Source: Saprospiraceae bacterium (lineage in GTDB: Bacteria; Bacteroidota; Bacteroidia; Chitinophagales; Saprospiraceae). From it: a stretch of 64,000 nt of DNA. Position 1 is the first letter of the stretch. Every line of letters starts with the position of its first letter. The notes beneath the pieces are model-generated. The model was not told where the DNA came from and ran no database searches. It saw nothing but the letters and a program-made list of their open reading frames with translations. The stretch is from positions 1 through 64,000 of the forward strand of contig JALSPK010000202.1 in the NCBI GenBank assembly GCA_026986005.1. Reading direction: 5' to 3'. A program made the translations under genes and the position numbers. Shown here one piece after another: positions 1-64,000 of the stretch.

Positions 1-917
1 ATATTGTATTTATGGGGACTCCCGGATTTGCAGTTCCATCATTGGATATCCTAAGAAGAAATGGATTTAACATAGTGGGAGTCATTACTTCTGTTGATAA
101 ATATGGGGGTAGGGGCATGAAAAAGCTTATCGAATCCGATGTGAAAAAGTATGCCTTACAGCATAATCTTAAAGTGTTGCAACCCAAAAACTTGAAAGCT
201 GCTGATTTTTTAGAAGAGCTTAAATGTTTGAAAGCAGACCTCCAGATAGTTGTTGCATTTAGAATGTTGCCGGAAGTAGTTTGGGATATGCCACCTTTGG
301 GTACATACAATTTGCACTCTTCTTTGTTGCCAAAGTTTAGGGGAGCAGCTCCTATTAACTGGTCGATAATCAGAGGAGAAAAAGAAACCGGAGTAACTTC
401 GTTCAAGTTGCAGCATAAAATTGATGTCGGGGATATTTTATTTCAAGAAAAGATTGCTATAGGGGATGATGAGTCAGCAGGAGAATTGCACGATAGACTT
501 ATGAAATTGGGAGCTAAAGTTGTGCTTAAAACAGCGAAAGGTATAAAAGCAGGAAATGTGGAGTTAAAACCACAGGATTCATCAAAGGCTAGTTCAGCTC
601 CAAAAATATTTAAAGAAGATTGCGAAATAGATTGGAGCAAAAGTTCGAAAGAAGTCTATGATTTTATTAGGGGTTTAAGCCCGTATCCCGGAGCTTGGAC
701 TACAATTGACGATAAGATATTTAAGATTTATAAGGGAGGGAAAGAACAAAATGCACAAGTAGTAATACCAGGGAAGATATTGACGGACAATAAAAAATAT
801 TTTAAAATAGCAACAAATGATGGTTTTATCAATATACTTGATGTGAAAATGCAAGGGAAAAAAAGGATGGATATTAAGTCTTTCTTAAATGGCTATAAAC
901 TAAAAAAAGAAAGCTGA
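1..917 (+). CDS. fmt: Methionyl-tRNA formyltransferase, 5' end outside window
   Basis: This enzyme formylates the methionine on initiator tRNA using 10-formyl-tetrahydrofolate. The open frame runs through the left edge: codons for I-V-F precede the first ATG at position 12, giving the usual IVFMGTPEFA-type beginning, so the true start lies just outside. The formyl-donor site is visible as NLHSSLLPKFRGAAPINW, followed by the catalytic-region DVGDIL. The C-terminal OB-like domain begins near YPGAWTTI. About 305 codons are present, close to the usual 310-320. Only a few N-terminal residues are missing. The enzyme acts in the cytoplasm with metG-charged tRNA. Confidence 0.95.
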   Translation, partial: IVFMGTPGFAVPSLDILRRNGFNIVGVITSVDKYGGRGMKKLIESDVKKYALQHNLKVLQPKNLKAADFLEELKCLKADLQIVVAFRMLPEVVWDMPPLGTYNLHSSLLPKFRGAAPINWSIIRGEKETGVTSFKLQHKIDVGDILFQEKIAIGDDESAGELHDRLMKLGAKVVLKTAKGIKAGNVELKPQDSSKASSAPKIFKEDCEIDWSKSSKEVYDFIRGLSPYPGAWTTIDDKIFKIYKGGKEQNAQVVIPGKILTDNKKYFKIATNDGFINILDVKMQGKKRMDIKSFLNGYKLKKES

Positions 918-956
918 CCGAATAAATAAAAAAAGAATTGAGGAGAATTTTGTTGA

Positions 957-1199
957 TTAAAAACCTAAGGAAAATATTTCATCAATGGCTTCGGATATAT
1001 TTTTAAATATACTAAAATCACTTGATTCAAACTCTTCTTCTTCATATTTAACTTCTTTCTCTACCGAGTTTGAAGAGATGTTTGCAATAGCTTTGTTATT
1101 GTTTGAAAAGTGATAGTCTCCAATCAAAAAACCAGTCGATATCAGAGAAAAAATCCCAATTATTATAATAAAAATATGTTGTTTGATAAATCGTTTCAT
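957..1199 (-). CDS. Small single-pass membrane protein, unknown function
   Basis: I do not recognise this 80-residue protein. It has a basic start (MKRFIKQH) and one strong hydrophobic helix at about residues 8-28. An acidic, serine-rich tail follows, with a run of four glutamates near residue 54. The topology looks like an N-terminal anchor with the tail outside the cytoplasm. It is convergent with fmt and lies downstream of gdhA on the same strand, separated by a terminator-like hairpin and a short repeat. Codon use resembles its neighbours, so it is probably real, but no function can be given. Confidence 0.55.
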   Translation of the reverse strand: MKRFIKQHIFIIIIGIFSLISTGFLIGDYHFSNNNKAIANISSNSVEKEVKYEEEEFESSDFSIFKNISEAIDEIFSLGF

Positions 1200-1325
1200 A
1201 CACTAAAATTTTTATTGTATACTAACATAACGACAAATCTAAGTAAAAGTTACAGAATTGTTAATAATTTCTAAATATTTCTATTTTATTGTCAAAATAC
1301 GACAATGAAACTTATTTGAAATATA

Positions 1326-1378
1326 TAGTGTCTGCCTCTAGAGTCAATTAAAATCAAGCACTTTATAGACAGACACTA
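1326..1378. repeat. Imperfect inverted repeat built from a dispersed intergenic motif
   Basis: A 19-base arm at 1326-1344 (TAGTGTCTGCCTCTAGAGT) and its partner at 1360-1378 (ACTTTATAGACAGACACTA) are inverted copies that match at 16 of 19 positions, with a 15-base centre. The right arm recurs at 59741-59759 with one mismatch and in shorter form at 5821-5832 and 35002-35017. It may be a tiny MITE-like element or an RNA hairpin near gene ends. Confidence 0.6.
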
Positions 1379-1382
1379 AAAT

Positions 1383-1407
1383 AGGGGCTACCGTTTGGTA
1401 AGCCCCT
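1383..1407 (-). terminator. Terminator-like hairpin after gdhA
   Basis: AGGGGCT pairs with AGCCCCT, and an inner ACC/GGT is separated by one bulged base around a GTTT loop. It sits 20 bases past the gdhA stop. The T-run on the minus strand is short (ATTTTAG), so termination may be only partial. Confidence 0.55.
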
Positions 1408-1427
1408 AATATCCACTTGGTTAAAAA

Positions 1428-2771
1428 CTAAACGTACCCTTGAGCTATCATAGCATCTGCAACTTTTACAAATCCTGCTATGTTTGCACCTCTTACATAA
1501 TCAGTCCAATCACTACCTCCGCCATATTTTTGACAGTTTTGGTGAATGTCTTTCATGATGTTATGCAATTTTTCGTCAACTTCCTCGCTTGTCCAAGATA
1601 ATCTTAAACTGTTTTGAGACATTTCTAATCCAGATACTGCAACACCACCTGCATTTGAAGCTTTACCTGGAGCATAAAGAATTTTTGCTTTTTGGAAAAT
1701 TTCAATAGCTTCCGGAGTTGAAGGCATGTTTGCTCCTTCGCAAACAGCAATTACACCATTCTTGATTAGATTATCAGCATCTTCTTTAGAAATTTCATTT
1801 TGAGTTGCTGAAGGGAATGCTAAGTCAGCCTTGATATTCCAAGGTCTCTTTCCTTCAAAATACTCTACTCCAAATTTATCTGCATATTCTTTAATCCTTC
1901 CTCTTCTATTATTCTTAAGATCCATAATGTAAGCTAGCTTTTCTCTATCAATTCCATCTGGGTCATAAATAGTTCCTGATGAATCAGAAGCTGTAATAGG
2001 AGTTCCACCATAATCCAATACTTTTTCTATGGTGTATTGAGCTACGTTTCCTGATCCTGAAACAAGCACTTTTTTACCTTCTATTGAGTTTCCTTTTGCT
2101 GTTAACATTTCATTCATGAAATATACAGAACCGTAACCTGTTGCTTCAGGTCTGATAAGACTACCACCCCATGAAAGGCCTTTTCCTGTCAATATCCCGG
2201 AAAATTCATTTCTTAGTTTTTTGTACATTCCGAATAAGAATCCTATCTCTCTTCCTCCTACACCGATATCACCGGCAGGAACATCAGTGTTAGGGCCGAT
2301 ATGACGAAATAATTCTTGCATAAATGCTTGTGTAAACCTCATTACTTCGTTATCTGATTTGCCTTTTGGGTCAAAGTCAGATCCTCCTTTACCACCACCC
2401 ATAGGTAATGTTGTAAGACTATTCTTTAGTGTTTGTTCATAACCTAAGAATTTTAAAATACTCAAGTTTACAGTAGGATGAAATCTCAATCCGCCTTTGT
2501 ATGGTCCAATTGCACTATTGAATTCTACCCTGTATCCTTTGTTGATTTGGATATTGTTGTTGTCGTCAGTCCAAACAACTCTAAACTGGATTACTCTTTC
2601 AGGTTCCGCAATTCTTTCAAGTAAGCTCAATCCGTGATATTCAGGATGCTCATTGATATATGGAATTACTACTTCTGCAACTTCATGTACTGCCTGATGA
2701 AATTCAGGTTGATTAGGGTCACGCTTTTTAAGCCCTGCCATAAAGTCATTTAAACTATATTCTGCTGCCAT
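1428..2771 (-). CDS. gdhA: NADP-specific glutamate dehydrogenase
   Basis: It interconverts 2-oxoglutarate plus ammonia and glutamate, linking nitrogen assimilation to the TCA cycle. The 447-residue length is that of the hexameric bacterial NADP type. The N-terminal dimerisation domain contains the substrate-binding PMGGGKGGSDFDPKG around residues 122-136. The Rossmann domain has GSGNVAQYTIEK near 240, and the adenine-side loop carries S/D residues fitting NADP. All expected catalytic residues appear present. It is a single gene with its own 3' hairpin, divergent from the PorP/SprF gene across 379 bases. Confidence 0.97.
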   Translation of the reverse strand: MAAEYSLNDFMAGLKKRDPNQPEFHQAVHEVAEVVIPYINEHPEYHGLSLLERIAEPERVIQFRVVWTDDNNNIQINKGYRVEFNSAIGPYKGGLRFHPTVNLSILKFLGYEQTLKNSLTTLPMGGGKGGSDFDPKGKSDNEVMRFTQAFMQELFRHIGPNTDVPAGDIGVGGREIGFLFGMYKKLRNEFSGILTGKGLSWGGSLIRPEATGYGSVYFMNEMLTAKGNSIEGKKVLVSGSGNVAQYTIEKVLDYGGTPITASDSSGTIYDPDGIDREKLAYIMDLKNNRRGRIKEYADKFGVEYFEGKRPWNIKADLAFPSATQNEISKEDADNLIKNGVIAVCEGANMPSTPEAIEIFQKAKILYAPGKASNAGGVAVSGLEMSQNSLRLSWTSEEVDEKLHNIMKDIHQNCQKYGGGSDWTDYVRGANIAGFVKVADAMIAQGYV

Positions 2772-3150
2772 AACTTAATTGTTTATAAAATGATTAAATT
2801 TAATTAAAAAAAGAAATTATCATCTTTCGATGCAATTATGGGATAAAAATAAAATTAATATTTGGCTTGACAAAATAAAAGCCCTATGAAATTTAATATT
2901 ATTTCGTTATTTGAAGACTAACTAAATAATATAATGTGTATTTTGATTATACCAAACTAAATTATAAACAAAAAAAATGATGGATTCAGCTTATTTGCTA
3001 GTGTTTTTTTTCTTTATTTTTGGGTAAATACGATTATTCTAATTGAAAAATCCAATTTTAGATTAGATAAAACACAATAGTAATGAAAAATAAATGTTTT
3101 AATGCATGATGCAAAGATAAAAATTTTAATTTTGTGCAAATTTTTAATTT
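2772..3150. other. 379-base divergent intergenic region
   Basis: This very AT-rich gap separates gdhA (minus) from the PorP/SprF gene (plus). Close to the plus-strand start, TAATTTTG at 3127-3134 fits the Bacteroidota -7 box TAnnTTTG, but no TTG is correctly spaced upstream. I see no ORF, RNA gene or strong hairpin here. Confidence 0.5.
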
Positions 3151-4197
3151 ATGGGCTATAGGATAAAGTATTTAGTTGTTTTTTTATTGTATTTTGGTAG
3201 TTTGACTGGTCAAGATATTAACTTTAGTCAACCCTATGTGTCCGGAGCATACCTTAATCCTGCACTTACCGGACTTTTTAATGGGTTTGTCAGAGTTTCA
3301 AGCCAGTACCGTGAACAAGGAAGGGGAGCGCTTGATACAAAGTTTAAGACCTATGTAGTGTCGGCTGATATTAAATATAAATTCAATACTTTTAATAAAT
3401 TTTCAAAAGATATACTAGCAGTAGGCCTATATTTCATCAACGATAGAGTTGATATTTATGATTTTAATACTAATGTTATTAATCTAAGTCTTACTTTTCA
3501 TAAAGCTTTGGGGTTTCGCACTAATCAGTTTATTGGAGTAGGTTTTCAGGGAGGTGTCATACAAAAGAATATTAACAGAGAGCATTTGACATTTGGTGAT
3601 ATGTTTAATAAAATAGATGCCTACACATTTCCAACAAGAGAACCTGTATTGGCAAATAATTTTGCTGTGGGTGATTTTTCGCTTGGTGTCTATTATACAG
3701 TCACACCTAATAATAATACTGTTTTTGGTACAGGTATCGCATATCAGCATTTTTCAACACCTAATATTTCATTTTACAGAAATCAAGATAATATTACAAA
3801 TTCAAATGGTTTGTATCCTAAAATCACTATCCATACATCACTTGATTATAAATCTGCATCTTTTGTTACAGTTCAACCTCGTATCAGATTTGTGATTCAA
3901 GGTCCTTTTATGGATTTGGATTTAGGCTCAAATGTTAAGGTATCCTCATTTAACTGGGATTTAATCGCTTTGCATTTTGGACTAAGTGTTCATACCATAA
4001 AAGATTTAGATTCTTTCGGGGTAGGTGCTATCGTGCCGTTTTTTGGAGTACAATATAAAAATTTCATGATTGGTACATCGTACGATTTTGTTCTTACACA
4101 CTTTGTGAATTCCAGAAAAAATCTTGCAGCCTTTGAATTGTCGGTAAGTTATCTAGGTGAACAAACAAATGAGGGACTTGTTTGTCCCGAATTTTAA
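3151..4197 (+). CDS. PorP/SprF family outer-membrane protein (T9SS-associated)
   Basis: Members of this family are outer-membrane barrels linked to type IX secretion; F. johnsoniae SprF is needed for secretion of the adhesin SprB. This 348-residue protein has a signal peptide (residues 1-20, ending SLTGQ). It then has the family hallmark start, INFSQPYVSGAYLNPALTGL, followed by many alternating amphipathic strands. Such genes often follow a large adhesin gene, but here the flanks are gdhA and a DUF58 gene, so the cargo cannot be inferred. The SprB-repeat adhesin in this window lies 13 kb away. The family call is confident; the specific partner is unknown. Confidence 0.9.
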   Translation: MGYRIKYLVVFLLYFGSLTGQDINFSQPYVSGAYLNPALTGLFNGFVRVSSQYREQGRGALDTKFKTYVVSADIKYKFNTFNKFSKDILAVGLYFINDRVDIYDFNTNVINLSLTFHKALGFRTNQFIGVGFQGGVIQKNINREHLTFGDMFNKIDAYTFPTREPVLANNFAVGDFSLGVYYTVTPNNNTVFGTGIAYQHFSTPNISFYRNQDNITNSNGLYPKITIHTSLDYKSASFVTVQPRIRFVIQGPFMDLDLGSNVKVSSFNWDLIALHFGLSVHTIKDLDSFGVGAIVPFFGVQYKNFMIGTSYDFVLTHFVNSRKNLAAFELSVSYLGEQTNEGLVCPEF

Positions 4198-4219
4198 AAA
4201 TACACTTTATAGAATCAAG

Positions 4220-5143
4220 TTAAATCATTTTGTTTCGCTTTATCAGATATGAGTTTAGAATAGGATAAAATCCTTTTTTTATATCAGCGTCAATGTAATC
4301 AATGTTATATTGCAAACATTTATTTTTAATAGTATCCCTATAAGTTGTCATTCTATTCTTATAAAGTTCTTTTACCTCATTTGTTTGGAGTTTTATTTTT
4401 TCACCTGATTCCATGTCTATAAATAAATATGGACGGTTCTCATAATTCAATTTCCATTCTTTATCATCATCTGCCACATGAAAAAGAATTACTTCGTGTT
4501 TGTTGTGCTTCAAATGCAGTAATGCTGAAAAGAGGTCATCTAATGAACTGTAAGAATCGAGCAAATCACTAAAAATAATAACTAAAGACCTCTTATGAGC
4601 ATTCTCTGCAATCTCATGTAGTGCTGATGTAGCAAAGGTCTTTGTATTCATTTCGGGGCTTGAAATAAACTTATCAAGTTGGCTTAATAGAAGAGAATAA
4701 TGCTTTGTGCTTGATTTTGTTTTTGTGTGGACTGTGACTTCTTCATCAAAAAGCGATAGTCCAAATGCATCCCTTTGTCTCTTCAATAAATTCATCAAAG
4801 ATGCTGCAGCTAATGATGAAAAACGCAGTTTATTGATATGGTTTTTATCTTTTTTTTCAATAGGGAAATACATTGATGAAGAGGTATCAATTACTATTTG
4901 ACATCTAAGATTAGTCTCTTCTTCATATTTCTTGACATATAATCTATCTGTTCTGGCAAAAACTTTCCAATCAATATTTTTTGTAGGTTCTCCTGAATTG
5001 TATAGTCTATGTTCAGCAAATTCAACAGAAAAGCCATGGAAAGGGCTTTTGTGAAGCCCAATAATAAATCCTTCAACTACTTGTTTAGCGAAAAGATTAA
5101 GGTTTTCTATTTGTTTAAGATCGTAATCTTTAAAAAAATCCAT
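4220..5143 (-). CDS. DUF58 / von Willebrand A-like domain protein
   Basis: DUF58 proteins usually work with MoxR-type AAA ATPases and batA/batB-like membrane proteins, perhaps in metal- or stress-related complex assembly. The 307-residue sequence shows the DUF58 signature LYNSGEPTKNIDWKVFART near residues 48-67. A MIDAS-like metal motif, DTSSSM, lies near residue 84, and a second vWA strand (SLVIIFSDLLD) near 190. It has no signal peptide and no membrane helix, so it is cytosolic. No MoxR ATPase gene is beside it, which is unusual because these are often in one operon. It is preceded by a structured 252-base gap after trxA. Confidence 0.9.
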   Translation of the reverse strand: MDFFKDYDLKQIENLNLFAKQVVEGFIIGLHKSPFHGFSVEFAEHRLYNSGEPTKNIDWKVFARTDRLYVKKYEEETNLRCQIVIDTSSSMYFPIEKKDKNHINKLRFSSLAAASLMNLLKRQRDAFGLSLFDEEVTVHTKTKSSTKHYSLLLSQLDKFISSPEMNTKTFATSALHEIAENAHKRSLVIIFSDLLDSYSSLDDLFSALLHLKHNKHEVILFHVADDDKEWKLNYENRPYLFIDMESGEKIKLQTNEVKELYKNRMTTYRDTIKNKCLQYNIDYIDADIKKGFYPILNSYLIKRNKMI

Positions 5144-5229
5144 AATCGAATTTGATGTTGTTTAATTCCAGTGTCTATACAAAAAACTCAATTTGCAATA
5201 GTCAAATTTTTATGCATTCACCACTGAAA

Positions 5230-5318
5230 AATGCCAATAAAATAAAAACAATTACTCAAGAATAAAAACTTACCAATTTGGCATTAAATATTAACAATGG
5301 TTTCAACTTGAGTAATTG
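5230..5318. repeat. Interleaved inverted repeats with pseudoknot-like order
   Basis: Two inverted repeats interlock. AATGCCAA at 5230-5237 pairs with TTGGCATT at 5278-5285. CAATTACTCAAG at 5249-5260 pairs perfectly with CTTGAGTAATTG at 5307-5318. The arm order A-B-A'-B' would form an H-type pseudoknot in RNA rather than nested hairpins, or it may mark two DNA sites. It lies between trxA and the DUF58 gene on the minus strand. Confidence 0.6.
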
Positions 5319-5337
5319 TCATTAAAAAAATGTAAAG

Positions 5338-5390
5338 TATCGCAACAGGCAAAATATTTTGATAAAATATTTCTTTTTTTTGCCTCGATA
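5338..5390 (-). terminator. Long hairpin just past trxA stop
   Basis: An inner stem of nine pairs (5352-5360 with 5364-5372, loop GAT) is enclosed by AGGCA/TGCCT and TATCG/CGATA arms. It begins a few bases after the trxA stop, so it is best read as the trxA 3' end structure. There is no clean T-run on the minus strand after it. Confidence 0.5.
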
Positions 5391-5395
5391 CAGTT

Positions 5396-5716
5396 TTAAG
5401 AGTTTAAAAGCGTCTCTACTTTTTCAAAAAATACGGATTTGGGAGCTGAACCTACGTGTTTCTCAACGACTTCTCCATTTTTTAGGAATAGTACTGTAGG
5501 AATACTTCTGATACCGTATTCTATAGCTGTATCAGGATTATTGTCAACATCTAATTTTCCAACTTTTACTCCATCAAATTTTTCACCAATTTCTTCAATT
5601 ATTGGTCCAATCATTTTACAAGGTCCACACCATACTGCCCAAAAATCGACAACGGTTAATCCTTTATAATTGATAATTTCTTCTTTGAAATTTGCATCAG
5701 TTAGTTCTAACGCCAT
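5396..5716 (-). CDS. trxA: Thioredoxin
   Basis: This cytosolic disulfide reductase donates electrons to ribonucleotide reductase, peroxiredoxins and others. It is a single 106-residue thioredoxin domain. The active-site WCGPC lies at about residues 29-33 after VVDFWAVW, the cis-proline segment IRSIPTV near 70-76, and the conserved GxxP-type C-terminal helix is present. Length and all key residues match canonical thioredoxin 1. It has no signal peptide. metG lies upstream on the same strand with 113 bases between. Confidence 0.97.
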   Translation of the reverse strand: MALELTDANFKEEIINYKGLTVVDFWAVWCGPCKMIGPIIEEIGEKFDGVKVGKLDVDNNPDTAIEYGIRSIPTVLFLKNGEVVEKHVGSAPKSVFFEKVETLLNS

Positions 5717-5820
5717 AGTATTTAAAATTTATAAGTTTAAAAATATTTACAACTAGTCAAACAGATTACTTGATGAATTTATTATATAAATATCGCAAAA
5801 AGATTATATTCATAATTTTT

Positions 5821-5832
5821 GGACAGGCACTA
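5821..5832 (+). repeat. Partial copy of the dispersed motif at metG 3' end
   Basis: GGACAGGCACTA matches the 3' half of the motif at 59741-59759. It overlaps the metG stop codon (read on the minus strand), so this copy lies exactly at a gene end. Confidence 0.4.
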
Positions 5833-7995
5833 ATTAACCATGCTGCCATTTTCTAATTCCACGTCAGTATTTATAAAACTTAGTTTCCCCTGACTATCTT
5901 CTGCCATAAGAATCATTCCTTGTGATTTTACACCTCTAATTTTTCTTGGCTCAAGATTTGCTAATAGGATTACTTTTTTTCCGATTATTTGATCCGGAGA
6001 ATATTGAGCTGCTATGCCGGATGCCACCGTTCTTTCACAGTCTCCAAGATCAATAATGAGTTTTAATAATTTATCTGCTTTCTTTATCTTTTCCGCTGAC
6101 TTTATCGTGCCTGTTCTCAAATCAAGTTTGGTAAAGTCTTCAAAATTAATTTGTTTTTTATATGCTTTGTTTGAAGTATCTTTTTTTTCATTATCTGAAG
6201 AAATTGTAGCTGTTTTTTCATCCTTTTGACTTTTTTTAAGCTTTTCTATTTGGGCTTCTATTACATCGTCTTCTATTTTTGAGAAAAGATGTGCAGGTTT
6301 ATTTATTTTATGACCTGTTTCTAACGGCAATTCCCCAAGAGCCAATTCATCCAATAACTCCAAAAGCTCACCTTTACCCTCAATCTCAGGAAGTACTAAT
6401 AATTTTCTGAGTTTGGCAGAAGTAAAAGGCATGAAAACATAGGAAGCTATTGATAAAACATTTACTATTTGAAGTGCTAAATTCATTATTGCTTTTACGC
6501 TTTCAGGATCTTCTTTTATCAATTTCCATGGCTCATTGAACTGCAATAATTGATTTCCTTTTGCAGATATGTTCATCAGAGTTTTTAATGCTGCTCTAAA
6601 CTCGTATTTTCTTAAATAGGAGTTTAGATACTGTAACTCATCGTGAAGTGATAGCATTTCGGTTTCATGAAATCCACCAAAATCTTCATCCCAAACCCCC
6701 TTGAACATGCTGTCTTGGTCAAATTCCGGTACTAAACCATTGTAATACTTATTGGTCAATACAACAACTCTGTTTACAAAATTACCTATATTATTTACGA
6801 GTTCATTGTTATTGGTCTCTTGAAAATTTTTCCATGTAAACTCACTATCCTTATGTTCCGGCATGTTTTTTATGAGATTATATCTCAATTCATCAATATT
6901 TTGAGGAAAATCTTCAATGTATTCATTTACCCATACGGCCCAATTTCGAGAAGTTGAGATTTTATTTCCTTCTAGGTTCATAAATTGATTTGCAGGAACA
7001 TTGATTGGAAGAATATAATTCTCTTTAGCTTTTAATATTGCAGGAAATATCAGACAATGAAATACTATATTGTCTTTACCTATGAAATGAATCAAAGCCG
7101 TATCGTCATTTTGCCAATATGACTTCCAATCGGTATCGTTCTTCTCTGCCCAATACTTCGTAGCAGAAATGTAACCGATTGGCGCATCCATCCAAACGTA
7201 TAACTTTTTGCCTTCTGAGTCTTTTATTTCGTGTGGAACATCTACGCCCCAGTCCAAATCCCTAGTCATAGCTCTAGGTTGTAATCCACCATCTAGCCAT
7301 GATTTGCATTGCCCTATTACGTGATTTTTCCATTTTGATACATCGTGATGATATTTTTCGTCCAATTTTCCTTCTACAATGAAATCATTCAACCAATTCT
7401 CGTATTTATTTAAAGGAAGATACCAGTGTTTGGTTTTCTTTAGTATTGGTTTTTCCTGAGTCAAAGTAGAAATTGGATTGATCAATTCCAAAGGGCTCAA
7501 TGTCGATCCACAGTTTTCACATTGATCACCATACGCTTCAGTATGACCACATTTTGGACATGTTCCGGTGATGTATCTATCAGCTAGGAATTGTTTAGCT
7601 TTCTCATCGTAATACTGTTCTGAATCAATCTCTTGAAATATTCCTTTATTATATAGATCTAAGAAAAACTCTTGTGCAGTCTCTTTATGTAATTCTGAGG
7701 ATGTGCGGTGATAAATATCAAATGATATTCCCATTTTTTCAAATGCTTCGGAAAATTGGGCATGATATTTATCTATTATTTCCTGTGGCTTGATGCCTTC
7801 CTTCTTGGCTCTCATCGTAATCGCAGCTCCGTTCTCATCAGAACCACAAACAAAAACTACATCCTTGTTCATCATTCTGAGAAACCTCACAAATATGTCC
7901 GCACTTAGATAGGCACCCGATAAGTGACCTATATGCAGTGGACCATTTGCATAAGGTAAGGCAGATGTTATTAAATATCGTTCCGGATTTAACAC
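5830..7995 (-). CDS. metG: Methionine--tRNA ligase with C-terminal tRNA-binding domain
   Basis: It charges tRNA-Met for initiation and elongation. The 721-residue protein starts at GTG 7995, which places LITSALPYANGPLHIGH at the N-terminus as in homologues. The HIGH box is at residues 21-24, and the zinc knuckle CPKCG...CENCG near 145-165. The KMSKS-equivalent reads KISTS near 343, a form normal in this phylum. The anticodon domain follows, then a charged linker. A C-terminal EMAP/Trbp111-like OB fold starts at about residue 615 (LDLRTGTI) and promotes dimerisation and tRNA binding. A TATCTTTG box lies 48 bases upstream. Confidence 0.97.
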   Translation of the reverse strand: MLNPERYLITSALPYANGPLHIGHLSGAYLSADIFVRFLRMMNKDVVFVCGSDENGAAITMRAKKEGIKPQEIIDKYHAQFSEAFEKMGISFDIYHRTSSELHKETAQEFFLDLYNKGIFQEIDSEQYYDEKAKQFLADRYITGTCPKCGHTEAYGDQCENCGSTLSPLELINPISTLTQEKPILKKTKHWYLPLNKYENWLNDFIVEGKLDEKYHHDVSKWKNHVIGQCKSWLDGGLQPRAMTRDLDWGVDVPHEIKDSEGKKLYVWMDAPIGYISATKYWAEKNDTDWKSYWQNDDTALIHFIGKDNIVFHCLIFPAILKAKENYILPINVPANQFMNLEGNKISTSRNWAVWVNEYIEDFPQNIDELRYNLIKNMPEHKDSEFTWKNFQETNNNELVNNIGNFVNRVVVLTNKYYNGLVPEFDQDSMFKGVWDEDFGGFHETEMLSLHDELQYLNSYLRKYEFRAALKTLMNISAKGNQLLQFNEPWKLIKEDPESVKAIMNLALQIVNVLSIASYVFMPFTSAKLRKLLVLPEIEGKGELLELLDELALGELPLETGHKINKPAHLFSKIEDDVIEAQIEKLKKSQKDEKTATISSDNEKKDTSNKAYKKQINFEDFTKLDLRTGTIKSAEKIKKADKLLKLIIDLGDCERTVASGIAAQYSPDQIIGKKVILLANLEPRKIRGVKSQGMILMAEDSQGKLSFINTDVELENGSMVN

Positions 7996-8043
7996 AATTG
8001 TTCTTTTTTAATTATAATTATTTAAAGATTAAATTACAATTTG

Positions 8044-8051
8044 CAAAGATA
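8044..8051 (-). promoter_or_regulatory. Probable -7 box of metG
   Basis: On the minus strand the sequence reads TATCTTTG, an exact TAnnTTTG match, about 48 bases before the metG GTG. No TTG is found at the right upstream spacing, so confidence is moderate. Confidence 0.45.
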
Positions 8052-8095
8052 TATATATTATTTTAAACTATGTGTTTTTATCTGAATAATATATT

Positions 8096-8129
8096 AAAAA
8101 AGCCTTGATTTTTTTATCAAGGCTTTTTT
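8096..8129 (-). terminator. Rho-independent terminator of the T9SS cargo gene
   Basis: The A-run and GCCTTGAT arm (8102-8109) pair with ATCAAGGC (8116-8123), flanked by A6 and T6 tracts, so it can act in both directions. It lies between metG and the gene ending at 8151 on the minus strand. Confidence 0.85.
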
Positions 8130-8150
8130 ATATATTATTTTTATTGTGTT

Positions 8151-9104
8151 TTAATCAATAAACACTTTTTTAGTAATTATTTTATTGTTATTGGCGATTT
8201 GTATAACAGCGATTCCTGAATAATTAGTGCTGATGGGCAAGTTAATTGAATTCATCCCGGTAGTTACATCGTAATTTTGATTGTAAATATTTTGTCCTGT
8301 TATGCTTATGATTTTAATATCAAGTGATTCCGCAATAAATGAAGCGATGTCAAGATGAATATTATTATTGCTATAATAAGCATTGTTGACACCAAAATCC
8401 AATAAATTATCTGTTCTGGTTGATAATGTAATTATATCAGAATACGTGTAAGCACCATCCAAATCTGTTTGCTTCAATCTAAAATAAAGAAATGGATATC
8501 TTTTAAGTTTTTCATTTAATGACATTTTAAACTCATAGTCTTGAAGATCTCTGCTTTCTCCTGCTCCCTTTATATCAGTAACTGATTCGAAATCTTCCCC
8601 ATTTAGAGACATCTCAACAGTAAAATAGTCAAAATTTATTTCAGAAAGAGTTGACCAGTTTAAATTCACAATATCACCTTTGTTTTCTGCTGTAAATGAT
8701 TTTAGTTCAATCGGAACTGTTGAGTATGAATTTGACTCAACTTGTACACATCCATTTGTATTGCCTGTGGCTTTAGCTCCAATACTAATGGAATTTACAG
8801 GACCAGCTACAAATGTAACTTTTATACAGTAAGAACTGGAAAATGTGTTTCCCGCACCCAAAGCTTCCCAAACCGCGTTTGTTCCATCTGCAGTAAAATT
8901 CACAAAATAGTCTTCCCATGTAGCTTTTTCGTTTTCCGGTAAACCGGTAGCGGTATAGTCCTTGAAACATAATATTACACTGTACGTTTCTCCTGCAACA
9001 TAATCTGCAGTCTCGGGATTGAATGTAATGTCGCAACTTTGCGAATTAGCAGTAAAAGTAAACAAAATGCTTAAGAATAATAAAAATAGTAATAATTTTT
9101 TCAT
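8151..9104 (-). CDS. Secreted protein with T9SS C-terminal sorting domain
   Basis: This 317-residue protein is probably exported by Sec and then released or attached at the surface by T9SS. It has a clear signal peptide (MKKLLLFLLFLSILFTFTANS). An N-terminal beta-sandwich with several cysteines (residues 22-125) is followed by VPIELKSFTAENKGDIVNLNWST, the fibronectin-like segment commonly placed before sorting tails. The last 80 residues form a type A sorting domain ending IAVIQIANNNKIITKKVFID. No catalytic motif is seen, so its role on the surface is unknown. It has a well-matched promoter and a strong terminator, so it is a single-gene unit. Confidence 0.85.
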   Translation of the reverse strand: MKKLLLFLLFLSILFTFTANSQSCDITFNPETADYVAGETYSVILCFKDYTATGLPENEKATWEDYFVNFTADGTNAVWEALGAGNTFSSSYCIKVTFVAGPVNSISIGAKATGNTNGCVQVESNSYSTVPIELKSFTAENKGDIVNLNWSTLSEINFDYFTVEMSLNGEDFESVTDIKGAGESRDLQDYEFKMSLNEKLKRYPFLYFRLKQTDLDGAYTYSDIITLSTRTDNLLDFGVNNAYYSNNNIHLDIASFIAESLDIKIISITGQNIYNQNYDVTTGMNSINLPISTNYSGIAVIQIANNNKIITKKVFID

Positions 9105-9450
9105 TTCAGTTCGATTTTAATATTATTTAATGGTTGTTGTGTTAAAGCTGATGTAACCTTAACAAACACAAAGGTATGTAAAATGTTTTTGAAAGTCAAG
9201 TAAACAATAAAGAAAAATCAAAAAAAACGTTGTTTTTTTATGAATTATACGAAAAAAAATGATTTATAAGGGGTTTTTTATCAGATACCTTGACGGATTT
9301 GTTTAAAAAATTATAACTTTTAGCGAATATTATATAATGAGTTTTGTCGTTTGTGCGTTTTTTGTTTTGAAAATATATAATGGATTCAGTTAATTGTACT
9401 ATATTGCATTTTTATTAAATAATAGAGTTATGGTAAATGAACACACTTTT
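9105..9450. other. 346-base divergent intergenic region
   Basis: It holds the minus-strand promoter at 9169-9199 and the upstream region of the propeller-protease gene. The rest is AT-rich, with homopolymer runs of A and T around 9210-9250. No further gene or clear hairpin is seen. Confidence 0.5.
9169..9199 (-). promoter_or_regulatory. Bacteroidota-type promoter for the T9SS cargo gene
   Basis: On the minus strand, TTG (9197-9199), a 20-base spacer and TACCTTTG (9169-9176) fit the TTG-N19-21-TAnnTTTG consensus of the primary sigma factor in this phylum. The start codon is about 65 bases downstream. Confidence 0.7.
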
Positions 9451-12400
9451 ATGTCAAAATCTTTTTTGTTTTTTATATTGATCTTTTTTGCAATTATTGT
9501 GGATATGAGTGCACAGGGTTTTGGAAGAAATAAGCCAAAATATAGGAATTTTAATTTCAAAGTAAAAGAAACACCTAATTTTGATTTGTATTATTATATG
9601 GACAATGGATACAAGATTAATGAAGAGGGGCAATTTGCAGAACTTTGGTATAGATTGCATCAAGCCATCTTCCGAGATACTTTTTTAGAAAAAAACCCAA
9701 TTCTTTTATATAATAATCATGCGGATTTTCAACAAACAAATGCGATAGGAGGATCTATTGGTATAGGTACAGGTGGTGTTACCGAAGCTTTTAAAAATAG
9801 AGTAGTTATTCCGGTTTCTTTTACAAACCAACAGGATTTTCATGTGTTGGGTCATGAGTTAGTTCATGCTTTTCAGTATAATGCTATAATCAATGGTGAT
9901 TCTACTTCATTGAGGTCACTGCAGAATATTCCTTTATGGATGGTTGAAGGGATGGCAGAGTATTTGTCTAAAGGCAGAAATGATGCATATACTTCAATGT
10001 GGATGAGAGATGCTGTTTTTAATGATGATATTCCGAATATCAGACACTTGAATGATCCAAAGTATTTTCCATATAGATATGGGCAGGCATTTTGGTCATT
10101 TATAGCCGGAACATATGGTGATGAAGCGATAAAGCCGCTTTTTGTTAATACAGCATTATATGGACTTCAAATTGCTATTGATTCTACTTTGCACACCGGT
10201 TATAAGGAGTTGAGTGAAAAATGGGTAAGTTCGCTAAAAAATTACTATTCAAATTTTATAAAATATTCAAAGGAAAAGACAGTTGGGAGAAAAGTCGTGT
10301 CTAGTAAAAATGCCGGTAAGATGAATGTGTCGCCATCCATCAGTCCGAATGGAAAATATATGATTTTCATATCGGAAAAAGATGTTTTTACCACGGATTG
10401 GTATTTGGCAAAAACCAATACCGGAAAAATCATTAGAAAGTTGTCCAGCAAAGTGAAAGACGCACATATAGATAACTACAATTTTTTAGAATCATCAGGT
10501 ACATGGTCACCTAACAGTAAAAAATTTGCATTTGTTGCCTTTAAAAAAGGAAAGAATATTCTGGTTTTAAAAGAACCGAAGTCCGGAAAAACTTTGGATG
10601 AAATAAAAATAAACAATCTTAGAGCATTTACTAATCCTGTATGGTCTCCGGATGGTAAATATATTGTGTTGACCGGACTGGTTGAAGGGCAGGTTGATTT
10701 ATACGCGTATTATTTCAAATCAAAAAGGTTGAAACGATTAACAAATGACAGGTATTCTGAAATTCATGCAGATTTTTCTCTAGATGGTCGGAAGCTTGTA
10801 TTTGCCACAGATGCTATAAGTATAAAAGAAGGCAGAACTCATGGAAAATGGGTGATGAATATTGCTGTGCTTGATGTAAAGTCGGGGAGTAAATCAAATT
10901 TGCCGATATTCAAAGGTGCAGATAACCTTAATCCCGTTTTTGACAAGGATGATAATATCTATTTCCTTTCGAATAGGGATGGTTTTAGGAATATGTATAT
11001 GTATGAAAAAGAATCCGGTAAAGTATATCAGAAAACCGACTTTGTGGTTGGGATTAGTGGTATTACCGAGTACTCTCCTGCTATTTCGATTGCAAAGAAA
11101 AAAGGGAGGATTTTATATACACTATATAATAATAGGACATATTCTATTTATCAATCAAAATTCGATAAATTTCTAAATAAAGAAGTGGCTATTGATGATG
11201 TCGATATGAGAGCAGGTACTTTGCCAAAACCAAATAAACTGGCTACGGATGTGGTGAATGCAAATCTTGATAAGATAGGGCATTTAGGTTTGGTAAGTGT
11301 GGCGAAGTTTGAAGATAGAAGGTATAGGCCTAGATTTAAACTGGATTATATTGGGGGCGGAACATCTGTAGGTGTAGGTAGCTCGTCTTTTAGTACTTAC
11401 ACGGGATTGGCAGGAGGTATAGATTTATTATTTAGCGATATGTTGGGCAATCATCAATTGTATTCGCGGTTGTCAATGAATGGGGAGATTTATGATTTTG
11501 GAGGACAATTGATGTATATAAACCGGCAGAATAGAATCAATTGGGGGGTGGGATTGTCCCACGTTCCATATTCAACAGGATATCGTAAAGGAGAAAGTGG
11601 GTATGCTCTCCCAATCCAAGGAGATACAATTATAGTGGATAGAATTACAACAAATATTTTAAGGGTTTTTGATGAAAGTCTGAATGGGTTTTGGCAGTAT
11701 CCATTTTCGACAACACTGAGGATTGAAGGTGGTGTGACGGGAGGATATAGAAGTTTCAGGCAAGATAAAATTTATGATTATTATCAGGCATATCCATATG
11801 GTTATATCGGTAGGGGGGAGAGAGAAAGGGTTGATGTGCCGGATACGTTACCTTTTAGTCAGTATTTTCGATTGATTAAAGGTTTTAGCTCAAGTGTGAA
11901 TCTTGCTGTAGTAGGAGATAATTCGTATAATGGGGTCACATCTCCGCTAGCCGGATATAAATATAGAGTAAGCATAGAAAAGCATTTTGGAACAGATGAT
12001 TATCAAAGTATATTGGGAGACTTTAGGTATTATTATTGGATAAAACCCGTCAGTTTGGCTATAAGAGGAATGTCGTATTTGAGGTTTGAGAACAATGTGA
12101 ATTCTGTTTACCCATTTTATATTGGACAGATGGGAATGGTAAGAGGATATAGCTTCGGTTTTGGCTCCAATCCGGTATTGGATAATTTGAGTTACTTGGA
12201 TCATATGCTAGGTTCAAAAATAATTATGGGTAATTTTGAGGTTAGATTGCCGTTTACGGGGGTTGAAAGGTTGGCATTGATAAAATCCAAATATTTTTTA
12301 AGCGATTTAGCAGTGTTTGCTGATATCGGAGTGGCTTTTGATGAGTTTAGCCATTTTAAAGATGGCGAACCTGTTAGTGTCAATGGACAATTAAAGTATA

Positions 12401-12543
12401 TTAAGCCAAAAATAGCAAAAAGTGTAGGAGTTTCATTGAGAGTGAATTTGTTTGGTGCAATGGTAGTTGAGCCTTATTTGGCATATCCGTTGGAGGATAA
12501 AAGCAAGTTGATTTTTGGTCTTAACTTCATGCCGGGGTTTTAG
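9451..12543 (+). CDS. Gluzincin-like metalloprotease with beta-propeller and outer-membrane barrel
   Basis: The signal peptide MSKSFLFFILIFFAIIVDMSAQ argues for the ATG at 9451; the frame is open back to a TTG at 9394 and an ATG at 9430. The N-terminal domain resembles the peptidase MA family, with HELVH at residues 135-139 and a third zinc ligand in VEG (E166), so it could be catalytic. Residues of about 285-560 contain PD40/TolB-type propeller blades (SPNGKYMIF, WSPDGKYIV, FSLDGRKLVF). The last 400 residues are beta-strand rich, like a surface-antigen barrel, ending in F. The substrate is unknown. A relative with a lost protease site is encoded at 29830-33027. Confidence 0.75.
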   Translation: MSKSFLFFILIFFAIIVDMSAQGFGRNKPKYRNFNFKVKETPNFDLYYYMDNGYKINEEGQFAELWYRLHQAIFRDTFLEKNPILLYNNHADFQQTNAIGGSIGIGTGGVTEAFKNRVVIPVSFTNQQDFHVLGHELVHAFQYNAIINGDSTSLRSLQNIPLWMVEGMAEYLSKGRNDAYTSMWMRDAVFNDDIPNIRHLNDPKYFPYRYGQAFWSFIAGTYGDEAIKPLFVNTALYGLQIAIDSTLHTGYKELSEKWVSSLKNYYSNFIKYSKEKTVGRKVVSSKNAGKMNVSPSISPNGKYMIFISEKDVFTTDWYLAKTNTGKIIRKLSSKVKDAHIDNYNFLESSGTWSPNSKKFAFVAFKKGKNILVLKEPKSGKTLDEIKINNLRAFTNPVWSPDGKYIVLTGLVEGQVDLYAYYFKSKRLKRLTNDRYSEIHADFSLDGRKLVFATDAISIKEGRTHGKWVMNIAVLDVKSGSKSNLPIFKGADNLNPVFDKDDNIYFLSNRDGFRNMYMYEKESGKVYQKTDFVVGISGITEYSPAISIAKKKGRILYTLYNNRTYSIYQSKFDKFLNKEVAIDDVDMRAGTLPKPNKLATDVVNANLDKIGHLGLVSVAKFEDRRYRPRFKLDYIGGGTSVGVGSSSFSTYTGLAGGIDLLFSDMLGNHQLYSRLSMNGEIYDFGGQLMYINRQNRINWGVGLSHVPYSTGYRKGESGYALPIQGDTIIVDRITTNILRVFDESLNGFWQYPFSTTLRIEGGVTGGYRSFRQDKIYDYYQAYPYGYIGRGERERVDVPDTLPFSQYFRLIKGFSSSVNLAVVGDNSYNGVTSPLAGYKYRVSIEKHFGTDDYQSILGDFRYYYWIKPVSLAIRGMSYLRFENNVNSVYPFYIGQMGMVRGYSFGFGSNPVLDNLSYLDHMLGSKIIMGNFEVRLPFTGVERLALIKSKYFLSDLAVFADIGVAFDEFSHFKDGEPVSVNGQLKYIKPKIAKSVGVSLRVNLFGAMVVEPYLAYPLEDKSKLIFGLNFMPGF

Positions 12544-12674
12544 TTATGGAGGCTTAATTTGCTTCATTAATAAAATATTGAAAAAATTTTATAAATAATT
12601 TTATTTATTCAATTAATTTTACGACCTTTGCAACTCGAATTCAAATAATTAGTTAAATTAAACAGTATTAAAAA

Positions 12675-12959
12675 ATGAGAAAAGCGGATTTGGTATCAAG
12701 AATATCAGAAGATACGAATATTGCAAAGGTAGACGTATTAGTAACTTTAGAGCACTTCTTTAAGGAAATTAAGAGTGCCTTAGAAGGTGGAGAAAATGTG
12801 TATATTAGAGGTTTTGGTTCTTTTGTATTGAAGAAAAGAGCAAAGAAAATAGGACGTCATATTAAGGAAAATAGACCAATTGTAATTCCTGAGCATTTTA
12901 TTCCATCATTTAAGCCATCTAAGGTTTTTGTTGATGCCGTTAAGAAAAATGTTAAGTAA
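12675..12959 (+). CDS. HU family DNA-binding protein
   Basis: A 94-residue histone-like nucleoid protein that bends DNA as a dimer. It has the HU helix pair (MRKADLVSRISEDTNI...VLVTLEHFFKEIKSAL) and the core GENVYIRGFGSFVLKKR. The DNA-gripping arm IGRHIKENRPIVIPEHFIPSFKPSK carries the conserved intercalating proline region. The phylum has many HU paralogues, so a finer name is not given. The tiny ribosomal-protein gene follows 31 bases later and is probably co-transcribed. Confidence 0.93.
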   Translation: MRKADLVSRISEDTNIAKVDVLVTLEHFFKEIKSALEGGENVYIRGFGSFVLKKRAKKIGRHIKENRPIVIPEHFIPSFKPSKVFVDAVKKNVK

Positions 12960-12990
12960 TAATTTATTAACAAAGTAAATATTAGCGCAT

Positions 12991-13086
12991 ATGCCAAGTG
13001 GTAAAAAGAGAAAGAGACATAAGATAGCTACCCATAAGAGGAAAAAGAGATTGAGGAAGAACAGACATAAGAAGAAGAAACACTAG
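12991..13086 (+). CDS. 31-residue basic ribosomal protein, AURKAIP1/COX24 type (bS22-like)
   Basis: This very short gene encodes 31 residues starting MPSGKKRKRHKIATHKRKKR and ending in lysines and a histidine. Over half of them are K, R or H. The sequence is of the AURKAIP1/COX24 type, related to mycobacterial bS22 and mitochondrial mS38, which sit on the small ribosomal subunit near the decoding region. It is conserved in Bacteroidota and often lies beside HU and the RNase E/G gene, as here. ATG 12991 is preceded by an AT-rich stretch with no Shine-Dalgarno site. The family assignment is from memory of homologues; the ribosomal role is inferred. Confidence 0.85.
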   Translation: MPSGKKRKRHKIATHKRKKRLRKNRHKKKKH

Positions 13087-13522
13087 TATCGTGACTAGCG
13101 TGTTGTGACGTATAAGTCTGAGTTGTTTTTATATAGTGTATGAACACAAACGAGCATTTTTTTTAAAGTTTGATTGTTTTTGATGGGATTATTATTTTTT
13201 TTACAATAATTTGATAATATATTATCATTTGTGAGAATACAAAATACCATAAAAATTATTGAATTTTAGCTTGTAGAGGTTTTGGCATGCATAGCATTGA
13301 ACAAGATGCAGGATGTTTTTCATGGCTGAAGTTATGAGAAGATACATGTATGAGTTGTATGTAGAAAGAACAATGCTTTTAGGTTTAGAACATGTATGAA
13401 ATGATGCAACACTTTTATTATGTGGTTAAAAATTAAAATCATACAGGTAGTGTCTTAATGGTCACTACCTGTTGATTGTTTTTCGACTTTGTTTATTAAG
13501 TCGTTATAAATTGGAAGAAATT
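13087..13522 (+). other. 436-base leader region between the bS22-like gene and rng
   Basis: This long untranslated gap contains a perfect 16-base palindrome (13212-13227) and a 10-pair hairpin (13443-13472). It also has two tiny overlapping frames: a 16-codon frame from ATG 13289 stops in TGA overlapping ATG 13336, which opens a 21-codon frame. The region is less AT-rich at 13265-13400 than other gaps in the window. It could be the rng leader or hold a small RNA. No known RNA family was recognised. Confidence 0.4.
13443..13472 (+). promoter_or_regulatory. Hairpin at the rng translation start region
   Basis: ACAGGTAGTG (13443-13452) pairs perfectly with CACTACCTGT (13463-13472) around a 10-base loop. 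It lies about 50 bases before the probable GTG start of rng. It lacks a T-run, so it looks more like an RNA structure or processing site than a terminator. Confidence 0.55.
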
Positions 13523-15073
13523 GTGGAAAGAGAATTGATTATTAATTCTACTAAGGGTTCTGTAGAGATAGCATTAGTTGAGGAATCAAAGTTAGTAGAG
13601 TTTCATAAAGAGAACACAAATAGTAACTTCGCTGTAGGAGATATTTATCTAGGTCGAGTGAAACAGCTTGTTCCGGGGCATAATAGTGCATTCGTTGATA
13701 TAGGATATCAGCGCAATGCTTTTTTGCATTATTCCGATTTGGGTCCTCAGCTTAGATCCTTGAATAAGTATATCAATATTGCAAGGTCTGATAAAAATTC
13801 AGTACCATCTCTTGAAAACTTTAAAGCTGAAAAGGAAATTGACAAGCACGGTAAAATAGTGGATGTATTAAAAAAAGATCAAATTGTTTTGGTACAAATA
13901 CTCAAAGAACCGATTTCAACCAAAGGACCTCGTCTGACAAGCGAGATGACTATTGCCGGTAGATATTTGGTGTTAGTTCCGTTTTCTAATACAGTAGCGA
14001 TTTCCAAAAAAATTCAAAGTGAAGAGGAAAGGAAAAGGTTGAAGTTTTTGATAGAAAGTATAAAACCTAAGTACTTTGGTGTGATTACTCGTACCGCATC
14101 TGAAGGGAAAAGTGTTTCTGTATTGCACGAAGAAATGAAGGGATTGCAGGAGAAATGGAACAAAATGTTTGAAGAGCTTAAAACAGCTCAAGCTCCTGTC
14201 AAACTGCTTACTGAAATAGATAAAGCTTCGGTTCTTCTTCGGGATATTCTGAATGATACCTTTAATAAGATTATTGTCAATGATAAGGATTTTTACAATA
14301 ATGTGAAGGAGTATATGAAACAAATATCTCCAAGCCAAGTAAAGATAGTGAAACATTACAATGGGAATACTCCTATTTTTCAACAATTAGGAATAAATAA
14401 ACAAATAAAATCTTCATTTGGTAGTACATTTACCCTAAAAAGTGGTGCATATATTATAATAGAGCATACTGAAGCAATGCATGTTGTAGATGTAAATAGC
14501 GGTCCAAAGATGCGTAGAAATTCTCAGGAGGAAGCAGCGATTGCGGTTAATTTGGAGTCTGCAAAAGAAATAGCCAGACAACTAAGATTAAGAGATCTTG
14601 GGGGATTGATAATTGTTGATTTTATCGATATGCGCAGAGCAGAGAATAAACGTATGCTTTACAATGAAATGAAAAAATACATGGCAAATGATAGAGCTCA
14701 GCATACTGTTTTGCCATTGAGTAGATTTGGGTTGATGCAAATTACACGCCAAAGGACAAAACCGGCTATCAAAATCAATACCCTAGAGATATGCTCACTA
14801 TGTGGAGGGACAGGTAAAGTACAACCTACTTCTTTGATTATTGACGACTTGGAAAGGGATTTGAAATATATAGTCAATTCAGGTAATAAATCTAAGTTGA
14901 ATATGTATGTTAATCCTTATGTTTATGCTTATATAAAACATGGATTCCCGTCTTTGCAGATGAAATGGTTTTTTGAATTTAATAAATGGATTAGACTGCA
15001 CAAAGATGATTTTTATGGTATCAATGAATACAAATTTGTTGATGGAGAAGGAGATGAGATCAGAATAAAATAA
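13523..15073 (+). CDS. rng: Ribonuclease E/G family endoribonuclease
   Basis: This single-strand-specific endonuclease processes rRNA and mRNA. Starting at GTG 13523 gives MERELIINSTKGSVEIALVE, the usual Bacteroidota N-terminus; the frame stays open back to 13472, but those residues do not look conserved. An S1 domain spans about residues 34-130 (YLGRVKQLVPGHNSAFVDIG). The catalytic aspartates lie in HVVDVNSG (about 322) and IIVDFIDMRR (about 366). The zinc-link cysteines CSLCGGTGK are near 424-427. At 516 residues it is RNase G-sized, without the RNase E degradosome tail. Its leader is long and structured, which may allow autoregulation. Confidence 0.92.
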   Translation: MERELIINSTKGSVEIALVEESKLVEFHKENTNSNFAVGDIYLGRVKQLVPGHNSAFVDIGYQRNAFLHYSDLGPQLRSLNKYINIARSDKNSVPSLENFKAEKEIDKHGKIVDVLKKDQIVLVQILKEPISTKGPRLTSEMTIAGRYLVLVPFSNTVAISKKIQSEEERKRLKFLIESIKPKYFGVITRTASEGKSVSVLHEEMKGLQEKWNKMFEELKTAQAPVKLLTEIDKASVLLRDILNDTFNKIIVNDKDFYNNVKEYMKQISPSQVKIVKHYNGNTPIFQQLGINKQIKSSFGSTFTLKSGAYIIIEHTEAMHVVDVNSGPKMRRNSQEEAAIAVNLESAKEIARQLRLRDLGGLIIVDFIDMRRAENKRMLYNEMKKYMANDRAQHTVLPLSRFGLMQITRQRTKPAIKINTLEICSLCGGTGKVQPTSLIIDDLERDLKYIVNSGNKSKLNMYVNPYVYAYIKHGFPSLQMKWFFEFNKWIRLHKDDFYGINEYKFVDGEGDEIRIK

Positions 15074-15078
15074 ATAAT

Positions 15079-16107
15079 TTGCAACCTACTGTTTTAATAG
15101 CAATATTAAATTGGGGGCTTGGTCATTCTACTAGATCAATTCCAATAATTGATTCGTTTTTGTTAAAAAAATATGTTGTTCACATAGCATCAGACGGGGA
15201 GGCTTTGACTTTCCTCAAAAAGGAATACCCAAAATTAATTTTTCACAACTTACCCGGATATAATATTTCCTACAATTACAACTCAATAGTTTTAAACGTA
15301 ATTATCTCTTCGTTTTCAATCTTTAATGCTATTTACAAAGAAAAAGCAGCCATAAATTCAATAGTTCAAAAAATTAAACCGGACTTGATTATTTCAGATA
15401 ATAGATATGGAGCTAGAAGTTCAACAATAAAAAGTGTTTTGATAACTCATCAACTGAACATTAAGCTTAATAATGTTTTATTGGCGAAATGGGGAACAGG
15501 GTTCATAAGATACTTGATAAGGAAGTTTGATGAGATATGGATACCTGATTTTAGTGGTATTAGTCGTCTTTCAGGAGAACTATCTGCTGTGAATGCATCA
15601 GAAAAATTCAAATTCATCGGGCCTCTTTCCAGATTTAATCCGGCAAAATCAGCAAAAAAATATGATATTGCAGTTGTTTTATCCGGGCCGGAACCACAAA
15701 GATCAATTTTTGAAAAAATAATTTTAGCTCAACTCAACAGTTTTGATAAAAAAGTTATTGTAATTAGAGGAAAAGTGAAAGAACAATGTAGTTATGCTTT
15801 AAACGATAATGTAGAAGTTAAGAATTATTTATTGTCACAAGAACTAAATGAAGTAATTTGTCAGAGTGATATTATTATTTCAAGGTCAGGATATTCGACA
15901 ATAATGGATCTAGCAGTTTTAGGTAAAAAAGCAATCTTAGTTCCTACTCCGGGGCAAACAGAGCAAGAATATCTTGCGAAATATCTTAAAAAGAAGCGAT
16001 TTTATTATAGTTGTTGTCAAAATGATTTTGACTTGAAGAAGTCTCTTGAGAAGAGTAAAGAATATACTGGAGTAAAATTGAATATTAATAGTATTATACC
16101 TATTTGA
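15079..16107 (+). CDS. GT28/MurG-like glycosyltransferase family protein
   Basis: This 342-residue protein resembles the predicted UDP-glycosyltransferases of the MurG/UGT fold. The N-terminal acceptor-side motif is ILNWGLGHSTRSIPI. The C-terminal Rossmann domain has VVLSGPEPQRS (about 205) and the donor-binding ISRSGYSTIMDLAVLGKKAILVP...EQEYLA (about 272-305). TTG 15079 is chosen because no ATG precedes the essential GLGHS motif. It follows rng by five bases, so translation is probably coupled. The donor and acceptor sugars or lipids cannot be deduced. It has no signal peptide. Confidence 0.75.
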   Translation: MQPTVLIAILNWGLGHSTRSIPIIDSFLLKKYVVHIASDGEALTFLKKEYPKLIFHNLPGYNISYNYNSIVLNVIISSFSIFNAIYKEKAAINSIVQKIKPDLIISDNRYGARSSTIKSVLITHQLNIKLNNVLLAKWGTGFIRYLIRKFDEIWIPDFSGISRLSGELSAVNASEKFKFIGPLSRFNPAKSAKKYDIAVVLSGPEPQRSIFEKIILAQLNSFDKKVIVIRGKVKEQCSYALNDNVEVKNYLLSQELNEVICQSDIIISRSGYSTIMDLAVLGKKAILVPTPGQTEQEYLAKYLKKKRFYYSCCQNDFDLKKSLEKSKEYTGVKLNINSIIPI

Positions 16108-16168
16108 TATTAATTGAAAATCTTGTATATCGGGTCGCCTAAATTTTCAATATCCAGTAGTGCTGATA

Positions 16169-16978
16169 TTATTTCCAAAGTTTAAATTTTCTTTCAATAA
16201 CGCTATAATGATTACCTGAGCCAAATCTTTTGTCAAATAGAATTATACCAAAAGAAAAGAAATCCAATGTTAATTTTATAGAATCTGATTTTTTAATTTC
16301 TTCCCAAGCATTTTCCATTCCTTTTGACCAATGGATATCGTCAAAAACCATGATGGTATGATTTGTGGATTTCTTTAAAATCTGTTGAAAGTACTTTATT
16401 GTAGCCTCCTTTTTATGGTTTCCGTCTATAAAAGCAAAGTCAATTTCTTTCATGTTTTTTAATAAAATCGGCAAAGTATTGTCAAAATCACCGTAAACTA
16501 GCTTAATGTTTTTAAGCCTGAGTTTAGCAAAATTCTCCATGGCTATTGATGCAACTGCTTCAGATCCTTCCAAAGTTGTTACTGTAGAACTAGGATTGCC
16601 TATAGCCAAATATGATGTAGATATCCCGAGTGAAGTTCCCAATTCCAAAATATTTTCAGGCATAAACTCATTTATCGTTTTATACAAAAGATGGCATTGC
16701 CATTTTGGAGACAAAGCAGAGTTTGCGATTGAGTTGATGCTTCTTATATTTTCTTTTGAGAAAGTAGATCCTGCCCCCAAATCTCTAATGTTGATTGTTC
16801 TGGAATCTCTTTTTAAAGTTTTTCTGATATTTTCAATCTCAGTTATTCTGTAATGTGAGTCATTTAATTCTAAAATATTATATATCAATTGAGATACATT
16901 TGAATTATCAAAATCTTTATATGTTTTTGCTTTGAAGTAAAACTTAAGCAATCGTGTCAATTTTATAATAATATTCAT
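16169..16978 (-). CDS. Class I SAM-dependent methyltransferase
   Basis: A 269-residue Rossmann-fold methyltransferase of the Methyltransf_24 / O-methyltransferase type. Motif I appears as NILELGTSLGISTSYLA near residues 110-126, the ribose-binding acidic strand as VTTLEGSEA near 135, and motif IV as EIDFAFIDGNHKKEAT near 180. The N-terminal 70 residues are helical and basic. It starts six bases after the giant adhesin gene, so the two are probably one transcript. Whether it modifies that adhesin, its glycan or a small molecule is unknown. Confidence 0.85.
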   Translation of the reverse strand: MNIIIKLTRLLKFYFKAKTYKDFDNSNVSQLIYNILELNDSHYRITEIENIRKTLKRDSRTINIRDLGAGSTFSKENIRSINSIANSALSPKWQCHLLYKTINEFMPENILELGTSLGISTSYLAIGNPSSTVTTLEGSEAVASIAMENFAKLRLKNIKLVYGDFDNTLPILLKNMKEIDFAFIDGNHKKEATIKYFQQILKKSTNHTIMVFDDIHWSKGMENAWEEIKKSDSIKLTLDFFSFGIILFDKRFGSGNHYSVIERKFKLWK

Positions 16979-16984
16979 AATATG

Positions 16985-19900
16985 TCAATGCAAAACCAGT
17001 ACCCTTTCAAAATAGTGGCTTTTATTATTCAAAATATGCAGAATGTATATACCATTACTGTAATCTTGTAAGGGTAACCAAACTTTGTTGGCAGTAATAT
17101 ATTTATATGCAACTGAAATCTTCATTCCAGCTAAATCCATAAGTTCAATATTGTACTTAAATTTTTCATCCTTCATAAAGGTGATAAATAAGCCCTTACT
17201 TGTCGGGTTAGGAAATATTTTAATGTCTGAATTAGAAATCGTGGAAATGGAACTTGTGGTTTCAGCGATAAAAACCTTTATCTCTTTGAGGCATTCATTG
17301 TAATCTGTTAGTGTTACAGTATACCAGCCGGATTTTAAATTAACCGCTTTATTGCCTGTTTGAAAATTGGTCTTATCATCCCATAAGAATGTATATGGAG
17401 TAACACCACCTGAAGGTAATATTATGGCATAGCCATCAGCTTTGTCCTTGTGTGCCGGATATGACTCTATCGTGACTTTTATTTCATTTGGTTGATTTAT
17501 CTTTATATCCCCTGTACTTATTTTGCAATTATTTGAGTCTGTTATTTCTGCATCATAGATGCCGGCAAATAATTTTTTAACATTAAATTCATTTGAGCCA
17601 TTACTCCATAGAATAGAGTAGGGGAGAACTCCCCCCGATGAGCTAACATTGATTTCTCCCGTCTTATCCCCAAAGCATAAGATATTTTCTGTATTTATCT
17701 CATTAATTACTAATTTTTCCGGTTGAGTTAACATAACGGTTTTGCTTTTACCTACGCATCCTAAGTTATCCGTTACAGTTACAGTATAATTTCCTACAGG
17801 TAAATAGATAAGCGTATCAGATTTGTCATTTTTTATTATTTTAGATCCTGCACTCCAATTGAAATCAAAGGGAGCATTTTTCGAATCAGCCGTCACAGAT
17901 ATGATGCCTGAAGAGTCACCAAAACATTTTATATTTTCTAATGAAGACAGATTAACTTTTAATGGAATATTCAAATTTGATATTTCCAAATTTGTTAGTA
18001 CTTGTTTACACGCTAAGTCATCTTCAACCGTGATGCTATAAATACCGGTATTGAGACTGTCTATTGTATTTGAAATGTTATTTCCATTGCTCCAGTAATA
18101 ATAATAATCTCCATATCCGCCTTGTGCATTTACCGATAATAAACCATCATTTGTACCTGAGCAATTTACATTTTTCAATGAGTCTAGTTTTATGTTAAGA
18201 CTATCAATAGTTGTGATTTCAATATCCTCTAGTGTTTTTGTGCATCCATTATTGTCACTTGCTATAATAGTATATTTTCCTGTTTCCAGATTATATATAT
18301 CATCATGTCTACTTATGGTTTTATCGCCTTGTTTCCATTCAAAAGTATATGGAGATGTTCCTCCTTTGGTATCAATTTCAATCAATCCGTTATTCTCACC
18401 AAAACAGGTGACATGATCTATAGAGCTAATCAGTATACTCAAAGAGTCCGGTTGTTTTAATAGAATGGGACCATATTCTTGATAACACAAATCGCTATCT
18501 GTAATCGTACAAAAATATTCCCCTGATTCTAAGTTGGAGATGTCAGTCGAGTCTTTATTTGTTTTGTCCCAATCGATACTATATGGAGGAGTTCCTCCCA
18601 TTACTCTCAAACTTATCTTCCCGTTTTTCAAGCCATAACAAGAAGGATTGACTTTTTCTAATAATCCGATGTCAAATGTTGTTGTCGCTTTAAGTTCAAT
18701 GTTTGTAGAAATGTACTTGCAACCGATAGAGTCTATTATAGTTATATTATAGTTGCCGGCATTAATGCCTGATATGTTTTGTGTAGTGTCACCATTGCTC
18801 CAAGTGTATTTGTAAGGAGATACGCCACCGGACAAGTCGATATTTATTTGACCATCGTTTTTGCCGCTACAAGTTGGTTGTGTCTTGTCAATCACTTCAA
18901 AATTAAAAATATCGTTAAAGCCGATATCAAATGTGTCAGAAACTAAGCCACATCCTGATTGGTCTGTTATTTTGCACCAATATTTACCGGCTTGTACATT
19001 TGTTAATATGCTATCAATGCTTCCATTTGACCACTGAAAAGAAAATGGCGGATATCCTCCTAAAATTTTTAAACTAACCTTTCCGTCACGGCTTCCGTTG
19101 CACGATTCGGGAAAAATGCTGTCTACTTCGATCGAAAACGGGGATTCGATTTCAGAATCATCATCCATTCCATTACAATTTTCATCTATGAAATTGCATC
19201 TTATTTCTTCAGCACCGGGATTGATCGATGCATTGGTGTCATCGCAGTCATCACTATTTGACACATAGTTGTCTCTAGTCAAATTACAAAAGAATACTCC
19301 AGTTGTGTCTTTCCCATAGCCATCGCCATCTCTATCGGGAAAGTATAAATAAGAATCTTCGTCTGCAATGACAGAATTGAAAAATATAATATCGTCAATC
19401 GCAATATCTCCATAACTTCCATTGTTCAATGATCGGGCTACGAATCTAAATTGGCATGTGTTTTGTTCGTATTTATCTAGGGGAATCTCCTGTTTTATCC
19501 ATTTATTTATACTTTCTTCATGTCTGAAAAATAATGTATCCCAAGTACTTCCGTTGTCAATACTTACTTCAAAACTTAAAGCACCAACATCTACACCATA
19601 CATATAGTAAGAGAATTGCATGCTACATCCATCAAATGCCGGCTCTACATAAATACATTCGGACTGTAAAATAGCAAGGCCTTGATTGTCGCAGTCACTA
19701 TTTGAGCTTTCGAAATATATGTATTTACCATTTCCATAAACATCATCTTGTGGGCCTGTGTTTTTAGTTGTCGTTTCGCCTGAATTTACAAGCCAGTTTT
19801 GTTCTGAATTATTGTACCAGATACTGTTGTTTAAACAGTCTTCGCAACTTGATTTGCAGTTCTCAAAAGAATCAAATCCTTCGCGTAGTTGTGCTGTACC

Positions 19901-21034
19901 ACACAGGAATGAAACAGAATCAAGGCAGGTGAATGTTGATATGTTGTTTTCGCACTTTGACTGTAAAGAAATAAAAATCGTATCATTGTTATTAAGACCT
20001 GAGACAATTTTGAATCCGGTATCCTCACTTTTAATAATATTACTTTTTCCGTTGGTGACCAAATTGAAAACCATGGAATCTACTGCTTCATTTTGTTGCC
20101 AATTTATCAAAATAGCATTTTCATTTTGAGGGATAATACTGACTTTTTGTGGAAGAGGACAAAGTAAAGGCTCAAAATCAATTTCAAAAAATTCGAGATA
20201 GCCTGAATTAGCAATTGACTTATCAATTATCTCCAATTTCCAGTCACCGATAGGAGAAATACTATCATAGAGAGAATATATTTCTTCATCCGGTTTGAAT
20301 TCACCAATTAATTGACTTGTTTGTTTAGATAATTTTTCACACGCTTCATCTGAAAATATAATTGGTTCTAGGCAATCAATTAAAGTAGAATTTCCATATC
20401 CGCTACTTTCATCTTTAGCTTTGTGAGATGAAGCTAATGTTGTTGATTTTCCATTTGGTGACCATAATTTAATGGTCAAATCATTTGTCCAAGAGTGATC
20501 TATAATTAATTTTATATTTTGTATAAAAACATTTTCACCAAGCTTGCCTTCCGGAAATTCTTCGTTTTTTATAAAAAAATAAGTTTTTCCCGGAATTGTT
20601 TTATTATTATTGCTGACGGCATCTTGAAGCTTCAAATGCATATTACATGTTGAAGGGTTTTGAAGATGAGTAATAAAGGAATATTCAAAGGACCATTTGC
20701 TCTCAGAGTCATCACTACATAAAGTTTGTATTTTGAAATAATATTTTGTGCTTGGCTCAAGACCTGATATACGATATTCTTTTTTGTTTATGAGAGATGA
20801 TACATTTGTGTCGTTGTAATCATCATTTGCTCTTCTCCATTTAATTTTCCAGGCGACTCCGTTAGAATCATTTTTCCAATTAATAGTTGTAAAATCGATA
20901 CCTGCTTCTGTGATTTTTATGTTTGTAGGCGGTTTGCACGCAGATAGTATGTCATTATATTGGTCTCCTGTAGCGAAACCATTAGTTACTGCGATTGACA
21001 AAAGAAAAAGGATGTATTTAAAATTATGCAACAT
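16985..21034 (-). CDS. Giant T9SS-secreted adhesin with SprB repeats
   Basis: This 1349-residue surface protein has, in order: a signal peptide (1-22); fibronectin III (about 33-122); a proprotein-convertase P-like beta-sandwich (128-292); a second FnIII-like segment; a cysteine-rich MAM-like domain (386-555); a MopE-type metal-binding block (563-623, DRDGDGYG then DCDD and NCNGMDDD); and eight tandem SprB repeats (about 633-1262). The repeats share C-x-G-xxxG ... GGxxPYxxxWSNG ... GxYxxxITD; the eighth lacks the cysteine. A T9SS tail occupies 1268-1349 (IFPNPTSKG onward). SprB repeats are known from the gliding adhesin of F. johnsoniae. No catalytic site is seen, so adhesion is inferred. It is divergent from an OmpA protein that also has an SprB repeat. 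Confidence 0.88.
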   Translation of the reverse strand: MLHNFKYILFLLSIAVTNGFATGDQYNDILSACKPPTNIKITEAGIDFTTINWKNDSNGVAWKIKWRRANDDYNDTNVSSLINKKEYRISGLEPSTKYYFKIQTLCSDDSESKWSFEYSFITHLQNPSTCNMHLKLQDAVSNNNKTIPGKTYFFIKNEEFPEGKLGENVFIQNIKLIIDHSWTNDLTIKLWSPNGKSTTLASSHKAKDESSGYGNSTLIDCLEPIIFSDEACEKLSKQTSQLIGEFKPDEEIYSLYDSISPIGDWKLEIIDKSIANSGYLEFFEIDFEPLLCPLPQKVSIIPQNENAILINWQQNEAVDSMVFNLVTNGKSNIIKSEDTGFKIVSGLNNNDTIFISLQSKCENNISTFTCLDSVSFLCGTAQLREGFDSFENCKSSCEDCLNNSIWYNNSEQNWLVNSGETTTKNTGPQDDVYGNGKYIYFESSNSDCDNQGLAILQSECIYVEPAFDGCSMQFSYYMYGVDVGALSFEVSIDNGSTWDTLFFRHEESINKWIKQEIPLDKYEQNTCQFRFVARSLNNGSYGDIAIDDIIFFNSVIADEDSYLYFPDRDGDGYGKDTTGVFFCNLTRDNYVSNSDDCDDTNASINPGAEEIRCNFIDENCNGMDDDSEIESPFSIEVDSIFPESCNGSRDGKVSLKILGGYPPFSFQWSNGSIDSILTNVQAGKYWCKITDQSGCGLVSDTFDIGFNDIFNFEVIDKTQPTCSGKNDGQINIDLSGGVSPYKYTWSNGDTTQNISGINAGNYNITIIDSIGCKYISTNIELKATTTFDIGLLEKVNPSCYGLKNGKISLRVMGGTPPYSIDWDKTNKDSTDISNLESGEYFCTITDSDLCYQEYGPILLKQPDSLSILISSIDHVTCFGENNGLIEIDTKGGTSPYTFEWKQGDKTISRHDDIYNLETGKYTIIASDNNGCTKTLEDIEITTIDSLNIKLDSLKNVNCSGTNDGLLSVNAQGGYGDYYYYWSNGNNISNTIDSLNTGIYSITVEDDLACKQVLTNLEISNLNIPLKVNLSSLENIKCFGDSSGIISVTADSKNAPFDFNWSAGSKIIKNDKSDTLIYLPVGNYTVTVTDNLGCVGKSKTVMLTQPEKLVINEINTENILCFGDKTGEINVSSSGGVLPYSILWSNGSNEFNVKKLFAGIYDAEITDSNNCKISTGDIKINQPNEIKVTIESYPAHKDKADGYAIILPSGGVTPYTFLWDDKTNFQTGNKAVNLKSGWYTVTLTDYNECLKEIKVFIAETTSSISTISNSDIKIFPNPTSKGLFITFMKDEKFKYNIELMDLAGMKISVAYKYITANKVWLPLQDYSNGIYILHILNNKSHYFERVLVLH

Positions 21035-21206
21035 GAACCTTGTTTTAAAATAATTAAACGAATTTATGCAATTTATTACTATTGGTGTAATATTGATGCA
21101 TTATTTTTGAATAATGATTCAAATTATTGTGATTTTTTTTCAATTGTTTGGATATAGGCGAGGACAAATGCAATATTTGAGAATTAATTAATGTTTGTAT
21201 TATTGT

Positions 21207-21235
21207 TTGATATATCAAATATTAATGTATATTTG
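21207..21235 (+). promoter_or_regulatory. Probable promoter of the propeller-OmpA gene
   Basis: TTG (21207-21209), an 18-base spacer and TATATTTG (21228-21235) match the phylum's promoter pattern, with a slightly short spacer. The ATG at 21273 is 37 bases downstream, which argues against the longer reading frame that begins at 21195. Confidence 0.6.
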
Positions 21236-21272
21236 CTTTAATTATTTGTATAAAATTGAAATCCTATATAAT

Positions 21273-23057
21273 ATGTTTAATTTAAAAAATGTTTTTACAC
21301 TAGTATTAGCTTTGGTGGTTTTAGTCGGGACTGCTCAAAGAAAATATGACCTTAACCATTATGAAGGCTTACCGTCAAAAATCAATATTCATGATATTGA
21401 GTTGAATGATGGACTTAGTGCTTATTTAGCTTCTGATAGAGGTTTGTTTTTTATTTCATCTGTTGGTGTTGAAGCTAGAAATGTCGTTCCGCAAAAGGAC
21501 ATTAATGCCATTTCTGAAATTGATGGCAGTAAATTTTATGTGGGAGGAGGAAATGAATTTGCATCTTCAATGAATCTTGGTAAATTTATTTCTTTTGGTA
21601 ATAAAAGCGTTAAAGTAAATTGTTTGCAAATTTATAAGAATGATTTGTGGATTGGAACTAATGATGGGATATATGTTATCAATAAAAAGAGGAATAATGT
21701 AAAAAATCATTACATTCCCGGTAATTCTAAATTGAAATCAAAGGATATAAACTTTATCTTCAAGGATAGAAAGGATGTGCTGTGGGTTGGAACAAAAAAT
21801 GGTATTGTGATTATTGATGACAAGAAATGGAGTATTGAGGAGAAGTCACATTCAATGGAAGGTATATTTGAAAATTCAGAGGGTTTGTGGCTGTTGAGCA
21901 ATAAGGAACTTTGGAATATTGATAATTTTGGTAGGTTAAATAGATGGTATAGGATTAATTTAAAGAAGGATCTAAAAAAGGGAATTGTAAACGATTTAGT
22001 GTTGGATAGTAGAGGAAGATTAATTATAGCATCTGATATTCTTGTTAGGTTTGATCCTGTGACTGATAAAGTAGAAAAATATGGAAAAGATTTGGGGCTG
22101 GTCGCAAAAAATTGTACAGCTATTGCTATAGATCGTGAGGATAGAGTGTGGATTGGAACCAAAGATGACGGGCTGTTTACGGTAGGTTTTAAAGATCATT
22201 ATAAGAAAACCGATAAAGATTTACCTTTGGAATTTGTGATGATAAGTAAATCGCCAAGTTGTTCGCAAGGTGATGATGGTAGTATAAAAGTAATTGTCAA
22301 AGGAGGCAGAAAACCATATGACTTTAAATGGTCAACCGGAGATATTGAAGTGAAAAAAATTGAGAATTTGGTAGCCGGCAATTATTCGGTAACGATTACA
22401 GATGCAAAAGGGATGTCTGCAACAAAAGATATTGTACTTGTTGAACCGGATCCGCTTTCATTAAAAATTGAAAGTATTGTCAACAATTTAACCGGAGGTG
22501 GTAGTGTCGTTACATTTAATATTGAAGGAGGAACTCCCGGATATCGTTTGGATATTGACGGATATTCATATGACAATCCTGCTAAAAATGTAGGTGCAGG
22601 AGATCACTCAGCTAAAGCGGTTGATGTATTTGGCTGTGAGGCATTTGTTGATTTTAATGTCAAAGGTAATAAGATTATTTCTGGATTGGATGCTTCCAAT
22701 ATAAAAGTAGGTCAGGTGGTTAGAATAAATAATCTATATTTTCAGGCTGACTCGACGGATATAACGCCGAAATCAAAACCTGTATTGGATGAAATATATT
22801 TGTTTTTGCAGGAGAATGTCGGTATAATCGTGGAGATAGGGGGGCATACTAACAATATTCCATCTGATGAGTATTGTGACAGATTATCGACAGCAAGAGC
22901 GAAACATGTAGCTGAATATCTGATAAAGAGGGGGGTAGATAAAAGCAGAGTGTCGTTTAAAGGATATGGTAAACGCAAGCCAATCGCATCCAATTCAACC
23001 ACTGCAGGAAGAAAGAGAAATCAACGTGTTGAAATGAAAATCCTAAGCATTAAGTAA
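21273..23057 (+). CDS. Beta-propeller / SprB-repeat / OmpA-domain protein
   Basis: The chosen ATG 21273 gives a signal peptide (MFNLKNVFTLVLALVVLVGTAQ) and a 594-residue protein. Residues of about 25-315 contain two-component-regulator-type propeller repeats (DLWIGTNDGIYVI, DVLWVGTKNGIVII, DRVWIGTKDDGLFTV). One SprB-like repeat follows at about 326-397 (CSQGDDGSIKV...GGRKPYDFKWSTGD). The C-terminal 115 residues are an OmpA/MotB peptidoglycan-binding domain (YFQADSTDI...GGHTNN...LSTARAKHVAEYL...KGYGKRKP). It should be periplasmic or outer-membrane associated and tethered to the wall. It is divergent from the giant SprB adhesin and precedes a barrel gene by 28 bases. Confidence 0.82.
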   Translation: MFNLKNVFTLVLALVVLVGTAQRKYDLNHYEGLPSKINIHDIELNDGLSAYLASDRGLFFISSVGVEARNVVPQKDINAISEIDGSKFYVGGGNEFASSMNLGKFISFGNKSVKVNCLQIYKNDLWIGTNDGIYVINKKRNNVKNHYIPGNSKLKSKDINFIFKDRKDVLWVGTKNGIVIIDDKKWSIEEKSHSMEGIFENSEGLWLLSNKELWNIDNFGRLNRWYRINLKKDLKKGIVNDLVLDSRGRLIIASDILVRFDPVTDKVEKYGKDLGLVAKNCTAIAIDREDRVWIGTKDDGLFTVGFKDHYKKTDKDLPLEFVMISKSPSCSQGDDGSIKVIVKGGRKPYDFKWSTGDIEVKKIENLVAGNYSVTITDAKGMSATKDIVLVEPDPLSLKIESIVNNLTGGGSVVTFNIEGGTPGYRLDIDGYSYDNPAKNVGAGDHSAKAVDVFGCEAFVDFNVKGNKIISGLDASNIKVGQVVRINNLYFQADSTDITPKSKPVLDEIYLFLQENVGIIVEIGGHTNNIPSDEYCDRLSTARAKHVAEYLIKRGVDKSRVSFKGYGKRKPIASNSTTAGRKRNQRVEMKILSIK

Positions 23058-23085
23058 TATTATTTATTTTAAAAAGCAGGAGAAG

Positions 23086-23862
23086 ATGAAGATGATTTTT
23101 ATGGGTTTGTTATTGTTCGCTTTTGCTGTGCCTGTTCTTTCTCAGGTAGGAGAAGTTGATTCTCTTTATGTCGATTCATTGGGGTATTATGAAGCTGATG
23201 ATTTTTATGAAAATGATGATGTCGACGAAACTGAAAGTTCAGGGTATCTTGGTGAGATTGGACTTGTTTTCGGAAATCCTTTTGGGCAAATGAAGAAGCG
23301 ATTTGAGAAGACATTTTTTGGATATGATTTTGGATTGTACAAGCAGTTTGATAAAACGATCCCTCTATATGTTGGTGCAGGTTTTTTTATTATGGGTTAT
23401 GATTCTGAGTCGGTTGATTATTTTGATTACGGTCAAGAAGATGGAGTGGAATATGAATTTAGGGATGAATTTAAAGGAAAGGTTTTTGGCTTCAATTTAG
23501 GGGCAAAATATTTTTCCAATCGAAGTTTATGGGTATTCAATCCTTATGTGCAATTGGATATTGAATATCGTCGTGCTTATGCAGCAATAAATTATTATAA
23601 TGTAGACTTGGATGAGAGTATAAATACAGACTTTGAAGGTGGAAATTCAAGTTTAGGTTATGATTTGGGTTTTGGTAGTATTATTAACGTAAATTCAGAT
23701 AAGTTTTATTTGGATTTTAGGGTCTCTTATTGCTTAGGAGGTGGATTATTTCTATACATAAGAAATACTACTTCTTCTGGAATATATGTCACAGATTATT
23801 TTGATAAAAAGTATATCCCGATCAGTTATGGTACAATTAAAATTGGCGTTACATTTTTTTAA
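23086..23862 (+). CDS. Predicted outer-membrane beta-barrel protein
   Basis: This 258-residue protein has a signal peptide (MKMIFMGLLLFAFAVPVLS). A highly acidic segment (residues 22-48, rich in D, E and Y) is followed by about eight to ten amphipathic strands, ending IGVTFF with a terminal aromatic as in outer-membrane barrels. It has one of the few visible Shine-Dalgarno sites here (AGGAGA just before ATG 23086). It lies directly after the propeller-OmpA gene, so it is likely co-expressed and may be its membrane partner. I recognise no named family. Confidence 0.65.
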   Translation: MKMIFMGLLLFAFAVPVLSQVGEVDSLYVDSLGYYEADDFYENDDVDETESSGYLGEIGLVFGNPFGQMKKRFEKTFFGYDFGLYKQFDKTIPLYVGAGFFIMGYDSESVDYFDYGQEDGVEYEFRDEFKGKVFGFNLGAKYFSNRSLWVFNPYVQLDIEYRRAYAAINYYNVDLDESINTDFEGGNSSLGYDLGFGSIINVNSDKFYLDFRVSYCLGGGLFLYIRNTTSSGIYVTDYFDKKYIPISYGTIKIGVTFF

Positions 23863-23872
23863 AAAATAATAA

Positions 23873-24913
23873 ATGGAAAAAAGCATTGAACCTGAAATTT
23901 TTGGAGAAAAGTTTACAATTCACATAGATCAGAAACAGAATCCTTTAAGATTAGATAAGTTTCTTCAAGGTCGCCTTTTTAATACCACTAGAAGTAAGAT
24001 TCAACTTGCTATTCAGGAAGGAGTCATTCTTATAAATAATAAACAAGTAAAGTCAAATTATAAAATAAAGCCGGGAGATGTTGTGACCGGCACAATACCG
24101 AAGAAAAGAGATCCGGCATCAAGTGTCAAAGCAGAAGATTTGCCTCTTGAGATTGTATATGAAGACGATGATGTTATGGTTATTAATAAAAAATCCGGCA
24201 TGGTCGTTCATCCCGGTATTTCAAATTATTCAGGAACTTTGGTTAATGCACTTAAGTTCTATTTTGACAACAAAAATCTTCCTGTTATGGAAGGCAATGA
24301 CGTTGATCGACCGGGTATCGTACATAGGATTGATAAATTCACGACAGGACTGTTGTTGATAGCAAAAAATGAACAAGCAATGACATTCCTGGCAAAACAA
24401 TTTTTTGATCATAGCATTGAAAGGGAATATCTCGCTTTAGTTTGGGGAGGTTTTGATGAAAGTGAAGGAAAGGTTGATGTGAATATTGGAAGGAGTTTGA
24501 AAAACAGAAAGGTTATGGCTGCTTTTGAGGATGAAGATATTGGTAAGAAAGCAGTAACACATTATGAAGTTCTAGAGGATTTGTATTACGTTAGTTTAGT
24601 TAAATGCAAACTGGAGACGGGTAGGACTCACCAAATTCGTGTCCATATGAAATATATTGGGCATCCTGTATTTAATGATGATTTGTATGGTGGAGATAAA
24701 ATAGTTAAAGGAACTGTTTTTACCAAGTACAAACAATTTGTTCAGAATTGCTTTAGTCTCACTACCGGATTTACTCTTCATGCACATACTTTGGGATTTG
24801 TTCATCCAAGAACTAAAGAAAAAATGACTTTTAAAGTTGATTTGCCCGAGGAATTTTCACAAGTTCTTGATAAATGGAGAAAATATGTTAGTATCAGAAA
24901 AGAATCTTTATAA
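23873..24913 (+). CDS. RluA-family 23S rRNA pseudouridine synthase (RluD-like)
   Basis: It converts uridine to pseudouridine in rRNA; the RluD subgroup targets helix 69. The 346-residue protein has an N-terminal S4 RNA-binding domain (about 20-85, LRLDKFLQGRLF...KPGDVV). The catalytic domain has HRIDKFTTGLL with the invariant aspartate, then REYLALVWG and GRTHQIRVHMKYIGHPVFND. All key motifs are intact. It starts 10 bases after the barrel gene and is followed by murF after 36 bases, suggesting one plus-strand operon. The exact target site cannot be read from sequence. Confidence 0.92.
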   Translation: MEKSIEPEIFGEKFTIHIDQKQNPLRLDKFLQGRLFNTTRSKIQLAIQEGVILINNKQVKSNYKIKPGDVVTGTIPKKRDPASSVKAEDLPLEIVYEDDDVMVINKKSGMVVHPGISNYSGTLVNALKFYFDNKNLPVMEGNDVDRPGIVHRIDKFTTGLLLIAKNEQAMTFLAKQFFDHSIEREYLALVWGGFDESEGKVDVNIGRSLKNRKVMAAFEDEDIGKKAVTHYEVLEDLYYVSLVKCKLETGRTHQIRVHMKYIGHPVFNDDLYGGDKIVKGTVFTKYKQFVQNCFSLTTGFTLHAHTLGFVHPRTKEKMTFKVDLPEEFSQVLDKWRKYVSIRKESL

Positions 24914-24949
24914 TTATTTTACAAAATTGATAAATAAATTCTGAATGGT

Positions 24950-26275
24950 ATGAAACCGGAAGATATATTAAATGTAATCAAGAATTCCACAGGAGTGACA
25001 ATTGATACAAGGACTATGTCCAAAGGGGAGGTGTTTTTTGCAATAAGTGGCGATAATTTTGATGGTAACAAATTTATAGAAAAAGCTTTGGAAAACGGGG
25101 CAGTTCTTGCCATTGGTTCTGATGAGAAGTACAAGAATCGGTCAGATGTTGTTGTAGTAAAAGATGTATTGGTCACAATGCAAAAACTTGCACGACTATA
25201 TAGGAGTCGTTTTGATATACCAATAATCGCCATTACCGGGACTAATGGGAAAACAACAACAAAAGAATTATTATGTACTATTTTGAGCGGAAAATATAAT
25301 GTACTATGTACTAAAGGGAATTTTAATAATCATATTGGAGTACCATTAACTTTATTTTCGTTGGGTAAAGAACATCAAATCGGAATAGTCGAAATGGGTG
25401 CAAGCTCTTTGGGAGAAATAAAGTTTTTATGTGAGATTGCACAACCTGATTTTGGTGTAATAACAAGTATTGGTAAAGCGCATATAGAAGGATTTGGAAG
25501 TCTGGAAAATATAGTCAAGACAAAATTGGAACTCTTTGAATACTTAGTAACAAATGATGGGAGCTTTTTTTTCAATGAAGCTGTTTCGGAAATTGAGGAG
25601 TATATGAAATCTGATAAATGCATTAAAAGATTTAATGCCGCTCAAATCAATGGAAATGTCTTTTCTTCACTTGAGGTGAAAAATGGCTTCCCTTATATTT
25701 CATTGGAGATATTTTTGAATGATGGAAGTATTTTGGAATGTGACACGCGACTATACGGTAGGTACAATTTTAATAATATAGTAACTTCTGTTAAAATATC
25801 TGATTTTTTTGGAGTCGATAGTGAAGTTGTAACCGAGAAATTGAGCGAATACGTACCAATAAATAACAGATCTCAAATTTTGACTTGGAATTCGAATACA
25901 GTAGTCCTAGATGCATATAATGCTAACCCTACATCTATGATGGAAGCGCTAAAATCTTTTCTTGATATCGTTACGGTTAAGAATAAATATTTGATTTTGG
26001 GTGATATGCTTGAACTTGGAAGTGAAAGTGTGAGAGAGCATAAAAGAATAATTGAATTTATTCACAGTAATAATGAATTTATTAATGTATTATTTATCGG
26101 GAAGGAGTTTTTAAAAGCGAAAAAGGAGCTTGCAATTCATCATAATGATGTTTTATACTTTGAAGATTCTGATATTGCCAAAAGAGAATTATTATCTATG
26201 GATTTAAGAGATTCACTGATACTAGCAAAGGGATCACGCGGAATAAAGGTAGAAACGATATTTTTACAAACTTAA
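24950..26275 (+). CDS. murF: UDP-N-acetylmuramoyl-tripeptide--D-alanyl-D-alanine ligase
   Basis: This cytoplasmic ligase adds D-Ala-D-Ala to the peptidoglycan precursor. The 441-residue Mur ligase has the N-terminal domain with DTRTMSKGEVFFAI. Its central ATPase has the P-loop ITGTNGKTTTKELL near residues 96-110 and the Mur motif EMGASSLGEI. The C-terminal domain has LDAYNANPTSM and ILGDMLELG, typical of MurF rather than MurC, D or E. It overlaps the convergent arginase-like gene by 12 bases. Other division and wall genes are not adjacent, so it is separated from the classical dcw cluster. Confidence 0.95.
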   Translation: MKPEDILNVIKNSTGVTIDTRTMSKGEVFFAISGDNFDGNKFIEKALENGAVLAIGSDEKYKNRSDVVVVKDVLVTMQKLARLYRSRFDIPIIAITGTNGKTTTKELLCTILSGKYNVLCTKGNFNNHIGVPLTLFSLGKEHQIGIVEMGASSLGEIKFLCEIAQPDFGVITSIGKAHIEGFGSLENIVKTKLELFEYLVTNDGSFFFNEAVSEIEEYMKSDKCIKRFNAAQINGNVFSSLEVKNGFPYISLEIFLNDGSILECDTRLYGRYNFNNIVTSVKISDFFGVDSEVVTEKLSEYVPINNRSQILTWNSNTVVLDAYNANPTSMMEALKSFLDIVTVKNKYLILGDMLELGSESVREHKRIIEFIHSNNEFINVLFIGKEFLKAKKELAIHHNDVLYFEDSDIAKRELLSMDLRDSLILAKGSRGIKVETIFLQT

Positions 26276-27307
26276 CTCTGCAAATATTCTGTTTGATAGT
26301 TCGTTTTTTGTAGCTTTGAAATAATCATTTTCACTACATGGAATAAAGTATGATTTTTTAGAATTTTTCTTTGGTATCTTTACCCACCATCTTCCTGTTT
26401 TTACACTTTTTGCAAATTCCAAAGATATATCATAATCATTTAACTCAACTATATAATTTGATATAGAAGAACTATCAACAAAATCATTGTTTGTTTTTTG
26501 ATCTAGCCCGTCTATGTAGTACCAAATTAGCTGGCTTACCAGCATCGCGCCCTGACTATGAAAATCATATTTGGGATCATAACCTAAAATGTCGATTAAA
26601 TTATCTTTTGTATTAAGTCCTATGTATTTCATTATTTGACATGCTTCCTCCGATGTTAATCCGCTAGGAGACGTGTTTTTAATTCCGGGTATTTCAGAAT
26701 ATCTTATACTGTCAAGATTGAACATCACCATATCTACATCTCTCAAAACCGGTTCAATCTCTTTATAGTCATTTCGATATTCTCCCAGCCTCATAGAGTT
26801 ACTAAGTAGTTTGCTGTTTAATTTTGTTATGTCAAATAGATGAGTTTGAAACCCTATTAGTTTTGCTCGATTAATATTTTTTGATTTGTATAGAATCTCT
26901 TTCGTCTTTTCTCCAAAAAGAATATCTCCAGATTTTTCAACAAAAGCAATATTGAATGAACTGTGATCAAATGCTTTGAATTGAGATTCAAATTGGTCGA
27001 TATCAGAACCTAATGTTATTACATTGACATTGTTGTCAAATAACTCTTTGAGAATAGGTAGTATAAACTCAGGATTTGTGTTTCTTACGTTTCCTAAATC
27101 CGCAACAAATACATTTTCAAAAGAGAAGGTGGTTTTGTAAAACTCTCTACGGATCGAATCTGCTTTAGTCTCATCAATACCTATAATAGCAATTGCTTTT
27201 TTATCTGTTCCTAATTTATCAGGAGATTTATTGATTTTGTAGAACATAGACTGTTCTCCCTTGAAATCTTCGAAAAAAACATCTGAATCTTTAAACCAAT
27301 TTTTCAT
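26264..27307 (-). CDS. Arginase-fold (ureohydrolase superfamily) protein lacking metal ligands
   Basis: The 347-residue sequence follows the arginase/formiminoglutamase fold, but the three manganese signatures are degraded. The GGDHS loop reads GSDID, the DAHxD strand reads AFVEKSGDI, and the SxDxDxxDP segment reads NLDSIRYSEIPG. The tail HSQGAMLVSQLIWYYIDGL resembles a Bacteroidota group often annotated as formimidoylglutamase. Without the metal-binding histidines, normal hydrolase activity is unlikely, so a binding or regulatory role is inferred. It has no signal peptide. It converges with and overlaps murF by 12 bases. Confidence 0.75.
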   Translation of the reverse strand: MKNWFKDSDVFFEDFKGEQSMFYKINKSPDKLGTDKKAIAIIGIDETKADSIRREFYKTTFSFENVFVADLGNVRNTNPEFILPILKELFDNNVNVITLGSDIDQFESQFKAFDHSSFNIAFVEKSGDILFGEKTKEILYKSKNINRAKLIGFQTHLFDITKLNSKLLSNSMRLGEYRNDYKEIEPVLRDVDMVMFNLDSIRYSEIPGIKNTSPSGLTSEEACQIMKYIGLNTKDNLIDILGYDPKYDFHSQGAMLVSQLIWYYIDGLDQKTNNDFVDSSSISNYIVELNDYDISLEFAKSVKTGRWWVKIPKKNSKKSYFIPCSENDYFKATKNELSNRIFAELSL

Positions 27308-27854
27308 TTAACTATTTATTTGATAAAAATATTGTTTTTAAAAACATTTTTCACATTCCAAAGGTTATTCTAATTGATAATAAAAGTAGAATTAAAAAAA
27401 AACTGATTTTTATTTTACAAATAACATATTTAGGTAGTCTTTGGAGTAAAAAAGAATACAGCGAAATATCTTTCTAAATTAATTTAATGCAAAAATAATA
27501 ATAATTATAGAAAATCAAATAAATATTATGTTTTATTTTAATATTTATTGGATTGGTTGTATATTGTATACATAATAAAAATATAAAATGTATTATTTTT
27601 CCCAAAATAGTTGTTGAAATAGTGGGGGATATGGATATTTCAAGTGTCTTTAGATTGATTAGCTCTGTGTAGAGAATAGAATAGTTATTTTGACTTTTAC
27701 ACATTAGTTTTTTATATAATTCATAAAAATACTAGCTAATTATATTTTATATATTAAAAAAAATGTTAATATTTTTGGTTTTTATTTTTTTTATTGTAGC
27801 TTTGCACTTGAAATAACAATTTTTAACGAAATAATTTGAAAAAATTGATGTCTT
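27308..27854. other. 547-base AT-rich intergenic region
   Basis: This is the longest gap in the window. It contains a 14-base palindrome (TGTTTTTAAAAACA, 27333-27346) just upstream of the arginase-like gene and the strong promoter at 27775-27804. A 76-codon minus-strand frame at 27474-27704 is low-complexity and rejected. Nothing else is supported. Confidence 0.5.
27775..27804 (+). promoter_or_regulatory. Consensus Bacteroidota promoter of the OmpA porin gene
   Basis: TTG (27775-27777), a 19-base spacer and TAGCTTTG (27797-27804) match the primary promoter consensus exactly. The ATG at 27855 is 50 bases downstream, leaving a leader of about 44 bases. This is the best promoter in the window and fits an abundant outer-membrane protein. 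Confidence 0.8.
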
Positions 27855-29753
27855 ATGAAACTTAAATTTTATTTTTTATTACTATTATTTTTGGTCGTTG
27901 GGGGGCTTTCGGCTCAGAATGATAATGAAGAAACCATTATAGAGGAAGTTAGTGATGTAGATACGGTTTCCAATTTAGAACAATCATCTTTATTGATTAA
28001 GGATGATATGACAGTAGATCCGGAACAAAATAAAAAATGGCGTAAAGGTCTTTATAAATACCCGGCAAAGCCAAAACACGCGTGGGAATTGGGAATCCAC
28101 GGTGGTCATTACTTTTTGGACGGAGATGTTGACAATATTAAACCATTGTCAGGATTTGGTGTAGGGATACATTTGAGAAGGGCTATTCATTATGCCTTTT
28201 CTGTTAGATTTGATCTGTTTTATGGTCAAACATATGGTATGGATCCCCAACCTACATATGACGCTCTTAAACCAGAGGGAAATATGAGAGGACTATTTGA
28301 TAAGTATGTAAATGCTGGGGAGAATTACTACTTTAGTTATAAATTGGAAATGATAGAGGCTTCAATTCAAGCGGTTTTGAATATTGGCAATATTTTGTTT
28401 CACAAAGAGAGAAACAAATGGAATTGGATTGCTTTTGGGGGTGTAGGTTTGAATTCAAATCAAACGATGCTTGATTTATATGATGAAAATGGTAATATTT
28501 ATAATACTTCACCTATTGATAATTTGCCTTCCGGTGGAGAAAGCAAACAAGCTAGAATAGACAGGCTAAATAAAATCAATGAAATATATGACGGTAAGTA
28601 TGAGACTCAAGCATTTAGGAAGCAATGGATATTTAGGATAACTGATAGATATCATGTTCACGCATCTTTTATAGCCGGAATGGGAATATACAGGAAATTG
28701 AATAAGAGAGTGAATATAGGTATTGAACATCAGGTAATAGCAAACGATAATGACTTTTTAGATGGTAGTAAATATAGAACATCCGGAGATCAGAGTAATC
28801 AACCGGATATGTTGCATTATTCAAATCTTAGATTGGCTATTAACTTGGGTAACTTGAAAAAGCGAACTGAACCACTTTATTGGATTAATCCACTGGATTT
28901 TGCTTATAGTGATATTGCTAATTTGAAACAAAGACCTGTCTTCGACCTAACAGATAGTGATGGTGACGGAGTGATAGATATGATGGATATGGAGCCGGAA
29001 AGTTTAGTAGGTTGTCCTGTTGATACAAGAGGGGTAACTCTTGATAGTGATGGCGATGGGCTGACGGATTGTAAAGATAAAGAGCCATATTCACCTCCGG
29101 GATATGAAGTAGATGAGGTTGGTGTTGCGCAAGTACCTAAAGAAGAGAATTGTTGTGTTACCAAAGAGGAAGTAAAGAAAATGTTTGATGAGAGTTTTGC
29201 TAGAGGTGGAGCTGTTAATAACTATACTCCTGGTGGTACTTCCACGCAAAAGGTGGTTTATGCAGGAGGAATGTCCGATTGGTTTTTGCCAATGATACAT
29301 TTTGATCTTGATAAATATCACTTGAAACCCCAGTATTATGGACAGCTTAAGCATGTAGCGGAAGTAATGGAAAAATATCCTAATATGTGTGTGACGGCCT
29401 ATGGTGCTACTGATGTTAGAAATTCAAATGCTTATAATGAAATGTTGTCTTACAATAGATCTAAGCAATCAATCGACTTTTTGGTCAATCAATATGGAAT
29501 TGATAGAAGCAGATTTAAGTTGATGTATGGTGGAGAAGAAAAACCAATTGTTCCCGGTTTGCCTGATTCACACAATATTTCTAAAGAAACAGAAATGGGG
29601 CATTATATGAACAGAAGAGTAGAGTTTAGGACATGTAAGGATTCTGATTATGATATGCCTAGACCTTCCGGAGTAATTGAAGCAGGAAAGGATACACCTG
29701 GATCATCCAGACCCGGATCTAAATATAGTGGAAATAAAAATTCAGGGTTTTAA
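27855..29753 (+). CDS. OmpA-family protein with barrel and thrombospondin type 3 repeats
   Basis: This is a 632-residue outer-membrane protein. It has a signal peptide (1-20), an acidic spacer, an N-terminal barrel (about 70-355), and two calcium-binding TSP3 repeats (DSDGDGVIDMMD and DSDGDGLTDCKD, about 373-425). A linker contains CC, and a C-terminal OmpA domain (about 475-600) has IHFDLDKYHLKPQ, YNRSKQSIDFLV and MNRRVEF. The OmpA domain should bind peptidoglycan and tie the outer membrane to the wall. The consensus promoter and strong terminator suggest a single, highly expressed gene. The overall design resembles T9SS- or gliding-linked OmpA proteins, but a T9SS role is not shown. Confidence 0.88.
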   Translation: MKLKFYFLLLLFLVVGGLSAQNDNEETIIEEVSDVDTVSNLEQSSLLIKDDMTVDPEQNKKWRKGLYKYPAKPKHAWELGIHGGHYFLDGDVDNIKPLSGFGVGIHLRRAIHYAFSVRFDLFYGQTYGMDPQPTYDALKPEGNMRGLFDKYVNAGENYYFSYKLEMIEASIQAVLNIGNILFHKERNKWNWIAFGGVGLNSNQTMLDLYDENGNIYNTSPIDNLPSGGESKQARIDRLNKINEIYDGKYETQAFRKQWIFRITDRYHVHASFIAGMGIYRKLNKRVNIGIEHQVIANDNDFLDGSKYRTSGDQSNQPDMLHYSNLRLAINLGNLKKRTEPLYWINPLDFAYSDIANLKQRPVFDLTDSDGDGVIDMMDMEPESLVGCPVDTRGVTLDSDGDGLTDCKDKEPYSPPGYEVDEVGVAQVPKEENCCVTKEEVKKMFDESFARGGAVNNYTPGGTSTQKVVYAGGMSDWFLPMIHFDLDKYHLKPQYYGQLKHVAEVMEKYPNMCVTAYGATDVRNSNAYNEMLSYNRSKQSIDFLVNQYGIDRSRFKLMYGGEEKPIVPGLPDSHNISKETEMGHYMNRRVEFRTCKDSDYDMPRPSGVIEAGKDTPGSSRPGSKYSGNKNSGF

Positions 29754-29771
29754 ACCTAATAAGAATATTAT

Positions 29772-29807
29772 AAAAAAGGTTGTCTCCAATAGAGGCGACC
29801 TTTTTTT
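29772..29807. terminator. Bidirectional terminator between convergent genes
   Basis: GGTTGTCTC pairs with GAGGCGACC (two wobble pairs) around a CAATA loop, flanked by A6 and T7. It serves the OmpA gene on the plus strand and probably the propeller gene ending at 29830 on the minus strand. Confidence 0.85.
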
Positions 29808-29829
29808 ATTTAGATAATTTTACTTTCTT

Positions 29830-32800
29830 TTAGAAATCATGCCCAATTGAAAAGTATAAGATAGGTTTTCTTATTTTTCTAGTTTCAATTCCCCAACCAT
29901 AATCCAGCTTTAGGAAATAACCAAAAAGAGTACTTCTGACTCCAAAACCATATCCTGCTATTAATGGATCTGAATAGTATAGAAGTTTTAACTTGATTGT
30001 TGGAGGTACTTCAATATATTTGATATTTGAAGTGTTTTCTTTTGAAAAAGGAGAAATTCCATTCCAGGTCATTCCTGCATCCAAGAAGAAATTTAATTGG
30101 AAGTCACGCAAAAACGGTTTGTTAGAATTAATAAAATACTTTATAATTGGAATTCGGAGCTCACTACTAAAAATAGCAAATGAAGAGCCACTTTTTGCAT
30201 TATATCCAAAACCTCTAAGGTTGGCAGCTAATATTTTATATGCTATTTTTTCGTTTTTAATAGCTTGAACTTCATTTTCGTATTTAGAAAATTGCCAGTT
30301 TTCTATTCCTCCCAAAAAATAAATGTTACTTTCACTACCAAATGAAGTTTGACCTGCTGCTCTAAAAGCTAGAACACTATGGTTGATTATTTTGAAATAA
30401 TGTCTAAAATCATAGCCCAAAACTGTCATAAATCCTTTAGAAAGTGAAAATTTATTATTGCTATTCAAACTGAAGTTGAATTTGTTGTAAACTTCCATAA
30501 AAATCTTGCTTCTGTTGCCTTCCAAAAGATTTATTCCAATTCTGCTAGTATTGTCAAATATGTATTCGAACTTTAGGCTAATTCTTTGTTCTTTGTTGCT
30601 ATTATCGTTTAGAGATATCGTATCCGAAGCATAGAGATTTATTTTATCAATTCGTAGGTTTGCTGCCATGCTGATGCTTTTGAATACACTAAAAGGATAT
30701 TTGGCTCTTACTCTAAATAAATTGGAAGTAGTATTGTATTTGTCAATTATGTTTTGTCTTAAATATTTGTATTTTTTATTTGATTTTCTATAATATACAT
30801 ATTGCCAGTCAACTTGATGTCTTAGATTTTCAAATACTGAAAAATATTCTTTTTCGTTGAAATCCGGCGATATTCTTAAGCCAGTTTCAATAAAATAATC
30901 TTCGAACATATCTTTAATTAGAACCTTTGATAGTATTCCGGCTTTTGGTGGGGTGTAATTTGCTTCGTCTTCTGTATAAATGGATAATCCTTCAAACAAT
31001 GGTTCGTTGTCTAATCTGGTTGTAAATTTAGAAAAGGAAAACTTTAATCTTGATGCAATTGCGTGAGAGGAGATATATCTTTTATAAGTGTGTTTTTTGT
31101 ACTTTTGTGATATTTTATTTGGCATATTATTTTTTAGGTTACTATTGAATTTAGACTGGAACAATAAGCCTTTTTCTATCTCTAAAGGTTCAACATCTTT
31201 AATAGTTTTCTTGTCTTGTATTTTATTATTTTTAATAAAAAATGTCGGCTTTGGCATATATTTTTTATGCTTTTCATAAGGCTTTGTACTTATTGAATTG
31301 TAACAAATATTATTTTCACTATAAGTGACCCTTTTATTTGTTGGAAATATATTGAATATATTGAAATTATTGTTTGTTGAGAAAGTTGATTTATGACTAT
31401 TGAGATTATTTATTTTTATATTAGTTATTCCTGTTTCATCAGTTTTGTAAATTAAATTATCATCTATTAAATATGGAAAGGTTTCGTTGATTTCCGGTGT
31501 TGAAGTAAAACGTTTTATGTTTTTTAGTGTAATATTGAGAAAGAATATATCAAATTTTGATGTTGGTAAAATTGTATCGACATTTTCCCTTTTTAGAGTT
31601 GTATCAATTCTGTTTGAAGAAAATAAAATGCCTCTCTTATTCTTGTAGGTGACGGTTTTTATGTCGCGTTCCACCCAAAAGTCATCTGTGATTTGTTTTA
31701 TATTTCTTTTGTTGATATCAAACTTGAATAAATCTATATTTCCGTTTACTATTGCACTTACTATAATGTTTTCATTGTCCCATATGTCAAAACTTTGAAT
31801 GGATTTAATCTTTAAAGGTAATGGTTTATTATATAATACTTCTTTACTTTTATAATTGACTATTTTTAGATATGAAACATCTCTAAGTTTATAAATAAAT
31901 GCGATTTTATTTGAAGAAGGGAAAAAGCTAAATATTGGATAATTAAAATCTGATATTTGTTCCTTATTAATGTATCCGGAAGAATACAGTGTCGTCTTGA
32001 TACCTCTTTTCAAATTAATTAGATTTAGTTCTTTTTTCCCATATTTATCACTACTGTAAGCCAAATATTTATTACTATCATTTATTTTGACAGATGGGTA
32101 AACCGTGTTATTATTATTGGAAGTGATTATCTTGTTTTTGCTTTTATCTGTTTTTGAATTTATTTCACTTAACTCATTACTGTAAATTTTGATATAATAT
32201 TGATACCATTCGTTATACAGGATACCAATTGATTTACCTGTCGTGTTTTTTATTGAATTGTTTAGATTTCGCGTAATCCTAAGAAGATAAAATAAGTCAG
32301 ATATTATATTGTATTTGTTGGTTATAAAATTGAAAAATGATTTTCCCGCTAGTTTTGGCATTTTTTGTGCTAAATACTTGAATTTTGCCTTTTTGTTTTT
32401 GCTACTAATGATAAATTGCCTTAACCTAGCGTCTGATTGGATATCCCATTTGTTTGAAAGATAAGCTGCCGCCCCTTTTGTGAACCAGTCCGGGATTTTA
32501 TTGCTAATTAAATTGTTGTATACATTTTCAATAGAGATATTCGAAAACATATTCTTAAGGAAAATAGCGGCTGTACCTTCCCGTATTTGATTCAGTAAAT
32601 GTGAAAAATCACCATCAAAGTATATTATTATTTTATTATCAATGGTTTTTGATGAGCCGGTTTCATTTGTTGAAAATTCATTTTTAATGCCAAGATTTGT
32701 TTGATTGAAATCTCCTATATCTGAATAAATAATGATTTTTATTTTCTTATTAATCTTAAAGTCCAAAATATCTTCAATATCTGTATATGAAGCCTGCGAT

Positions 32801-33027
32801 AATAGAATAACGGACTTCGCTAAATTCAATTCTTTGGTATACCAATATATCGAATAATTTTCAGTGTCATAAAGCCACCAGTTGTTGAAATCTTGGCTGT
32901 ACTGAACTCTATTTTTACCGAATTTAGTGTATATAGTTTGACCTTCAATTTTATATGTGTTAAAACTGATTGAAATCACTAAAACAATATAAATAATATA
33001 GTGTTTATTTTTATGTTTCTTTAGCAT
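29830..33027 (-). CDS. TolB-like propeller/outer-membrane barrel protein with non-catalytic protease-like domain
   Basis: The 1065 residues follow the same plan as the protein at 9451-12543: a signal-anchor-like start, a peptidase MA-like domain, PD40-type propeller repeats, and a C-terminal barrel ending FSIGHDF. In place of HExxH it reads IREGTAAIFL (about residue 145), and the later VEG glutamate is replaced in WFTKGAAAYL. No zinc site remains. It is lysine-, asparagine- and isoleucine-rich and more AT-biased than most neighbours. The REG form may characterise a Bacteroidota subfamily rather than recent decay. A structural or chaperone-like envelope role is inferred. Confidence 0.65.
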   Translation of the reverse strand: MLKKHKNKHYIIYIVLVISISFNTYKIEGQTIYTKFGKNRVQYSQDFNNWWLYDTENYSIYWYTKELNLAKSVILLSQASYTDIEDILDFKINKKIKIIIYSDIGDFNQTNLGIKNEFSTNETGSSKTIDNKIIIYFDGDFSHLLNQIREGTAAIFLKNMFSNISIENVYNNLISNKIPDWFTKGAAAYLSNKWDIQSDARLRQFIISSKNKKAKFKYLAQKMPKLAGKSFFNFITNKYNIISDLFYLLRITRNLNNSIKNTTGKSIGILYNEWYQYYIKIYSNELSEINSKTDKSKNKIITSNNNNTVYPSVKINDSNKYLAYSSDKYGKKELNLINLKRGIKTTLYSSGYINKEQISDFNYPIFSFFPSSNKIAFIYKLRDVSYLKIVNYKSKEVLYNKPLPLKIKSIQSFDIWDNENIIVSAIVNGNIDLFKFDINKRNIKQITDDFWVERDIKTVTYKNKRGILFSSNRIDTTLKRENVDTILPTSKFDIFFLNITLKNIKRFTSTPEINETFPYLIDDNLIYKTDETGITNIKINNLNSHKSTFSTNNNFNIFNIFPTNKRVTYSENNICYNSISTKPYEKHKKYMPKPTFFIKNNKIQDKKTIKDVEPLEIEKGLLFQSKFNSNLKNNMPNKISQKYKKHTYKRYISSHAIASRLKFSFSKFTTRLDNEPLFEGLSIYTEDEANYTPPKAGILSKVLIKDMFEDYFIETGLRISPDFNEKEYFSVFENLRHQVDWQYVYYRKSNKKYKYLRQNIIDKYNTTSNLFRVRAKYPFSVFKSISMAANLRIDKINLYASDTISLNDNSNKEQRISLKFEYIFDNTSRIGINLLEGNRSKIFMEVYNKFNFSLNSNNKFSLSKGFMTVLGYDFRHYFKIINHSVLAFRAAGQTSFGSESNIYFLGGIENWQFSKYENEVQAIKNEKIAYKILAANLRGFGYNAKSGSSFAIFSSELRIPIIKYFINSNKPFLRDFQLNFFLDAGMTWNGISPFSKENTSNIKYIEVPPTIKLKLLYYSDPLIAGYGFGVRSTLFGYFLKLDYGWGIETRKIRKPILYFSIGHDF

Positions 33028-33187
33028 ATTATTAATGTCAAATTTATCCTGTTTTTATAAAGGCGCAATTTATTTTAATTCCGAGATAAATTGTATTATC
33101 CCTATCCAAATATATTATATTTTTATCTTTTTATTGATATAATTACCAAATATAGGAAAAAATTTAGTCAGTTATATATTTTTATAT

Positions 33188-33195
33188 TAGTTTTG
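33188..33195 (+). promoter_or_regulatory. -7 box of tRNA-Pro
   Basis: TAGTTTTG matches TAnnTTTG and lies 14 bases before the mature tRNA 5' end, a plausible distance. No correctly spaced TTG was found. Confidence 0.5.
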
Positions 33196-33209
33196 CACTA
33201 GATTTATTT

Positions 33210-33284
33210 CGGGATGTAGCTCAGCTCGGTTAGAGTACACGTCTGGGGGGCGTGGGGTCGGAGGTTCAAATCCTCTCATCCCGA
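33210..33284 (+). tRNA. tRNA-Pro (anticodon GGG)
   Basis: The cloverleaf folds fully. The acceptor CGGGATG pairs with CATCCCG. The D stem GCTC/GAGT encloses AGCTCGGTTA. The anticodon stem CACGT/GCGTG carries loop CTGGGGG with GGG at positions 34-36. The T stem GGAGG/CCTCT carries TTCAAAT. The discriminator is A, and CCA is not encoded, as is usual in this phylum. It decodes CCC and CCU proline codons. A T-run follows directly and may end transcription. Confidence 0.96.
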
Positions 33285-33475
33285 CTTTTTTTTTCAATAT
33301 GCCTTTTTTAGTACTGTTTATAGTGTTTTTTTTGTTTTTTTGCCTATAAAAAGGGAAAAAACAGGGAATTAATTTTTTACTTTTAAATATATTATATATT
33401 TTTGTGCTTTGTAATATATTATTACAGGTATACTTATAATTGTTTTATTTCTGTAATGTGTTTATTTAATAAATA

Positions 33476-34000
33476 ATGACTAAAGGATTAGATAGTAAAA
33501 GTAGTTTTAAAAAGCTGTATACTGATACATACGGGCCTTTAGTTAATTTTGCGTATTCCAAGACCAATGATTGGGAGCTTAGTCGTGAGATTGTTCAAAA
33601 CACTTTTGTGAGATTTTGGAATAAACGAAATGAGATTAATATAAGAACTTCCATCAAGAGTTATCTCTATTCAATGGTTAGAAATGGCATTATAGACTAT
33701 TATAGAAAAAATAAAAATACTGTTGATTTAGAAGAGATATATAGCACTACTAAAATATATGTAGAACAAAATGAGATATCATTAAATGATGAAGATTTTG
33801 GGTTTAAATATGATTTAAAGAGAGCCATTGCAAATCTTAAGGAGAAAAGGAGGAAGATATTTGAGTTGAGTAAGTTTGAAGGACTTACTTATAAAGAGAT
33901 AGCGGATTATCTTAATATATCGGAAAGAACGGTTGAAGATAATATTGCTAAAGCATTTAGAGATATTAGGAAGTATTTTATTTCTAATAGTTTGATTTAA
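33476..34000 (+). CDS. ECF-type RNA polymerase sigma factor (FecI-like)
   Basis: The 174-residue protein has sigma region 2 (about 10-80, LYTDTYGPLVNFAYSKTNDWELSREIVQNTFVRFW) and region 4 (about 110-165, LSKFEGLTYKEIADYLNISERTVEDNIAKAFRDIRKY), without regions 1 and 3. The next gene encodes a FecR-type anti-sigma factor, the classic surface-signalling pair of Bacteroidota. Usually a TonB-dependent receptor follows, but here a porin gene does. The probable target is its own operon. Start ATG 33476 fits the length of the family. Confidence 0.93.
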   Translation: MTKGLDSKSSFKKLYTDTYGPLVNFAYSKTNDWELSREIVQNTFVRFWNKRNEINIRTSIKSYLYSMVRNGIIDYYRKNKNTVDLEEIYSTTKIYVEQNEISLNDEDFGFKYDLKRAIANLKEKRRKIFELSKFEGLTYKEIADYLNISERTVEDNIAKAFRDIRKYFISNSLI

Positions 34001-34048
34001 TTGTGGATAATTTTTTTTAATTCGTCTTAGATATATAAAAATAAATAA

Positions 34049-35002
34049 TTGATTGACTTAAAAAACATATTGGATTACTTGCATGGCGATCTTTCTAAAA
34101 ATGAGAAAGAGAGGTTCTTGTTGAAGTTAGATTCTTCTGATAAGTTAAGGGAAGAATTTGATTTTTTTCAACGTGTTAATGATTCAGCTGCTGATTTGGA
34201 TCATATTAAATTATTTGATGAGGAAGTTGAGTGGAATGCTATAGAGAGTAAGCTGGAAGACAAGCAATCCTCGAATAGTAAGTCAAGATATCTCAGAATT
34301 TTTTCAATTGCAGCTTCGATATTGGTTTTAGGTTTTTTGCTTAATTATTTCTTTACTGAAAAGCCTTTGTATCAGGAGGTAGCTACCGGCGATAACTTAG
34401 ATACTATCAGGTTAGTAGATGGTTCAGTTGTATATCTTGGCAAGAATTCTCAATTAAAGTATTTTGTTAGGCAGGATGAAAAAACTAACAGAAGATATGT
34501 AGAGCTTATCGGTGATGCTACTTTTGATATCGCTCACGACAAGGATTTGCCATTTGTACTTAAAACACAGGATGCCGGCATTGATGTGTTGGGGACTATT
34601 TTCAAAGTTGAAAGAGTTTCTACCGGTATTGGATTTGAGAATATCCGGGGACTTATCAATTTATTTGAATGGGAAAATGCGTCAAACTCGTTGATATTGA
34701 AAGAGGGTGAAAAGGCTATATTTACTCCTGATGGAATAAGAAGAGTTTTACCAAAGCCAGTAAAAGTTGATCTTTCAGGTGGATATTATAAAGTTGAAAA
34801 AATCATAGATTTATTGTTTGAAAAGTATGAAACTCGATTTTCTACTGCCCCATATGCAGATGTTAGAATGGAAGATGAAGTTTTTATTGATATTGATCAA
34901 CCGCTTGAGAGTATCTTGTCCCAATTGGATACTACCGCCGATATAAAATATCGTAAAACATGTAAAAATTGCTATGAGATTTCTGTTTTGAGATCTAAAT
35001 AA
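34049..35002 (+). CDS. FecR-family anti-sigma factor
   Basis: A single-pass inner-membrane regulator of the preceding sigma factor. The cytoplasmic N-terminus (about 1-80) binds sigma, and a transmembrane helix lies at about residues 90-106 (LRIFSIAASILVLGFLLNYFF). The periplasmic FecR domain follows (about 115-205, LVDGSVVYLGKNSQLKYF...GDATFDIAHDKDLPFVL). A DUF4974 C-terminal domain ends the protein (about 243-317). The start is TTG at 34049, 48 bases after the sigma stop; no upstream alternative keeps the helical start. The signal source is unknown, since no receptor with a signalling domain is adjacent. Confidence 0.92.
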   Translation: MIDLKNILDYLHGDLSKNEKERFLLKLDSSDKLREEFDFFQRVNDSAADLDHIKLFDEEVEWNAIESKLEDKQSSNSKSRYLRIFSIAASILVLGFLLNYFFTEKPLYQEVATGDNLDTIRLVDGSVVYLGKNSQLKYFVRQDEKTNRRYVELIGDATFDIAHDKDLPFVLKTQDAGIDVLGTIFKVERVSTGIGFENIRGLINLFEWENASNSLILKEGEKAIFTPDGIRRVLPKPVKVDLSGGYYKVEKIIDLLFEKYETRFSTAPYADVRMEDEVFIDIDQPLESILSQLDTTADIKYRKTCKNCYEISVLRSK

Positions 35003-35017
35003 TTTTATAGACAGACA
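35002..35017 (+). repeat. Partial copy of the dispersed motif after the fecR stop
   Basis: ATTTTATAGACAGACA shares TTTATAGACAGACA with the right arm at 1360-1378. It starts on the last base of the fecR stop codon, so it again lies at a gene end. Confidence 0.4.
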
Positions 35018-35124
35018 AAATAGTGTATCTCTAAATTATTTTATTTGAATTATTAATAATATTTGAGGATAATTATCGTATTATTGTCTAAAAGTATACC
35101 TTGAATGTAATTGATGAAAATAGA

Positions 35125-37044
35125 ATGTTTGCGTATTGCTGGAGATTACTATTTGTAGTTTTATTCTCTACGATTAATTTTGTTTATAGTTTTGGACAAA
35201 TAAACAGTAATTTAAGTAGTAAATCCAATATAAATAAGAAAGATTCTACCTTGATGAATAAAGATTCTGTTGTTGTAGCCATTAAGCTAAAAGCAGTTAG
35301 ATTTTCTTTAAATAATATTTTTGATACATTATCGGTTGAAGATACTCTTTTGAGTGATGAATTTCCTTATTTTAACCAATTGGACAGCAAAGACTATCCT
35401 ATTATTGATAATGGTTATATAGGCTCTTCAGCTATGCCAATTGTTGGTAATAGTTATACAACAGGATTTAAGTTGGGCATGGATCAATACGATCTTTATA
35501 ATATTGAGAACAAATATTTTCATATTAGCAATGTTGCATTGACTACCCTTTATTTTTCTCCTGGAGCTTTATCTACTCCCAATGAATTTTCTACAAAAGC
35601 TAAATTTTCTAAAAATTTTAAAGATGTTGCATTAAATATCAATTATGCTAGGATCAGTAATATTGGTAAGTATAAGAGTCAAGATAATAAACACACTAAT
35701 TTGGATTTTGGGTTGTGGAAAGGGAGTATGAATAGTAGATACAATACATTTTTTAATATTTTAGTCAATGTACATGAGGAGAGTCATAATGGGGGAGTGG
35801 AGGAGATTGGTAAATTGTATCTTGGTGGTGGATACCAATATAGACAGACCATTCCAGTCAACTTAAATGAAGCTAAAACCAGATTTGACAATTATACTAT
35901 TAGTACAACTGAATATTATAAAATTTCAAATAACAATAAAAAGTACTTTGGATTTAGGCCATACTTTGTAGGTAACGTGGATATTGCAAAGGGATTTTAT
36001 AAATATTTTGACGTTGAAACAAATGGAGATTCTTTAGTTTATAAGGCTTTATTAGTCGATAAATCAGGTTTGCGTAATTATTTGAAATATTCTTCAATAA
36101 AAGCAAATTTTGGTTTGTTTGGAGTGAATTCAACAAATCGTTTTGTGAAGATAGGGTTGGACTTTCGCCGAACAGTTTATAATCATGAACCTCTTGGAGA
36201 TATTGGTGTCAATCAGTTCTTTCTCTATTCCAAGTTTGAGTTTACCCCTATTGAACAGCTTCGATTAAAATGGGATTCAAAATATCATCTCGGTGATTTT
36301 AAAGGAGATTATGTATTGGATCTTCACGCGGATTATATTTCTAAGTATTTTGGTCTTCAAGGAGTGATAAAAAAAGGTTTGTATTCTCCTTCCTTTTACG
36401 ATAATAATCTATGGTTGTCACGCATTCTTGTATACACAAATGATTTTAATAAAATTAATGAGTTAATATTAGCAACAGGTATTTCTTTTGATTGGCTTGG
36501 GCTTTCTGCTCGTTTTGAGAAGCATTTGATTGATAATTATATTTATTATGACAATCGATTATTACCAAAGCAATTGGGCGGAATATTAGAGTATTCTGAA
36601 CTTCATATTAATGAAAAGCTGAAGCTTTCGATTTTTCATTTTGATAATAATTTATTTTTATTTAAAAGCTCTTCTGATAAAAAACCTTTGCCTCCATATA
36701 CATTAAGAAGCAAATTTTACATTACTCCATTTTTGTTTCAGCATCACCTGTTATTAAATACAGGATTTGAGTTTAATTATTGGGGAAAATACAGCAATTA
36801 TGGTTTTAATCCGGTTTTAGGTAAATACTATGTACAAAACGATATAGAACTAAGTAACTACAATAGGTTGGATTTTTATATGAGTGCTAAAATTGATGAA
36901 TTTCTCTTTTATGTCAGGTTCAATAATATTTTATTTAATTCTTCTATATTGCAAGAGAAATTGAACATCCCGTTTAAAGTGATTAATTATCCTCAGAGTG
37001 ATATGTTTTTTAGACTGGGAGTCCAATGGACATTGGTTCAGTAG
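35125..37044 (+). CDS. Putative porin (Porin_10 type)
   Basis: A beta-barrel outer-membrane protein of roughly 640 residues. ATG 35125 gives a good signal peptide (MFAYCWRLLFVVLFSTINFVYSFGQ); the frame extends back to TTG 35101. A short Ser/Asn-rich spacer leads to a long series of alternating strands ending MFFRLGVQWTLVQ. The pattern resembles the Bacteroidota putative-porin family of unknown substrate. It lies 122 bases after the fecR gene, so the ECF/FecR pair may control it. No plug domain or TonB box was found, so it is not a TonB-dependent receptor. Confidence 0.75.
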   Translation: MFAYCWRLLFVVLFSTINFVYSFGQINSNLSSKSNINKKDSTLMNKDSVVVAIKLKAVRFSLNNIFDTLSVEDTLLSDEFPYFNQLDSKDYPIIDNGYIGSSAMPIVGNSYTTGFKLGMDQYDLYNIENKYFHISNVALTTLYFSPGALSTPNEFSTKAKFSKNFKDVALNINYARISNIGKYKSQDNKHTNLDFGLWKGSMNSRYNTFFNILVNVHEESHNGGVEEIGKLYLGGGYQYRQTIPVNLNEAKTRFDNYTISTTEYYKISNNNKKYFGFRPYFVGNVDIAKGFYKYFDVETNGDSLVYKALLVDKSGLRNYLKYSSIKANFGLFGVNSTNRFVKIGLDFRRTVYNHEPLGDIGVNQFFLYSKFEFTPIEQLRLKWDSKYHLGDFKGDYVLDLHADYISKYFGLQGVIKKGLYSPSFYDNNLWLSRILVYTNDFNKINELILATGISFDWLGLSARFEKHLIDNYIYYDNRLLPKQLGGILEYSELHINEKLKLSIFHFDNNLFLFKSSSDKKPLPPYTLRSKFYITPFLFQHHLLLNTGFEFNYWGKYSNYGFNPVLGKYYVQNDIELSNYNRLDFYMSAKIDEFLFYVRFNNILFNSSILQEKLNIPFKVINYPQSDMFFRLGVQWTLVQ

Positions 37045-38678
37045 TATATCTGAAAAAAGTATTTGTGAAGAATTCTAAAGAAAATATAATCGAAGTAATA
37101 AATCTTGAAGTTGAATTAGAAAATAGTTCAAGGGAGAAGATTTTGAAAAAAATTTGCTTTGATATAAAAAACAAATCAATTACCGCATTAGTTGGTAAAT
37201 CAGGGTCAGGTAAGTCTCTTACTGCTTTAAGCATATTGGGTTTGATAAAGTATATTGACGGGCTGAATGTCAGAGGAAGTATATCTTTTGAAGGAATAGA
37301 GAAAAATATTTTGGAGATGGATGATAAAGAGCTTAAAGATTATCGGGGTAATATTGCCTCAATGATTTTTCAAGATCCTTTTACTTCATTTGACCCTTCC
37401 AAAAGCTGTGGGGAACAAATAATTGAGGTATTGGAATTCAATCGAGTATCTGCAACCGAAAATGCGGAAAACTTCATTCTTAATTTGTTTACCGAATTAG
37501 GTATTGAACGTAGATTGTTTTTCTATTATCCGTATATGCTTTCAGGAGGTCAATTACAGAAGATTAGTATTTTGGCAACTCTTGTTTCTAATCCTCGATT
37601 AATTGTCGCTGATGAACCCACTACAAATTTAGATGCAATTTCAAAAAAGGAAGTTTTGGATTTTTTATTAAAGGTAAAAAATAAATATGGGATAAGTATT
37701 TTGTATATAAGTCACGATTTGGAGGCTGTTAGATATATTTCAGATGAAATTGTTTTGTTGGAAGCGGGAAAGATTAAAGGAAGTTATAAAAAAAATGTTT
37801 TTTTTGAGCAGCCTAATGTGCAAAATGAAAAGTTAGTTTCTAAGAGAGAGTCTCAGAGTGATAAATCAATTATAAAAAGCGGGAATGAGAGAAAGCTATT
37901 GGAAGTTAAAAATTTAACTAAGACATTTTTAAGTAGAGGGAAAAAAATATTTTCACAAAATAAATTGTTTCGAGTATTGGACAAGGTAAGTTTTGAAGTT
38001 ATGAGGGGAGATGTATTTGGCATAATTGGTGAGTCAGGAAGTGGCAAATCAACAATTGCCAGATCGATATTAGATTTGATACCAAAAGATTCAGGTAGTG
38101 TAATATTTATGGGCAAGTCATTGGATTTTGCTAAAGCCAATAATTATTTCTACAATGATGTTCAGGTAGTATTTCAAAATCCACTTAGCTCACTGAACCC
38201 ATCTTTAAATGTCAAAAGCCTTCTGGTTGAGGCTATTGTTGCTAATAAAAGAGTAAATAACTCTATAGAGAGTGTCAATTCAAAGTTGAAATGGCTTTTA
38301 AGTGTTGTAGATCTATCAAAAGATGTTTTATCCAAGAAATCTAGGCAATTATCAGGGGGCGAAGGACAAAGAGTATCTATAGCACGTGCATTAGCTGTAT
38401 CTCCTCGCTTGATTGTCCTTGATGAAAGCATTTCTTCTTTGGATAAAAAAATGCAATATAAAATTTTGCAACTATTGCTTAAGCTCAAAAATGAACTAAA
38501 TCTTACTTATATATTTATTACACATGATTTAGAAATAAGCCGCTATTTTTGTAATAGAATACTGATTTTACAAAAAGGAAGAGTCGTAGAACAAGGTTCT
38601 GTAGAAAGTGTTTTTGTGAGGCCTAAGCACGAATATACTAAGCGATTACTTAATTCAATATTAGTAAGCGATTCTTAA
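37026..38678 (+). CDS. Fused double-ATPase ABC transporter subunit (DppD/DppF- or YejF-like)
   Basis: The 550-residue protein holds two complete ABC ATPase domains. Domain 1 has Walker A GKSGSGKS (about 57-64), signature LSGGQLQK and Walker B LIVADEPT. Domain 2 has Walker A GESGSGKS (about 337), signature LSGGEGQR and LIVLDES. Such fusions energise oligopeptide or nickel importers, where both sites hydrolyse ATP. No permease or binding-protein gene is adjacent. ATG 37026 overlaps the porin end by 19 bases; GTG 37065 is an alternative start that avoids this. It overlaps the convergent phosphorylase gene by four bases. Confidence 0.88.
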   Translation: MDIGSVVYLKKVFVKNSKENIIEVINLEVELENSSREKILKKICFDIKNKSITALVGKSGSGKSLTALSILGLIKYIDGLNVRGSISFEGIEKNILEMDDKELKDYRGNIASMIFQDPFTSFDPSKSCGEQIIEVLEFNRVSATENAENFILNLFTELGIERRLFFYYPYMLSGGQLQKISILATLVSNPRLIVADEPTTNLDAISKKEVLDFLLKVKNKYGISILYISHDLEAVRYISDEIVLLEAGKIKGSYKKNVFFEQPNVQNEKLVSKRESQSDKSIIKSGNERKLLEVKNLTKTFLSRGKKIFSQNKLFRVLDKVSFEVMRGDVFGIIGESGSGKSTIARSILDLIPKDSGSVIFMGKSLDFAKANNYFYNDVQVVFQNPLSSLNPSLNVKSLLVEAIVANKRVNNSIESVNSKLKWLLSVVDLSKDVLSKKSRQLSGGEGQRVSIARALAVSPRLIVLDESISSLDKKMQYKILQLLLKLKNELNLTYIFITHDLEISRYFCNRILILQKGRVVEQGSVESVFVRPKHEYTKRLLNSILVSDS

Positions 38679-39550
38679 AGTGCATCAATTTTTTCTAAAG
38701 TTTTAATTATCATTCTATCAATTGTAGCGTATGGATCTTTGCTAAATGTCATGTTTTGTCTGTTTGCAATGATTGCATTGACAGAAAGTGCTTCGTGTCC
38801 TAATAATTTTGATAGCCCGTATATTGCGGAAGTTTCCATTTCGAAATTTGTAAAAACTAATTTTTCAAATTCAAATCGAACTAATTCATCAATAATAACT
38901 CTTGTTTTTTGCTCAATTCTTAATTGTCTTCCCTGGGGTCCATAGAATCCACCTGCAGTCATAGTGATTCCTGTTTTAAATTCGTTGCATATGTTATTAA
39001 CAAGATAGTCACTTCCTTCAAAAATATATGGGATGCATATCTGATATAAATCAGGAATTTCTTCTTTTAAATGAACCTCAAATCTCTTTTGAAAACCATT
39101 TTTTTTGTAGGAATAAAAATTCAGTAATCCATCTAAGCCTAAACCATGAGTTGCACCCACTATCGAATCTACAGGTATCTCTTTTCTGACAGAACCAGAG
39201 GTGCCCATTCTTATTATATGTAGTTTTTGAAATTCCTTTTTAATTTTTCTTGTTTCAAAATCAATATTTTTCAAGGCATCTATTTCATTGATCATTATGT
39301 CAATATTGTCAGGACCAATTCCTGTTCCGATGACTGATAGCCTTTTTTTGCCAAGCATTCCAGTGTGTGTAACAAATTCTCTTTTTTGATTTTTAAGCTC
39401 AATTTTATCAAAATGTCTACTTACCTTTTCTACTCTTTTAGGATCGCCGACAGTAATTATGTAATCTCCTAAATCTTCCGGATGTAAACCTAAATGGTAT
39501 ATCCTTCCGTCATCTGTCAATATCAATTCGCTTTCTTTTAACCTACTCAT
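38675..39550 (-). CDS. Nucleoside phosphorylase (uridine phosphorylase-like)
   Basis: It cleaves nucleosides with phosphate to give a base and (deoxy)ribose-1-phosphate in salvage. The 291-residue PNP/UDP fold shows the phosphate-binding YIITVGDPKRV near residue 30, GTGIGPDNIDI near 75, and RMGTSGSVRKEI near 113. The substrate region FTNFEMETSAIYGLSKLLG near 240 has the catalytic glutamates. FEMET fits the family, but the base preference cannot be decided. It is cytosolic. The lipoprotein gene lies upstream on the same strand after 67 bases. Confidence 0.88.
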   Translation of the reverse strand: MSRLKESELILTDDGRIYHLGLHPEDLGDYIITVGDPKRVEKVSRHFDKIELKNQKREFVTHTGMLGKKRLSVIGTGIGPDNIDIMINEIDALKNIDFETRKIKKEFQKLHIIRMGTSGSVRKEIPVDSIVGATHGLGLDGLLNFYSYKKNGFQKRFEVHLKEEIPDLYQICIPYIFEGSDYLVNNICNEFKTGITMTAGGFYGPQGRQLRIEQKTRVIIDELVRFEFEKLVFTNFEMETSAIYGLSKLLGHEALSVNAIIANRQNMTFSKDPYATIDRMIIKTLEKIDAL

Positions 39551-39617
39551 TACAATGTGTTTTGATAATTCTGAATAAGATTAAATCATGCAAAAATGAT
39601 ACCACAAAATGCTGAGC

Positions 39618-40109
39618 TTATTCACATCTTAGTATTATTGGTGTTGTTTCAACTGTGTCACTTGAATGATTGGCTCTATCTACCATAAAAATTTTGTATG
39701 TAAGAGTGTCTGTGGGGATTCCATCCACAACAGCACAAGGTGGAATATTATCGTCAAACAGACAACATGTTGTATAAATTAGTAATTCGATTTCTCCTGA
39801 GACACCGTTACTTAGTCCGGTATTAGGCAATTCCGGGATTTTTATTCTTTCTGCAAAATTTCCGGTACGACTATCGATCACAAAGAGATTTTGAAGAGAA
39901 TCTTTTGTGTCATACCCGATGTCACCATCGCCATCTGTAAATTTTAAAAAAATAGTAATTGAATCAGTATTCAAATCTCCTTGGATAAGTGTACTTTTGT
40001 CAAGTTTGACAAATTTTAAAACAGGCTCTATCGGATAGTGAGGATTTTTTGTGCATGATGTGATCAGCATTAAAAAAAAGAGGTAATAAGATATGATAAT
40101 ATATTTCAC
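39618..40109 (-). CDS. Predicted lipoprotein, unknown function
   Basis: This 163-residue protein has a lipoprotein signal with lipobox LITSC near residue 19. The mature part is beta-rich with an acidic DGDGDIGYD segment that could bind calcium, and several cysteines including a CC pair (TTCCLFDD). It resembles small Bacteroidota envelope lipoproteins with a single immunoglobulin-like domain, but I recognise no named family. It is divergent from the LuxE-like gene with 73 bases between. Confidence 0.7.
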   Translation of the reverse strand: MKYIIISYYLFFLMLITSCTKNPHYPIEPVLKFVKLDKSTLIQGDLNTDSITIFLKFTDGDGDIGYDTKDSLQNLFVIDSRTGNFAERIKIPELPNTGLSNGVSGEIELLIYTTCCLFDDNIPPCAVVDGIPTDTLTYKIFMVDRANHSSDTVETTPIILRCE

Positions 40110-40182
40110 TTGCTAACTTTGTGTTTATTTTATAACGAAAATATGCTTTTTTGATTGCTTTGATATTAGATTTAGAGATTTT

Positions 40183-41172
40183 ATGCTTAAAAGAAAAGAA
40201 TTATATACTAAATACATTGGTTTTTTACACAATAATACTATGTCGTTTGATGAATTAGCACTGGATTTATTTAGATTTCAATCCCGTTTTAATCCTGTAT
40301 ATAATTCGTTTTTAAATTATTTAAATACCGATATTGAAAATGTAACTACACTTGAAGAAATTCCCTTTCTGCCGGTGTCTTTGTATAAAAATCATGCGGT
40401 TAAATCCGGTGATTGGATATCGAATATAGTTTTTGAAAGTAGTACCACTACCGGTTCAATACCTTCAAAACATCACATATATGATTTAGAATTATATATT
40501 TCTAATGCCAAATATCTTTTTGAAGAGTCTTATGGTAAATTAAATAAATATTATTTTTTAGCTTTATTGCCTTCATATATGGAAAAAGAAGGCTCTTCGC
40601 TTATTTATATGGTAAATGATTTTATTAGTAATAGTAGTGGAAAATTTTTTAATTATGATTATAATCAAGTGCTAAAAGATATCAGAGAGTATAAAGGGGG
40701 AAAACAAATTGTATTGATTGGAGTAACTTATGCATTGCTGGAAATGGCTGAATTGGTAAGAAAACCAATTAATGAAGTAATAATTATGGAAACAGGAGGG
40801 ATGAAAGGGAGAAGGAAAGAACTACCCAGACAGCAAGTTCACGAGATATTGAAAAAAGCTTTTTCAGTAAATGAAATTCATTCAGAGTATGGAATGACAG
40901 AATTATTATCTCAGTCTTATTCCAAAGGAAATGGTGTTTTTAGCGCATCTAAAACCATGAAATTCTTGTTTGCTGATATCTATGATCCGTTTTCTTATGT
41001 TGATGTAGGTCGACAAGGGAGAATAAATATAGTTGATTTAGCAAATATAGACAGCTGTAGCTTTTTATCAACGGATGATTTGGGAAGAGAGTTGGGGAAT
41101 GGTAGATTTGAAGTGTTGGGCAGAACAGATGAAAGCGATATAAGGGGATGTAATCTATTATTTGTCCCTTAG
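40183..41172 (+). CDS. LuxE/PaaK-family acyltransferase (acyl-protein synthetase-like)
   Basis: LuxE activates fatty acids with ATP and transfers them to a protein partner. The 329-residue protein has SSTTTGSIPSKH near residue 86 (the phosphate loop of adenylating enzymes), METGGMKGRRKELPR near 205 and SEYGMTELLSQSY near 235, then LSTDDLGREL. All core motifs are present. No luxC reductase or luciferase genes are nearby, so bioluminescence is not implied. In Bacteroidota such genes usually stand alone, with an unknown acyl acceptor. It converges with the NadR-like kinase gene, overlapping by 15 bases. Confidence 0.85.
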   Translation: MLKRKELYTKYIGFLHNNTMSFDELALDLFRFQSRFNPVYNSFLNYLNTDIENVTTLEEIPFLPVSLYKNHAVKSGDWISNIVFESSTTTGSIPSKHHIYDLELYISNAKYLFEESYGKLNKYYFLALLPSYMEKEGSSLIYMVNDFISNSSGKFFNYDYNQVLKDIREYKGGKQIVLIGVTYALLEMAELVRKPINEVIIMETGGMKGRRKELPRQQVHEILKKAFSVNEIHSEYGMTELLSQSYSKGNGVFSASKTMKFLFADIYDPFSYVDVGRQGRINIVDLANIDSCSFLSTDDLGRELGNGRFEVLGRTDESDIRGCNLLFVP

Positions 41173-41676
41173 ATTGTCAATCGCTTTGATTGCATTTTCA
41201 ATTCTGGTTTGTTTTAAACCTTCTATTGTTATGTAGTTTTTTTTATATCGTCTGAGCTCTTTTTCATAAAATGTAAAAAGCCGGTCTCTATCGTTAGGGT
41301 TTTCTCTGTATTCACTAAACTCCCAAGGGATATCGGGTTTGCATAGTAAATAAAGATCGTAATTCCTAGCTCTAATAGCTTCCATTATCCAACGATTTAC
41401 TTTTTTGTATTTCACTTTGGACCAAATCTTTATTGTTATTAAATCAGTATCTATAATAATCAAATTTGAATTGTTGTTTTCTGTAACTTCATCTTCTTTC
41501 TTGATCTGTCCCTTTGCTATTTTCACTAAGTCCTTATAATCATATCTACCATGAGTCATATCCAAATATTCAACAGCAAATTCATCTACAATAGGTGATT
41601 TGAAGTGTTTAGATAACGCTTTTGCTAGGTTTGATTTTCCTGTGGATTCAGGGCCGGTTAGTACAATTTTTTTCAT
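41158..41676 (-). CDS. NadR-like AAA ATPase / nicotinamide riboside kinase domain protein
   Basis: This 172-residue P-loop kinase has Walker A GPESTGKSNLA at residues 8-18, then DEFAVEYLD and a Walker B-like IIIDTDLITIKIW near 75. The final helix set is typical of the NadR C-terminal kinase (AAA_28). In NadR this domain phosphorylates nicotinamide riboside for NAD salvage. The adenylyltransferase and DNA-binding domains are absent, so only the kinase step is suggested. It lies 14 bases downstream of the PAP2 gene on the same strand. Confidence 0.82.
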   Translation of the reverse strand: MKKIVLTGPESTGKSNLAKALSKHFKSPIVDEFAVEYLDMTHGRYDYKDLVKIAKGQIKKEDEVTENNNSNLIIIDTDLITIKIWSKVKYKKVNRWIMEAIRARNYDLYLLCKPDIPWEFSEYRENPNDRDRLFTFYEKELRRYKKNYITIEGLKQTRIENAIKAIDNLRDK

Positions 41677-41690
41677 GACTCAAGTTGTAT

Positions 41691-42257
41691 TTATTTAAAA
41701 TATTTACTCTCAATTTGTTTGAAAAATTTGTATTCCAGGTATCCGATCAATGAACCTATCAATATTCCGGTTAAGATATCAAAAGGGTAATGAACTCCTA
41801 CATATACTTGAGCAAAAGATATCAATAATGCCCAAATAGGAAAAAAATATGCAAATTTTTTAGAGATTTTTAAAAATATTAAAAAGAAAAAGATACCAAT
41901 TGCAAAATGATTGGTAGCGTGTGATGAAGGAAAACTGTACCCACTCCCACAAGTAACTCTTGATATAATCTTCGGATTAGAAGCAACATCATTGCAGGGT
42001 CTTAACCTTTCGACAGCCGGCTTGATTAATGAAGAACTTGTGAAATCTGCAATTCCTATTGTAACAAATGCTATTAAAATAATTATTATGCCCTTAGTTT
42101 TAAAGTTAAATATAAAAAATGCAATCAGGAAAAGATAAAGTGGTAGCCAAACCACTTTATTGCGAATAAATGTAAAGAAGTAATCAAAAAAGACATTACT
42201 GATATCATGATTTATCCAATGAAATATTATATGATCTAGATTTTGTAAGGTTTCCAT
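41691..42257 (-). CDS. PAP2-family membrane phosphatase
   Basis: A 188-residue integral membrane phosphatase with about five to six helices. The three motifs of the family are KPAVERLRPC (KxxxxxxRP, about 76-85), PSSHATN (about 110-116) and a final SFAQVYVGVHYPFDIL with the catalytic histidine and aspartate. It may recycle undecaprenyl pyrophosphate or dephosphorylate a lipid; the exact substrate is open. The active site should face the periplasm. Its promoter is so close that the message may have almost no leader. Confidence 0.88.
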   Translation of the reverse strand: METLQNLDHIIFHWINHDISNVFFDYFFTFIRNKVVWLPLYLFLIAFFIFNFKTKGIIIILIAFVTIGIADFTSSSLIKPAVERLRPCNDVASNPKIISRVTCGSGYSFPSSHATNHFAIGIFFFLIFLKISKKFAYFFPIWALLISFAQVYVGVHYPFDILTGILIGSLIGYLEYKFFKQIESKYFK

Positions 42258-42264
42258 TTAACGG

Positions 42265-42296
42265 CAAATTTAAGTAAAGAATGCAATTTTGTCCAA
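42265..42296 (-). promoter_or_regulatory. Promoter of the PAP2 gene
   Basis: On the minus strand, TTG (42294-42296), a 21-base spacer and TAAATTTG (42265-42272) fit the phylum consensus. The ATG at 42257 begins only eight bases past the -7 box, predicting a leaderless or nearly leaderless transcript. Confidence 0.6.
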
Positions 42297-42432
42297 TTAT
42301 CTGCCAAATTTTAACGATAAAGAAATTAAAAGTTTGGAATCATTTATTTTCAAATGAATTGATATTTTATTTAAGCAAAGCCGTTTCAGGAGTTTAAATG
42401 TTAAATAATTTTTTAAATTAAAAAAAATACTA

Positions 42433-42440
42433 TAGCTTTG
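42433..42440 (+). promoter_or_regulatory. -7 box of the DUF2853 gene
   Basis: TAGCTTTG is an exact match to TAnnTTTG, 42 bases before ATG 42482. TTT rather than TTG stands at the -33 position. Confidence 0.55.
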
Positions 42441-42481
42441 TATCGAAATTGTATTTATAAAACTTCTTAAAATAATTAAAA

Positions 42482-42826
42482 ATGAGTAAAAGAGATGATT
42501 TAATTGCAAAATATGCTGATTCTTTTAAAAAAATGGGCATTGACTTTGACATGGATTTTTTAACTAAAGTTACGGTTGGTTTAGGTCCATCAATTTATAA
42601 TAAAGATGCATCAACTGTTTCTTGTTCAGATGATTCTGAGTTGCAGAGAGTTGTTGATAACTTTTTAGTTAAAAAGTTGGGATGCAAAGAATCTCAAGAT
42701 AAAATGATGGCTGCTGTAAAAGATGTATGTGCACAAATGGGTAGCTCAAATAGGAATAAGTATAGAGCTATTTTCTACTATTTATTGGCAAAAAAATACG
42801 GTAAGGAATCTGTTTACAACAAATAA
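42482..42826 (+). CDS. DUF2853 family small helical protein
   Basis: This 114-residue cytosolic protein is typical of DUF2853: MSKRDDLIAKYADSFKKMGI, then DMDFLTKVTVGLGPSIYNKDAS and CSDDSELQRVVDNFLVKKLG, ending RAIFYYLLAKKYGKESVY. The family folds as a small helical bundle of unknown function. It has its own -7 box and a perfect terminator, so it is transcribed alone and probably at a high level. Confidence 0.9.
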   Translation: MSKRDDLIAKYADSFKKMGIDFDMDFLTKVTVGLGPSIYNKDASTVSCSDDSELQRVVDNFLVKKLGCKESQDKMMAAVKDVCAQMGSSNRNKYRAIFYYLLAKKYGKESVYNK

Positions 42827-42837
42827 ATTTTTGCTGG

Positions 42838-42872
42838 AAAAAAGAGAGGTTGATTTTCAACCTCTCTTTTTT
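42838..42872 (+). terminator. Strong rho-independent terminator of the DUF2853 gene
   Basis: GAGAGGTTGA (42844-42853) pairs perfectly with TCAACCTCTC (42857-42866) around a TTT loop, followed by T6. The preceding A-run allows weak action on the opposite strand too. Confidence 0.92.
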
Positions 42873-42953
42873 GCCTTATACAATTGATTGATATAAAATA
42901 GTCAAAATAAATTGATTTATTGAACTATTTTCTATCGTTAAATGGTAGTTTTT

Positions 42954-43808
42954 TTATTGACCTAGTATTAAAGGCATTCCATTTTTTCCACTACCTATGA
43001 TTACTGTTTTTGCATTTGGTGACTCTGAAAGTTTAATTGTCGCCTCTATCCCTTTATCTCTAAGTATCTTATCAGTTAAACTTTGATTTAGGATATTGTT
43101 TGCTTCTGCTTTAGCTTGAGCTTCAATTATTCTCCGTTCAGCTTCTTTTCTTTCTTTCTCAAGTCTATATTCATATTCCAATGATTCTTGTTCTTGTTTA
43201 AGTTTGTTCTCTATGGCATTTTTTAATGTTTGCGGTAAGGAAACTTCTCTGATTAATACAGCATCAAGAACGATATACTTCTCTTTTAAAGCATCACTTG
43301 TTTGTTTGAATATCTCATCCTGTATAGCCTCTCTTTTAGTTGAATACAACTCTTCAGGCAAGTATTTGCCTATCACTTCTCTGGTTGATGATCTGATTTC
43401 AGGCTTTATAATATATTCGGGATAGTTTTTCCCAACCTTTTCATGGAGGTAACCAATCTTTTCTGCTAAAGGATAATATCGGTAAGAAAGCTCAATCTTG
43501 ATATTTAATCCATTTTTGGATAGTACTTCCATCTTTTCAAAAGCTTCTTTTACTCTAACATCATAAATATACATATTGTTCCAAGGAGCTATTATATGAA
43601 ATCCTTCACTATAAATATTGTCTTTTTCTAATCCTCCGGCAAATCTTTTAAAAATGATACCTTTTTCTCCCGGTTTGATTGTTAAAAAAGTTGTACTGGT
43701 CAATATTAAAAAAATAACAAATGCTATTACGGCAAAGATAATGAGTCTTGTAATTGATTTTGGGTTTATTGAGAATTCTTCTCTATTATTTTGTCTATGA
43801 ATTTCCAT
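42954..43808 (-). CDS. Prohibitin-family (SPFH domain) membrane protein
   Basis: SPFH proteins form large ring-shaped membrane scaffolds and often modulate the FtsH protease. The 284-residue protein has a transmembrane helix at about 21-43, then the SPFH domain starting with LTIKPGEKGIIFKRFAGGL. A long charged coiled coil (about 200-245, KQEQESLEYEYRLEKERKEAERR) leads to a C-terminal assembly segment ending PLILGQ. The pattern fits bacterial prohibitin homologues. No protease gene is adjacent. Transcription runs toward the terminator of the DUF2853 gene. Confidence 0.88.
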   Translation of the reverse strand: MEIHRQNNREEFSINPKSITRLIIFAVIAFVIFLILTSTTFLTIKPGEKGIIFKRFAGGLEKDNIYSEGFHIIAPWNNMYIYDVRVKEAFEKMEVLSKNGLNIKIELSYRYYPLAEKIGYLHEKVGKNYPEYIIKPEIRSSTREVIGKYLPEELYSTKREAIQDEIFKQTSDALKEKYIVLDAVLIREVSLPQTLKNAIENKLKQEQESLEYEYRLEKERKEAERRIIEAQAKAEANNILNQSLTDKILRDKGIEATIKLSESPNAKTVIIGSGKNGMPLILGQ

Positions 43809-43918
43809 ATTAATGTGATTTTAGGTGATTATTTAATTGATTGGATAAAGGTAATAAGTAAAACTTGATTTTAGGATTAATTTAGACAAAACATTGCGTT
43901 TAATATACAAATATACAA

Positions 43919-44317
43919 TCAATCTAAGATAAATTCTTGTGATTTTACATCATAAGTGTACATTCTTCTTCTTGATTCTGCCTTTTGTTCTCTTATTGTT
44001 GCTCTAATTACAAAATCATTGAGCCAATAAACATCTCCGGCTGTTAAGGTATCTGAGATTATATTCTCTTTTGTTTTGAGGGAATAAACGGAATACATTA
44101 AATCGGGTATGGGTTGTGTCAACTCCTTATGACTTTTGGTGATTAAAGCGTATTCCTTTGTATTGTTATAGATTATTTTAAAGCCATCTCCAAATTGATG
44201 TTTTGCTACTTCTTCAAGTGAAGCTTTATTTGAAGTATTTGAATACTTGTTTTTATTGCATATGCAGGATTGTAAAAGAAACAAAATAATAACTAAAAGA
44301 AAAATTATATTTTTCAT
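43919..44317 (-). CDS. Predicted small lipoprotein, unknown function
   Basis: This 132-residue protein has a lipoprotein signal (MKNIIFLLVIILFLLQSC, cysteine 18), followed by a lysine/asparagine-rich spacer. A small domain follows with FGDGFKIIYNNTKEYALITKSH and a conserved-looking C-terminal TYDVKSQEFILD. I recognise no family. It lies 22 bases downstream of mgsA on the same strand and may be co-transcribed. Confidence 0.65.
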   Translation of the reverse strand: MKNIIFLLVIILFLLQSCICNKNKYSNTSNKASLEEVAKHQFGDGFKIIYNNTKEYALITKSHKELTQPIPDLMYSVYSLKTKENIISDTLTAGDVYWLNDFVIRATIREQKAESRRRMYTYDVKSQEFILD

Positions 44318-44339
44318 AGTATTGATTGTTTAATAATTA

Positions 44340-44711
44340 TTAACAAGCAAGGGCTTTTAATAATAACTTTGCAGTCGCCGGATTTGTTGCCAATGGTATA
44401 TTGTGTACATCACAAATTCTCATTAACATTGATATATCGGGTTCATGAGGATGCTTATCCATTGGGTCTCTAAAAAATATTACCATCTTAGTTTTTCCCT
44501 CTGCGACCCTTCCCGCTATTTGAGCATCACCACCTTGAGGACCGGATAGAAATTTATTTACAGCCAAACCACTTTCTTCCACATATTTTCCGGTTGTTCC
44601 TGTAGCAATTAGTTTTACTTTTTTGTTTTTTAGTATATTTACATGATCCATTATGAATTTCACCATTTCCGGTTTTTTGCCATTGTGGGCTATTATTGCT
44701 ATTTCCATCAT
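44340..44711 (-). CDS. mgsA: Methylglyoxal synthase
   Basis: It converts dihydroxyacetone phosphate to methylglyoxal and phosphate, a bypass of lower glycolysis during phosphate limitation. The 123-residue MGS-like domain has IAIIAHNGKKPEM and ATGTTGKYVEE. The phosphate-binding SGPQGGDAQIAGRVAEGK contains the catalytic aspartate, and FRDPMDKHPHEPDI contains the second aspartate and the histidine. All match the family. The frame begins MM; either ATG could be used. Confidence 0.93.
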   Translation of the reverse strand: MMEIAIIAHNGKKPEMVKFIMDHVNILKNKKVKLIATGTTGKYVEESGLAVNKFLSGPQGGDAQIAGRVAEGKTKMVIFFRDPMDKHPHEPDISMLMRICDVHNIPLATNPATAKLLLKALAC

Positions 44712-44847
44712 ATTTTGTGTATTTGTAAAAAAAAATATTTTGATCTCTTGAATCTAGAACAATATATCCATTTAAAAGGTTCTTTGCCGTAGTAGGTCTG
44801 GGTTAATAAATCACTTAAAATAGAATAAATTAATATTAAATTAACTT

Positions 44848-45087
44848 TTATTGATTTGATTCATTTTTTGGCCAAACAAAAAAATAGTTTCTCACAAACT
44901 TATAAAGAAACATTACTAAGAATAAAACAAGTCCAAAGGTCTCTTTACTTGTGCTCAAATTATAATCAGCCAAATAGACAAACAAATAAGCTGCTACAGA
45001 AATGATAGCAGCTACCAAAGCAGCTTTTTTTAAAGAAAAAATCAAACGACTATCTGTTTTCGTATTTTTCCAATTACTATTAATCAT
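44848..45087 (-). CDS. Small two-helix membrane protein
   Basis: This 79-residue protein has two hydrophobic helices (about 23-43 and 51-72), separated by the short loop NLSTSKET, with both termini probably in the cytoplasm. I recognise no family. It starts two bases after the coiled-coil membrane protein gene on the same strand, so the two are almost certainly translated together and may form one complex. Confidence 0.65.
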   Translation of the reverse strand: MINSNWKNTKTDSRLIFSLKKAALVAAIISVAAYLFVYLADYNLSTSKETFGLVLFLVMFLYKFVRNYFFVWPKNESNQ

Positions 45088-45089
45088 TA

Positions 45090-46070
45090 TTATTTCAATT
45101 TGAAGCTGTCTGAACCTGCCAAATAACCTTTATTATAAATTTCTACTTTGTATCTGCCTTTTTTTAATGGAAAGTCTTTATTTAAAATCAGACATATATT
45201 TTCTTCCTGTCCTGAATAGTCAACATTATACTTTTTTGTGTATTTCATTTTCGTAGCATCTATAGATTTTGTCAATATTCCTGATCCGGCTTTTTCTTCA
45301 TATACCGTATTGCCATCAGGGGCGATTAATCTTACATAGAAAATTTCTTCTCCAATATCTGTAATTTCATTTTTTTCCATATTGAAGCAAACTTTCAATA
45401 ATTCAATATTCTTTGCTTTTCTCCTTCTTGAATATTTCCCATTACTTTTCAGTAGGTATCCTTTTACTGAAATATCACCAACTCTAATGACAGATGCTTT
45501 GTTTGTCTTGAATAAAAGTTTTCTTTTATCTTTTTCAAGTTTTTGTTTAACCGTTAATAAAGAATCATTTTCTTCTTCTTTTTGTGCTAATTGGGTTGTA
45601 CTCAAGCTTAATTTGTCGTTTAGTTCACTTTTATCCTTTTGAAGTCTCTGGTTAGCACCGGTCAAAACAATATTTTGCTCTTTAAGGTCTTGAATTTTTT
45701 GAATATATGCTAGTGCTTGGTTTTTTAAGTTAGTGATTTCTTTTTTAGCCTCTTTTAGTTTCTTTGATTTCCATATCAATGAACTGATTTTGTTTTTCTG
45801 TTGTGCTAATTCTGCTTTTTGATTTTCTATCAATTTGTTTAATTCCAAATTATCCCCTTTTAATTCATCCAGACTACTTATTGCGAGATTATAATCCTTT
45901 TCCAACTTAGCTTGAGTCTGAGTAAAAACCTTAATTTCATTGTCGTATTTGGTCAGATCTCTTTTAAGATTATTATTTTGTATCCATAAATATCCCGATG
46001 TTCCTAATAGAAGAACGATAGCAATAATTGCTATTGATATTACATTGTTTGTTGATTTTCTTGAAGCCAT
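45090..46070 (-). CDS. Membrane-anchored coiled-coil protein with C-terminal beta domain
   Basis: The 326-residue protein has one N-terminal transmembrane helix (about 11-30) and a long coiled coil (about 32-190, rich in K, E, L and Q). A C-terminal beta-sandwich-like domain starts near KASVIRVGDISVKGY and ends GRYKVEIYNKGYLAGSDSFKLK. The layout suggests a periplasmic rod with a globular head. I do not recognise the family by name, although similar proteins occur across Bacteroidota. It is paired with the small membrane protein after a two-base gap. A TATCTTTG box lies upstream. Confidence 0.7.
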   Translation of the reverse strand: MASRKSTNNVISIAIIAIVLLLGTSGYLWIQNNNLKRDLTKYDNEIKVFTQTQAKLEKDYNLAISSLDELKGDNLELNKLIENQKAELAQQKNKISSLIWKSKKLKEAKKEITNLKNQALAYIQKIQDLKEQNIVLTGANQRLQKDKSELNDKLSLSTTQLAQKEEENDSLLTVKQKLEKDKRKLLFKTNKASVIRVGDISVKGYLLKSNGKYSRRRKAKNIELLKVCFNMEKNEITDIGEEIFYVRLIAPDGNTVYEEKAGSGILTKSIDATKMKYTKKYNVDYSGQEENICLILNKDFPLKKGRYKVEIYNKGYLAGSDSFKLK

Positions 46071-46187
46071 AAATTTACTATTGAATATTCTAATTAAATA
46101 AAAACTAATATAAACAAAAATAAGGTGATTTACATATGTAGTGAACCTTTATCTTGACTAATGATGATATTACAATGGAATTTGTTG

Positions 46188-46195
46188 CAAAGATA
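46188..46195 (-). promoter_or_regulatory. -7 box of the coiled-coil protein gene
   Basis: On the minus strand it reads TATCTTTG, an exact TAnnTTTG match, about 118 bases before the start codon. The nearest TTG is 22 bases upstream, slightly too far. Confidence 0.4.
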
Positions 46196-46245
46196 TGCAT
46201 TTTTTTTAAACTATTATCAAAACAATGTACCTTAGAAGTGGATTT

Positions 46246-47214
46246 TTATTCATCTGATTTGTTTTTATCATCTATTTTAAAACCTAAGTCTCTATTTACC
46301 GCGATACTAGCATTCAATTCGTAACCGACAATCAAGGCCATCGAATTGATTTCAATCCAAACCATTGTTATGATAATAGCGCCCAAAGACCCATATATTT
46401 CATTGTATCTGCTAAAATTATTTACGTAATATGAAAAACCCACCGAACTGGCAATAGCTAAAAATGTAGCAACACCTGCTCCCGGACTCATGAATTTTAT
46501 CTTCTTTTTCATTGCCGGACCATATCTATAAAGCATTGAAATGATCGAGTAAAATAATAATACGACTACAATCCATCTCAAGAACTCTATTGTAATAATA
46601 TAAAAGCTACTTAGATTTAGTTTGTCAAATAAAAGCTCTAACCAAGTATTGCCTAGAATTACTAATCCTGTGGACAAAATCAGGAGGATAAATAATAAAA
46701 ATGTTATTTCTAAGGCTCTTAACTTATGTTGAAAATAGTTTCTTCGTTTAAATGTAGATCTGTAAGATTTGCTAAAGCTAGCTAGCATTGAAGATACTCC
46801 GTTGGATGTAAAATAAAGCATTAAAAAGACAGAAATAATCTGTGACCCAACCCTCGTTTTTAGTCCTAAACTGTCCATCATTCCAAAAATATATTGTTCT
46901 GCCTGTTTTGGTAGCAAATTGCTTAATGATGATTTCCATGTTTCAACATAGTATTCAGTGAAGGGCAAATACGGGATCAAGGTTAATAAAAATATAATCC
47001 CCGGAAAAATAGCCAGAAAAAAGCTAAAAGACATTGCTTTTGCTCTCATCATAATATCGTCCTTGAGCGCCTCCTTATATACAAAAGTGAGCGAGTGGTA
47101 AATGGAAACCCCGTCAAACCCGGGCAAAGTTGTTCGTTTTGCCCAATTTATGCCATTTTTAATACCCGGAAGCTTTAAAAACTTATACCATTTATTTTCA
47201 AAATAATTACTCAA
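46246..47214 (-). CDS. YihY/BrkB-family membrane protein
   Basis: A 322-residue polytopic inner-membrane protein of the UPF0761 (YihY/BrkB) family, once thought to be RNase BN. It has about six helices with the family landmarks RAKAMSFSFFLAIFPGIIFLL near residue 62, GVSSMLASF near 140 and YGSLGAIIITMVWIEINSMALIVGYELNA near 275. The function is not settled; a transporter role has been proposed. It overlaps the thioesterase gene by eight bases, the third gene of a tight minus-strand operon with the arginine deiminase. Confidence 0.9.
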   Translation of the reverse strand: MSNYFENKWYKFLKLPGIKNGINWAKRTTLPGFDGVSIYHSLTFVYKEALKDDIMMRAKAMSFSFFLAIFPGIIFLLTLIPYLPFTEYYVETWKSSLSNLLPKQAEQYIFGMMDSLGLKTRVGSQIISVFLMLYFTSNGVSSMLASFSKSYRSTFKRRNYFQHKLRALEITFLLFILLILSTGLVILGNTWLELLFDKLNLSSFYIITIEFLRWIVVVLLFYSIISMLYRYGPAMKKKIKFMSPGAGVATFLAIASSVGFSYYVNNFSRYNEIYGSLGAIIITMVWIEINSMALIVGYELNASIAVNRDLGFKIDDKNKSDE

Positions 47215-47617
47215 AATAGATTTTTAATTTTTCGATTAAAATTTCAGGAGCGGAAACTCGTGAATTTGTTTTCATATCTATAAAAAATAGTTTTACTATA
47301 CCTTTGTTTATAAGTTCTTCTTTTTCATTGTATATTTTGTGATAAAACGTAATCATTTTACTTGGTATTTCCATCAATTGGGTTTCAATAGTAATCTCAT
47401 CATCATAAAAGGCCGGCTTTATGTATCTTGCTTCCATGTTTACTACAGGAAGCATTACGCCCAATTCCGTTTCAAAGCTTTTATATGAAAAGCCTAGAGA
47501 TCTTATTAATTCTACTCTTCCTATTTCATAATACTTTGGATAATTTCCATAATATGCATATCCCATTTGATCCGTGTCTGCATATCTTATTCTGTGTTTG
47601 AATTTATATGAATACAT
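47207..47617 (-). CDS. Acyl-CoA thioesterase (4HBT / hot-dog fold)
   Basis: The 136-residue hot-dog protein resembles the YbgC/FadM group. It starts FKHRIRYADTDQMGYAYYGNYPKYYEIGR, with the catalytic-type aspartate in YADTDQMG and the tyrosine-rich helix, then MEARYIKPAFYDDEITIETQL. The substrate chain length is unknown. It sits one base after the arginine deiminase stop and overlaps the YihY gene, so the three are co-translated. Confidence 0.9.
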   Translation of the reverse strand: MYSYKFKHRIRYADTDQMGYAYYGNYPKYYEIGRVELIRSLGFSYKSFETELGVMLPVVNMEARYIKPAFYDDEITIETQLMEIPSKMITFYHKIYNEKEELINKGIVKLFFIDMKTNSRVSAPEILIEKLKIYFE

Positions 47618-47618
47618 A

Positions 47619-48878
47619 TTATTTTCTTGAAATTGGACAAGTCATACAATGCGAACCGCCTCTACCACGAGATAATTCAGTCGAAGGAAGAGTGATAATA
47701 GTTTTCTCTATTTTATGGATATCTATTTTTTTGCTTTTGACTTTTTTTATCAATTCTTCAGCTTTCATAATACTATATCCCGCCTCCACTAATGCTTCTG
47801 CTGTTTTACTGTTTCTATCATAAGTGATAGCTACTCCCGGCTTGATTGTGACTAGGTTGCAACCATCAGTCCATTGCTCTCTCTCTTGATATGGATATTC
47901 TCCCTTTCCTCCAAATATAAAGTTCATATTTGGGTTTATCTCCTTTAAAAATAGTTCTTTTACAGATGAATATTCTGTAATTTTGCCGGATTTGTTATAG
48001 ACTTTTACATATGAACCAATACCATCAAAAATAATTGGTTTAAAAGCTACGATATCATTATAATCTATCTGTGTGAATAGTGTATCCAAATGCATGAAAT
48101 TCCTTTCTCTAGGAATAACAATTTCTACAATATTGGGAATTACCGCTTTTTTGAAAAGATAATCTTTTAGCAAACTAATCGCATGAGCTGATGTCCTTTC
48201 ACTTTGACCAATTAATAAATAGTCATTGTTAATTATCATAACATCTCCTCCTTCTAGGGATACCGCTTCAGCTTTATGAGATGGAGGAAACTGGTTGATC
48301 CTGTTTAGATCTATTATTTTTTTGTCTTTTCTTGTATCCAAAAACATAGGGTGAGACTTAAATATAAATCGGGCTAATAAATTTTCACGATGCCTAGCGT
48401 CTTTTGCCGCTTTTGTTATTAGAATATAATCCTTAATAGTAACTGCAATATCACGAGTGAAGATAAAATTCGGAATTGCATCAAATAAATACATATGCTC
48501 TTTTTTATAATAACCTGTAATAAGCAATTCTTTAAGCTTATTATTGCTCATCTCAAGCATGATACTCTTAAATTTATTGGGAAGTTCTTCAAATTTTATA
48601 ATATCAGCCACTAATTTTTCCTTGAATATAGAAGAGTAATCCAATGCTTCCTCAAGCAATATTTCCGTGTCAATAACATTATTTTTACCTAAAAATATCT
48701 TAAGGATATCTGCAAATACCTTATGCTCTTTTTGCATTAAAGGTAAATAGATTATGTCATCGAAAAGAAGCTGTTCGGCCTTTTTAGGTGAGATTCTCTC
48801 CAATCCTTCATCAGGATGATGAATAATAACTTTCTTTAACTCATTAATTTCTGAGGTTACATTTAGTTTCATAGCCAT
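47619..48878 (-). CDS. Arginine deiminase-family hydrolase
   Basis: It probably converts arginine to citrulline and ammonia. Starting at ATG 48878 gives MAMKLNVTSEINELKKVIIHHP, the usual N-terminus; the frame extends back to 48926, but the extra residues look like leader. The guanidino-modifying motifs are complete: FTRDIAV, EGGDVM, MHLDTLF and the catalytic cysteine in GRGGSHCMTCP at the end. No ornithine carbamoyltransferase or carbamate kinase gene is adjacent, so the fermentative ADI pathway is not shown. Other amidinotransferase-fold substrates remain possible. Confidence 0.88.
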   Translation of the reverse strand: MAMKLNVTSEINELKKVIIHHPDEGLERISPKKAEQLLFDDIIYLPLMQKEHKVFADILKIFLGKNNVIDTEILLEEALDYSSIFKEKLVADIIKFEELPNKFKSIMLEMSNNKLKELLITGYYKKEHMYLFDAIPNFIFTRDIAVTIKDYILITKAAKDARHRENLLARFIFKSHPMFLDTRKDKKIIDLNRINQFPPSHKAEAVSLEGGDVMIINNDYLLIGQSERTSAHAISLLKDYLFKKAVIPNIVEIVIPRERNFMHLDTLFTQIDYNDIVAFKPIIFDGIGSYVKVYNKSGKITEYSSVKELFLKEINPNMNFIFGGKGEYPYQEREQWTDGCNLVTIKPGVAITYDRNSKTAEALVEAGYSIMKAEELIKKVKSKKIDIHKIEKTIITLPSTELSRGRGGSHCMTCPISRK

Positions 48879-48986
48879 AACATATTTAATAAACCGATGT
48901 TTAAGAAAAAATATCCATATTTTCATTTTAAATGGATAGAAAAATATCTATAAAGCTCAAATTTACTACAAAAATAGGAAACTTCT

Positions 48987-48994
48987 TATATTTG
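48987..48994 (+). promoter_or_regulatory. -7 box of the ppx gene
   Basis: TATATTTG matches TAnnTTTG 16 bases before ATG 49011, predicting a leader of about ten bases. A minus-strand TAAATTTG at 48958-48965 could serve the divergent arginine deiminase gene. Confidence 0.45.
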
Positions 48995-49010
48995 CATAAA
49001 AATTTAATAG

Positions 49011-49910
49011 ATGAGAAAGTATTATGCTGCAATTGATATAGGCACAAATGCCGGAAGAATGCTTATAGGATATGTTGTTTCCAAAGATGGACACGAAGTT
49101 GTTAAACATATTCAGTTAGTTAGAGTGCCATTGAGATTAGGTGAGGATGTATTCGCCAATGGAATCATAAGCAAGGGAAAATTGAAGAAATTTATTTTTA
49201 GCCTCAAGGGATTTAGACTTTTAGCAAAAGCTTACGATATTGATGATATTAAAGCATATGCTACATCAGCTATGAGAGAAGCAAAAAATAAAGACTATAT
49301 TGTATTGAAAATAAAAGATAAAACGAAGTTGAATCTTGAAATTATCGATGGGAATAGAGAAGCTGAATTGATATTTAGTTCATTCAATATTTCCGGATTA
49401 GTGAAAGAAAGACCGTTTTTGTTGATCGACGTAGGTGGAGGAAGTACTGAACTAACAGTTTTTGCTGACGGGGAAAAGAAAAAATCAAAATCTTTCAAAA
49501 TCGGCACATTAAGGCTTCTTAAAAATAAAGTAAACAAAAATATTTGGAACGAAATAGAAGAATGGATTGAAGTAAATATCAAAAGCTGTGGTAGAATGTC
49601 AGCAATTGGTACAGGTGGTAATATTAATAAGATATCTCAATTAGCCAGAAAAAGATATCTCGAACCTATTCTTCTTTCGGAAATTGAAGCAACATTGCAA
49701 TATTTGAAATCTTTTTCTCTGCAAGAAAGGGTTGATAAACTAAGGCTTAAACCCGACAGAGCTGATGTTATAATTCCTGCGTCAGAGATTTATATTAGGA
49801 TAATGAAAATTTCAGGTATTAATGAGATATTCGTTCCCAAAATGGGGCTTTCTGATGGTATGATTATTGAACAGTACAACAAAGATAAGAAAAGTAATGA
49901 TAATAATTAG
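49011..49910 (+). CDS. Ppx/GppA-family phosphatase, single-domain form
   Basis: It probably hydrolyses polyphosphate ends or pppGpp. The 299 residues cover the ASKHA fold: YAAIDIGTNAGRMLIGYV at the start, ATSAMREAKN near 85, FLLIDVGGGSTELTVF near 143 and the adenosine-side IGTGGNINKISQLA near 205. The C-terminal HD-like domain of E. coli Ppx is missing; this short form is common. It overlaps plsC by 14 bases, so the two are translationally coupled. No polyphosphate kinase gene is adjacent. Confidence 0.88.
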   Translation: MRKYYAAIDIGTNAGRMLIGYVVSKDGHEVVKHIQLVRVPLRLGEDVFANGIISKGKLKKFIFSLKGFRLLAKAYDIDDIKAYATSAMREAKNKDYIVLKIKDKTKLNLEIIDGNREAELIFSSFNISGLVKERPFLLIDVGGGSTELTVFADGEKKKSKSFKIGTLRLLKNKVNKNIWNEIEEWIEVNIKSCGRMSAIGTGGNINKISQLARKRYLEPILLSEIEATLQYLKSFSLQERVDKLRLKPDRADVIIPASEIYIRIMKISGINEIFVPKMGLSDGMIIEQYNKDKKSNDNN

Positions 49911-50652
49911 GTATTTTTGTGGTGGTTTGCGACTGATTGTAATGGTATTATTGATGGTAATCATGTTAGGGGGGTATATAATAGGAATAAAAACAATTTT
50001 TAAACACACTCCTGAAAGCGGTTTTAAGTTAAGAAGGATTTTTTTGAAAATAATTAACCCTTTATTAGGTTTTACTGATACAATAGAAGGCGTGAAAAAT
50101 AATAAACCTACCCTTTATGTATCTAACCATAGAGGCTTGCTCGATTTTTTTATAACAATGAAGTATCTTGATGTTTACGCACTTTCAAAAGCGGAAGTGC
50201 GCGATATACCAATACTTGGATATTCAGCTGAATTGACGGGAGTATTTTTTGTCGTTAGAGACAATAAAAGCAGTAGACAGGCTACAAGAGATTCAATAGT
50301 TCATTTACTCAAAAGCGGTTATAATGTATTGATATATCCCGAGGGGACTGTTAATAATTTGAAAACAACGGCAGGATTTAGTAAGGGAGCATTTGAAGAA
50401 GCCGCCAAACATGGGTTTCCCGTTGTCCCAATAGCTCAAGAATACTATTCCATAAACGATTTGTGGACAGAAGGTACTTCATCCGGGTTACAATTTATTA
50501 AACAGTTTGGGAAATGCATTACTAAAGTTAGAGTTTCAATTGGCCTCCCCATTGTTAGCGACAATTCATTTATACTAATGAATGAGTCAAAAAAATGGAT
50601 AGACTCCAAGCTTTTAGAGATGCAAGAAGGATGGTCAACAGCATATGATTAG
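49897..50652 (+). CDS. plsC: 1-acyl-sn-glycerol-3-phosphate acyltransferase
   Basis: It makes phosphatidic acid from lysophosphatidic acid at the inner membrane. ATG 49897 gives a 251-residue protein with an N-terminal membrane helix (about 8-32). The catalytic NHRGLLDFF (an HX4D motif) is near residue 77, and YPEGTVNNLK, which binds glycerol phosphate, near 148. The frame is open further upstream to 49867, but that start lies well inside ppx. Regulation is probably shared with ppx. Confidence 0.9.
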   Translation: MIIIRYFCGGLRLIVMVLLMVIMLGGYIIGIKTIFKHTPESGFKLRRIFLKIINPLLGFTDTIEGVKNNKPTLYVSNHRGLLDFFITMKYLDVYALSKAEVRDIPILGYSAELTGVFFVVRDNKSSRQATRDSIVHLLKSGYNVLIYPEGTVNNLKTTAGFSKGAFEEAAKHGFPVVPIAQEYYSINDLWTEGTSSGLQFIKQFGKCITKVRVSIGLPIVSDNSFILMNESKKWIDSKLLEMQEGWSTAYD

Positions 50653-50660
50653 TGTTAGTT

Positions 50661-53300
50661 TTAATCTTCATCCTCTACGATATTTCTTAGCTGATTAAGT
50701 TTTAGCATACAATCTATTGGGGTCATTGAGTTAAGATCTATTTCCAATAATTCCTTTTTTAACAGCCCCGCTGTTTCGTCTACTTTATCAAAAATACTCA
50801 ATTGAACCACATTTTGGTGAGATAAAGTTTTTAGTTTTTTGCCTATATTTTCTCCATCTGTATTGTCCCTCATTTTTTTTTCGAGTTGTTCGAGTATTTC
50901 ATAAGCTCTTTCTATTATCATTCTTGGCATTCCTGACATTCTTGCCACATGAATACCAAAACTGTGTTGGCTGCCACCGGTTACTAATTTTCTGAGAAAA
51001 ATCACTTTGTTTCCTATTTCTTTTGTGGAGACATTGAAATTTTTAATTCTTTCAAATTTTGGTTCCAATTCATTGAGTTCATGATAGTGAGTTGCAAAGA
51101 GTGTTTTAGGATTTGCTTTTGGATTTTCATGCAAAAACTCAGTTAATGCCCATGCTATGGAGATACCGTCATAAGTGCTAGTGCCCCTTCCAATTTCGTC
51201 AAGCAAAACCAAACTTCTTGAGGAAATATTATTTAATATATTTGCTGTCTCATTCATTTCGACCATAAATGTAGATTCACCACTAGATATGTTGTCTGAT
51301 GCGCCTACTCTTGTGAATAACTTATCAATAATACCAATCGTAGCTGAAGAAGCAGGGACAAAAGAACCAATTTGAGCCAATAAAGTAATTAATGCTGTTT
51401 GTCTTAAAATGGCGGATTTACCCGACATATTTGGGCCTGTTATCATCATTATTTGCATATCATTATTGTTCATGTATATATCATTTGGGACATAATTTTC
51501 TCCGGGTTCCATGAATTGTTCAATGACGGGGTGTCTTCCTTCGCGAATGTCAATCATAAATGATTCGTCAACTGCCGGTTTGCAGTATCTGTATTTGTAT
51601 GCAATAGTTGCAAATGATATAAGTACATCAATTTGGGATAAAATATGTGCATCTAGTTGGATTGGAGCTATATAATTCATTAAATCCATTACAATATCTT
51701 GAAATAACTTTTCTTCTAATGTCTGAATTTTATCTTCAGCATTTAAAATTTTAGTTTCAAGTTCTTTTAGTTCCGGAGTGATATATCGTTCAGAGTTTGT
51801 CAAAGTTTGTTTTCTTATCCATTCATCCGGAACCATATCCTTGTATTTATGAGTAACTTCGAGGAAATAGCCAAAAACATTATTGAAATTGATTTTTAAC
51901 TTTTCAATTCCTGTTTTTTTTCTCTCTCTAATCAAGATACCGTTTAATACATCTTTGCTGTTGTTTATTAAGTGTCTTAGTTCGTCTAGCTCTTCATTTA
52001 CACCATTTGCGATTACCCCTCCTTTTGCGACTGAGACAGGAACCTCCTCATTTACTTCTTTGTTTATCCTGTCTCTTATTTTATCACAAAGTACTATTTG
52101 TTCTCCAAGAGCATTTAAATGGTTGTTTTTAGCTTTGCTTAAAATATCCTTGATATGAACAAGAGCTTTCAAACCTCTATTGAGCATCAATAGTTCTCTA
52201 GGGTTTATTTTTCCTAATGAGACTTTTGATATCAAACGCTCTAAATCGCCAATTTTTTTTAGGTATAGATTTATATCTTCTCCATCATAATTGTTATTAA
52301 AAAAATACTCCACGATATCAAGCCTTTGGTTTATTGCATTTGTAGAAATCAACGGAAGTAAAATCCACTTTTTTAGTAGTCTTGCTCCCATTGGTGAAGT
52401 GGTCTTATCTATGACAGATATTAATGCTGTACCTGAATGGTACTGTGGGTATATTAATTCGAGATTTTTTATGGTAAACCTATCAAGCCACATATATTTT
52501 TCATCATATATTCTTTGGATTGTATTTATATGCTTAAGGTTTTTGTTTTCAGTACTGTTAAGATAGTGAAGTACTGAACCTGCAGCTATTTGTGCTGATT
52601 TCAGATCATCAATAGCAAATCCTTTTAGAGATAATACTTCAAAATGTTCTAAAAGATTCTCACGACTAAAATCATAAGTATAAACCCATTCGTCAATAGG
52701 GTATGTATAAAATCTTGTTCCAAAAGTTTTCTCGTATTGTTTTTTGTGCGATTTTGAATAAATTATTTCAGAAGGCTCAAAGTTTTGAATAAGTTTTTCA
52801 ATTGTATTTTTATCACCTTGGGAAACTAAAAACTCTCCTGTTGATATATCAAGGAACGCTACTCCCCATTCATCTTTAGGTGTGATATGAATAGATGCCA
52901 AATAATTATTGTCCTTGTACTCAAGTAGTTTTTCATCTGTTTTTATGCCCGGAGTCACAACTTCTGTTACGCCTCTTTTTACTATTTTTTTTTGTTTGGA
53001 TGGTTTCTCTAATTGTTCGCAAATCGCTACTCTAAAACCTGACTTGACTAGCTTTGGTAGATATAAATCAAGCGAATGATAGGGGAAACCAGCCAGTTCC
53101 AAATCACTACCCCCATTATTCCGAGATGTTAAAACAATTCCTAGAGCTTTCGAGGTTTTTATTGCATCTTGCCCGAAAGTTTCGTAGAAGTCTCCCACTC
53201 TGAAAAGTAAAATAGCATCAGGATGTTTAGTCTTGATTTGTTGATATTGAGTCATCAAAGGGGTTAACTTTTGTACGTTCTTTTTATCTGCTTTTACCAA
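50661..53300 (-). CDS. mutS: DNA mismatch repair protein
   Basis: MutS recognises mismatches and starts repair. The 879 residues begin at TTG 53300; the mismatch-contacting FxE motif is in LLFRVGDFYETFG near residue 38. Connector, lever and clamp domains follow. The ATPase domain holds Walker A TGPNMSGKSA (about 622), STFMVEMNE and Walker B LVLLDEIGRGTSTYDG (about 700), then THYHEL. Length and motifs fit MutS1 rather than MutS2. The stop lies eight bases from the convergent plsC stop. The protein is complete. Confidence 0.97.
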   Translation of the reverse strand: MVKADKKNVQKLTPLMTQYQQIKTKHPDAILLFRVGDFYETFGQDAIKTSKALGIVLTSRNNGGSDLELAGFPYHSLDLYLPKLVKSGFRVAICEQLEKPSKQKKIVKRGVTEVVTPGIKTDEKLLEYKDNNYLASIHITPKDEWGVAFLDISTGEFLVSQGDKNTIEKLIQNFEPSEIIYSKSHKKQYEKTFGTRFYTYPIDEWVYTYDFSRENLLEHFEVLSLKGFAIDDLKSAQIAAGSVLHYLNSTENKNLKHINTIQRIYDEKYMWLDRFTIKNLELIYPQYHSGTALISVIDKTTSPMGARLLKKWILLPLISTNAINQRLDIVEYFFNNNYDGEDINLYLKKIGDLERLISKVSLGKINPRELLMLNRGLKALVHIKDILSKAKNNHLNALGEQIVLCDKIRDRINKEVNEEVPVSVAKGGVIANGVNEELDELRHLINNSKDVLNGILIRERKKTGIEKLKINFNNVFGYFLEVTHKYKDMVPDEWIRKQTLTNSERYITPELKELETKILNAEDKIQTLEEKLFQDIVMDLMNYIAPIQLDAHILSQIDVLISFATIAYKYRYCKPAVDESFMIDIREGRHPVIEQFMEPGENYVPNDIYMNNNDMQIMMITGPNMSGKSAILRQTALITLLAQIGSFVPASSATIGIIDKLFTRVGASDNISSGESTFMVEMNETANILNNISSRSLVLLDEIGRGTSTYDGISIAWALTEFLHENPKANPKTLFATHYHELNELEPKFERIKNFNVSTKEIGNKVIFLRKLVTGGSQHSFGIHVARMSGMPRMIIERAYEILEQLEKKMRDNTDGENIGKKLKTLSHQNVVQLSIFDKVDETAGLLKKELLEIDLNSMTPIDCMLKLNQLRNIVEDED

Positions 53301-53354
53301 TTTTCCTAGGTTTTATTATCAAGAGAACAAAAATAACATTTTAAATGATTATAT

Positions 53355-53388
53355 AAAAAAAGCTGTTATATTTTCACAACAGCTTTTT
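53355..53388 (-). terminator. Terminator of the dockerin-containing T9SS gene
   Basis: AAAAAGCTGTT pairs with AACAGCTTTTT around a 10-base loop, with A and T tracts on both sides. It sits 27 bases past the stop at 53415 and before mutS on the minus strand. Confidence 0.85.
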
Positions 53389-53414
53389 AGATACCAAAAT
53401 TTAAACAAGTTAAA

Positions 53415-55919
53415 TCATTTTAAAATTTCTATTTTCTTTATTATCTTTTCATGGGTTTCAGTCGTCACTTCAATAAAATAAACACCATTATTTAACGAAG
53501 ATACATCTAATCTTTCGACTGTTGAACCTTGTGCATTATCTGAAAATTGCAACATACCCAATGAATTGTAAACTCTATAGCTTGAAATATTATTATTACA
53601 TGAAAGTTTTATTGAATTGAAAGCCGGATTTGGATATACATCAAGCTCCAAAGTCGATTTCAAAGGCTTAACACTCCTGTTTTTAATGTAGATTGTCTTT
53701 TGTACTTCAGGGAAGTTTATCCTTTCTCCTGCGCCTGTCATTCCTGAGATATTTGCAAGTCCCAAAGTGGTTGATGTGACGCTTTCCGTAAATGGATTTC
53801 TGGAACCATCCAAATCATCTTCAACGATATAATCACATTTAGCAATAAATCCTACTCCTGATATGCTATTCGGATTGATTCTGGAAAAAACAGCATCCAG
53901 TTGACCGTCTTGATATTCTTTTTGAAGTTGTAGTGAGGTACTCCCATTTGCCAACCATGAATCAAGTAGAAATTTGTGATGCATTGAAGCAGAATCCACT
54001 TTGGCAGGATCAAATTGTAATGTGTAAAATATTCCATTAATATCTCTGGCAGGTGATTCTGTATCACCGACTGAAATAAGGATTTGTACCGTATCACCTA
54101 CTTCAAATGTGTCTTGTGAAAAAATTAAATCTATCGGGAACTGAGGTTTCTCTAAGGAAACATTGTTGTACAGATTATGCACATTGTTATAATGGTTTAG
54201 AATTGTCAAACTATCGGTTTCGGTTATCACACCATCACCGTTGGCATCAACATGTTTTAGATTATAACCATTGTCATTTTGAAATTCTGACCAATCATCG
54301 GTATTTAGCCCTAGCCAATTTGTTGTTTGGATATCTCTTGGTTGTCCAGATTGTCCTATGTAATAGGCTAAAGGAAGAAGATCGTTCATATTTACTATTC
54401 CGTTATTGTCGACATCTCCAGGCCATACACATTTGTAAGATGCACATGGACAAACAGTATCAGATGCTTCCTCTAGTACATTAACATCCACTTTGATTAG
54501 CTGACAGCTACTGTTAGGTGGACAATATTCTATTTCGAATCTGTCATTTCCTGTGAAATCATCATTGGGAGTATATACAATCAGATTTGTACCTACAATA
54601 TCACTACAATTTACGTAAACTGTGTCATAGTCAGGATAAATGTTAACAATACCATCTAGGGGAGCTGAAACTAGGTTGAATGAATATCCCTCAATTGGGA
54701 TTTTATAATTGAGTACAACTTCACTATTTTTCGATGTGTTTAAAGCATATGGCTTTGTACTAACCGGTTTAAAATTGTCAACTAATATTCTAACTGTTGC
54801 CGTTTGGTAAAGCTGAAAAGACAACTGTACAGTATAAGTAAATTCGTCAAATCCATAAAAATTATTATTTGGAGTATATGTAAATTCCGCTTGACCATTA
54901 TATTGCAAACTTCCGTTTGCCGGTTGAGTGTAGGTCAAATTCCAGTAATTTTTCTTATAGTCATTATCCTTCACATTAAAAGTGACATCGGTATTTATCG
55001 CTGTATATACTTTGTCGTCAACTATTGCGTTCCCGTCTTCTTTGCCTTCTACTACAACAATATTAATGACTATTGTGTCTTGGTCTTGAGCTATCTTAAA
55101 TTGATCTGTACCTGTTGAATCAACATGGGGTGTATAAATAATTTCGGGATCATTAGAGAAATCCAAATCTCCTATTTTAGGCATATTATCGTCAACGGAA
55201 GCAAATCCTTTATTGTTGGCTATAATAGAAACAAAATTAGTATTTGTTACATAATAAGAAAGAGTATCCGGTGTTGAGAACTCATCTTGTACATTTATTA
55301 TTACATTACCAATCTCAGTTGATTGCAATTCATCCGATATTTTATAATTAAAATGAGCAATTCCTTTAAATCCATTTTGAGGGATGAAAACTACCTTGCC
55401 GTTTTCTATAATTGAAACAGTTCCATTCTTTACATTCATTATTTCATCCAAATTCAAGGTGTCTGCTGATGTGGAATCGTTAATTAGAATATCAAGCGTG
55501 TCGCCGGTTGAATTGGTATTTACATTGTAGAAATCGTTTTTTGCTGATAAAATTGAGTTTACAATCTCAAAATCAATTTTAATTATTTTTATTGGCCAAT
55601 CCAATTCGCTAGAGCCAGGGTTTCCTCTGTATTCAATGACAGCATGATCAGTACCTACAAAATTCGAATCGGGATAAGGCCAATACTGCATGTTCCATAC
55701 AGTATTATTCGTTCCCGACACATACGTACCTATAGGGATTTCACCATATTTAGGAGTGACAATATCATCAGGAGAGTATCCATTGCCTTTCAATTGGAAA
55801 CTCAGCGAATCTCCTCGTAATATTTTATAGTGTTTATAGGGGAGATTTTGAGCATTTGAACTCAATGAAATCCCTAGAAACAGCAATAAGATTAAAACAA
55901 TATTATTTTTCTTATTCAT
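53415..55919 (-). CDS. T9SS-secreted protein with Ig-like, dockerin-like and cohesin-like domains
   Basis: This 834-residue surface protein has a signal peptide (1-23). Several Ig-like domains of the VCBS/Big_9 type follow (about 110-485), with ILINDS, NVKDND and FTYTPNNNFYGFDEFTYTV landmarks. A dockerin-like pair of calcium loops lies at about 488-580 (DVDNNGIVNMND and DANGDGVITETD), and a cohesin-like beta-sandwich at about 597-703 (FPIDLIFSQDTFEVGDTVQI...FYTLQFDPAKVDS). A type A sorting tail occupies about 755-834. No hydrolase domain is present. The dockerin and cohesin-like pair suggest self- or co-assembly at the cell surface. Confidence 0.82.
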   Translation of the reverse strand: MNKKNNIVLILLLFLGISLSSNAQNLPYKHYKILRGDSLSFQLKGNGYSPDDIVTPKYGEIPIGTYVSGTNNTVWNMQYWPYPDSNFVGTDHAVIEYRGNPGSSELDWPIKIIKIDFEIVNSILSAKNDFYNVNTNSTGDTLDILINDSTSADTLNLDEIMNVKNGTVSIIENGKVVFIPQNGFKGIAHFNYKISDELQSTEIGNVIINVQDEFSTPDTLSYYVTNTNFVSIIANNKGFASVDDNMPKIGDLDFSNDPEIIYTPHVDSTGTDQFKIAQDQDTIVINIVVVEGKEDGNAIVDDKVYTAINTDVTFNVKDNDYKKNYWNLTYTQPANGSLQYNGQAEFTYTPNNNFYGFDEFTYTVQLSFQLYQTATVRILVDNFKPVSTKPYALNTSKNSEVVLNYKIPIEGYSFNLVSAPLDGIVNIYPDYDTVYVNCSDIVGTNLIVYTPNDDFTGNDRFEIEYCPPNSSCQLIKVDVNVLEEASDTVCPCASYKCVWPGDVDNNGIVNMNDLLPLAYYIGQSGQPRDIQTTNWLGLNTDDWSEFQNDNGYNLKHVDANGDGVITETDSLTILNHYNNVHNLYNNVSLEKPQFPIDLIFSQDTFEVGDTVQILISVGDTESPARDINGIFYTLQFDPAKVDSASMHHKFLLDSWLANGSTSLQLQKEYQDGQLDAVFSRINPNSISGVGFIAKCDYIVEDDLDGSRNPFTESVTSTTLGLANISGMTGAGERINFPEVQKTIYIKNRSVKPLKSTLELDVYPNPAFNSIKLSCNNNISSYRVYNSLGMLQFSDNAQGSTVERLDVSSLNNGVYFIEVTTETHEKIIKKIEILK

Positions 55920-55950
55920 GGTGTTGTTTTAATTTTGGTATTCTTGGGTA

Positions 55951-55980
55951 CAAATGTATAACTTTTTTATATATTTTCAA
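55951..55980 (-). promoter_or_regulatory. Consensus promoter of the dockerin-containing T9SS gene
   Basis: On the minus strand, TTG (55978-55980), a 19-base spacer and TACATTTG (55951-55958) match the consensus exactly. The start codon is 31 bases further on. Confidence 0.75.
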
Positions 55981-56104
55981 AATAATAATTAGAAAAATAT
56001 CTATATATATATGATTTTATATTAATATGATGGGATATTGACGCAAAATGCTGCAAAAATTCGATTAAAATTTGTAAATTTGTGAATTAAAATAATAAAA
56101 AGCA

Positions 56105-57550
56105 TTGAAGAGGTCAAAAATATATACTGCTTTAGAATATCTTTCTGTTTATGAATTGAACAGTTTTTATAAATTTGTCAATTCTCCTTATTTTAATCAA
56201 AATGAGAGAATATTGAAGTATTTCAATTATTTGCTACCATTTCTTAAAGGGAAAAAACGCGGTGATATTTCTAAGTATGATATTTGGGACAAAATAGAAC
56301 CTGGTACTCGTTATGATGATGATAAATTCAGGAAATATACTTCGGATTTGCTTAGATTATTTGAACGTTTTCTTGCTCAACAGATATATGAACAGAACAA
56401 CCTCAATATAGCAAATAATTTGTTGGAAAACATTAGTAAAAAAAAGATTTTAAAATTATACAATTCGGTATTGAGTACTGCAGAAAGATTGTCTAAAAGA
56501 CATATTGACAGAAATTCTGACTACTATTATTATCAATACGGTTTTGAAAAGAACAAATTTAATCTTACTTCTGAGTTTGAGAAGAAGTCAAAAAAGAAAA
56601 AAAAATTCAACTGGCTTAATATTGCAGAGATGGGTGAGAATTTGGATGTTTTTTATATCGCTGAAAAATTGAAACTATATTCTACTTTATTGAGTTGGAA
56701 ACGAGTCTATAAATTGGATATCGAGCTTAACTTTATCGAAGAGATTATTGGCTTTGTTGATCGTATTGAGTATGAAAACTATCCGCCGATTGCAATCTGG
56801 TATCAGATATATTTAACCACTTTTGATAATGAAAATATAGATCATTATTATAAATTAAAGATATTGATAGACAGATATATATCGTCGTTTCCTAAAGAAG
56901 AAGCACAGGATATTTATGAATCCGCTTTGAATTATTGTATTCGGAAAGCAAATACAGGTCATTTTGAATTTTATCATGAGTTGCTTACTCTATATCAAGA
57001 TCTGCTTCAAAATGATATGCTGATTGAAGACAATCATATCTCTCCAACCCGATTTAGAAATATAGTTTTTGTTGCTACTAAAGTTGAGGATTTTGAGTGG
57101 GCAGAACAATTTATAGATAAATTTAAAAATAAACTAGATGAAATATACAGAGAAAGCGCTGTTGCTTATAATTTGGCCAGGCTTTATTTTTTCAAAGAAG
57201 ATTTTTATAAAGTAATAGAATACTTAAGAGATGTTGAGTTTGATGATGTTGTTTATGAACTAGGTTCAAAAAATATGCTTATAAAAACGTATTACGAACT
57301 AGAAGAAATAACACCTTTATTTTCGTTGTTGGATAGTTTTAATGTATTTTTAAATAGGCAAAAACGAACTATCCCGGACAATAGGCGTAAAAACTATAAA
57401 TTGCTTATTAAGTATGTTAAAAAACTTTTAAATTCTAGTTATATGGATAAAATTGGTTTGAAAAAAATAAAGAATGAGATTGAGCAGGCTGGTAATTTTC
57501 CCGATAAGCGTTGGGTGTTGGAAAAGTTTGAGGAAATGGTGAAAAGATAG
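56105..57550 (+). CDS. Helical protein of unknown function (481 residues)
   Basis: I do not recognise this family by name. The 481 residues are almost wholly helical and charged, with no signal peptide or membrane segment. Repeated patterns such as AYNLARLYFFKEDFYKVIEYLRDVEF (about 355-385) resemble TPR-like helical pairs. The N-terminus YTALEYLSVYELNSFYKFVNSPYFNQNERI is distinctive and seems typical of Saprospirales-type genomes. The start is TTG 56105, with a TAAATTTG box at 56075-56082. It precedes recG by 27 bases, so both probably share a transcript. A scaffold role is only a guess. Confidence 0.7.
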   Translation: MKRSKIYTALEYLSVYELNSFYKFVNSPYFNQNERILKYFNYLLPFLKGKKRGDISKYDIWDKIEPGTRYDDDKFRKYTSDLLRLFERFLAQQIYEQNNLNIANNLLENISKKKILKLYNSVLSTAERLSKRHIDRNSDYYYYQYGFEKNKFNLTSEFEKKSKKKKKFNWLNIAEMGENLDVFYIAEKLKLYSTLLSWKRVYKLDIELNFIEEIIGFVDRIEYENYPPIAIWYQIYLTTFDNENIDHYYKLKILIDRYISSFPKEEAQDIYESALNYCIRKANTGHFEFYHELLTLYQDLLQNDMLIEDNHISPTRFRNIVFVATKVEDFEWAEQFIDKFKNKLDEIYRESAVAYNLARLYFFKEDFYKVIEYLRDVEFDDVVYELGSKNMLIKTYYELEEITPLFSLLDSFNVFLNRQKRTIPDNRRKNYKLLIKYVKKLLNSSYMDKIGLKKIKNEIEQAGNFPDKRWVLEKFEEMVKR

Positions 57551-57577
57551 CCATATTTTTAAAATTAAAATAATAAT

Positions 57578-59698
57578 TTGGCAAAAGAGAAGAATATATT
57601 GTATAGTGGGATAGAATATCTCAAGGGGGTTGGACCAAAGCGCGCTGAATTACTTAAGGCAGAATTGGGAATCAGATATTTCAAAGATCTCCTTTATTTT
57701 TTCCCATTCAGATATACCGATAGGACTCATTTTGTTAAAATAAAAGATATTTTAGCAGATGGGATTTCAGTTCAGCTAAAAGGAATTTTGATTGAAAAAG
57801 AAATTATTGGAGGAAAGAATAAAAGAAATAGACTAGGAGCTCGCTTAAAAGATGACACAGGATATATCGATTTAATATGGTTTCAAGGTGTAAAATGGCT
57901 CAAATCTTCCTTAAAAGAAGGTCAAGAATATATTGTTTATGGTAAAGTCTCAATGAGTTATGGTAAAAAAACTATAGTTCATCCTGAAATAGAATTGTTG
58001 AATGAAGATGCAATAAAACGAAATGTGGTATTATCACCGGTTTATAGTTCCACAGAAAAACTAACTAAAAATGGTCTTAGTTCGAGAGCTATTACCAAAC
58101 TTACATATAACTTACTGTATGTGTTGCAAAATGAGATTATTAAGGATTCATTGCCTGAGTATTTATTGTCTGAATTAAAACTTATATCTGCAAAAAAAGC
58201 CTTGTTCTATATTCATTTTCCTAAAAATAGCAACGAATTGAAATTGGCTGAAAACAGATTGAAATTTGAGGAACTTTTTTTCCTGCAGTTGAGATTATTA
58301 TTTAGTAAAATAAGTAGAAAAAAAAGACTTATAGGCCATAAGTTTTCATCCTTAGGTAAATATTTTAATGGATTTTATGAACAAAAACTGCCATTTGAGC
58401 TTACCGGAGCTCAAAAGAAGGTTATAAAGGAAATTAGGATAGACCTTAAACGGGGAATTCATATGAACAGACTGCTTCAGGGTGATGTCGGTAGTGGTAA
58501 GACTATTGTGGCTCTTATGGTTGTGCTGATGGCTCTTGATAATGATTTTCAAGCTTGCTTTATGGCTCCGACAGAAATATTAGCTCAGCAACACTTTTTT
58601 TCAATTGAAAAAATGGTTTCGGGATTGGGAATAAATATTGCATTCTTATCAGGTAGTGTGAAAGGAAAAAAGAGAGCTTCAATATTAAACTCATTAAGTG
58701 AAGGTAGTATTGATATATTGATTGGTACTCATGCATTGATTGAGGATTGGGTTATATTTAAAAATCTTGGAATTGTTATAATTGACGAACAACATCGGTT
58801 TGGAGTAAAACAAAGGGCTAAACTGTGGAGGAAAGGTAATAAATATCCACCTCATGTTCTGGTGATGACAGCGACCCCTATCCCAAGGACTCTTTCAATG
58901 ACTCTCTATGGGGATCTTGATATTTCAATAATAGATGAATTGCCTCCCGGCAGGAAGGAGATTAAAACATTGCATTTTTACGATAGTAAAAGACCCAAGT
59001 TGATTAAGTTTATTGAGAAAGAGATTGGTAAAGGTCGTCAGATTTATGTAGTTTATCCTCTAATAGAAGAATCCGAGAAACTTGATTTGAAAAACTTGGA
59101 AGAAGGTTACGAAAACCTTTTGCACTACTTTCCTAGACCAAAATATCAGATGAGTATAGTACATGGGCGAATGAAACCAGCTGATAAAGAGTTAGAAATG
59201 CAGAGGTTTAAAAAAGGAAAAACGCAAATTCTCGTTGGTACCACCGTGATAGAAGTTGGCGTAGATGTTGCTAATGCTTCCGTGATGGTGATTGAAAATG
59301 CTGAGAGATTTGGATTGTCCCAATTGCACCAGCTAAGGGGAAGAGTAGGGCGAGGAGCTGAACAATCTTACTGTATTTTAATGTCAAGTTTTAAGTTGTC
59401 CAAAGATGCTAAAGAGAGATTGTCAACAATGGTAAGGACTAATAATGGATTTGAAATAGCTGAAGTAGATATGCGTTTGAGAGGTCCGGGAGATATTGAA
59501 GGTGTTAGGCAAAGTGGGCTGCTGGACTTAAAATTGGCTAATATTGTACAGGATGAAAATATACTTAGGGCAGCCAGATCTAAATGCATTAATATTTTGA
59601 AAGAAGATCCCAAATTGGAATTAGAAAAAAACAAAAGGTTAAAAGATTATATTTTAAAAAATAAGCATTTGTTTTTATCTTGGGGTAGGATATCTTAA
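57578..59698 (+). CDS. recG: ATP-dependent DNA helicase RecG
   Basis: RecG remodels stalled forks and branched recombination intermediates. The 706-residue protein starts at TTG 57578. The wedge OB domain is at about 60-150. The helicase core has GDVGSGKTIVALM (about 302), DEQHRFGVKQR (about 403) and ATPIPRTL, then motif V-VI sequences VGTTVIEVGVDV and QLRGRVGRG. The C-terminal RecG-type segment has GDIEGVRQSGL. Length and motifs match RecG. It follows the unknown 481-residue gene. Confidence 0.97.
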   Translation: MAKEKNILYSGIEYLKGVGPKRAELLKAELGIRYFKDLLYFFPFRYTDRTHFVKIKDILADGISVQLKGILIEKEIIGGKNKRNRLGARLKDDTGYIDLIWFQGVKWLKSSLKEGQEYIVYGKVSMSYGKKTIVHPEIELLNEDAIKRNVVLSPVYSSTEKLTKNGLSSRAITKLTYNLLYVLQNEIIKDSLPEYLLSELKLISAKKALFYIHFPKNSNELKLAENRLKFEELFFLQLRLLFSKISRKKRLIGHKFSSLGKYFNGFYEQKLPFELTGAQKKVIKEIRIDLKRGIHMNRLLQGDVGSGKTIVALMVVLMALDNDFQACFMAPTEILAQQHFFSIEKMVSGLGINIAFLSGSVKGKKRASILNSLSEGSIDILIGTHALIEDWVIFKNLGIVIIDEQHRFGVKQRAKLWRKGNKYPPHVLVMTATPIPRTLSMTLYGDLDISIIDELPPGRKEIKTLHFYDSKRPKLIKFIEKEIGKGRQIYVVYPLIEESEKLDLKNLEEGYENLLHYFPRPKYQMSIVHGRMKPADKELEMQRFKKGKTQILVGTTVIEVGVDVANASVMVIENAERFGLSQLHQLRGRVGRGAEQSYCILMSSFKLSKDAKERLSTMVRTNNGFEIAEVDMRLRGPGDIEGVRQSGLLDLKLANIVQDENILRAARSKCINILKEDPKLELEKNKRLKDYILKNKHLFLSWGRIS

Positions 59699-59740
59699 AG
59701 AGATATTTATACAAAGATGAAAGTTATTTATTTTTTTACG

Positions 59741-59759
59741 ACTTTATAGACAGGCACTA
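59741..59759 (+). repeat. Copy of the dispersed intergenic motif after recG
   Basis: ACTTTATAGACAGGCACTA differs at one of 19 bases from the arm at 1360-1378. It lies 43 bases past the recG stop and 44 before the carbonic anhydrase ATG, in the same orientation as the other copies. Confidence 0.6.
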
Positions 59760-59802
59760 TTTTGATTTAGGGTTAATTTTGTTATAGTAAAATTCATAAA
59801 AG

Positions 59803-60429
59803 ATGAATATTGAAAAAATATTTGAGAACAACAGAAAATGGGTAATGGAAAAATTATCTAAAGATGATGAATATTTTGAAAAACTGGCTATTGGACAAAG
59901 TCCTGAAGTGCTATATATCGGGTGCTCAGATAGTAGAGTGACCGCTGAAAAATTGATGGGTGCTAAACCCGGAGAAGTTTTTGTGTATAGAAATATTGCA
60001 AATATGGTATCTTCTTTGGACTTTAGTGCCATGTCTGTTATTCAATATGCAGTCCAACAGCTAAAAGTAAAACATATTGTGGTAGTTGGTCATTATCAAT
60101 GTGGTGGTGTGAAAGCAGCTATGAAATCAAAAGATTACGGTATTTTAAACCCCTGGTTTAGGACGATAAGAGATGTGTACAGGCATTATGAAGATGAGTT
60201 AGAACTTATTGTCGATGAAAAAGAGAAGTATGACAGACTAGTTGAGTTAAATGTTAAAGAACAATGTATAAATGTCTTGAAAACATCTATTGTCCAAAAA
60301 GCATATCGTAAAAAAGAAGTAAAAATTCACAGTTGGGTTTGGGATATACATTCAGGTAGATTGATCGACTTGGGGATAGATTTTGATAAAGTACTGGAGC
60401 ATCTAATGAAAGTGTATCATTTGGATTAA
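59803..60429 (+). CDS. Beta-carbonic anhydrase
   Basis: It interconverts CO2 and bicarbonate, supplying carboxylases in the cytoplasm. The 208-residue protein has the zinc ligands C41, H97 and C100, with D43 and R45 forming the catalytic dyad (IGCSDSRVT, VVGHYQCGG). The surrounding VYRNIANMV and KVKHIVVVG segments fit the plant-type beta class, as in E. coli Can. It has no signal peptide. It is separated from recG by a copy of the dispersed repeat. Confidence 0.96.
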   Translation: MNIEKIFENNRKWVMEKLSKDDEYFEKLAIGQSPEVLYIGCSDSRVTAEKLMGAKPGEVFVYRNIANMVSSLDFSAMSVIQYAVQQLKVKHIVVVGHYQCGGVKAAMKSKDYGILNPWFRTIRDVYRHYEDELELIVDEKEKYDRLVELNVKEQCINVLKTSIVQKAYRKKEVKIHSWVWDIHSGRLIDLGIDFDKVLEHLMKVYHLD

Positions 60430-60467
60430 AAAAAAGCCTGCCAAGAATTCTTTTACTCCAGACAGGC
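60428..60467 (-). terminator. Terminator of the lipoprotein gene
   Basis: Read on the minus strand, GCCTG and CAGGC enclose a loop that contains the palindrome AAGAATTCTT, followed by a run of eight to nine T. It lies between the convergent carbonic anhydrase and lipoprotein genes. Its GACAGGC resembles the dispersed motif, but base pairing explains it. Confidence 0.7.
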
Positions 60468-60497
60468 GCTCCCATTTACATAAATCTTTATATTATT

Positions 60498-61415
60498 TTA
60501 CATAGAAATTGAATTAATTAAATGCTTTATTTCTTCAATTCTTTTATATTCCAAATTAATATTAATTGTTTCTCCATCTAAAACTTTAGCATATTTCATA
60601 CCAAAGTATGTCTTTTTATTAGAATCTTCGGAAAAAACAATAATTACAATGTCATTTGAAGGCAGAATTACATCTTCCGGCAATTTGAACAATTTTTCTG
60701 TAGTATCCCAAACCAATGATATATTGACATTTGTGTTTTTAATGGTTAATAGTACTAATGAGTTTTGTACATCAAAACCATCAGAAAGTTTTATTTTAAT
60801 ACTTTCAATATTATCTTCAGGAGTTAGATTATTTGCTAGTGCTATTTGCCCTGATTTTTTTAGTTTTATTATATATCCCTTGACTAAAGTTGAGTCAATA
60901 TCATTGGTGTACCAAGTACTTTTAGATATATTAGTCGACTCAGGTGTTGTTTCTAACCATTGTTTGTTTTTATAATGAAATAGGACGGGGACAGTAGTTT
61001 TAGTGAATGGAACTTTGAGTAAAATTTCTTTATTATCATCAATATCTATAATTCTATTATTACTATCCCTGAATTTGATTTTTAATATTTTATCAAAGGA
61101 TAAGATAGCTCCATTTGGCAATTTAGTTTGTACTCTATTTGAAATAATATCCAATAAAGTAGTATTATAATCCAAAGAAATATTAATCTGTTTATACCTA
61201 TCGTCAAAGGAGTTTGCTGCAATCATTAATTTAAAACCCGACTCAGTTGAATAATCAAACTTTTCACTATTGGAAAAATTAAAATTTAGTGTTTTTGATC
61301 TGAATTGGTCGATATATCTAACGGAATTATTTACATACGGGGTAAAATAATCATATTCCTTTATGCACGAACTTAAATAAAAAATTATAAAAAATAGTGT
61401 TAAAAATCTTTTCAT
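60498..61415 (-). CDS. Predicted lipoprotein, unknown function
   Basis: The 305-residue protein has a lipoprotein signal with LSSC (cysteine 17). It is rich in beta strands and asparagine/lysine, with two or three probable sandwich domains; FKLMIAANSFDDRYKQINISLDY and IVIIVFSEDSNKKTYFGMKYAKVL are representative. No family is recognised. It lies 119 bases downstream of the inner-membrane/barrel gene and may belong to the same sigma-controlled unit. Confidence 0.65.
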   Translation of the reverse strand: MKRFLTLFFIIFYLSSCIKEYDYFTPYVNNSVRYIDQFRSKTLNFNFSNSEKFDYSTESGFKLMIAANSFDDRYKQINISLDYNTTLLDIISNRVQTKLPNGAILSFDKILKIKFRDSNNRIIDIDDNKEILLKVPFTKTTVPVLFHYKNKQWLETTPESTNISKSTWYTNDIDSTLVKGYIIKLKKSGQIALANNLTPEDNIESIKIKLSDGFDVQNSLVLLTIKNTNVNISLVWDTTEKLFKLPEDVILPSNDIVIIVFSEDSNKKTYFGMKYAKVLDGETININLEYKRIEEIKHLINSISM

Positions 61416-61533
61416 ATACTTAAATTGTGTTCATTAATAATTTATTCTTTTACTATAAGCTTTCTTTTTTGTTTATTTAAAAGTCTATACAATTTAAAGA
61501 GACATTTTTTGTTAATAACGTTGCCTGCGGCTA

Positions 61534-62901
61534 TTAAAAAATATACCTTCCACCTAAAGAAATTCCATATTTTGTGTATTTTTGACTTAGAGGATAATAA
61601 TCTTCCGTAAATGATCTGATATAATATCTAATATTTGGTTCAAAAAATAATTCATACCTTGACATAAATCTGTACGAATATGATAAACCGACATAAATCG
61701 AAATACCTAAGTTTTTTCTGAAAATAATATTGTCATATCCAAATTCTTTTGTCCCATGTGTATCAGCGACATGACTTAAAATAGTTCCTTTCTGCCTTGA
61801 AATAATATTTATTATGATACCTGTATTTATTCCAATTTTATGATTAAATCTCTTGTAATTTAAGCCGATTATCAATGGAATATCCAACATTGAGTATCTA
61901 TTTTGGTCTTGGATAGTTCTCTCACCAAATATCTCTTTAATTGTTGTATCTCTTACTTCTGTAAAAGAGCCATCCGGATTCATTATAGTATCAATTGTGA
62001 TGATTGTTTGTGTACTGACAATATTTTTAAATACGATTTTAAATCTTTCATTAATATTAGTATAATTAACTCCGGCTTTGATGGTAAAACCATTGCTCAT
62101 CAAATATCCAAACATTAAACCAAACGAGTATGAATATATATTACTTTCGGTAGCATTTCTATTTTTTATGAATTCAGAATTATCGCCATTCAGAGTTTTT
62201 TTATTGTAATCGTTTGAATAATACCCTTCAACATAAAGGAAGTTACGCTTTATCGGAAAACAATCATTTAATATCCCGGTTCGTTTGTCACCAAATAGAA
62301 AACCACTATTAAGGCTCGGAGTGCTTGTGATTAAACTAAACTTTTTATTGAAAATTATTTTATTTAATGGGATAATCTTGTTTTTATGGTGTACTTTTGA
62401 CGTGTTTGCAATTGTATTTTCAGAGTTAAAGCCCCTCTTATGAATATTAGTGTAAGTATCAAGGTTATTTGATTCTTTCAAATATGAATGATTGAGTGAT
62501 ATGGCGGGTGAAATACTAACATTTAAATTGGAAAAGACTTTTAAATTTTTATGTTCTTTTATGGTATTAGACTGTTTAGCAATCATTAATTTATCTTCTT
62601 TATCATTATTTGATTTTAACGATGGTTCATTATAATCTTTTTTAATAACAGCTGCAGGTAAAGAATTCGATTTCTCTATTTTTGATCGTCTTTTAATGGG
62701 AGTATTGTTGATTCTATTTACGAGAATATAGCTCAAAAAAGCAGTCAATAATAAGACAATGGCAATAATATACCATATAGGAACTCTTCGTTTCCTATTC
62801 TGTTTATTCAATGTTTGAGCTATGTTGTCCCAAACATCATCGGAAACAGAAGTCTCATGGTTTTTTAATTTATTTTTATATAATTTTTCTATCTCTTGCA
62901 T
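61534..62901 (-). CDS. Sigma-linked membrane protein with C-terminal beta-barrel
   Basis: The 455-residue protein has a 40-residue charged, helical cytoplasmic N-terminus (ENLYK-like start with VSDDVWDNIAQTL), then one transmembrane helix at 41-61 (PIWYIIAIVLLLTAFLSYIL). A polar asparagine/lysine-rich linker follows (about 65-200), then a strand-rich domain ending SLGGRYIF, like an outer-membrane barrel. There is no cleavable signal peptide. Its start overlaps the sigma factor stop by one base (TAATG), so it is probably the anti-sigma partner. If the barrel inserts in the outer membrane, the protein would span both membranes; a soluble periplasmic barrel-like domain is the alternative. Confidence 0.65.
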   Translation of the reverse strand: MQEIEKLYKNKLKNHETSVSDDVWDNIAQTLNKQNRKRRVPIWYIIAIVLLLTAFLSYILVNRINNTPIKRRSKIEKSNSLPAAVIKKDYNEPSLKSNNDKEDKLMIAKQSNTIKEHKNLKVFSNLNVSISPAISLNHSYLKESNNLDTYTNIHKRGFNSENTIANTSKVHHKNKIIPLNKIIFNKKFSLITSTPSLNSGFLFGDKRTGILNDCFPIKRNFLYVEGYYSNDYNKKTLNGDNSEFIKNRNATESNIYSYSFGLMFGYLMSNGFTIKAGVNYTNINERFKIVFKNIVSTQTIITIDTIMNPDGSFTEVRDTTIKEIFGERTIQDQNRYSMLDIPLIIGLNYKRFNHKIGINTGIIINIISRQKGTILSHVADTHGTKEFGYDNIIFRKNLGISIYVGLSYSYRFMSRYELFFEPNIRYYIRSFTEDYYPLSQKYTKYGISLGGRYIF

Positions 62902-63425
62902 TAATTTAATTTCATAATTAGCATTCTTAATCTTTTTTTAGCTTTTGCCAATTGAGATCTTGATGTACTTTCATTTATTTTCAATAACGTGCCAATTTCT
63001 TTATGGCTATATCCTTCAATAGCATACATGTTGAATACAAGCCTATATCCTTCAGGTAGCTGGAATATAGTTTCCATCAAATCATTGTTAGACAACTTTG
63101 CGTAAATGTCTTGTTCTTTATCGTATAATGTATGTGCTTTATCTATATCCTCTATATATATATTCTTCTTTGACCTTAAAAATCTCAATGATACATTTAT
63201 CATAATTTTTCGCAGCCAGCCTTCAAAACTTCCATCAAATTTGTAATCTTTAAGTTTAGTAAATGCCAAAATAAATCCCTCTTGTAATACATCTTCTGCA
63301 TCTTGTTCATTTACGACATATCTCATGCAAAGCGATTTCATTTTATTTGAGTAATTATCAAACAATGCTTTTTGACTTTTTATGTCATTATTTAAACATC
63401 CAAGAATAATTTCTTTTTCTGACAA
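62901..63425 (-). CDS. ECF-type RNA polymerase sigma factor
   Basis: The 174-residue sigma factor has region 2 (about 22-90, LFDNYSNKMKSLCMRYVVNEQDAEDVLQEGFILAF) and region 4 (about 112-168, LPEGYRLVFNMYAIEGYSHKEIGTLLKINESTSRSQLAKAKKRLRM). It is only distantly like the FecI-type factor at 33476 and belongs to the other large Bacteroidota ECF group. The start is TTG at 63425. It is coupled by TAATG to the membrane/barrel gene, which is its probable regulator or effector. Confidence 0.92.
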   Translation of the reverse strand: MSEKEIILGCLNNDIKSQKALFDNYSNKMKSLCMRYVVNEQDAEDVLQEGFILAFTKLKDYKFDGSFEGWLRKIMINVSLRFLRSKKNIYIEDIDKAHTLYDKEQDIYAKLSNNDLMETIFQLPEGYRLVFNMYAIEGYSHKEIGTLLKINESTSRSQLAKAKKRLRMLIMKLN

Positions 63426-63510
63426 AACTTAAATTTAGTATCAATCACCTCGCTACATATGTATAGATATCATTTTTATCAAATACGTTGCCTGATGATA
63501 TGAAATATTT

Positions 63511-64000
63511 TTATATTTTTTTTGATTTTGTATTATCTTCAATTATTTTTGCATCATCAATTAGAGGATTGCCATCATTATCATTATCTACAAAACCATC
63601 AATATCAATACTTTCTTTTTTGTTTATCGATTTGTTATCTAAAATTCGTGGTTCGGATTTATCAGAATAGTCACCTGAAGCAAATTTGTCTGCTTTGTCA
63701 AAAAAATCATCTTTCAACTCAGTATCTTTAATCTCAAAAGACGTATCTGCAAATTCCGAATCACTTTTTTCTTCTTTACTCGCTAATTCTTCTGATTTTT
63801 TAATCGTTTCATCCAATTTTTTACTAAGATTTTTAGTGGTATCACTTGCTTTTTCTATAATAGTTTTGCCTCCGGTAAAAATAATTTCACCAATATCTTC
63901 GGAAGTTTCTTTGAACTTTTCTGCAACGGCCTTACCGGGGCCATCAATAAGTTCTTTTGATTTCTCAATGAAATTTTCTCCTGTATCCAAAATCTTATCA
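63511..64000 (-). CDS. Helical YtxH-like protein, 5' end outside window
   Basis: The frame is open to the right edge (codons D-K-I precede TTG 63990), so the true start lies outside. The visible residues are amphipathic helices rich in K, E, D and S (DTGENFIEKSKELIDGPGKAVAEKFKETS), then a long acidic tail ending in a DNDNDGNPLIDDAKIIEDN segment. No membrane helix is seen in this part. It resembles YtxH- or late-embryogenesis-like stress proteins, but the family is not certain. Confidence 0.6.
   Translation of the reverse strand, partial: DKILDTGENFIEKSKELIDGPGKAVAEKFKETSEDIGEIIFTGGKTIIEKASDTTKNLSKKLDETIKKSEELASKEEKSDSEFADTSFEIKDTELKDDFFDKADKFASGDYSDKSEPRILDNKSINKKESIDIDGFVDNDNDGNPLIDDAKIIEDNTKSKKI

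Follow-up and report, generated by a model that had tools for sequence, protein, structure and literature searches.

A stretch of 64,000 nucleotides from a Saprospiraceae bacterium (hereafter the window) contains two divergent genes, one for a giant T9SS protein and one for a protein that joins a beta-propeller to an OmpA domain, and the products of both carry SprB repeats. Such repeats are familiar from secreted T9SS adhesins. The original prediction was that the two proteins form a matched surface module, an adhesin with a periplasmic or outer-membrane receptor or sensor; a predicted barrel gene follows. Are the giant and the OmpA protein in fact partners, or are they neighbours that have a type of domain in common?

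Domain make-up of the divergent proteins

The ORFs, coordinates and strands first assigned to the locus were correct (Table 1). The plus-strand reading frame starts at a TTG (21195), and use of the ATG at 21273 yields a good signal peptide and a protein of 594 aa. The control region between the two genes, predicted at 238 bases, does have this length in the window but ranges from 238 to ~640 bp across the genus, where the best conserved block adjoins the giant. An orthologue of the methyltransferase adjoins the giant in the genus wherever the contig reaches. As an operon partner of the giant, the methyltransferase is closer than the OmpA gene. Elsewhere in the window, two long proteins (9394-12543, plus strand; 29830-33027, minus strand) look like paralogues by eye; the former contains an HELVH motif, which the latter does not.

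Table 1. Features of the divergent locus, in window positions.
Feature	Position	Strand	Remarks
T9SS type A cargo ("giant"), 1349 aa	16985..21034	-	fn3, P_proprotein, MAM, MopE, 8 SprB repeats, C-terminal sorting domain
Divergent intergenic region, 238 bp	21035..21272	.	Conserved block near giant's start
Propeller-SprB-SprB-OmpA protein, 594 aa	21273..23057	+	Signal peptide, no lipobox
Single 7-blade Reg_prop-type beta-propeller, residues 23-313	21339..22211	+	
SprB domain type A, residues 319-394	22227..22454	+	N-side Cys330 only
SprB domain type B, residues 395-464, degenerate in genus	22455..22664	+	C-side Cys455 only
OmpA domain	22737..23021	+	N527/C535/R542 where PorE has D576/N584/R591
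258-aa genus-restricted strand-rich protein, possible outer-membrane barrel, no known family	23086..23862	+	
SAM-dependent methyltransferase	16169..16978	-	6-bp gap behind giant, same strand

The giant is T9SS type A cargo, with a C-terminus that matched the type A tail profiles TIGR04183 (41.4 bits) and PF18962 (58.8 bits). The eight SprB repeats originally counted in it were recovered by a Pfam profile search, in which PF13573 matched eight stretches (232 bits). Both cysteines of the repeat are kept in 63 of the 72 repeats of the giant and its orthologues. Outside the genus, full-length orthologues were found in four genomes (G006, G011, G021 and G036; 32-36% identity). Within the genus, identity to the window's copy is 48-65% for the giant and 65-82% for the OmpA protein, so the giant diverges faster.

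In the 594-aa OmpA protein, Pfam recognised OmpA (82.5 bits), Reg_prop (46.4 bits) and a single stretch of SprB (34.8 bits, above the curated PF13573 cut-off of 28 bits). The SprB segment scored 58.5 bits against a profile made from the giant's own eight repeats, so that an unrelated Ig fold can be dismissed. Thus, the SprB-like repeat expected between the propeller and the OmpA domain is indeed SprB, but there are two such domains rather than one. Residues 395-464, which follow the first, scored 8.2 bits against the giant's repeats and 24.6 bits against a profile of orthologous second repeats, and have a similar strand order in the structural model. The second repeat is a clear SprB domain in most orthologues and is eroded in the genus and in a sister lineage (UBA2365, L168). 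On profile and model together, residues 395-464 are, as we read them, a second, degenerate SprB domain.

The AlphaFold model of the OmpA protein (mean pLDDT 84) shows a propeller over residues 23-313, followed by a pair of Ig-like domains and an OmpA domain; that the propeller has seven blades is our own reading of the model's strand list. By Foldseek and a profile search, the propeller head is closest among solved structures to the propellers of HTCS sensors, e.g. BT4663, and then to PorZ. In VIA-align the propeller matched BT3049 with Z 27.3 and 3.1 Å over 287 residues; as all rows fell on the propeller and many unrelated propellers were tied, the fold is uninformative about function. A Sec signal peptide without a lipobox was read from the sequence, and no T9SS tail was found in the propeller-SprB-OmpA proteins.

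The predicted barrel gene downstream is real and conserved in the genus, with only weak matches outside it. However, a comparison with Pfam and NCBIfam, up to E 10 and over four orthologues, gave zero family matches for the 258-aa protein, and its model was poor (pLDDT 48), so that the barrel is purely a reading of its strand pattern.

Paired SprB repeats in a Saprospiraceae family

Proteins of the form propeller-(SprB)n-OmpA were found at 79 loci in named genomes. They occur in at least 70 genomes, most of which carry the label Saprospiraceae, and full-architecture orthologues occur in more than 20 genera of that family. The original prediction described SprB repeats as known from secreted adhesins but not known from OmpA-type anchors. 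Among the papers searched, none was found to report SprB repeats together with OmpA. The combination is a feature of the whole family and not peculiar to the pair: it is widespread in Saprospiraceae and apparently unremarked. A phylum-wide architecture found no support: among the matches listed for 296 genomes the clear ones for SprB-OmpA came only from its own family, though rare cases elsewhere may exist.

Complete members of the family have 2, 4, 6, 12 or 14 repeats, and the number was even in all 12 of those with at least four. In the window's clade the profile still recognises only the first of two. The repeats alternate in two types, A and B, with an identity of 35.6% between repeats of the same parity versus 26.8%. 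In arrays of 4, 6, 12 and 14 repeats, every position was closer on average to the repeat of matching parity in the short proteins. Permutation within proteins showed the alternation to be significant in 7/7 arrays of at least 12 repeats (p < 0.004), while shorter arrays, which are too short for this test, had the same sign. Alternation as a trait of all SprB arrays was rejected, as it was absent in 14 of 15 SprB-rich T9SS proteins. The one that does alternate is a T9SS protein of the window's genome with 14 repeats (locus L068, G000:C172), which has two alternating repeat types without the cysteine split described below, both cysteines being kept. At the same locus (951-8524), genes for a Reg_prop histidine kinase and a response regulator lie tail to tail towards the gene for this protein.

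The A and B repeats of the OmpA family each keep a different cysteine. A repeats have the N-side cysteine only (124/126, the two exceptions having an extra cysteine off position), and B repeats have the C-side cysteine only (126/126). The split cysteines of the window protein, Cys330 and Cys455, are invariant in 22/22 orthologues. The simplest reading of this pattern is that each A-B pair probably contains one disulfide (Cys330-Cys455 in the window protein), which would also explain the growth of arrays by two. The split-cysteine pair is not unique to OmpA proteins, since it is also present in two secreted T9SS proteins of the window's genome (L076, 4026-5393; L077, 4418-6379). Both of these end in the pair, just before the T9SS tail, and are a possible source of the SprB pair of the OmpA family. 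A split-cysteine pair together with OmpA was also found in G160 and G254.

Likeness to PorE and the altered OmpA pocket

The order of domains in the OmpA protein is that of PorE (PG1058), a periplasmic T9SS lipoprotein in which a beta-propeller and an Ig-like domain precede a C-terminal OmpA domain. In contrast to PorE, the OmpA protein has neither a TPR match nor a lipobox Cys, its propeller is of the Reg_prop rather than the WD40 kind, and an SprB pair stands where PorE has a carboxypeptidase-regulatory-like fold. It scored 73.3 bits against NF052230 (PorE; cut-off 600), over the OmpA part only. The OmpA protein is built like PorE but is not PorE. PorE-like genes of the window's genome lie on contigs C64 and C197, below the curated cut-off. 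This genome has a T9SS (SprA, 2023 bits), including a true PorZ on C59 (483 bits); the OmpA protein reached 48.5 bits against NF052228 (PorZ; cut-off 260). HTCS sensors and PorZ share the Reg_prop type of propeller with it, but they have two propellers where it has one, and it lacks Y_Y_Y, a kinase and a T9SS tail. With the SprB-repeat T9SS adhesins (PF13573) it has the repeat family in common, above the Pfam cut-off; unlike them, it is not T9SS cargo, and its repeats form A-B pairs with one cysteine each where those of the adhesins mostly have two.

PorE binds peptidoglycan through Asp576, Asn584 and Arg591 (PMC7192894). Two of these three side chains are replaced in the OmpA protein: N527, C535 and R542 occupy the corresponding positions and are invariant in 22/22 orthologues, and N and C were found at the two altered positions in 76 of the 77 motifs of a wider set. 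A lineage-wide change in peptidoglycan is unlikely to be the cause, as most of the other OmpA domains read in the window's genome keep D/N/R, with one (C160) having N/C/R. Although the fold predicts that the OmpA domain likely serves as an anchor, the replacements in every aligned orthologue make wall binding only putative. On our preferred reading the altered pocket would still bind wall material, and its ligand may be a modified one or another altogether.

Gene neighbourhood and competing readings

We favour, with a probability of roughly 0.6, a reading in which the OmpA protein is a PorE-like periplasmic scaffold with a fixed SprB di-domain as spacer, and in which the adhesin is a separate protein and not the other half of a matched pair. 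The propeller head would bind a partner, the Ig-type SprB domains would act as the spacer and the OmpA domain would hold the protein at the cell wall, presumably in the periplasm. The A-B di-domain would be fixed, probably by a disulfide between the single cysteines of A and B, and arrays would have grown by whole di-domains to 2, 4, 6, 12 or 14 repeats. The adhesin would be a surface protein of the T9SS with SprB repeats of the ordinary kind. Its gene and the OmpA gene would have become neighbours in the genus, with the common repeat type coming from domain ancestry.

The idea that the two genes recently exchanged repeats was rejected. The first repeat of the OmpA protein is 28-36% identical to the repeats of the giant, the same as the giant's repeats are to each other, and its best score was with orthologous first repeats, at 81 bits versus 71.5 bits with giant repeats. 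Similarly, seven of the giant's eight repeats scored best with giant repeats, the eighth being almost tied. As the repeat of the OmpA protein clusters with those of its orthologues rather than with those of the giant, there is no sign of exchange.

The divergent pair and the barrel gene occur together in 5/5 genomes of the genus, in the order methyltransferase, giant, OmpA protein, barrel gene as far as contigs allow, and this core trio is intact even though two of the five have rearranged outer flanks. Such genus-wide linkage counts against reading the adhesin as a separate protein. Outside the genus, however, the expectation that the two genes are neighbours in related genomes did not hold: G006, G021 and G036 have orthologues of both on separate contigs, while G011 has an orthologue of the giant and OmpA-domain matches only, with no full OmpA protein.

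A search for a large SprB gene beside the OmpA-protein gene, as originally proposed, found few: at only 11 of the 79 loci in named genomes does a gene with at least two SprB repeats lie within ~6 kb. Three of the 11 are of the window's genus and one is a tandem case, but the other seven have a different SprB protein, a non-orthologous T9SS protein with a thioredoxin-like N-terminus encoded beyond ffh; these seven fall on two branches of the OmpA-protein tree. The thioredoxin-like protein adjoins ffh in several genomes (e.g. L213, 79-3669; L069, 1093-4272), and a relative is encoded on C37 of the window's genome (36% over 1058 aa). SprB matches number 52 in the window's genome and often more than 100 in other genomes of the family, so a few SprB neighbours are, in our own judgement, to be expected. 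The pairing of giant and OmpA genes is a local, genus-level arrangement, and a matched pair is unsupported beyond the genus.

Could the trio nevertheless be a functional module within the genus? The barrel would then hold the adhesin at the surface and the OmpA protein would tie the barrel to the wall, a proposal that we consider unlikely. There is a precedent: PorE, a propeller-OmpA protein, forms a complex with the T9SS protein PG1035 and the barrel PorP, and in F. johnsoniae six porP-like genes adjoin porE-like ones (PMC9143113). In the genus, too, an adhesin, a barrel and a propeller-OmpA protein are encoded together despite the rearranged flanks, and lineages elsewhere have different SprB-rich T9SS genes in the vicinity of the OmpA gene. 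However, the adhesin here has a tail of type A and not of type B, and PorP-like partners go with a class other than type A. No PorP/SprF match was found for the barrel, which is not recognisably PorP-like by sequence. It is also restricted to the genus. In genomes beyond the genus, the genes for the adhesin and the OmpA protein either lie apart or do not both occur.

It is likewise doubtful that the OmpA protein remodels the wall together with a secreted CHAP amidase/peptidase, a partner that the window's genus would have to do without. A CHAP gene (PF05257) was found directly upstream on the same strand at 25 of the 76 loci with enough upstream sequence, scattered across deep branches; at one of the 25 it is ~1.1 kb from the OmpA-protein gene. 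Usually ffh lies divergent beyond the CHAP gene, and the arrangement around ffh may be no more than a matter of inheritance. At four loci (L169, L176, L179 and L204) the linkage persists with no ffh in the flank. No other linkage that we found is as wide, yet many genomes lack it. No CHAP homologue was found in 5/5 genomes of the genus, the gene is present yet unlinked in G006, G022, G029 and G036, and G023 and G026 have CHAP without a full OmpA protein. Among the nearest solved relatives of the CHAP protein, moreover, are not only wall hydrolases but also trypanothione and glutathionylspermidine amidases.

A role as envelope sensor, in which the propeller would sense a glycan or wall fragment and signal to a partner, is highly improbable: although the Reg_prop-type propeller resembles HTCS sensor domains (e.g. 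that of BT4663) most closely, both structurally and by profile, the OmpA protein has one propeller rather than two, no Y_Y_Y domain, membrane helix or kinase was found in it, and no conserved signalling gene lies alongside.

The periplasmic scaffold that we prefer is harder to reconcile with the longest members of the family. By our own estimate, 12-14 Ig domains in a straight line would measure ~45-55 nm and exceed the usual periplasm, which counts against the scaffold reading. There is a slim chance that the 12- and 14-repeat members are instead wall-anchored stalks of disulfide-locked SprB di-domains that cross the outer membrane and carry the propeller at the surface. If so, they would form a surface fibre that is fixed to the wall and not secreted by the T9SS.

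The change in the OmpA pocket is fixed, and raises the question of what the ligand of a large OmpA subfamily is. The A-B pairs, with one cysteine in each repeat, offer a definite rule, simple to test, for the construction and lengthening of arrays. Throughout the family, the same repeat that is found in secreted adhesins is used in a putatively wall-anchored protein.
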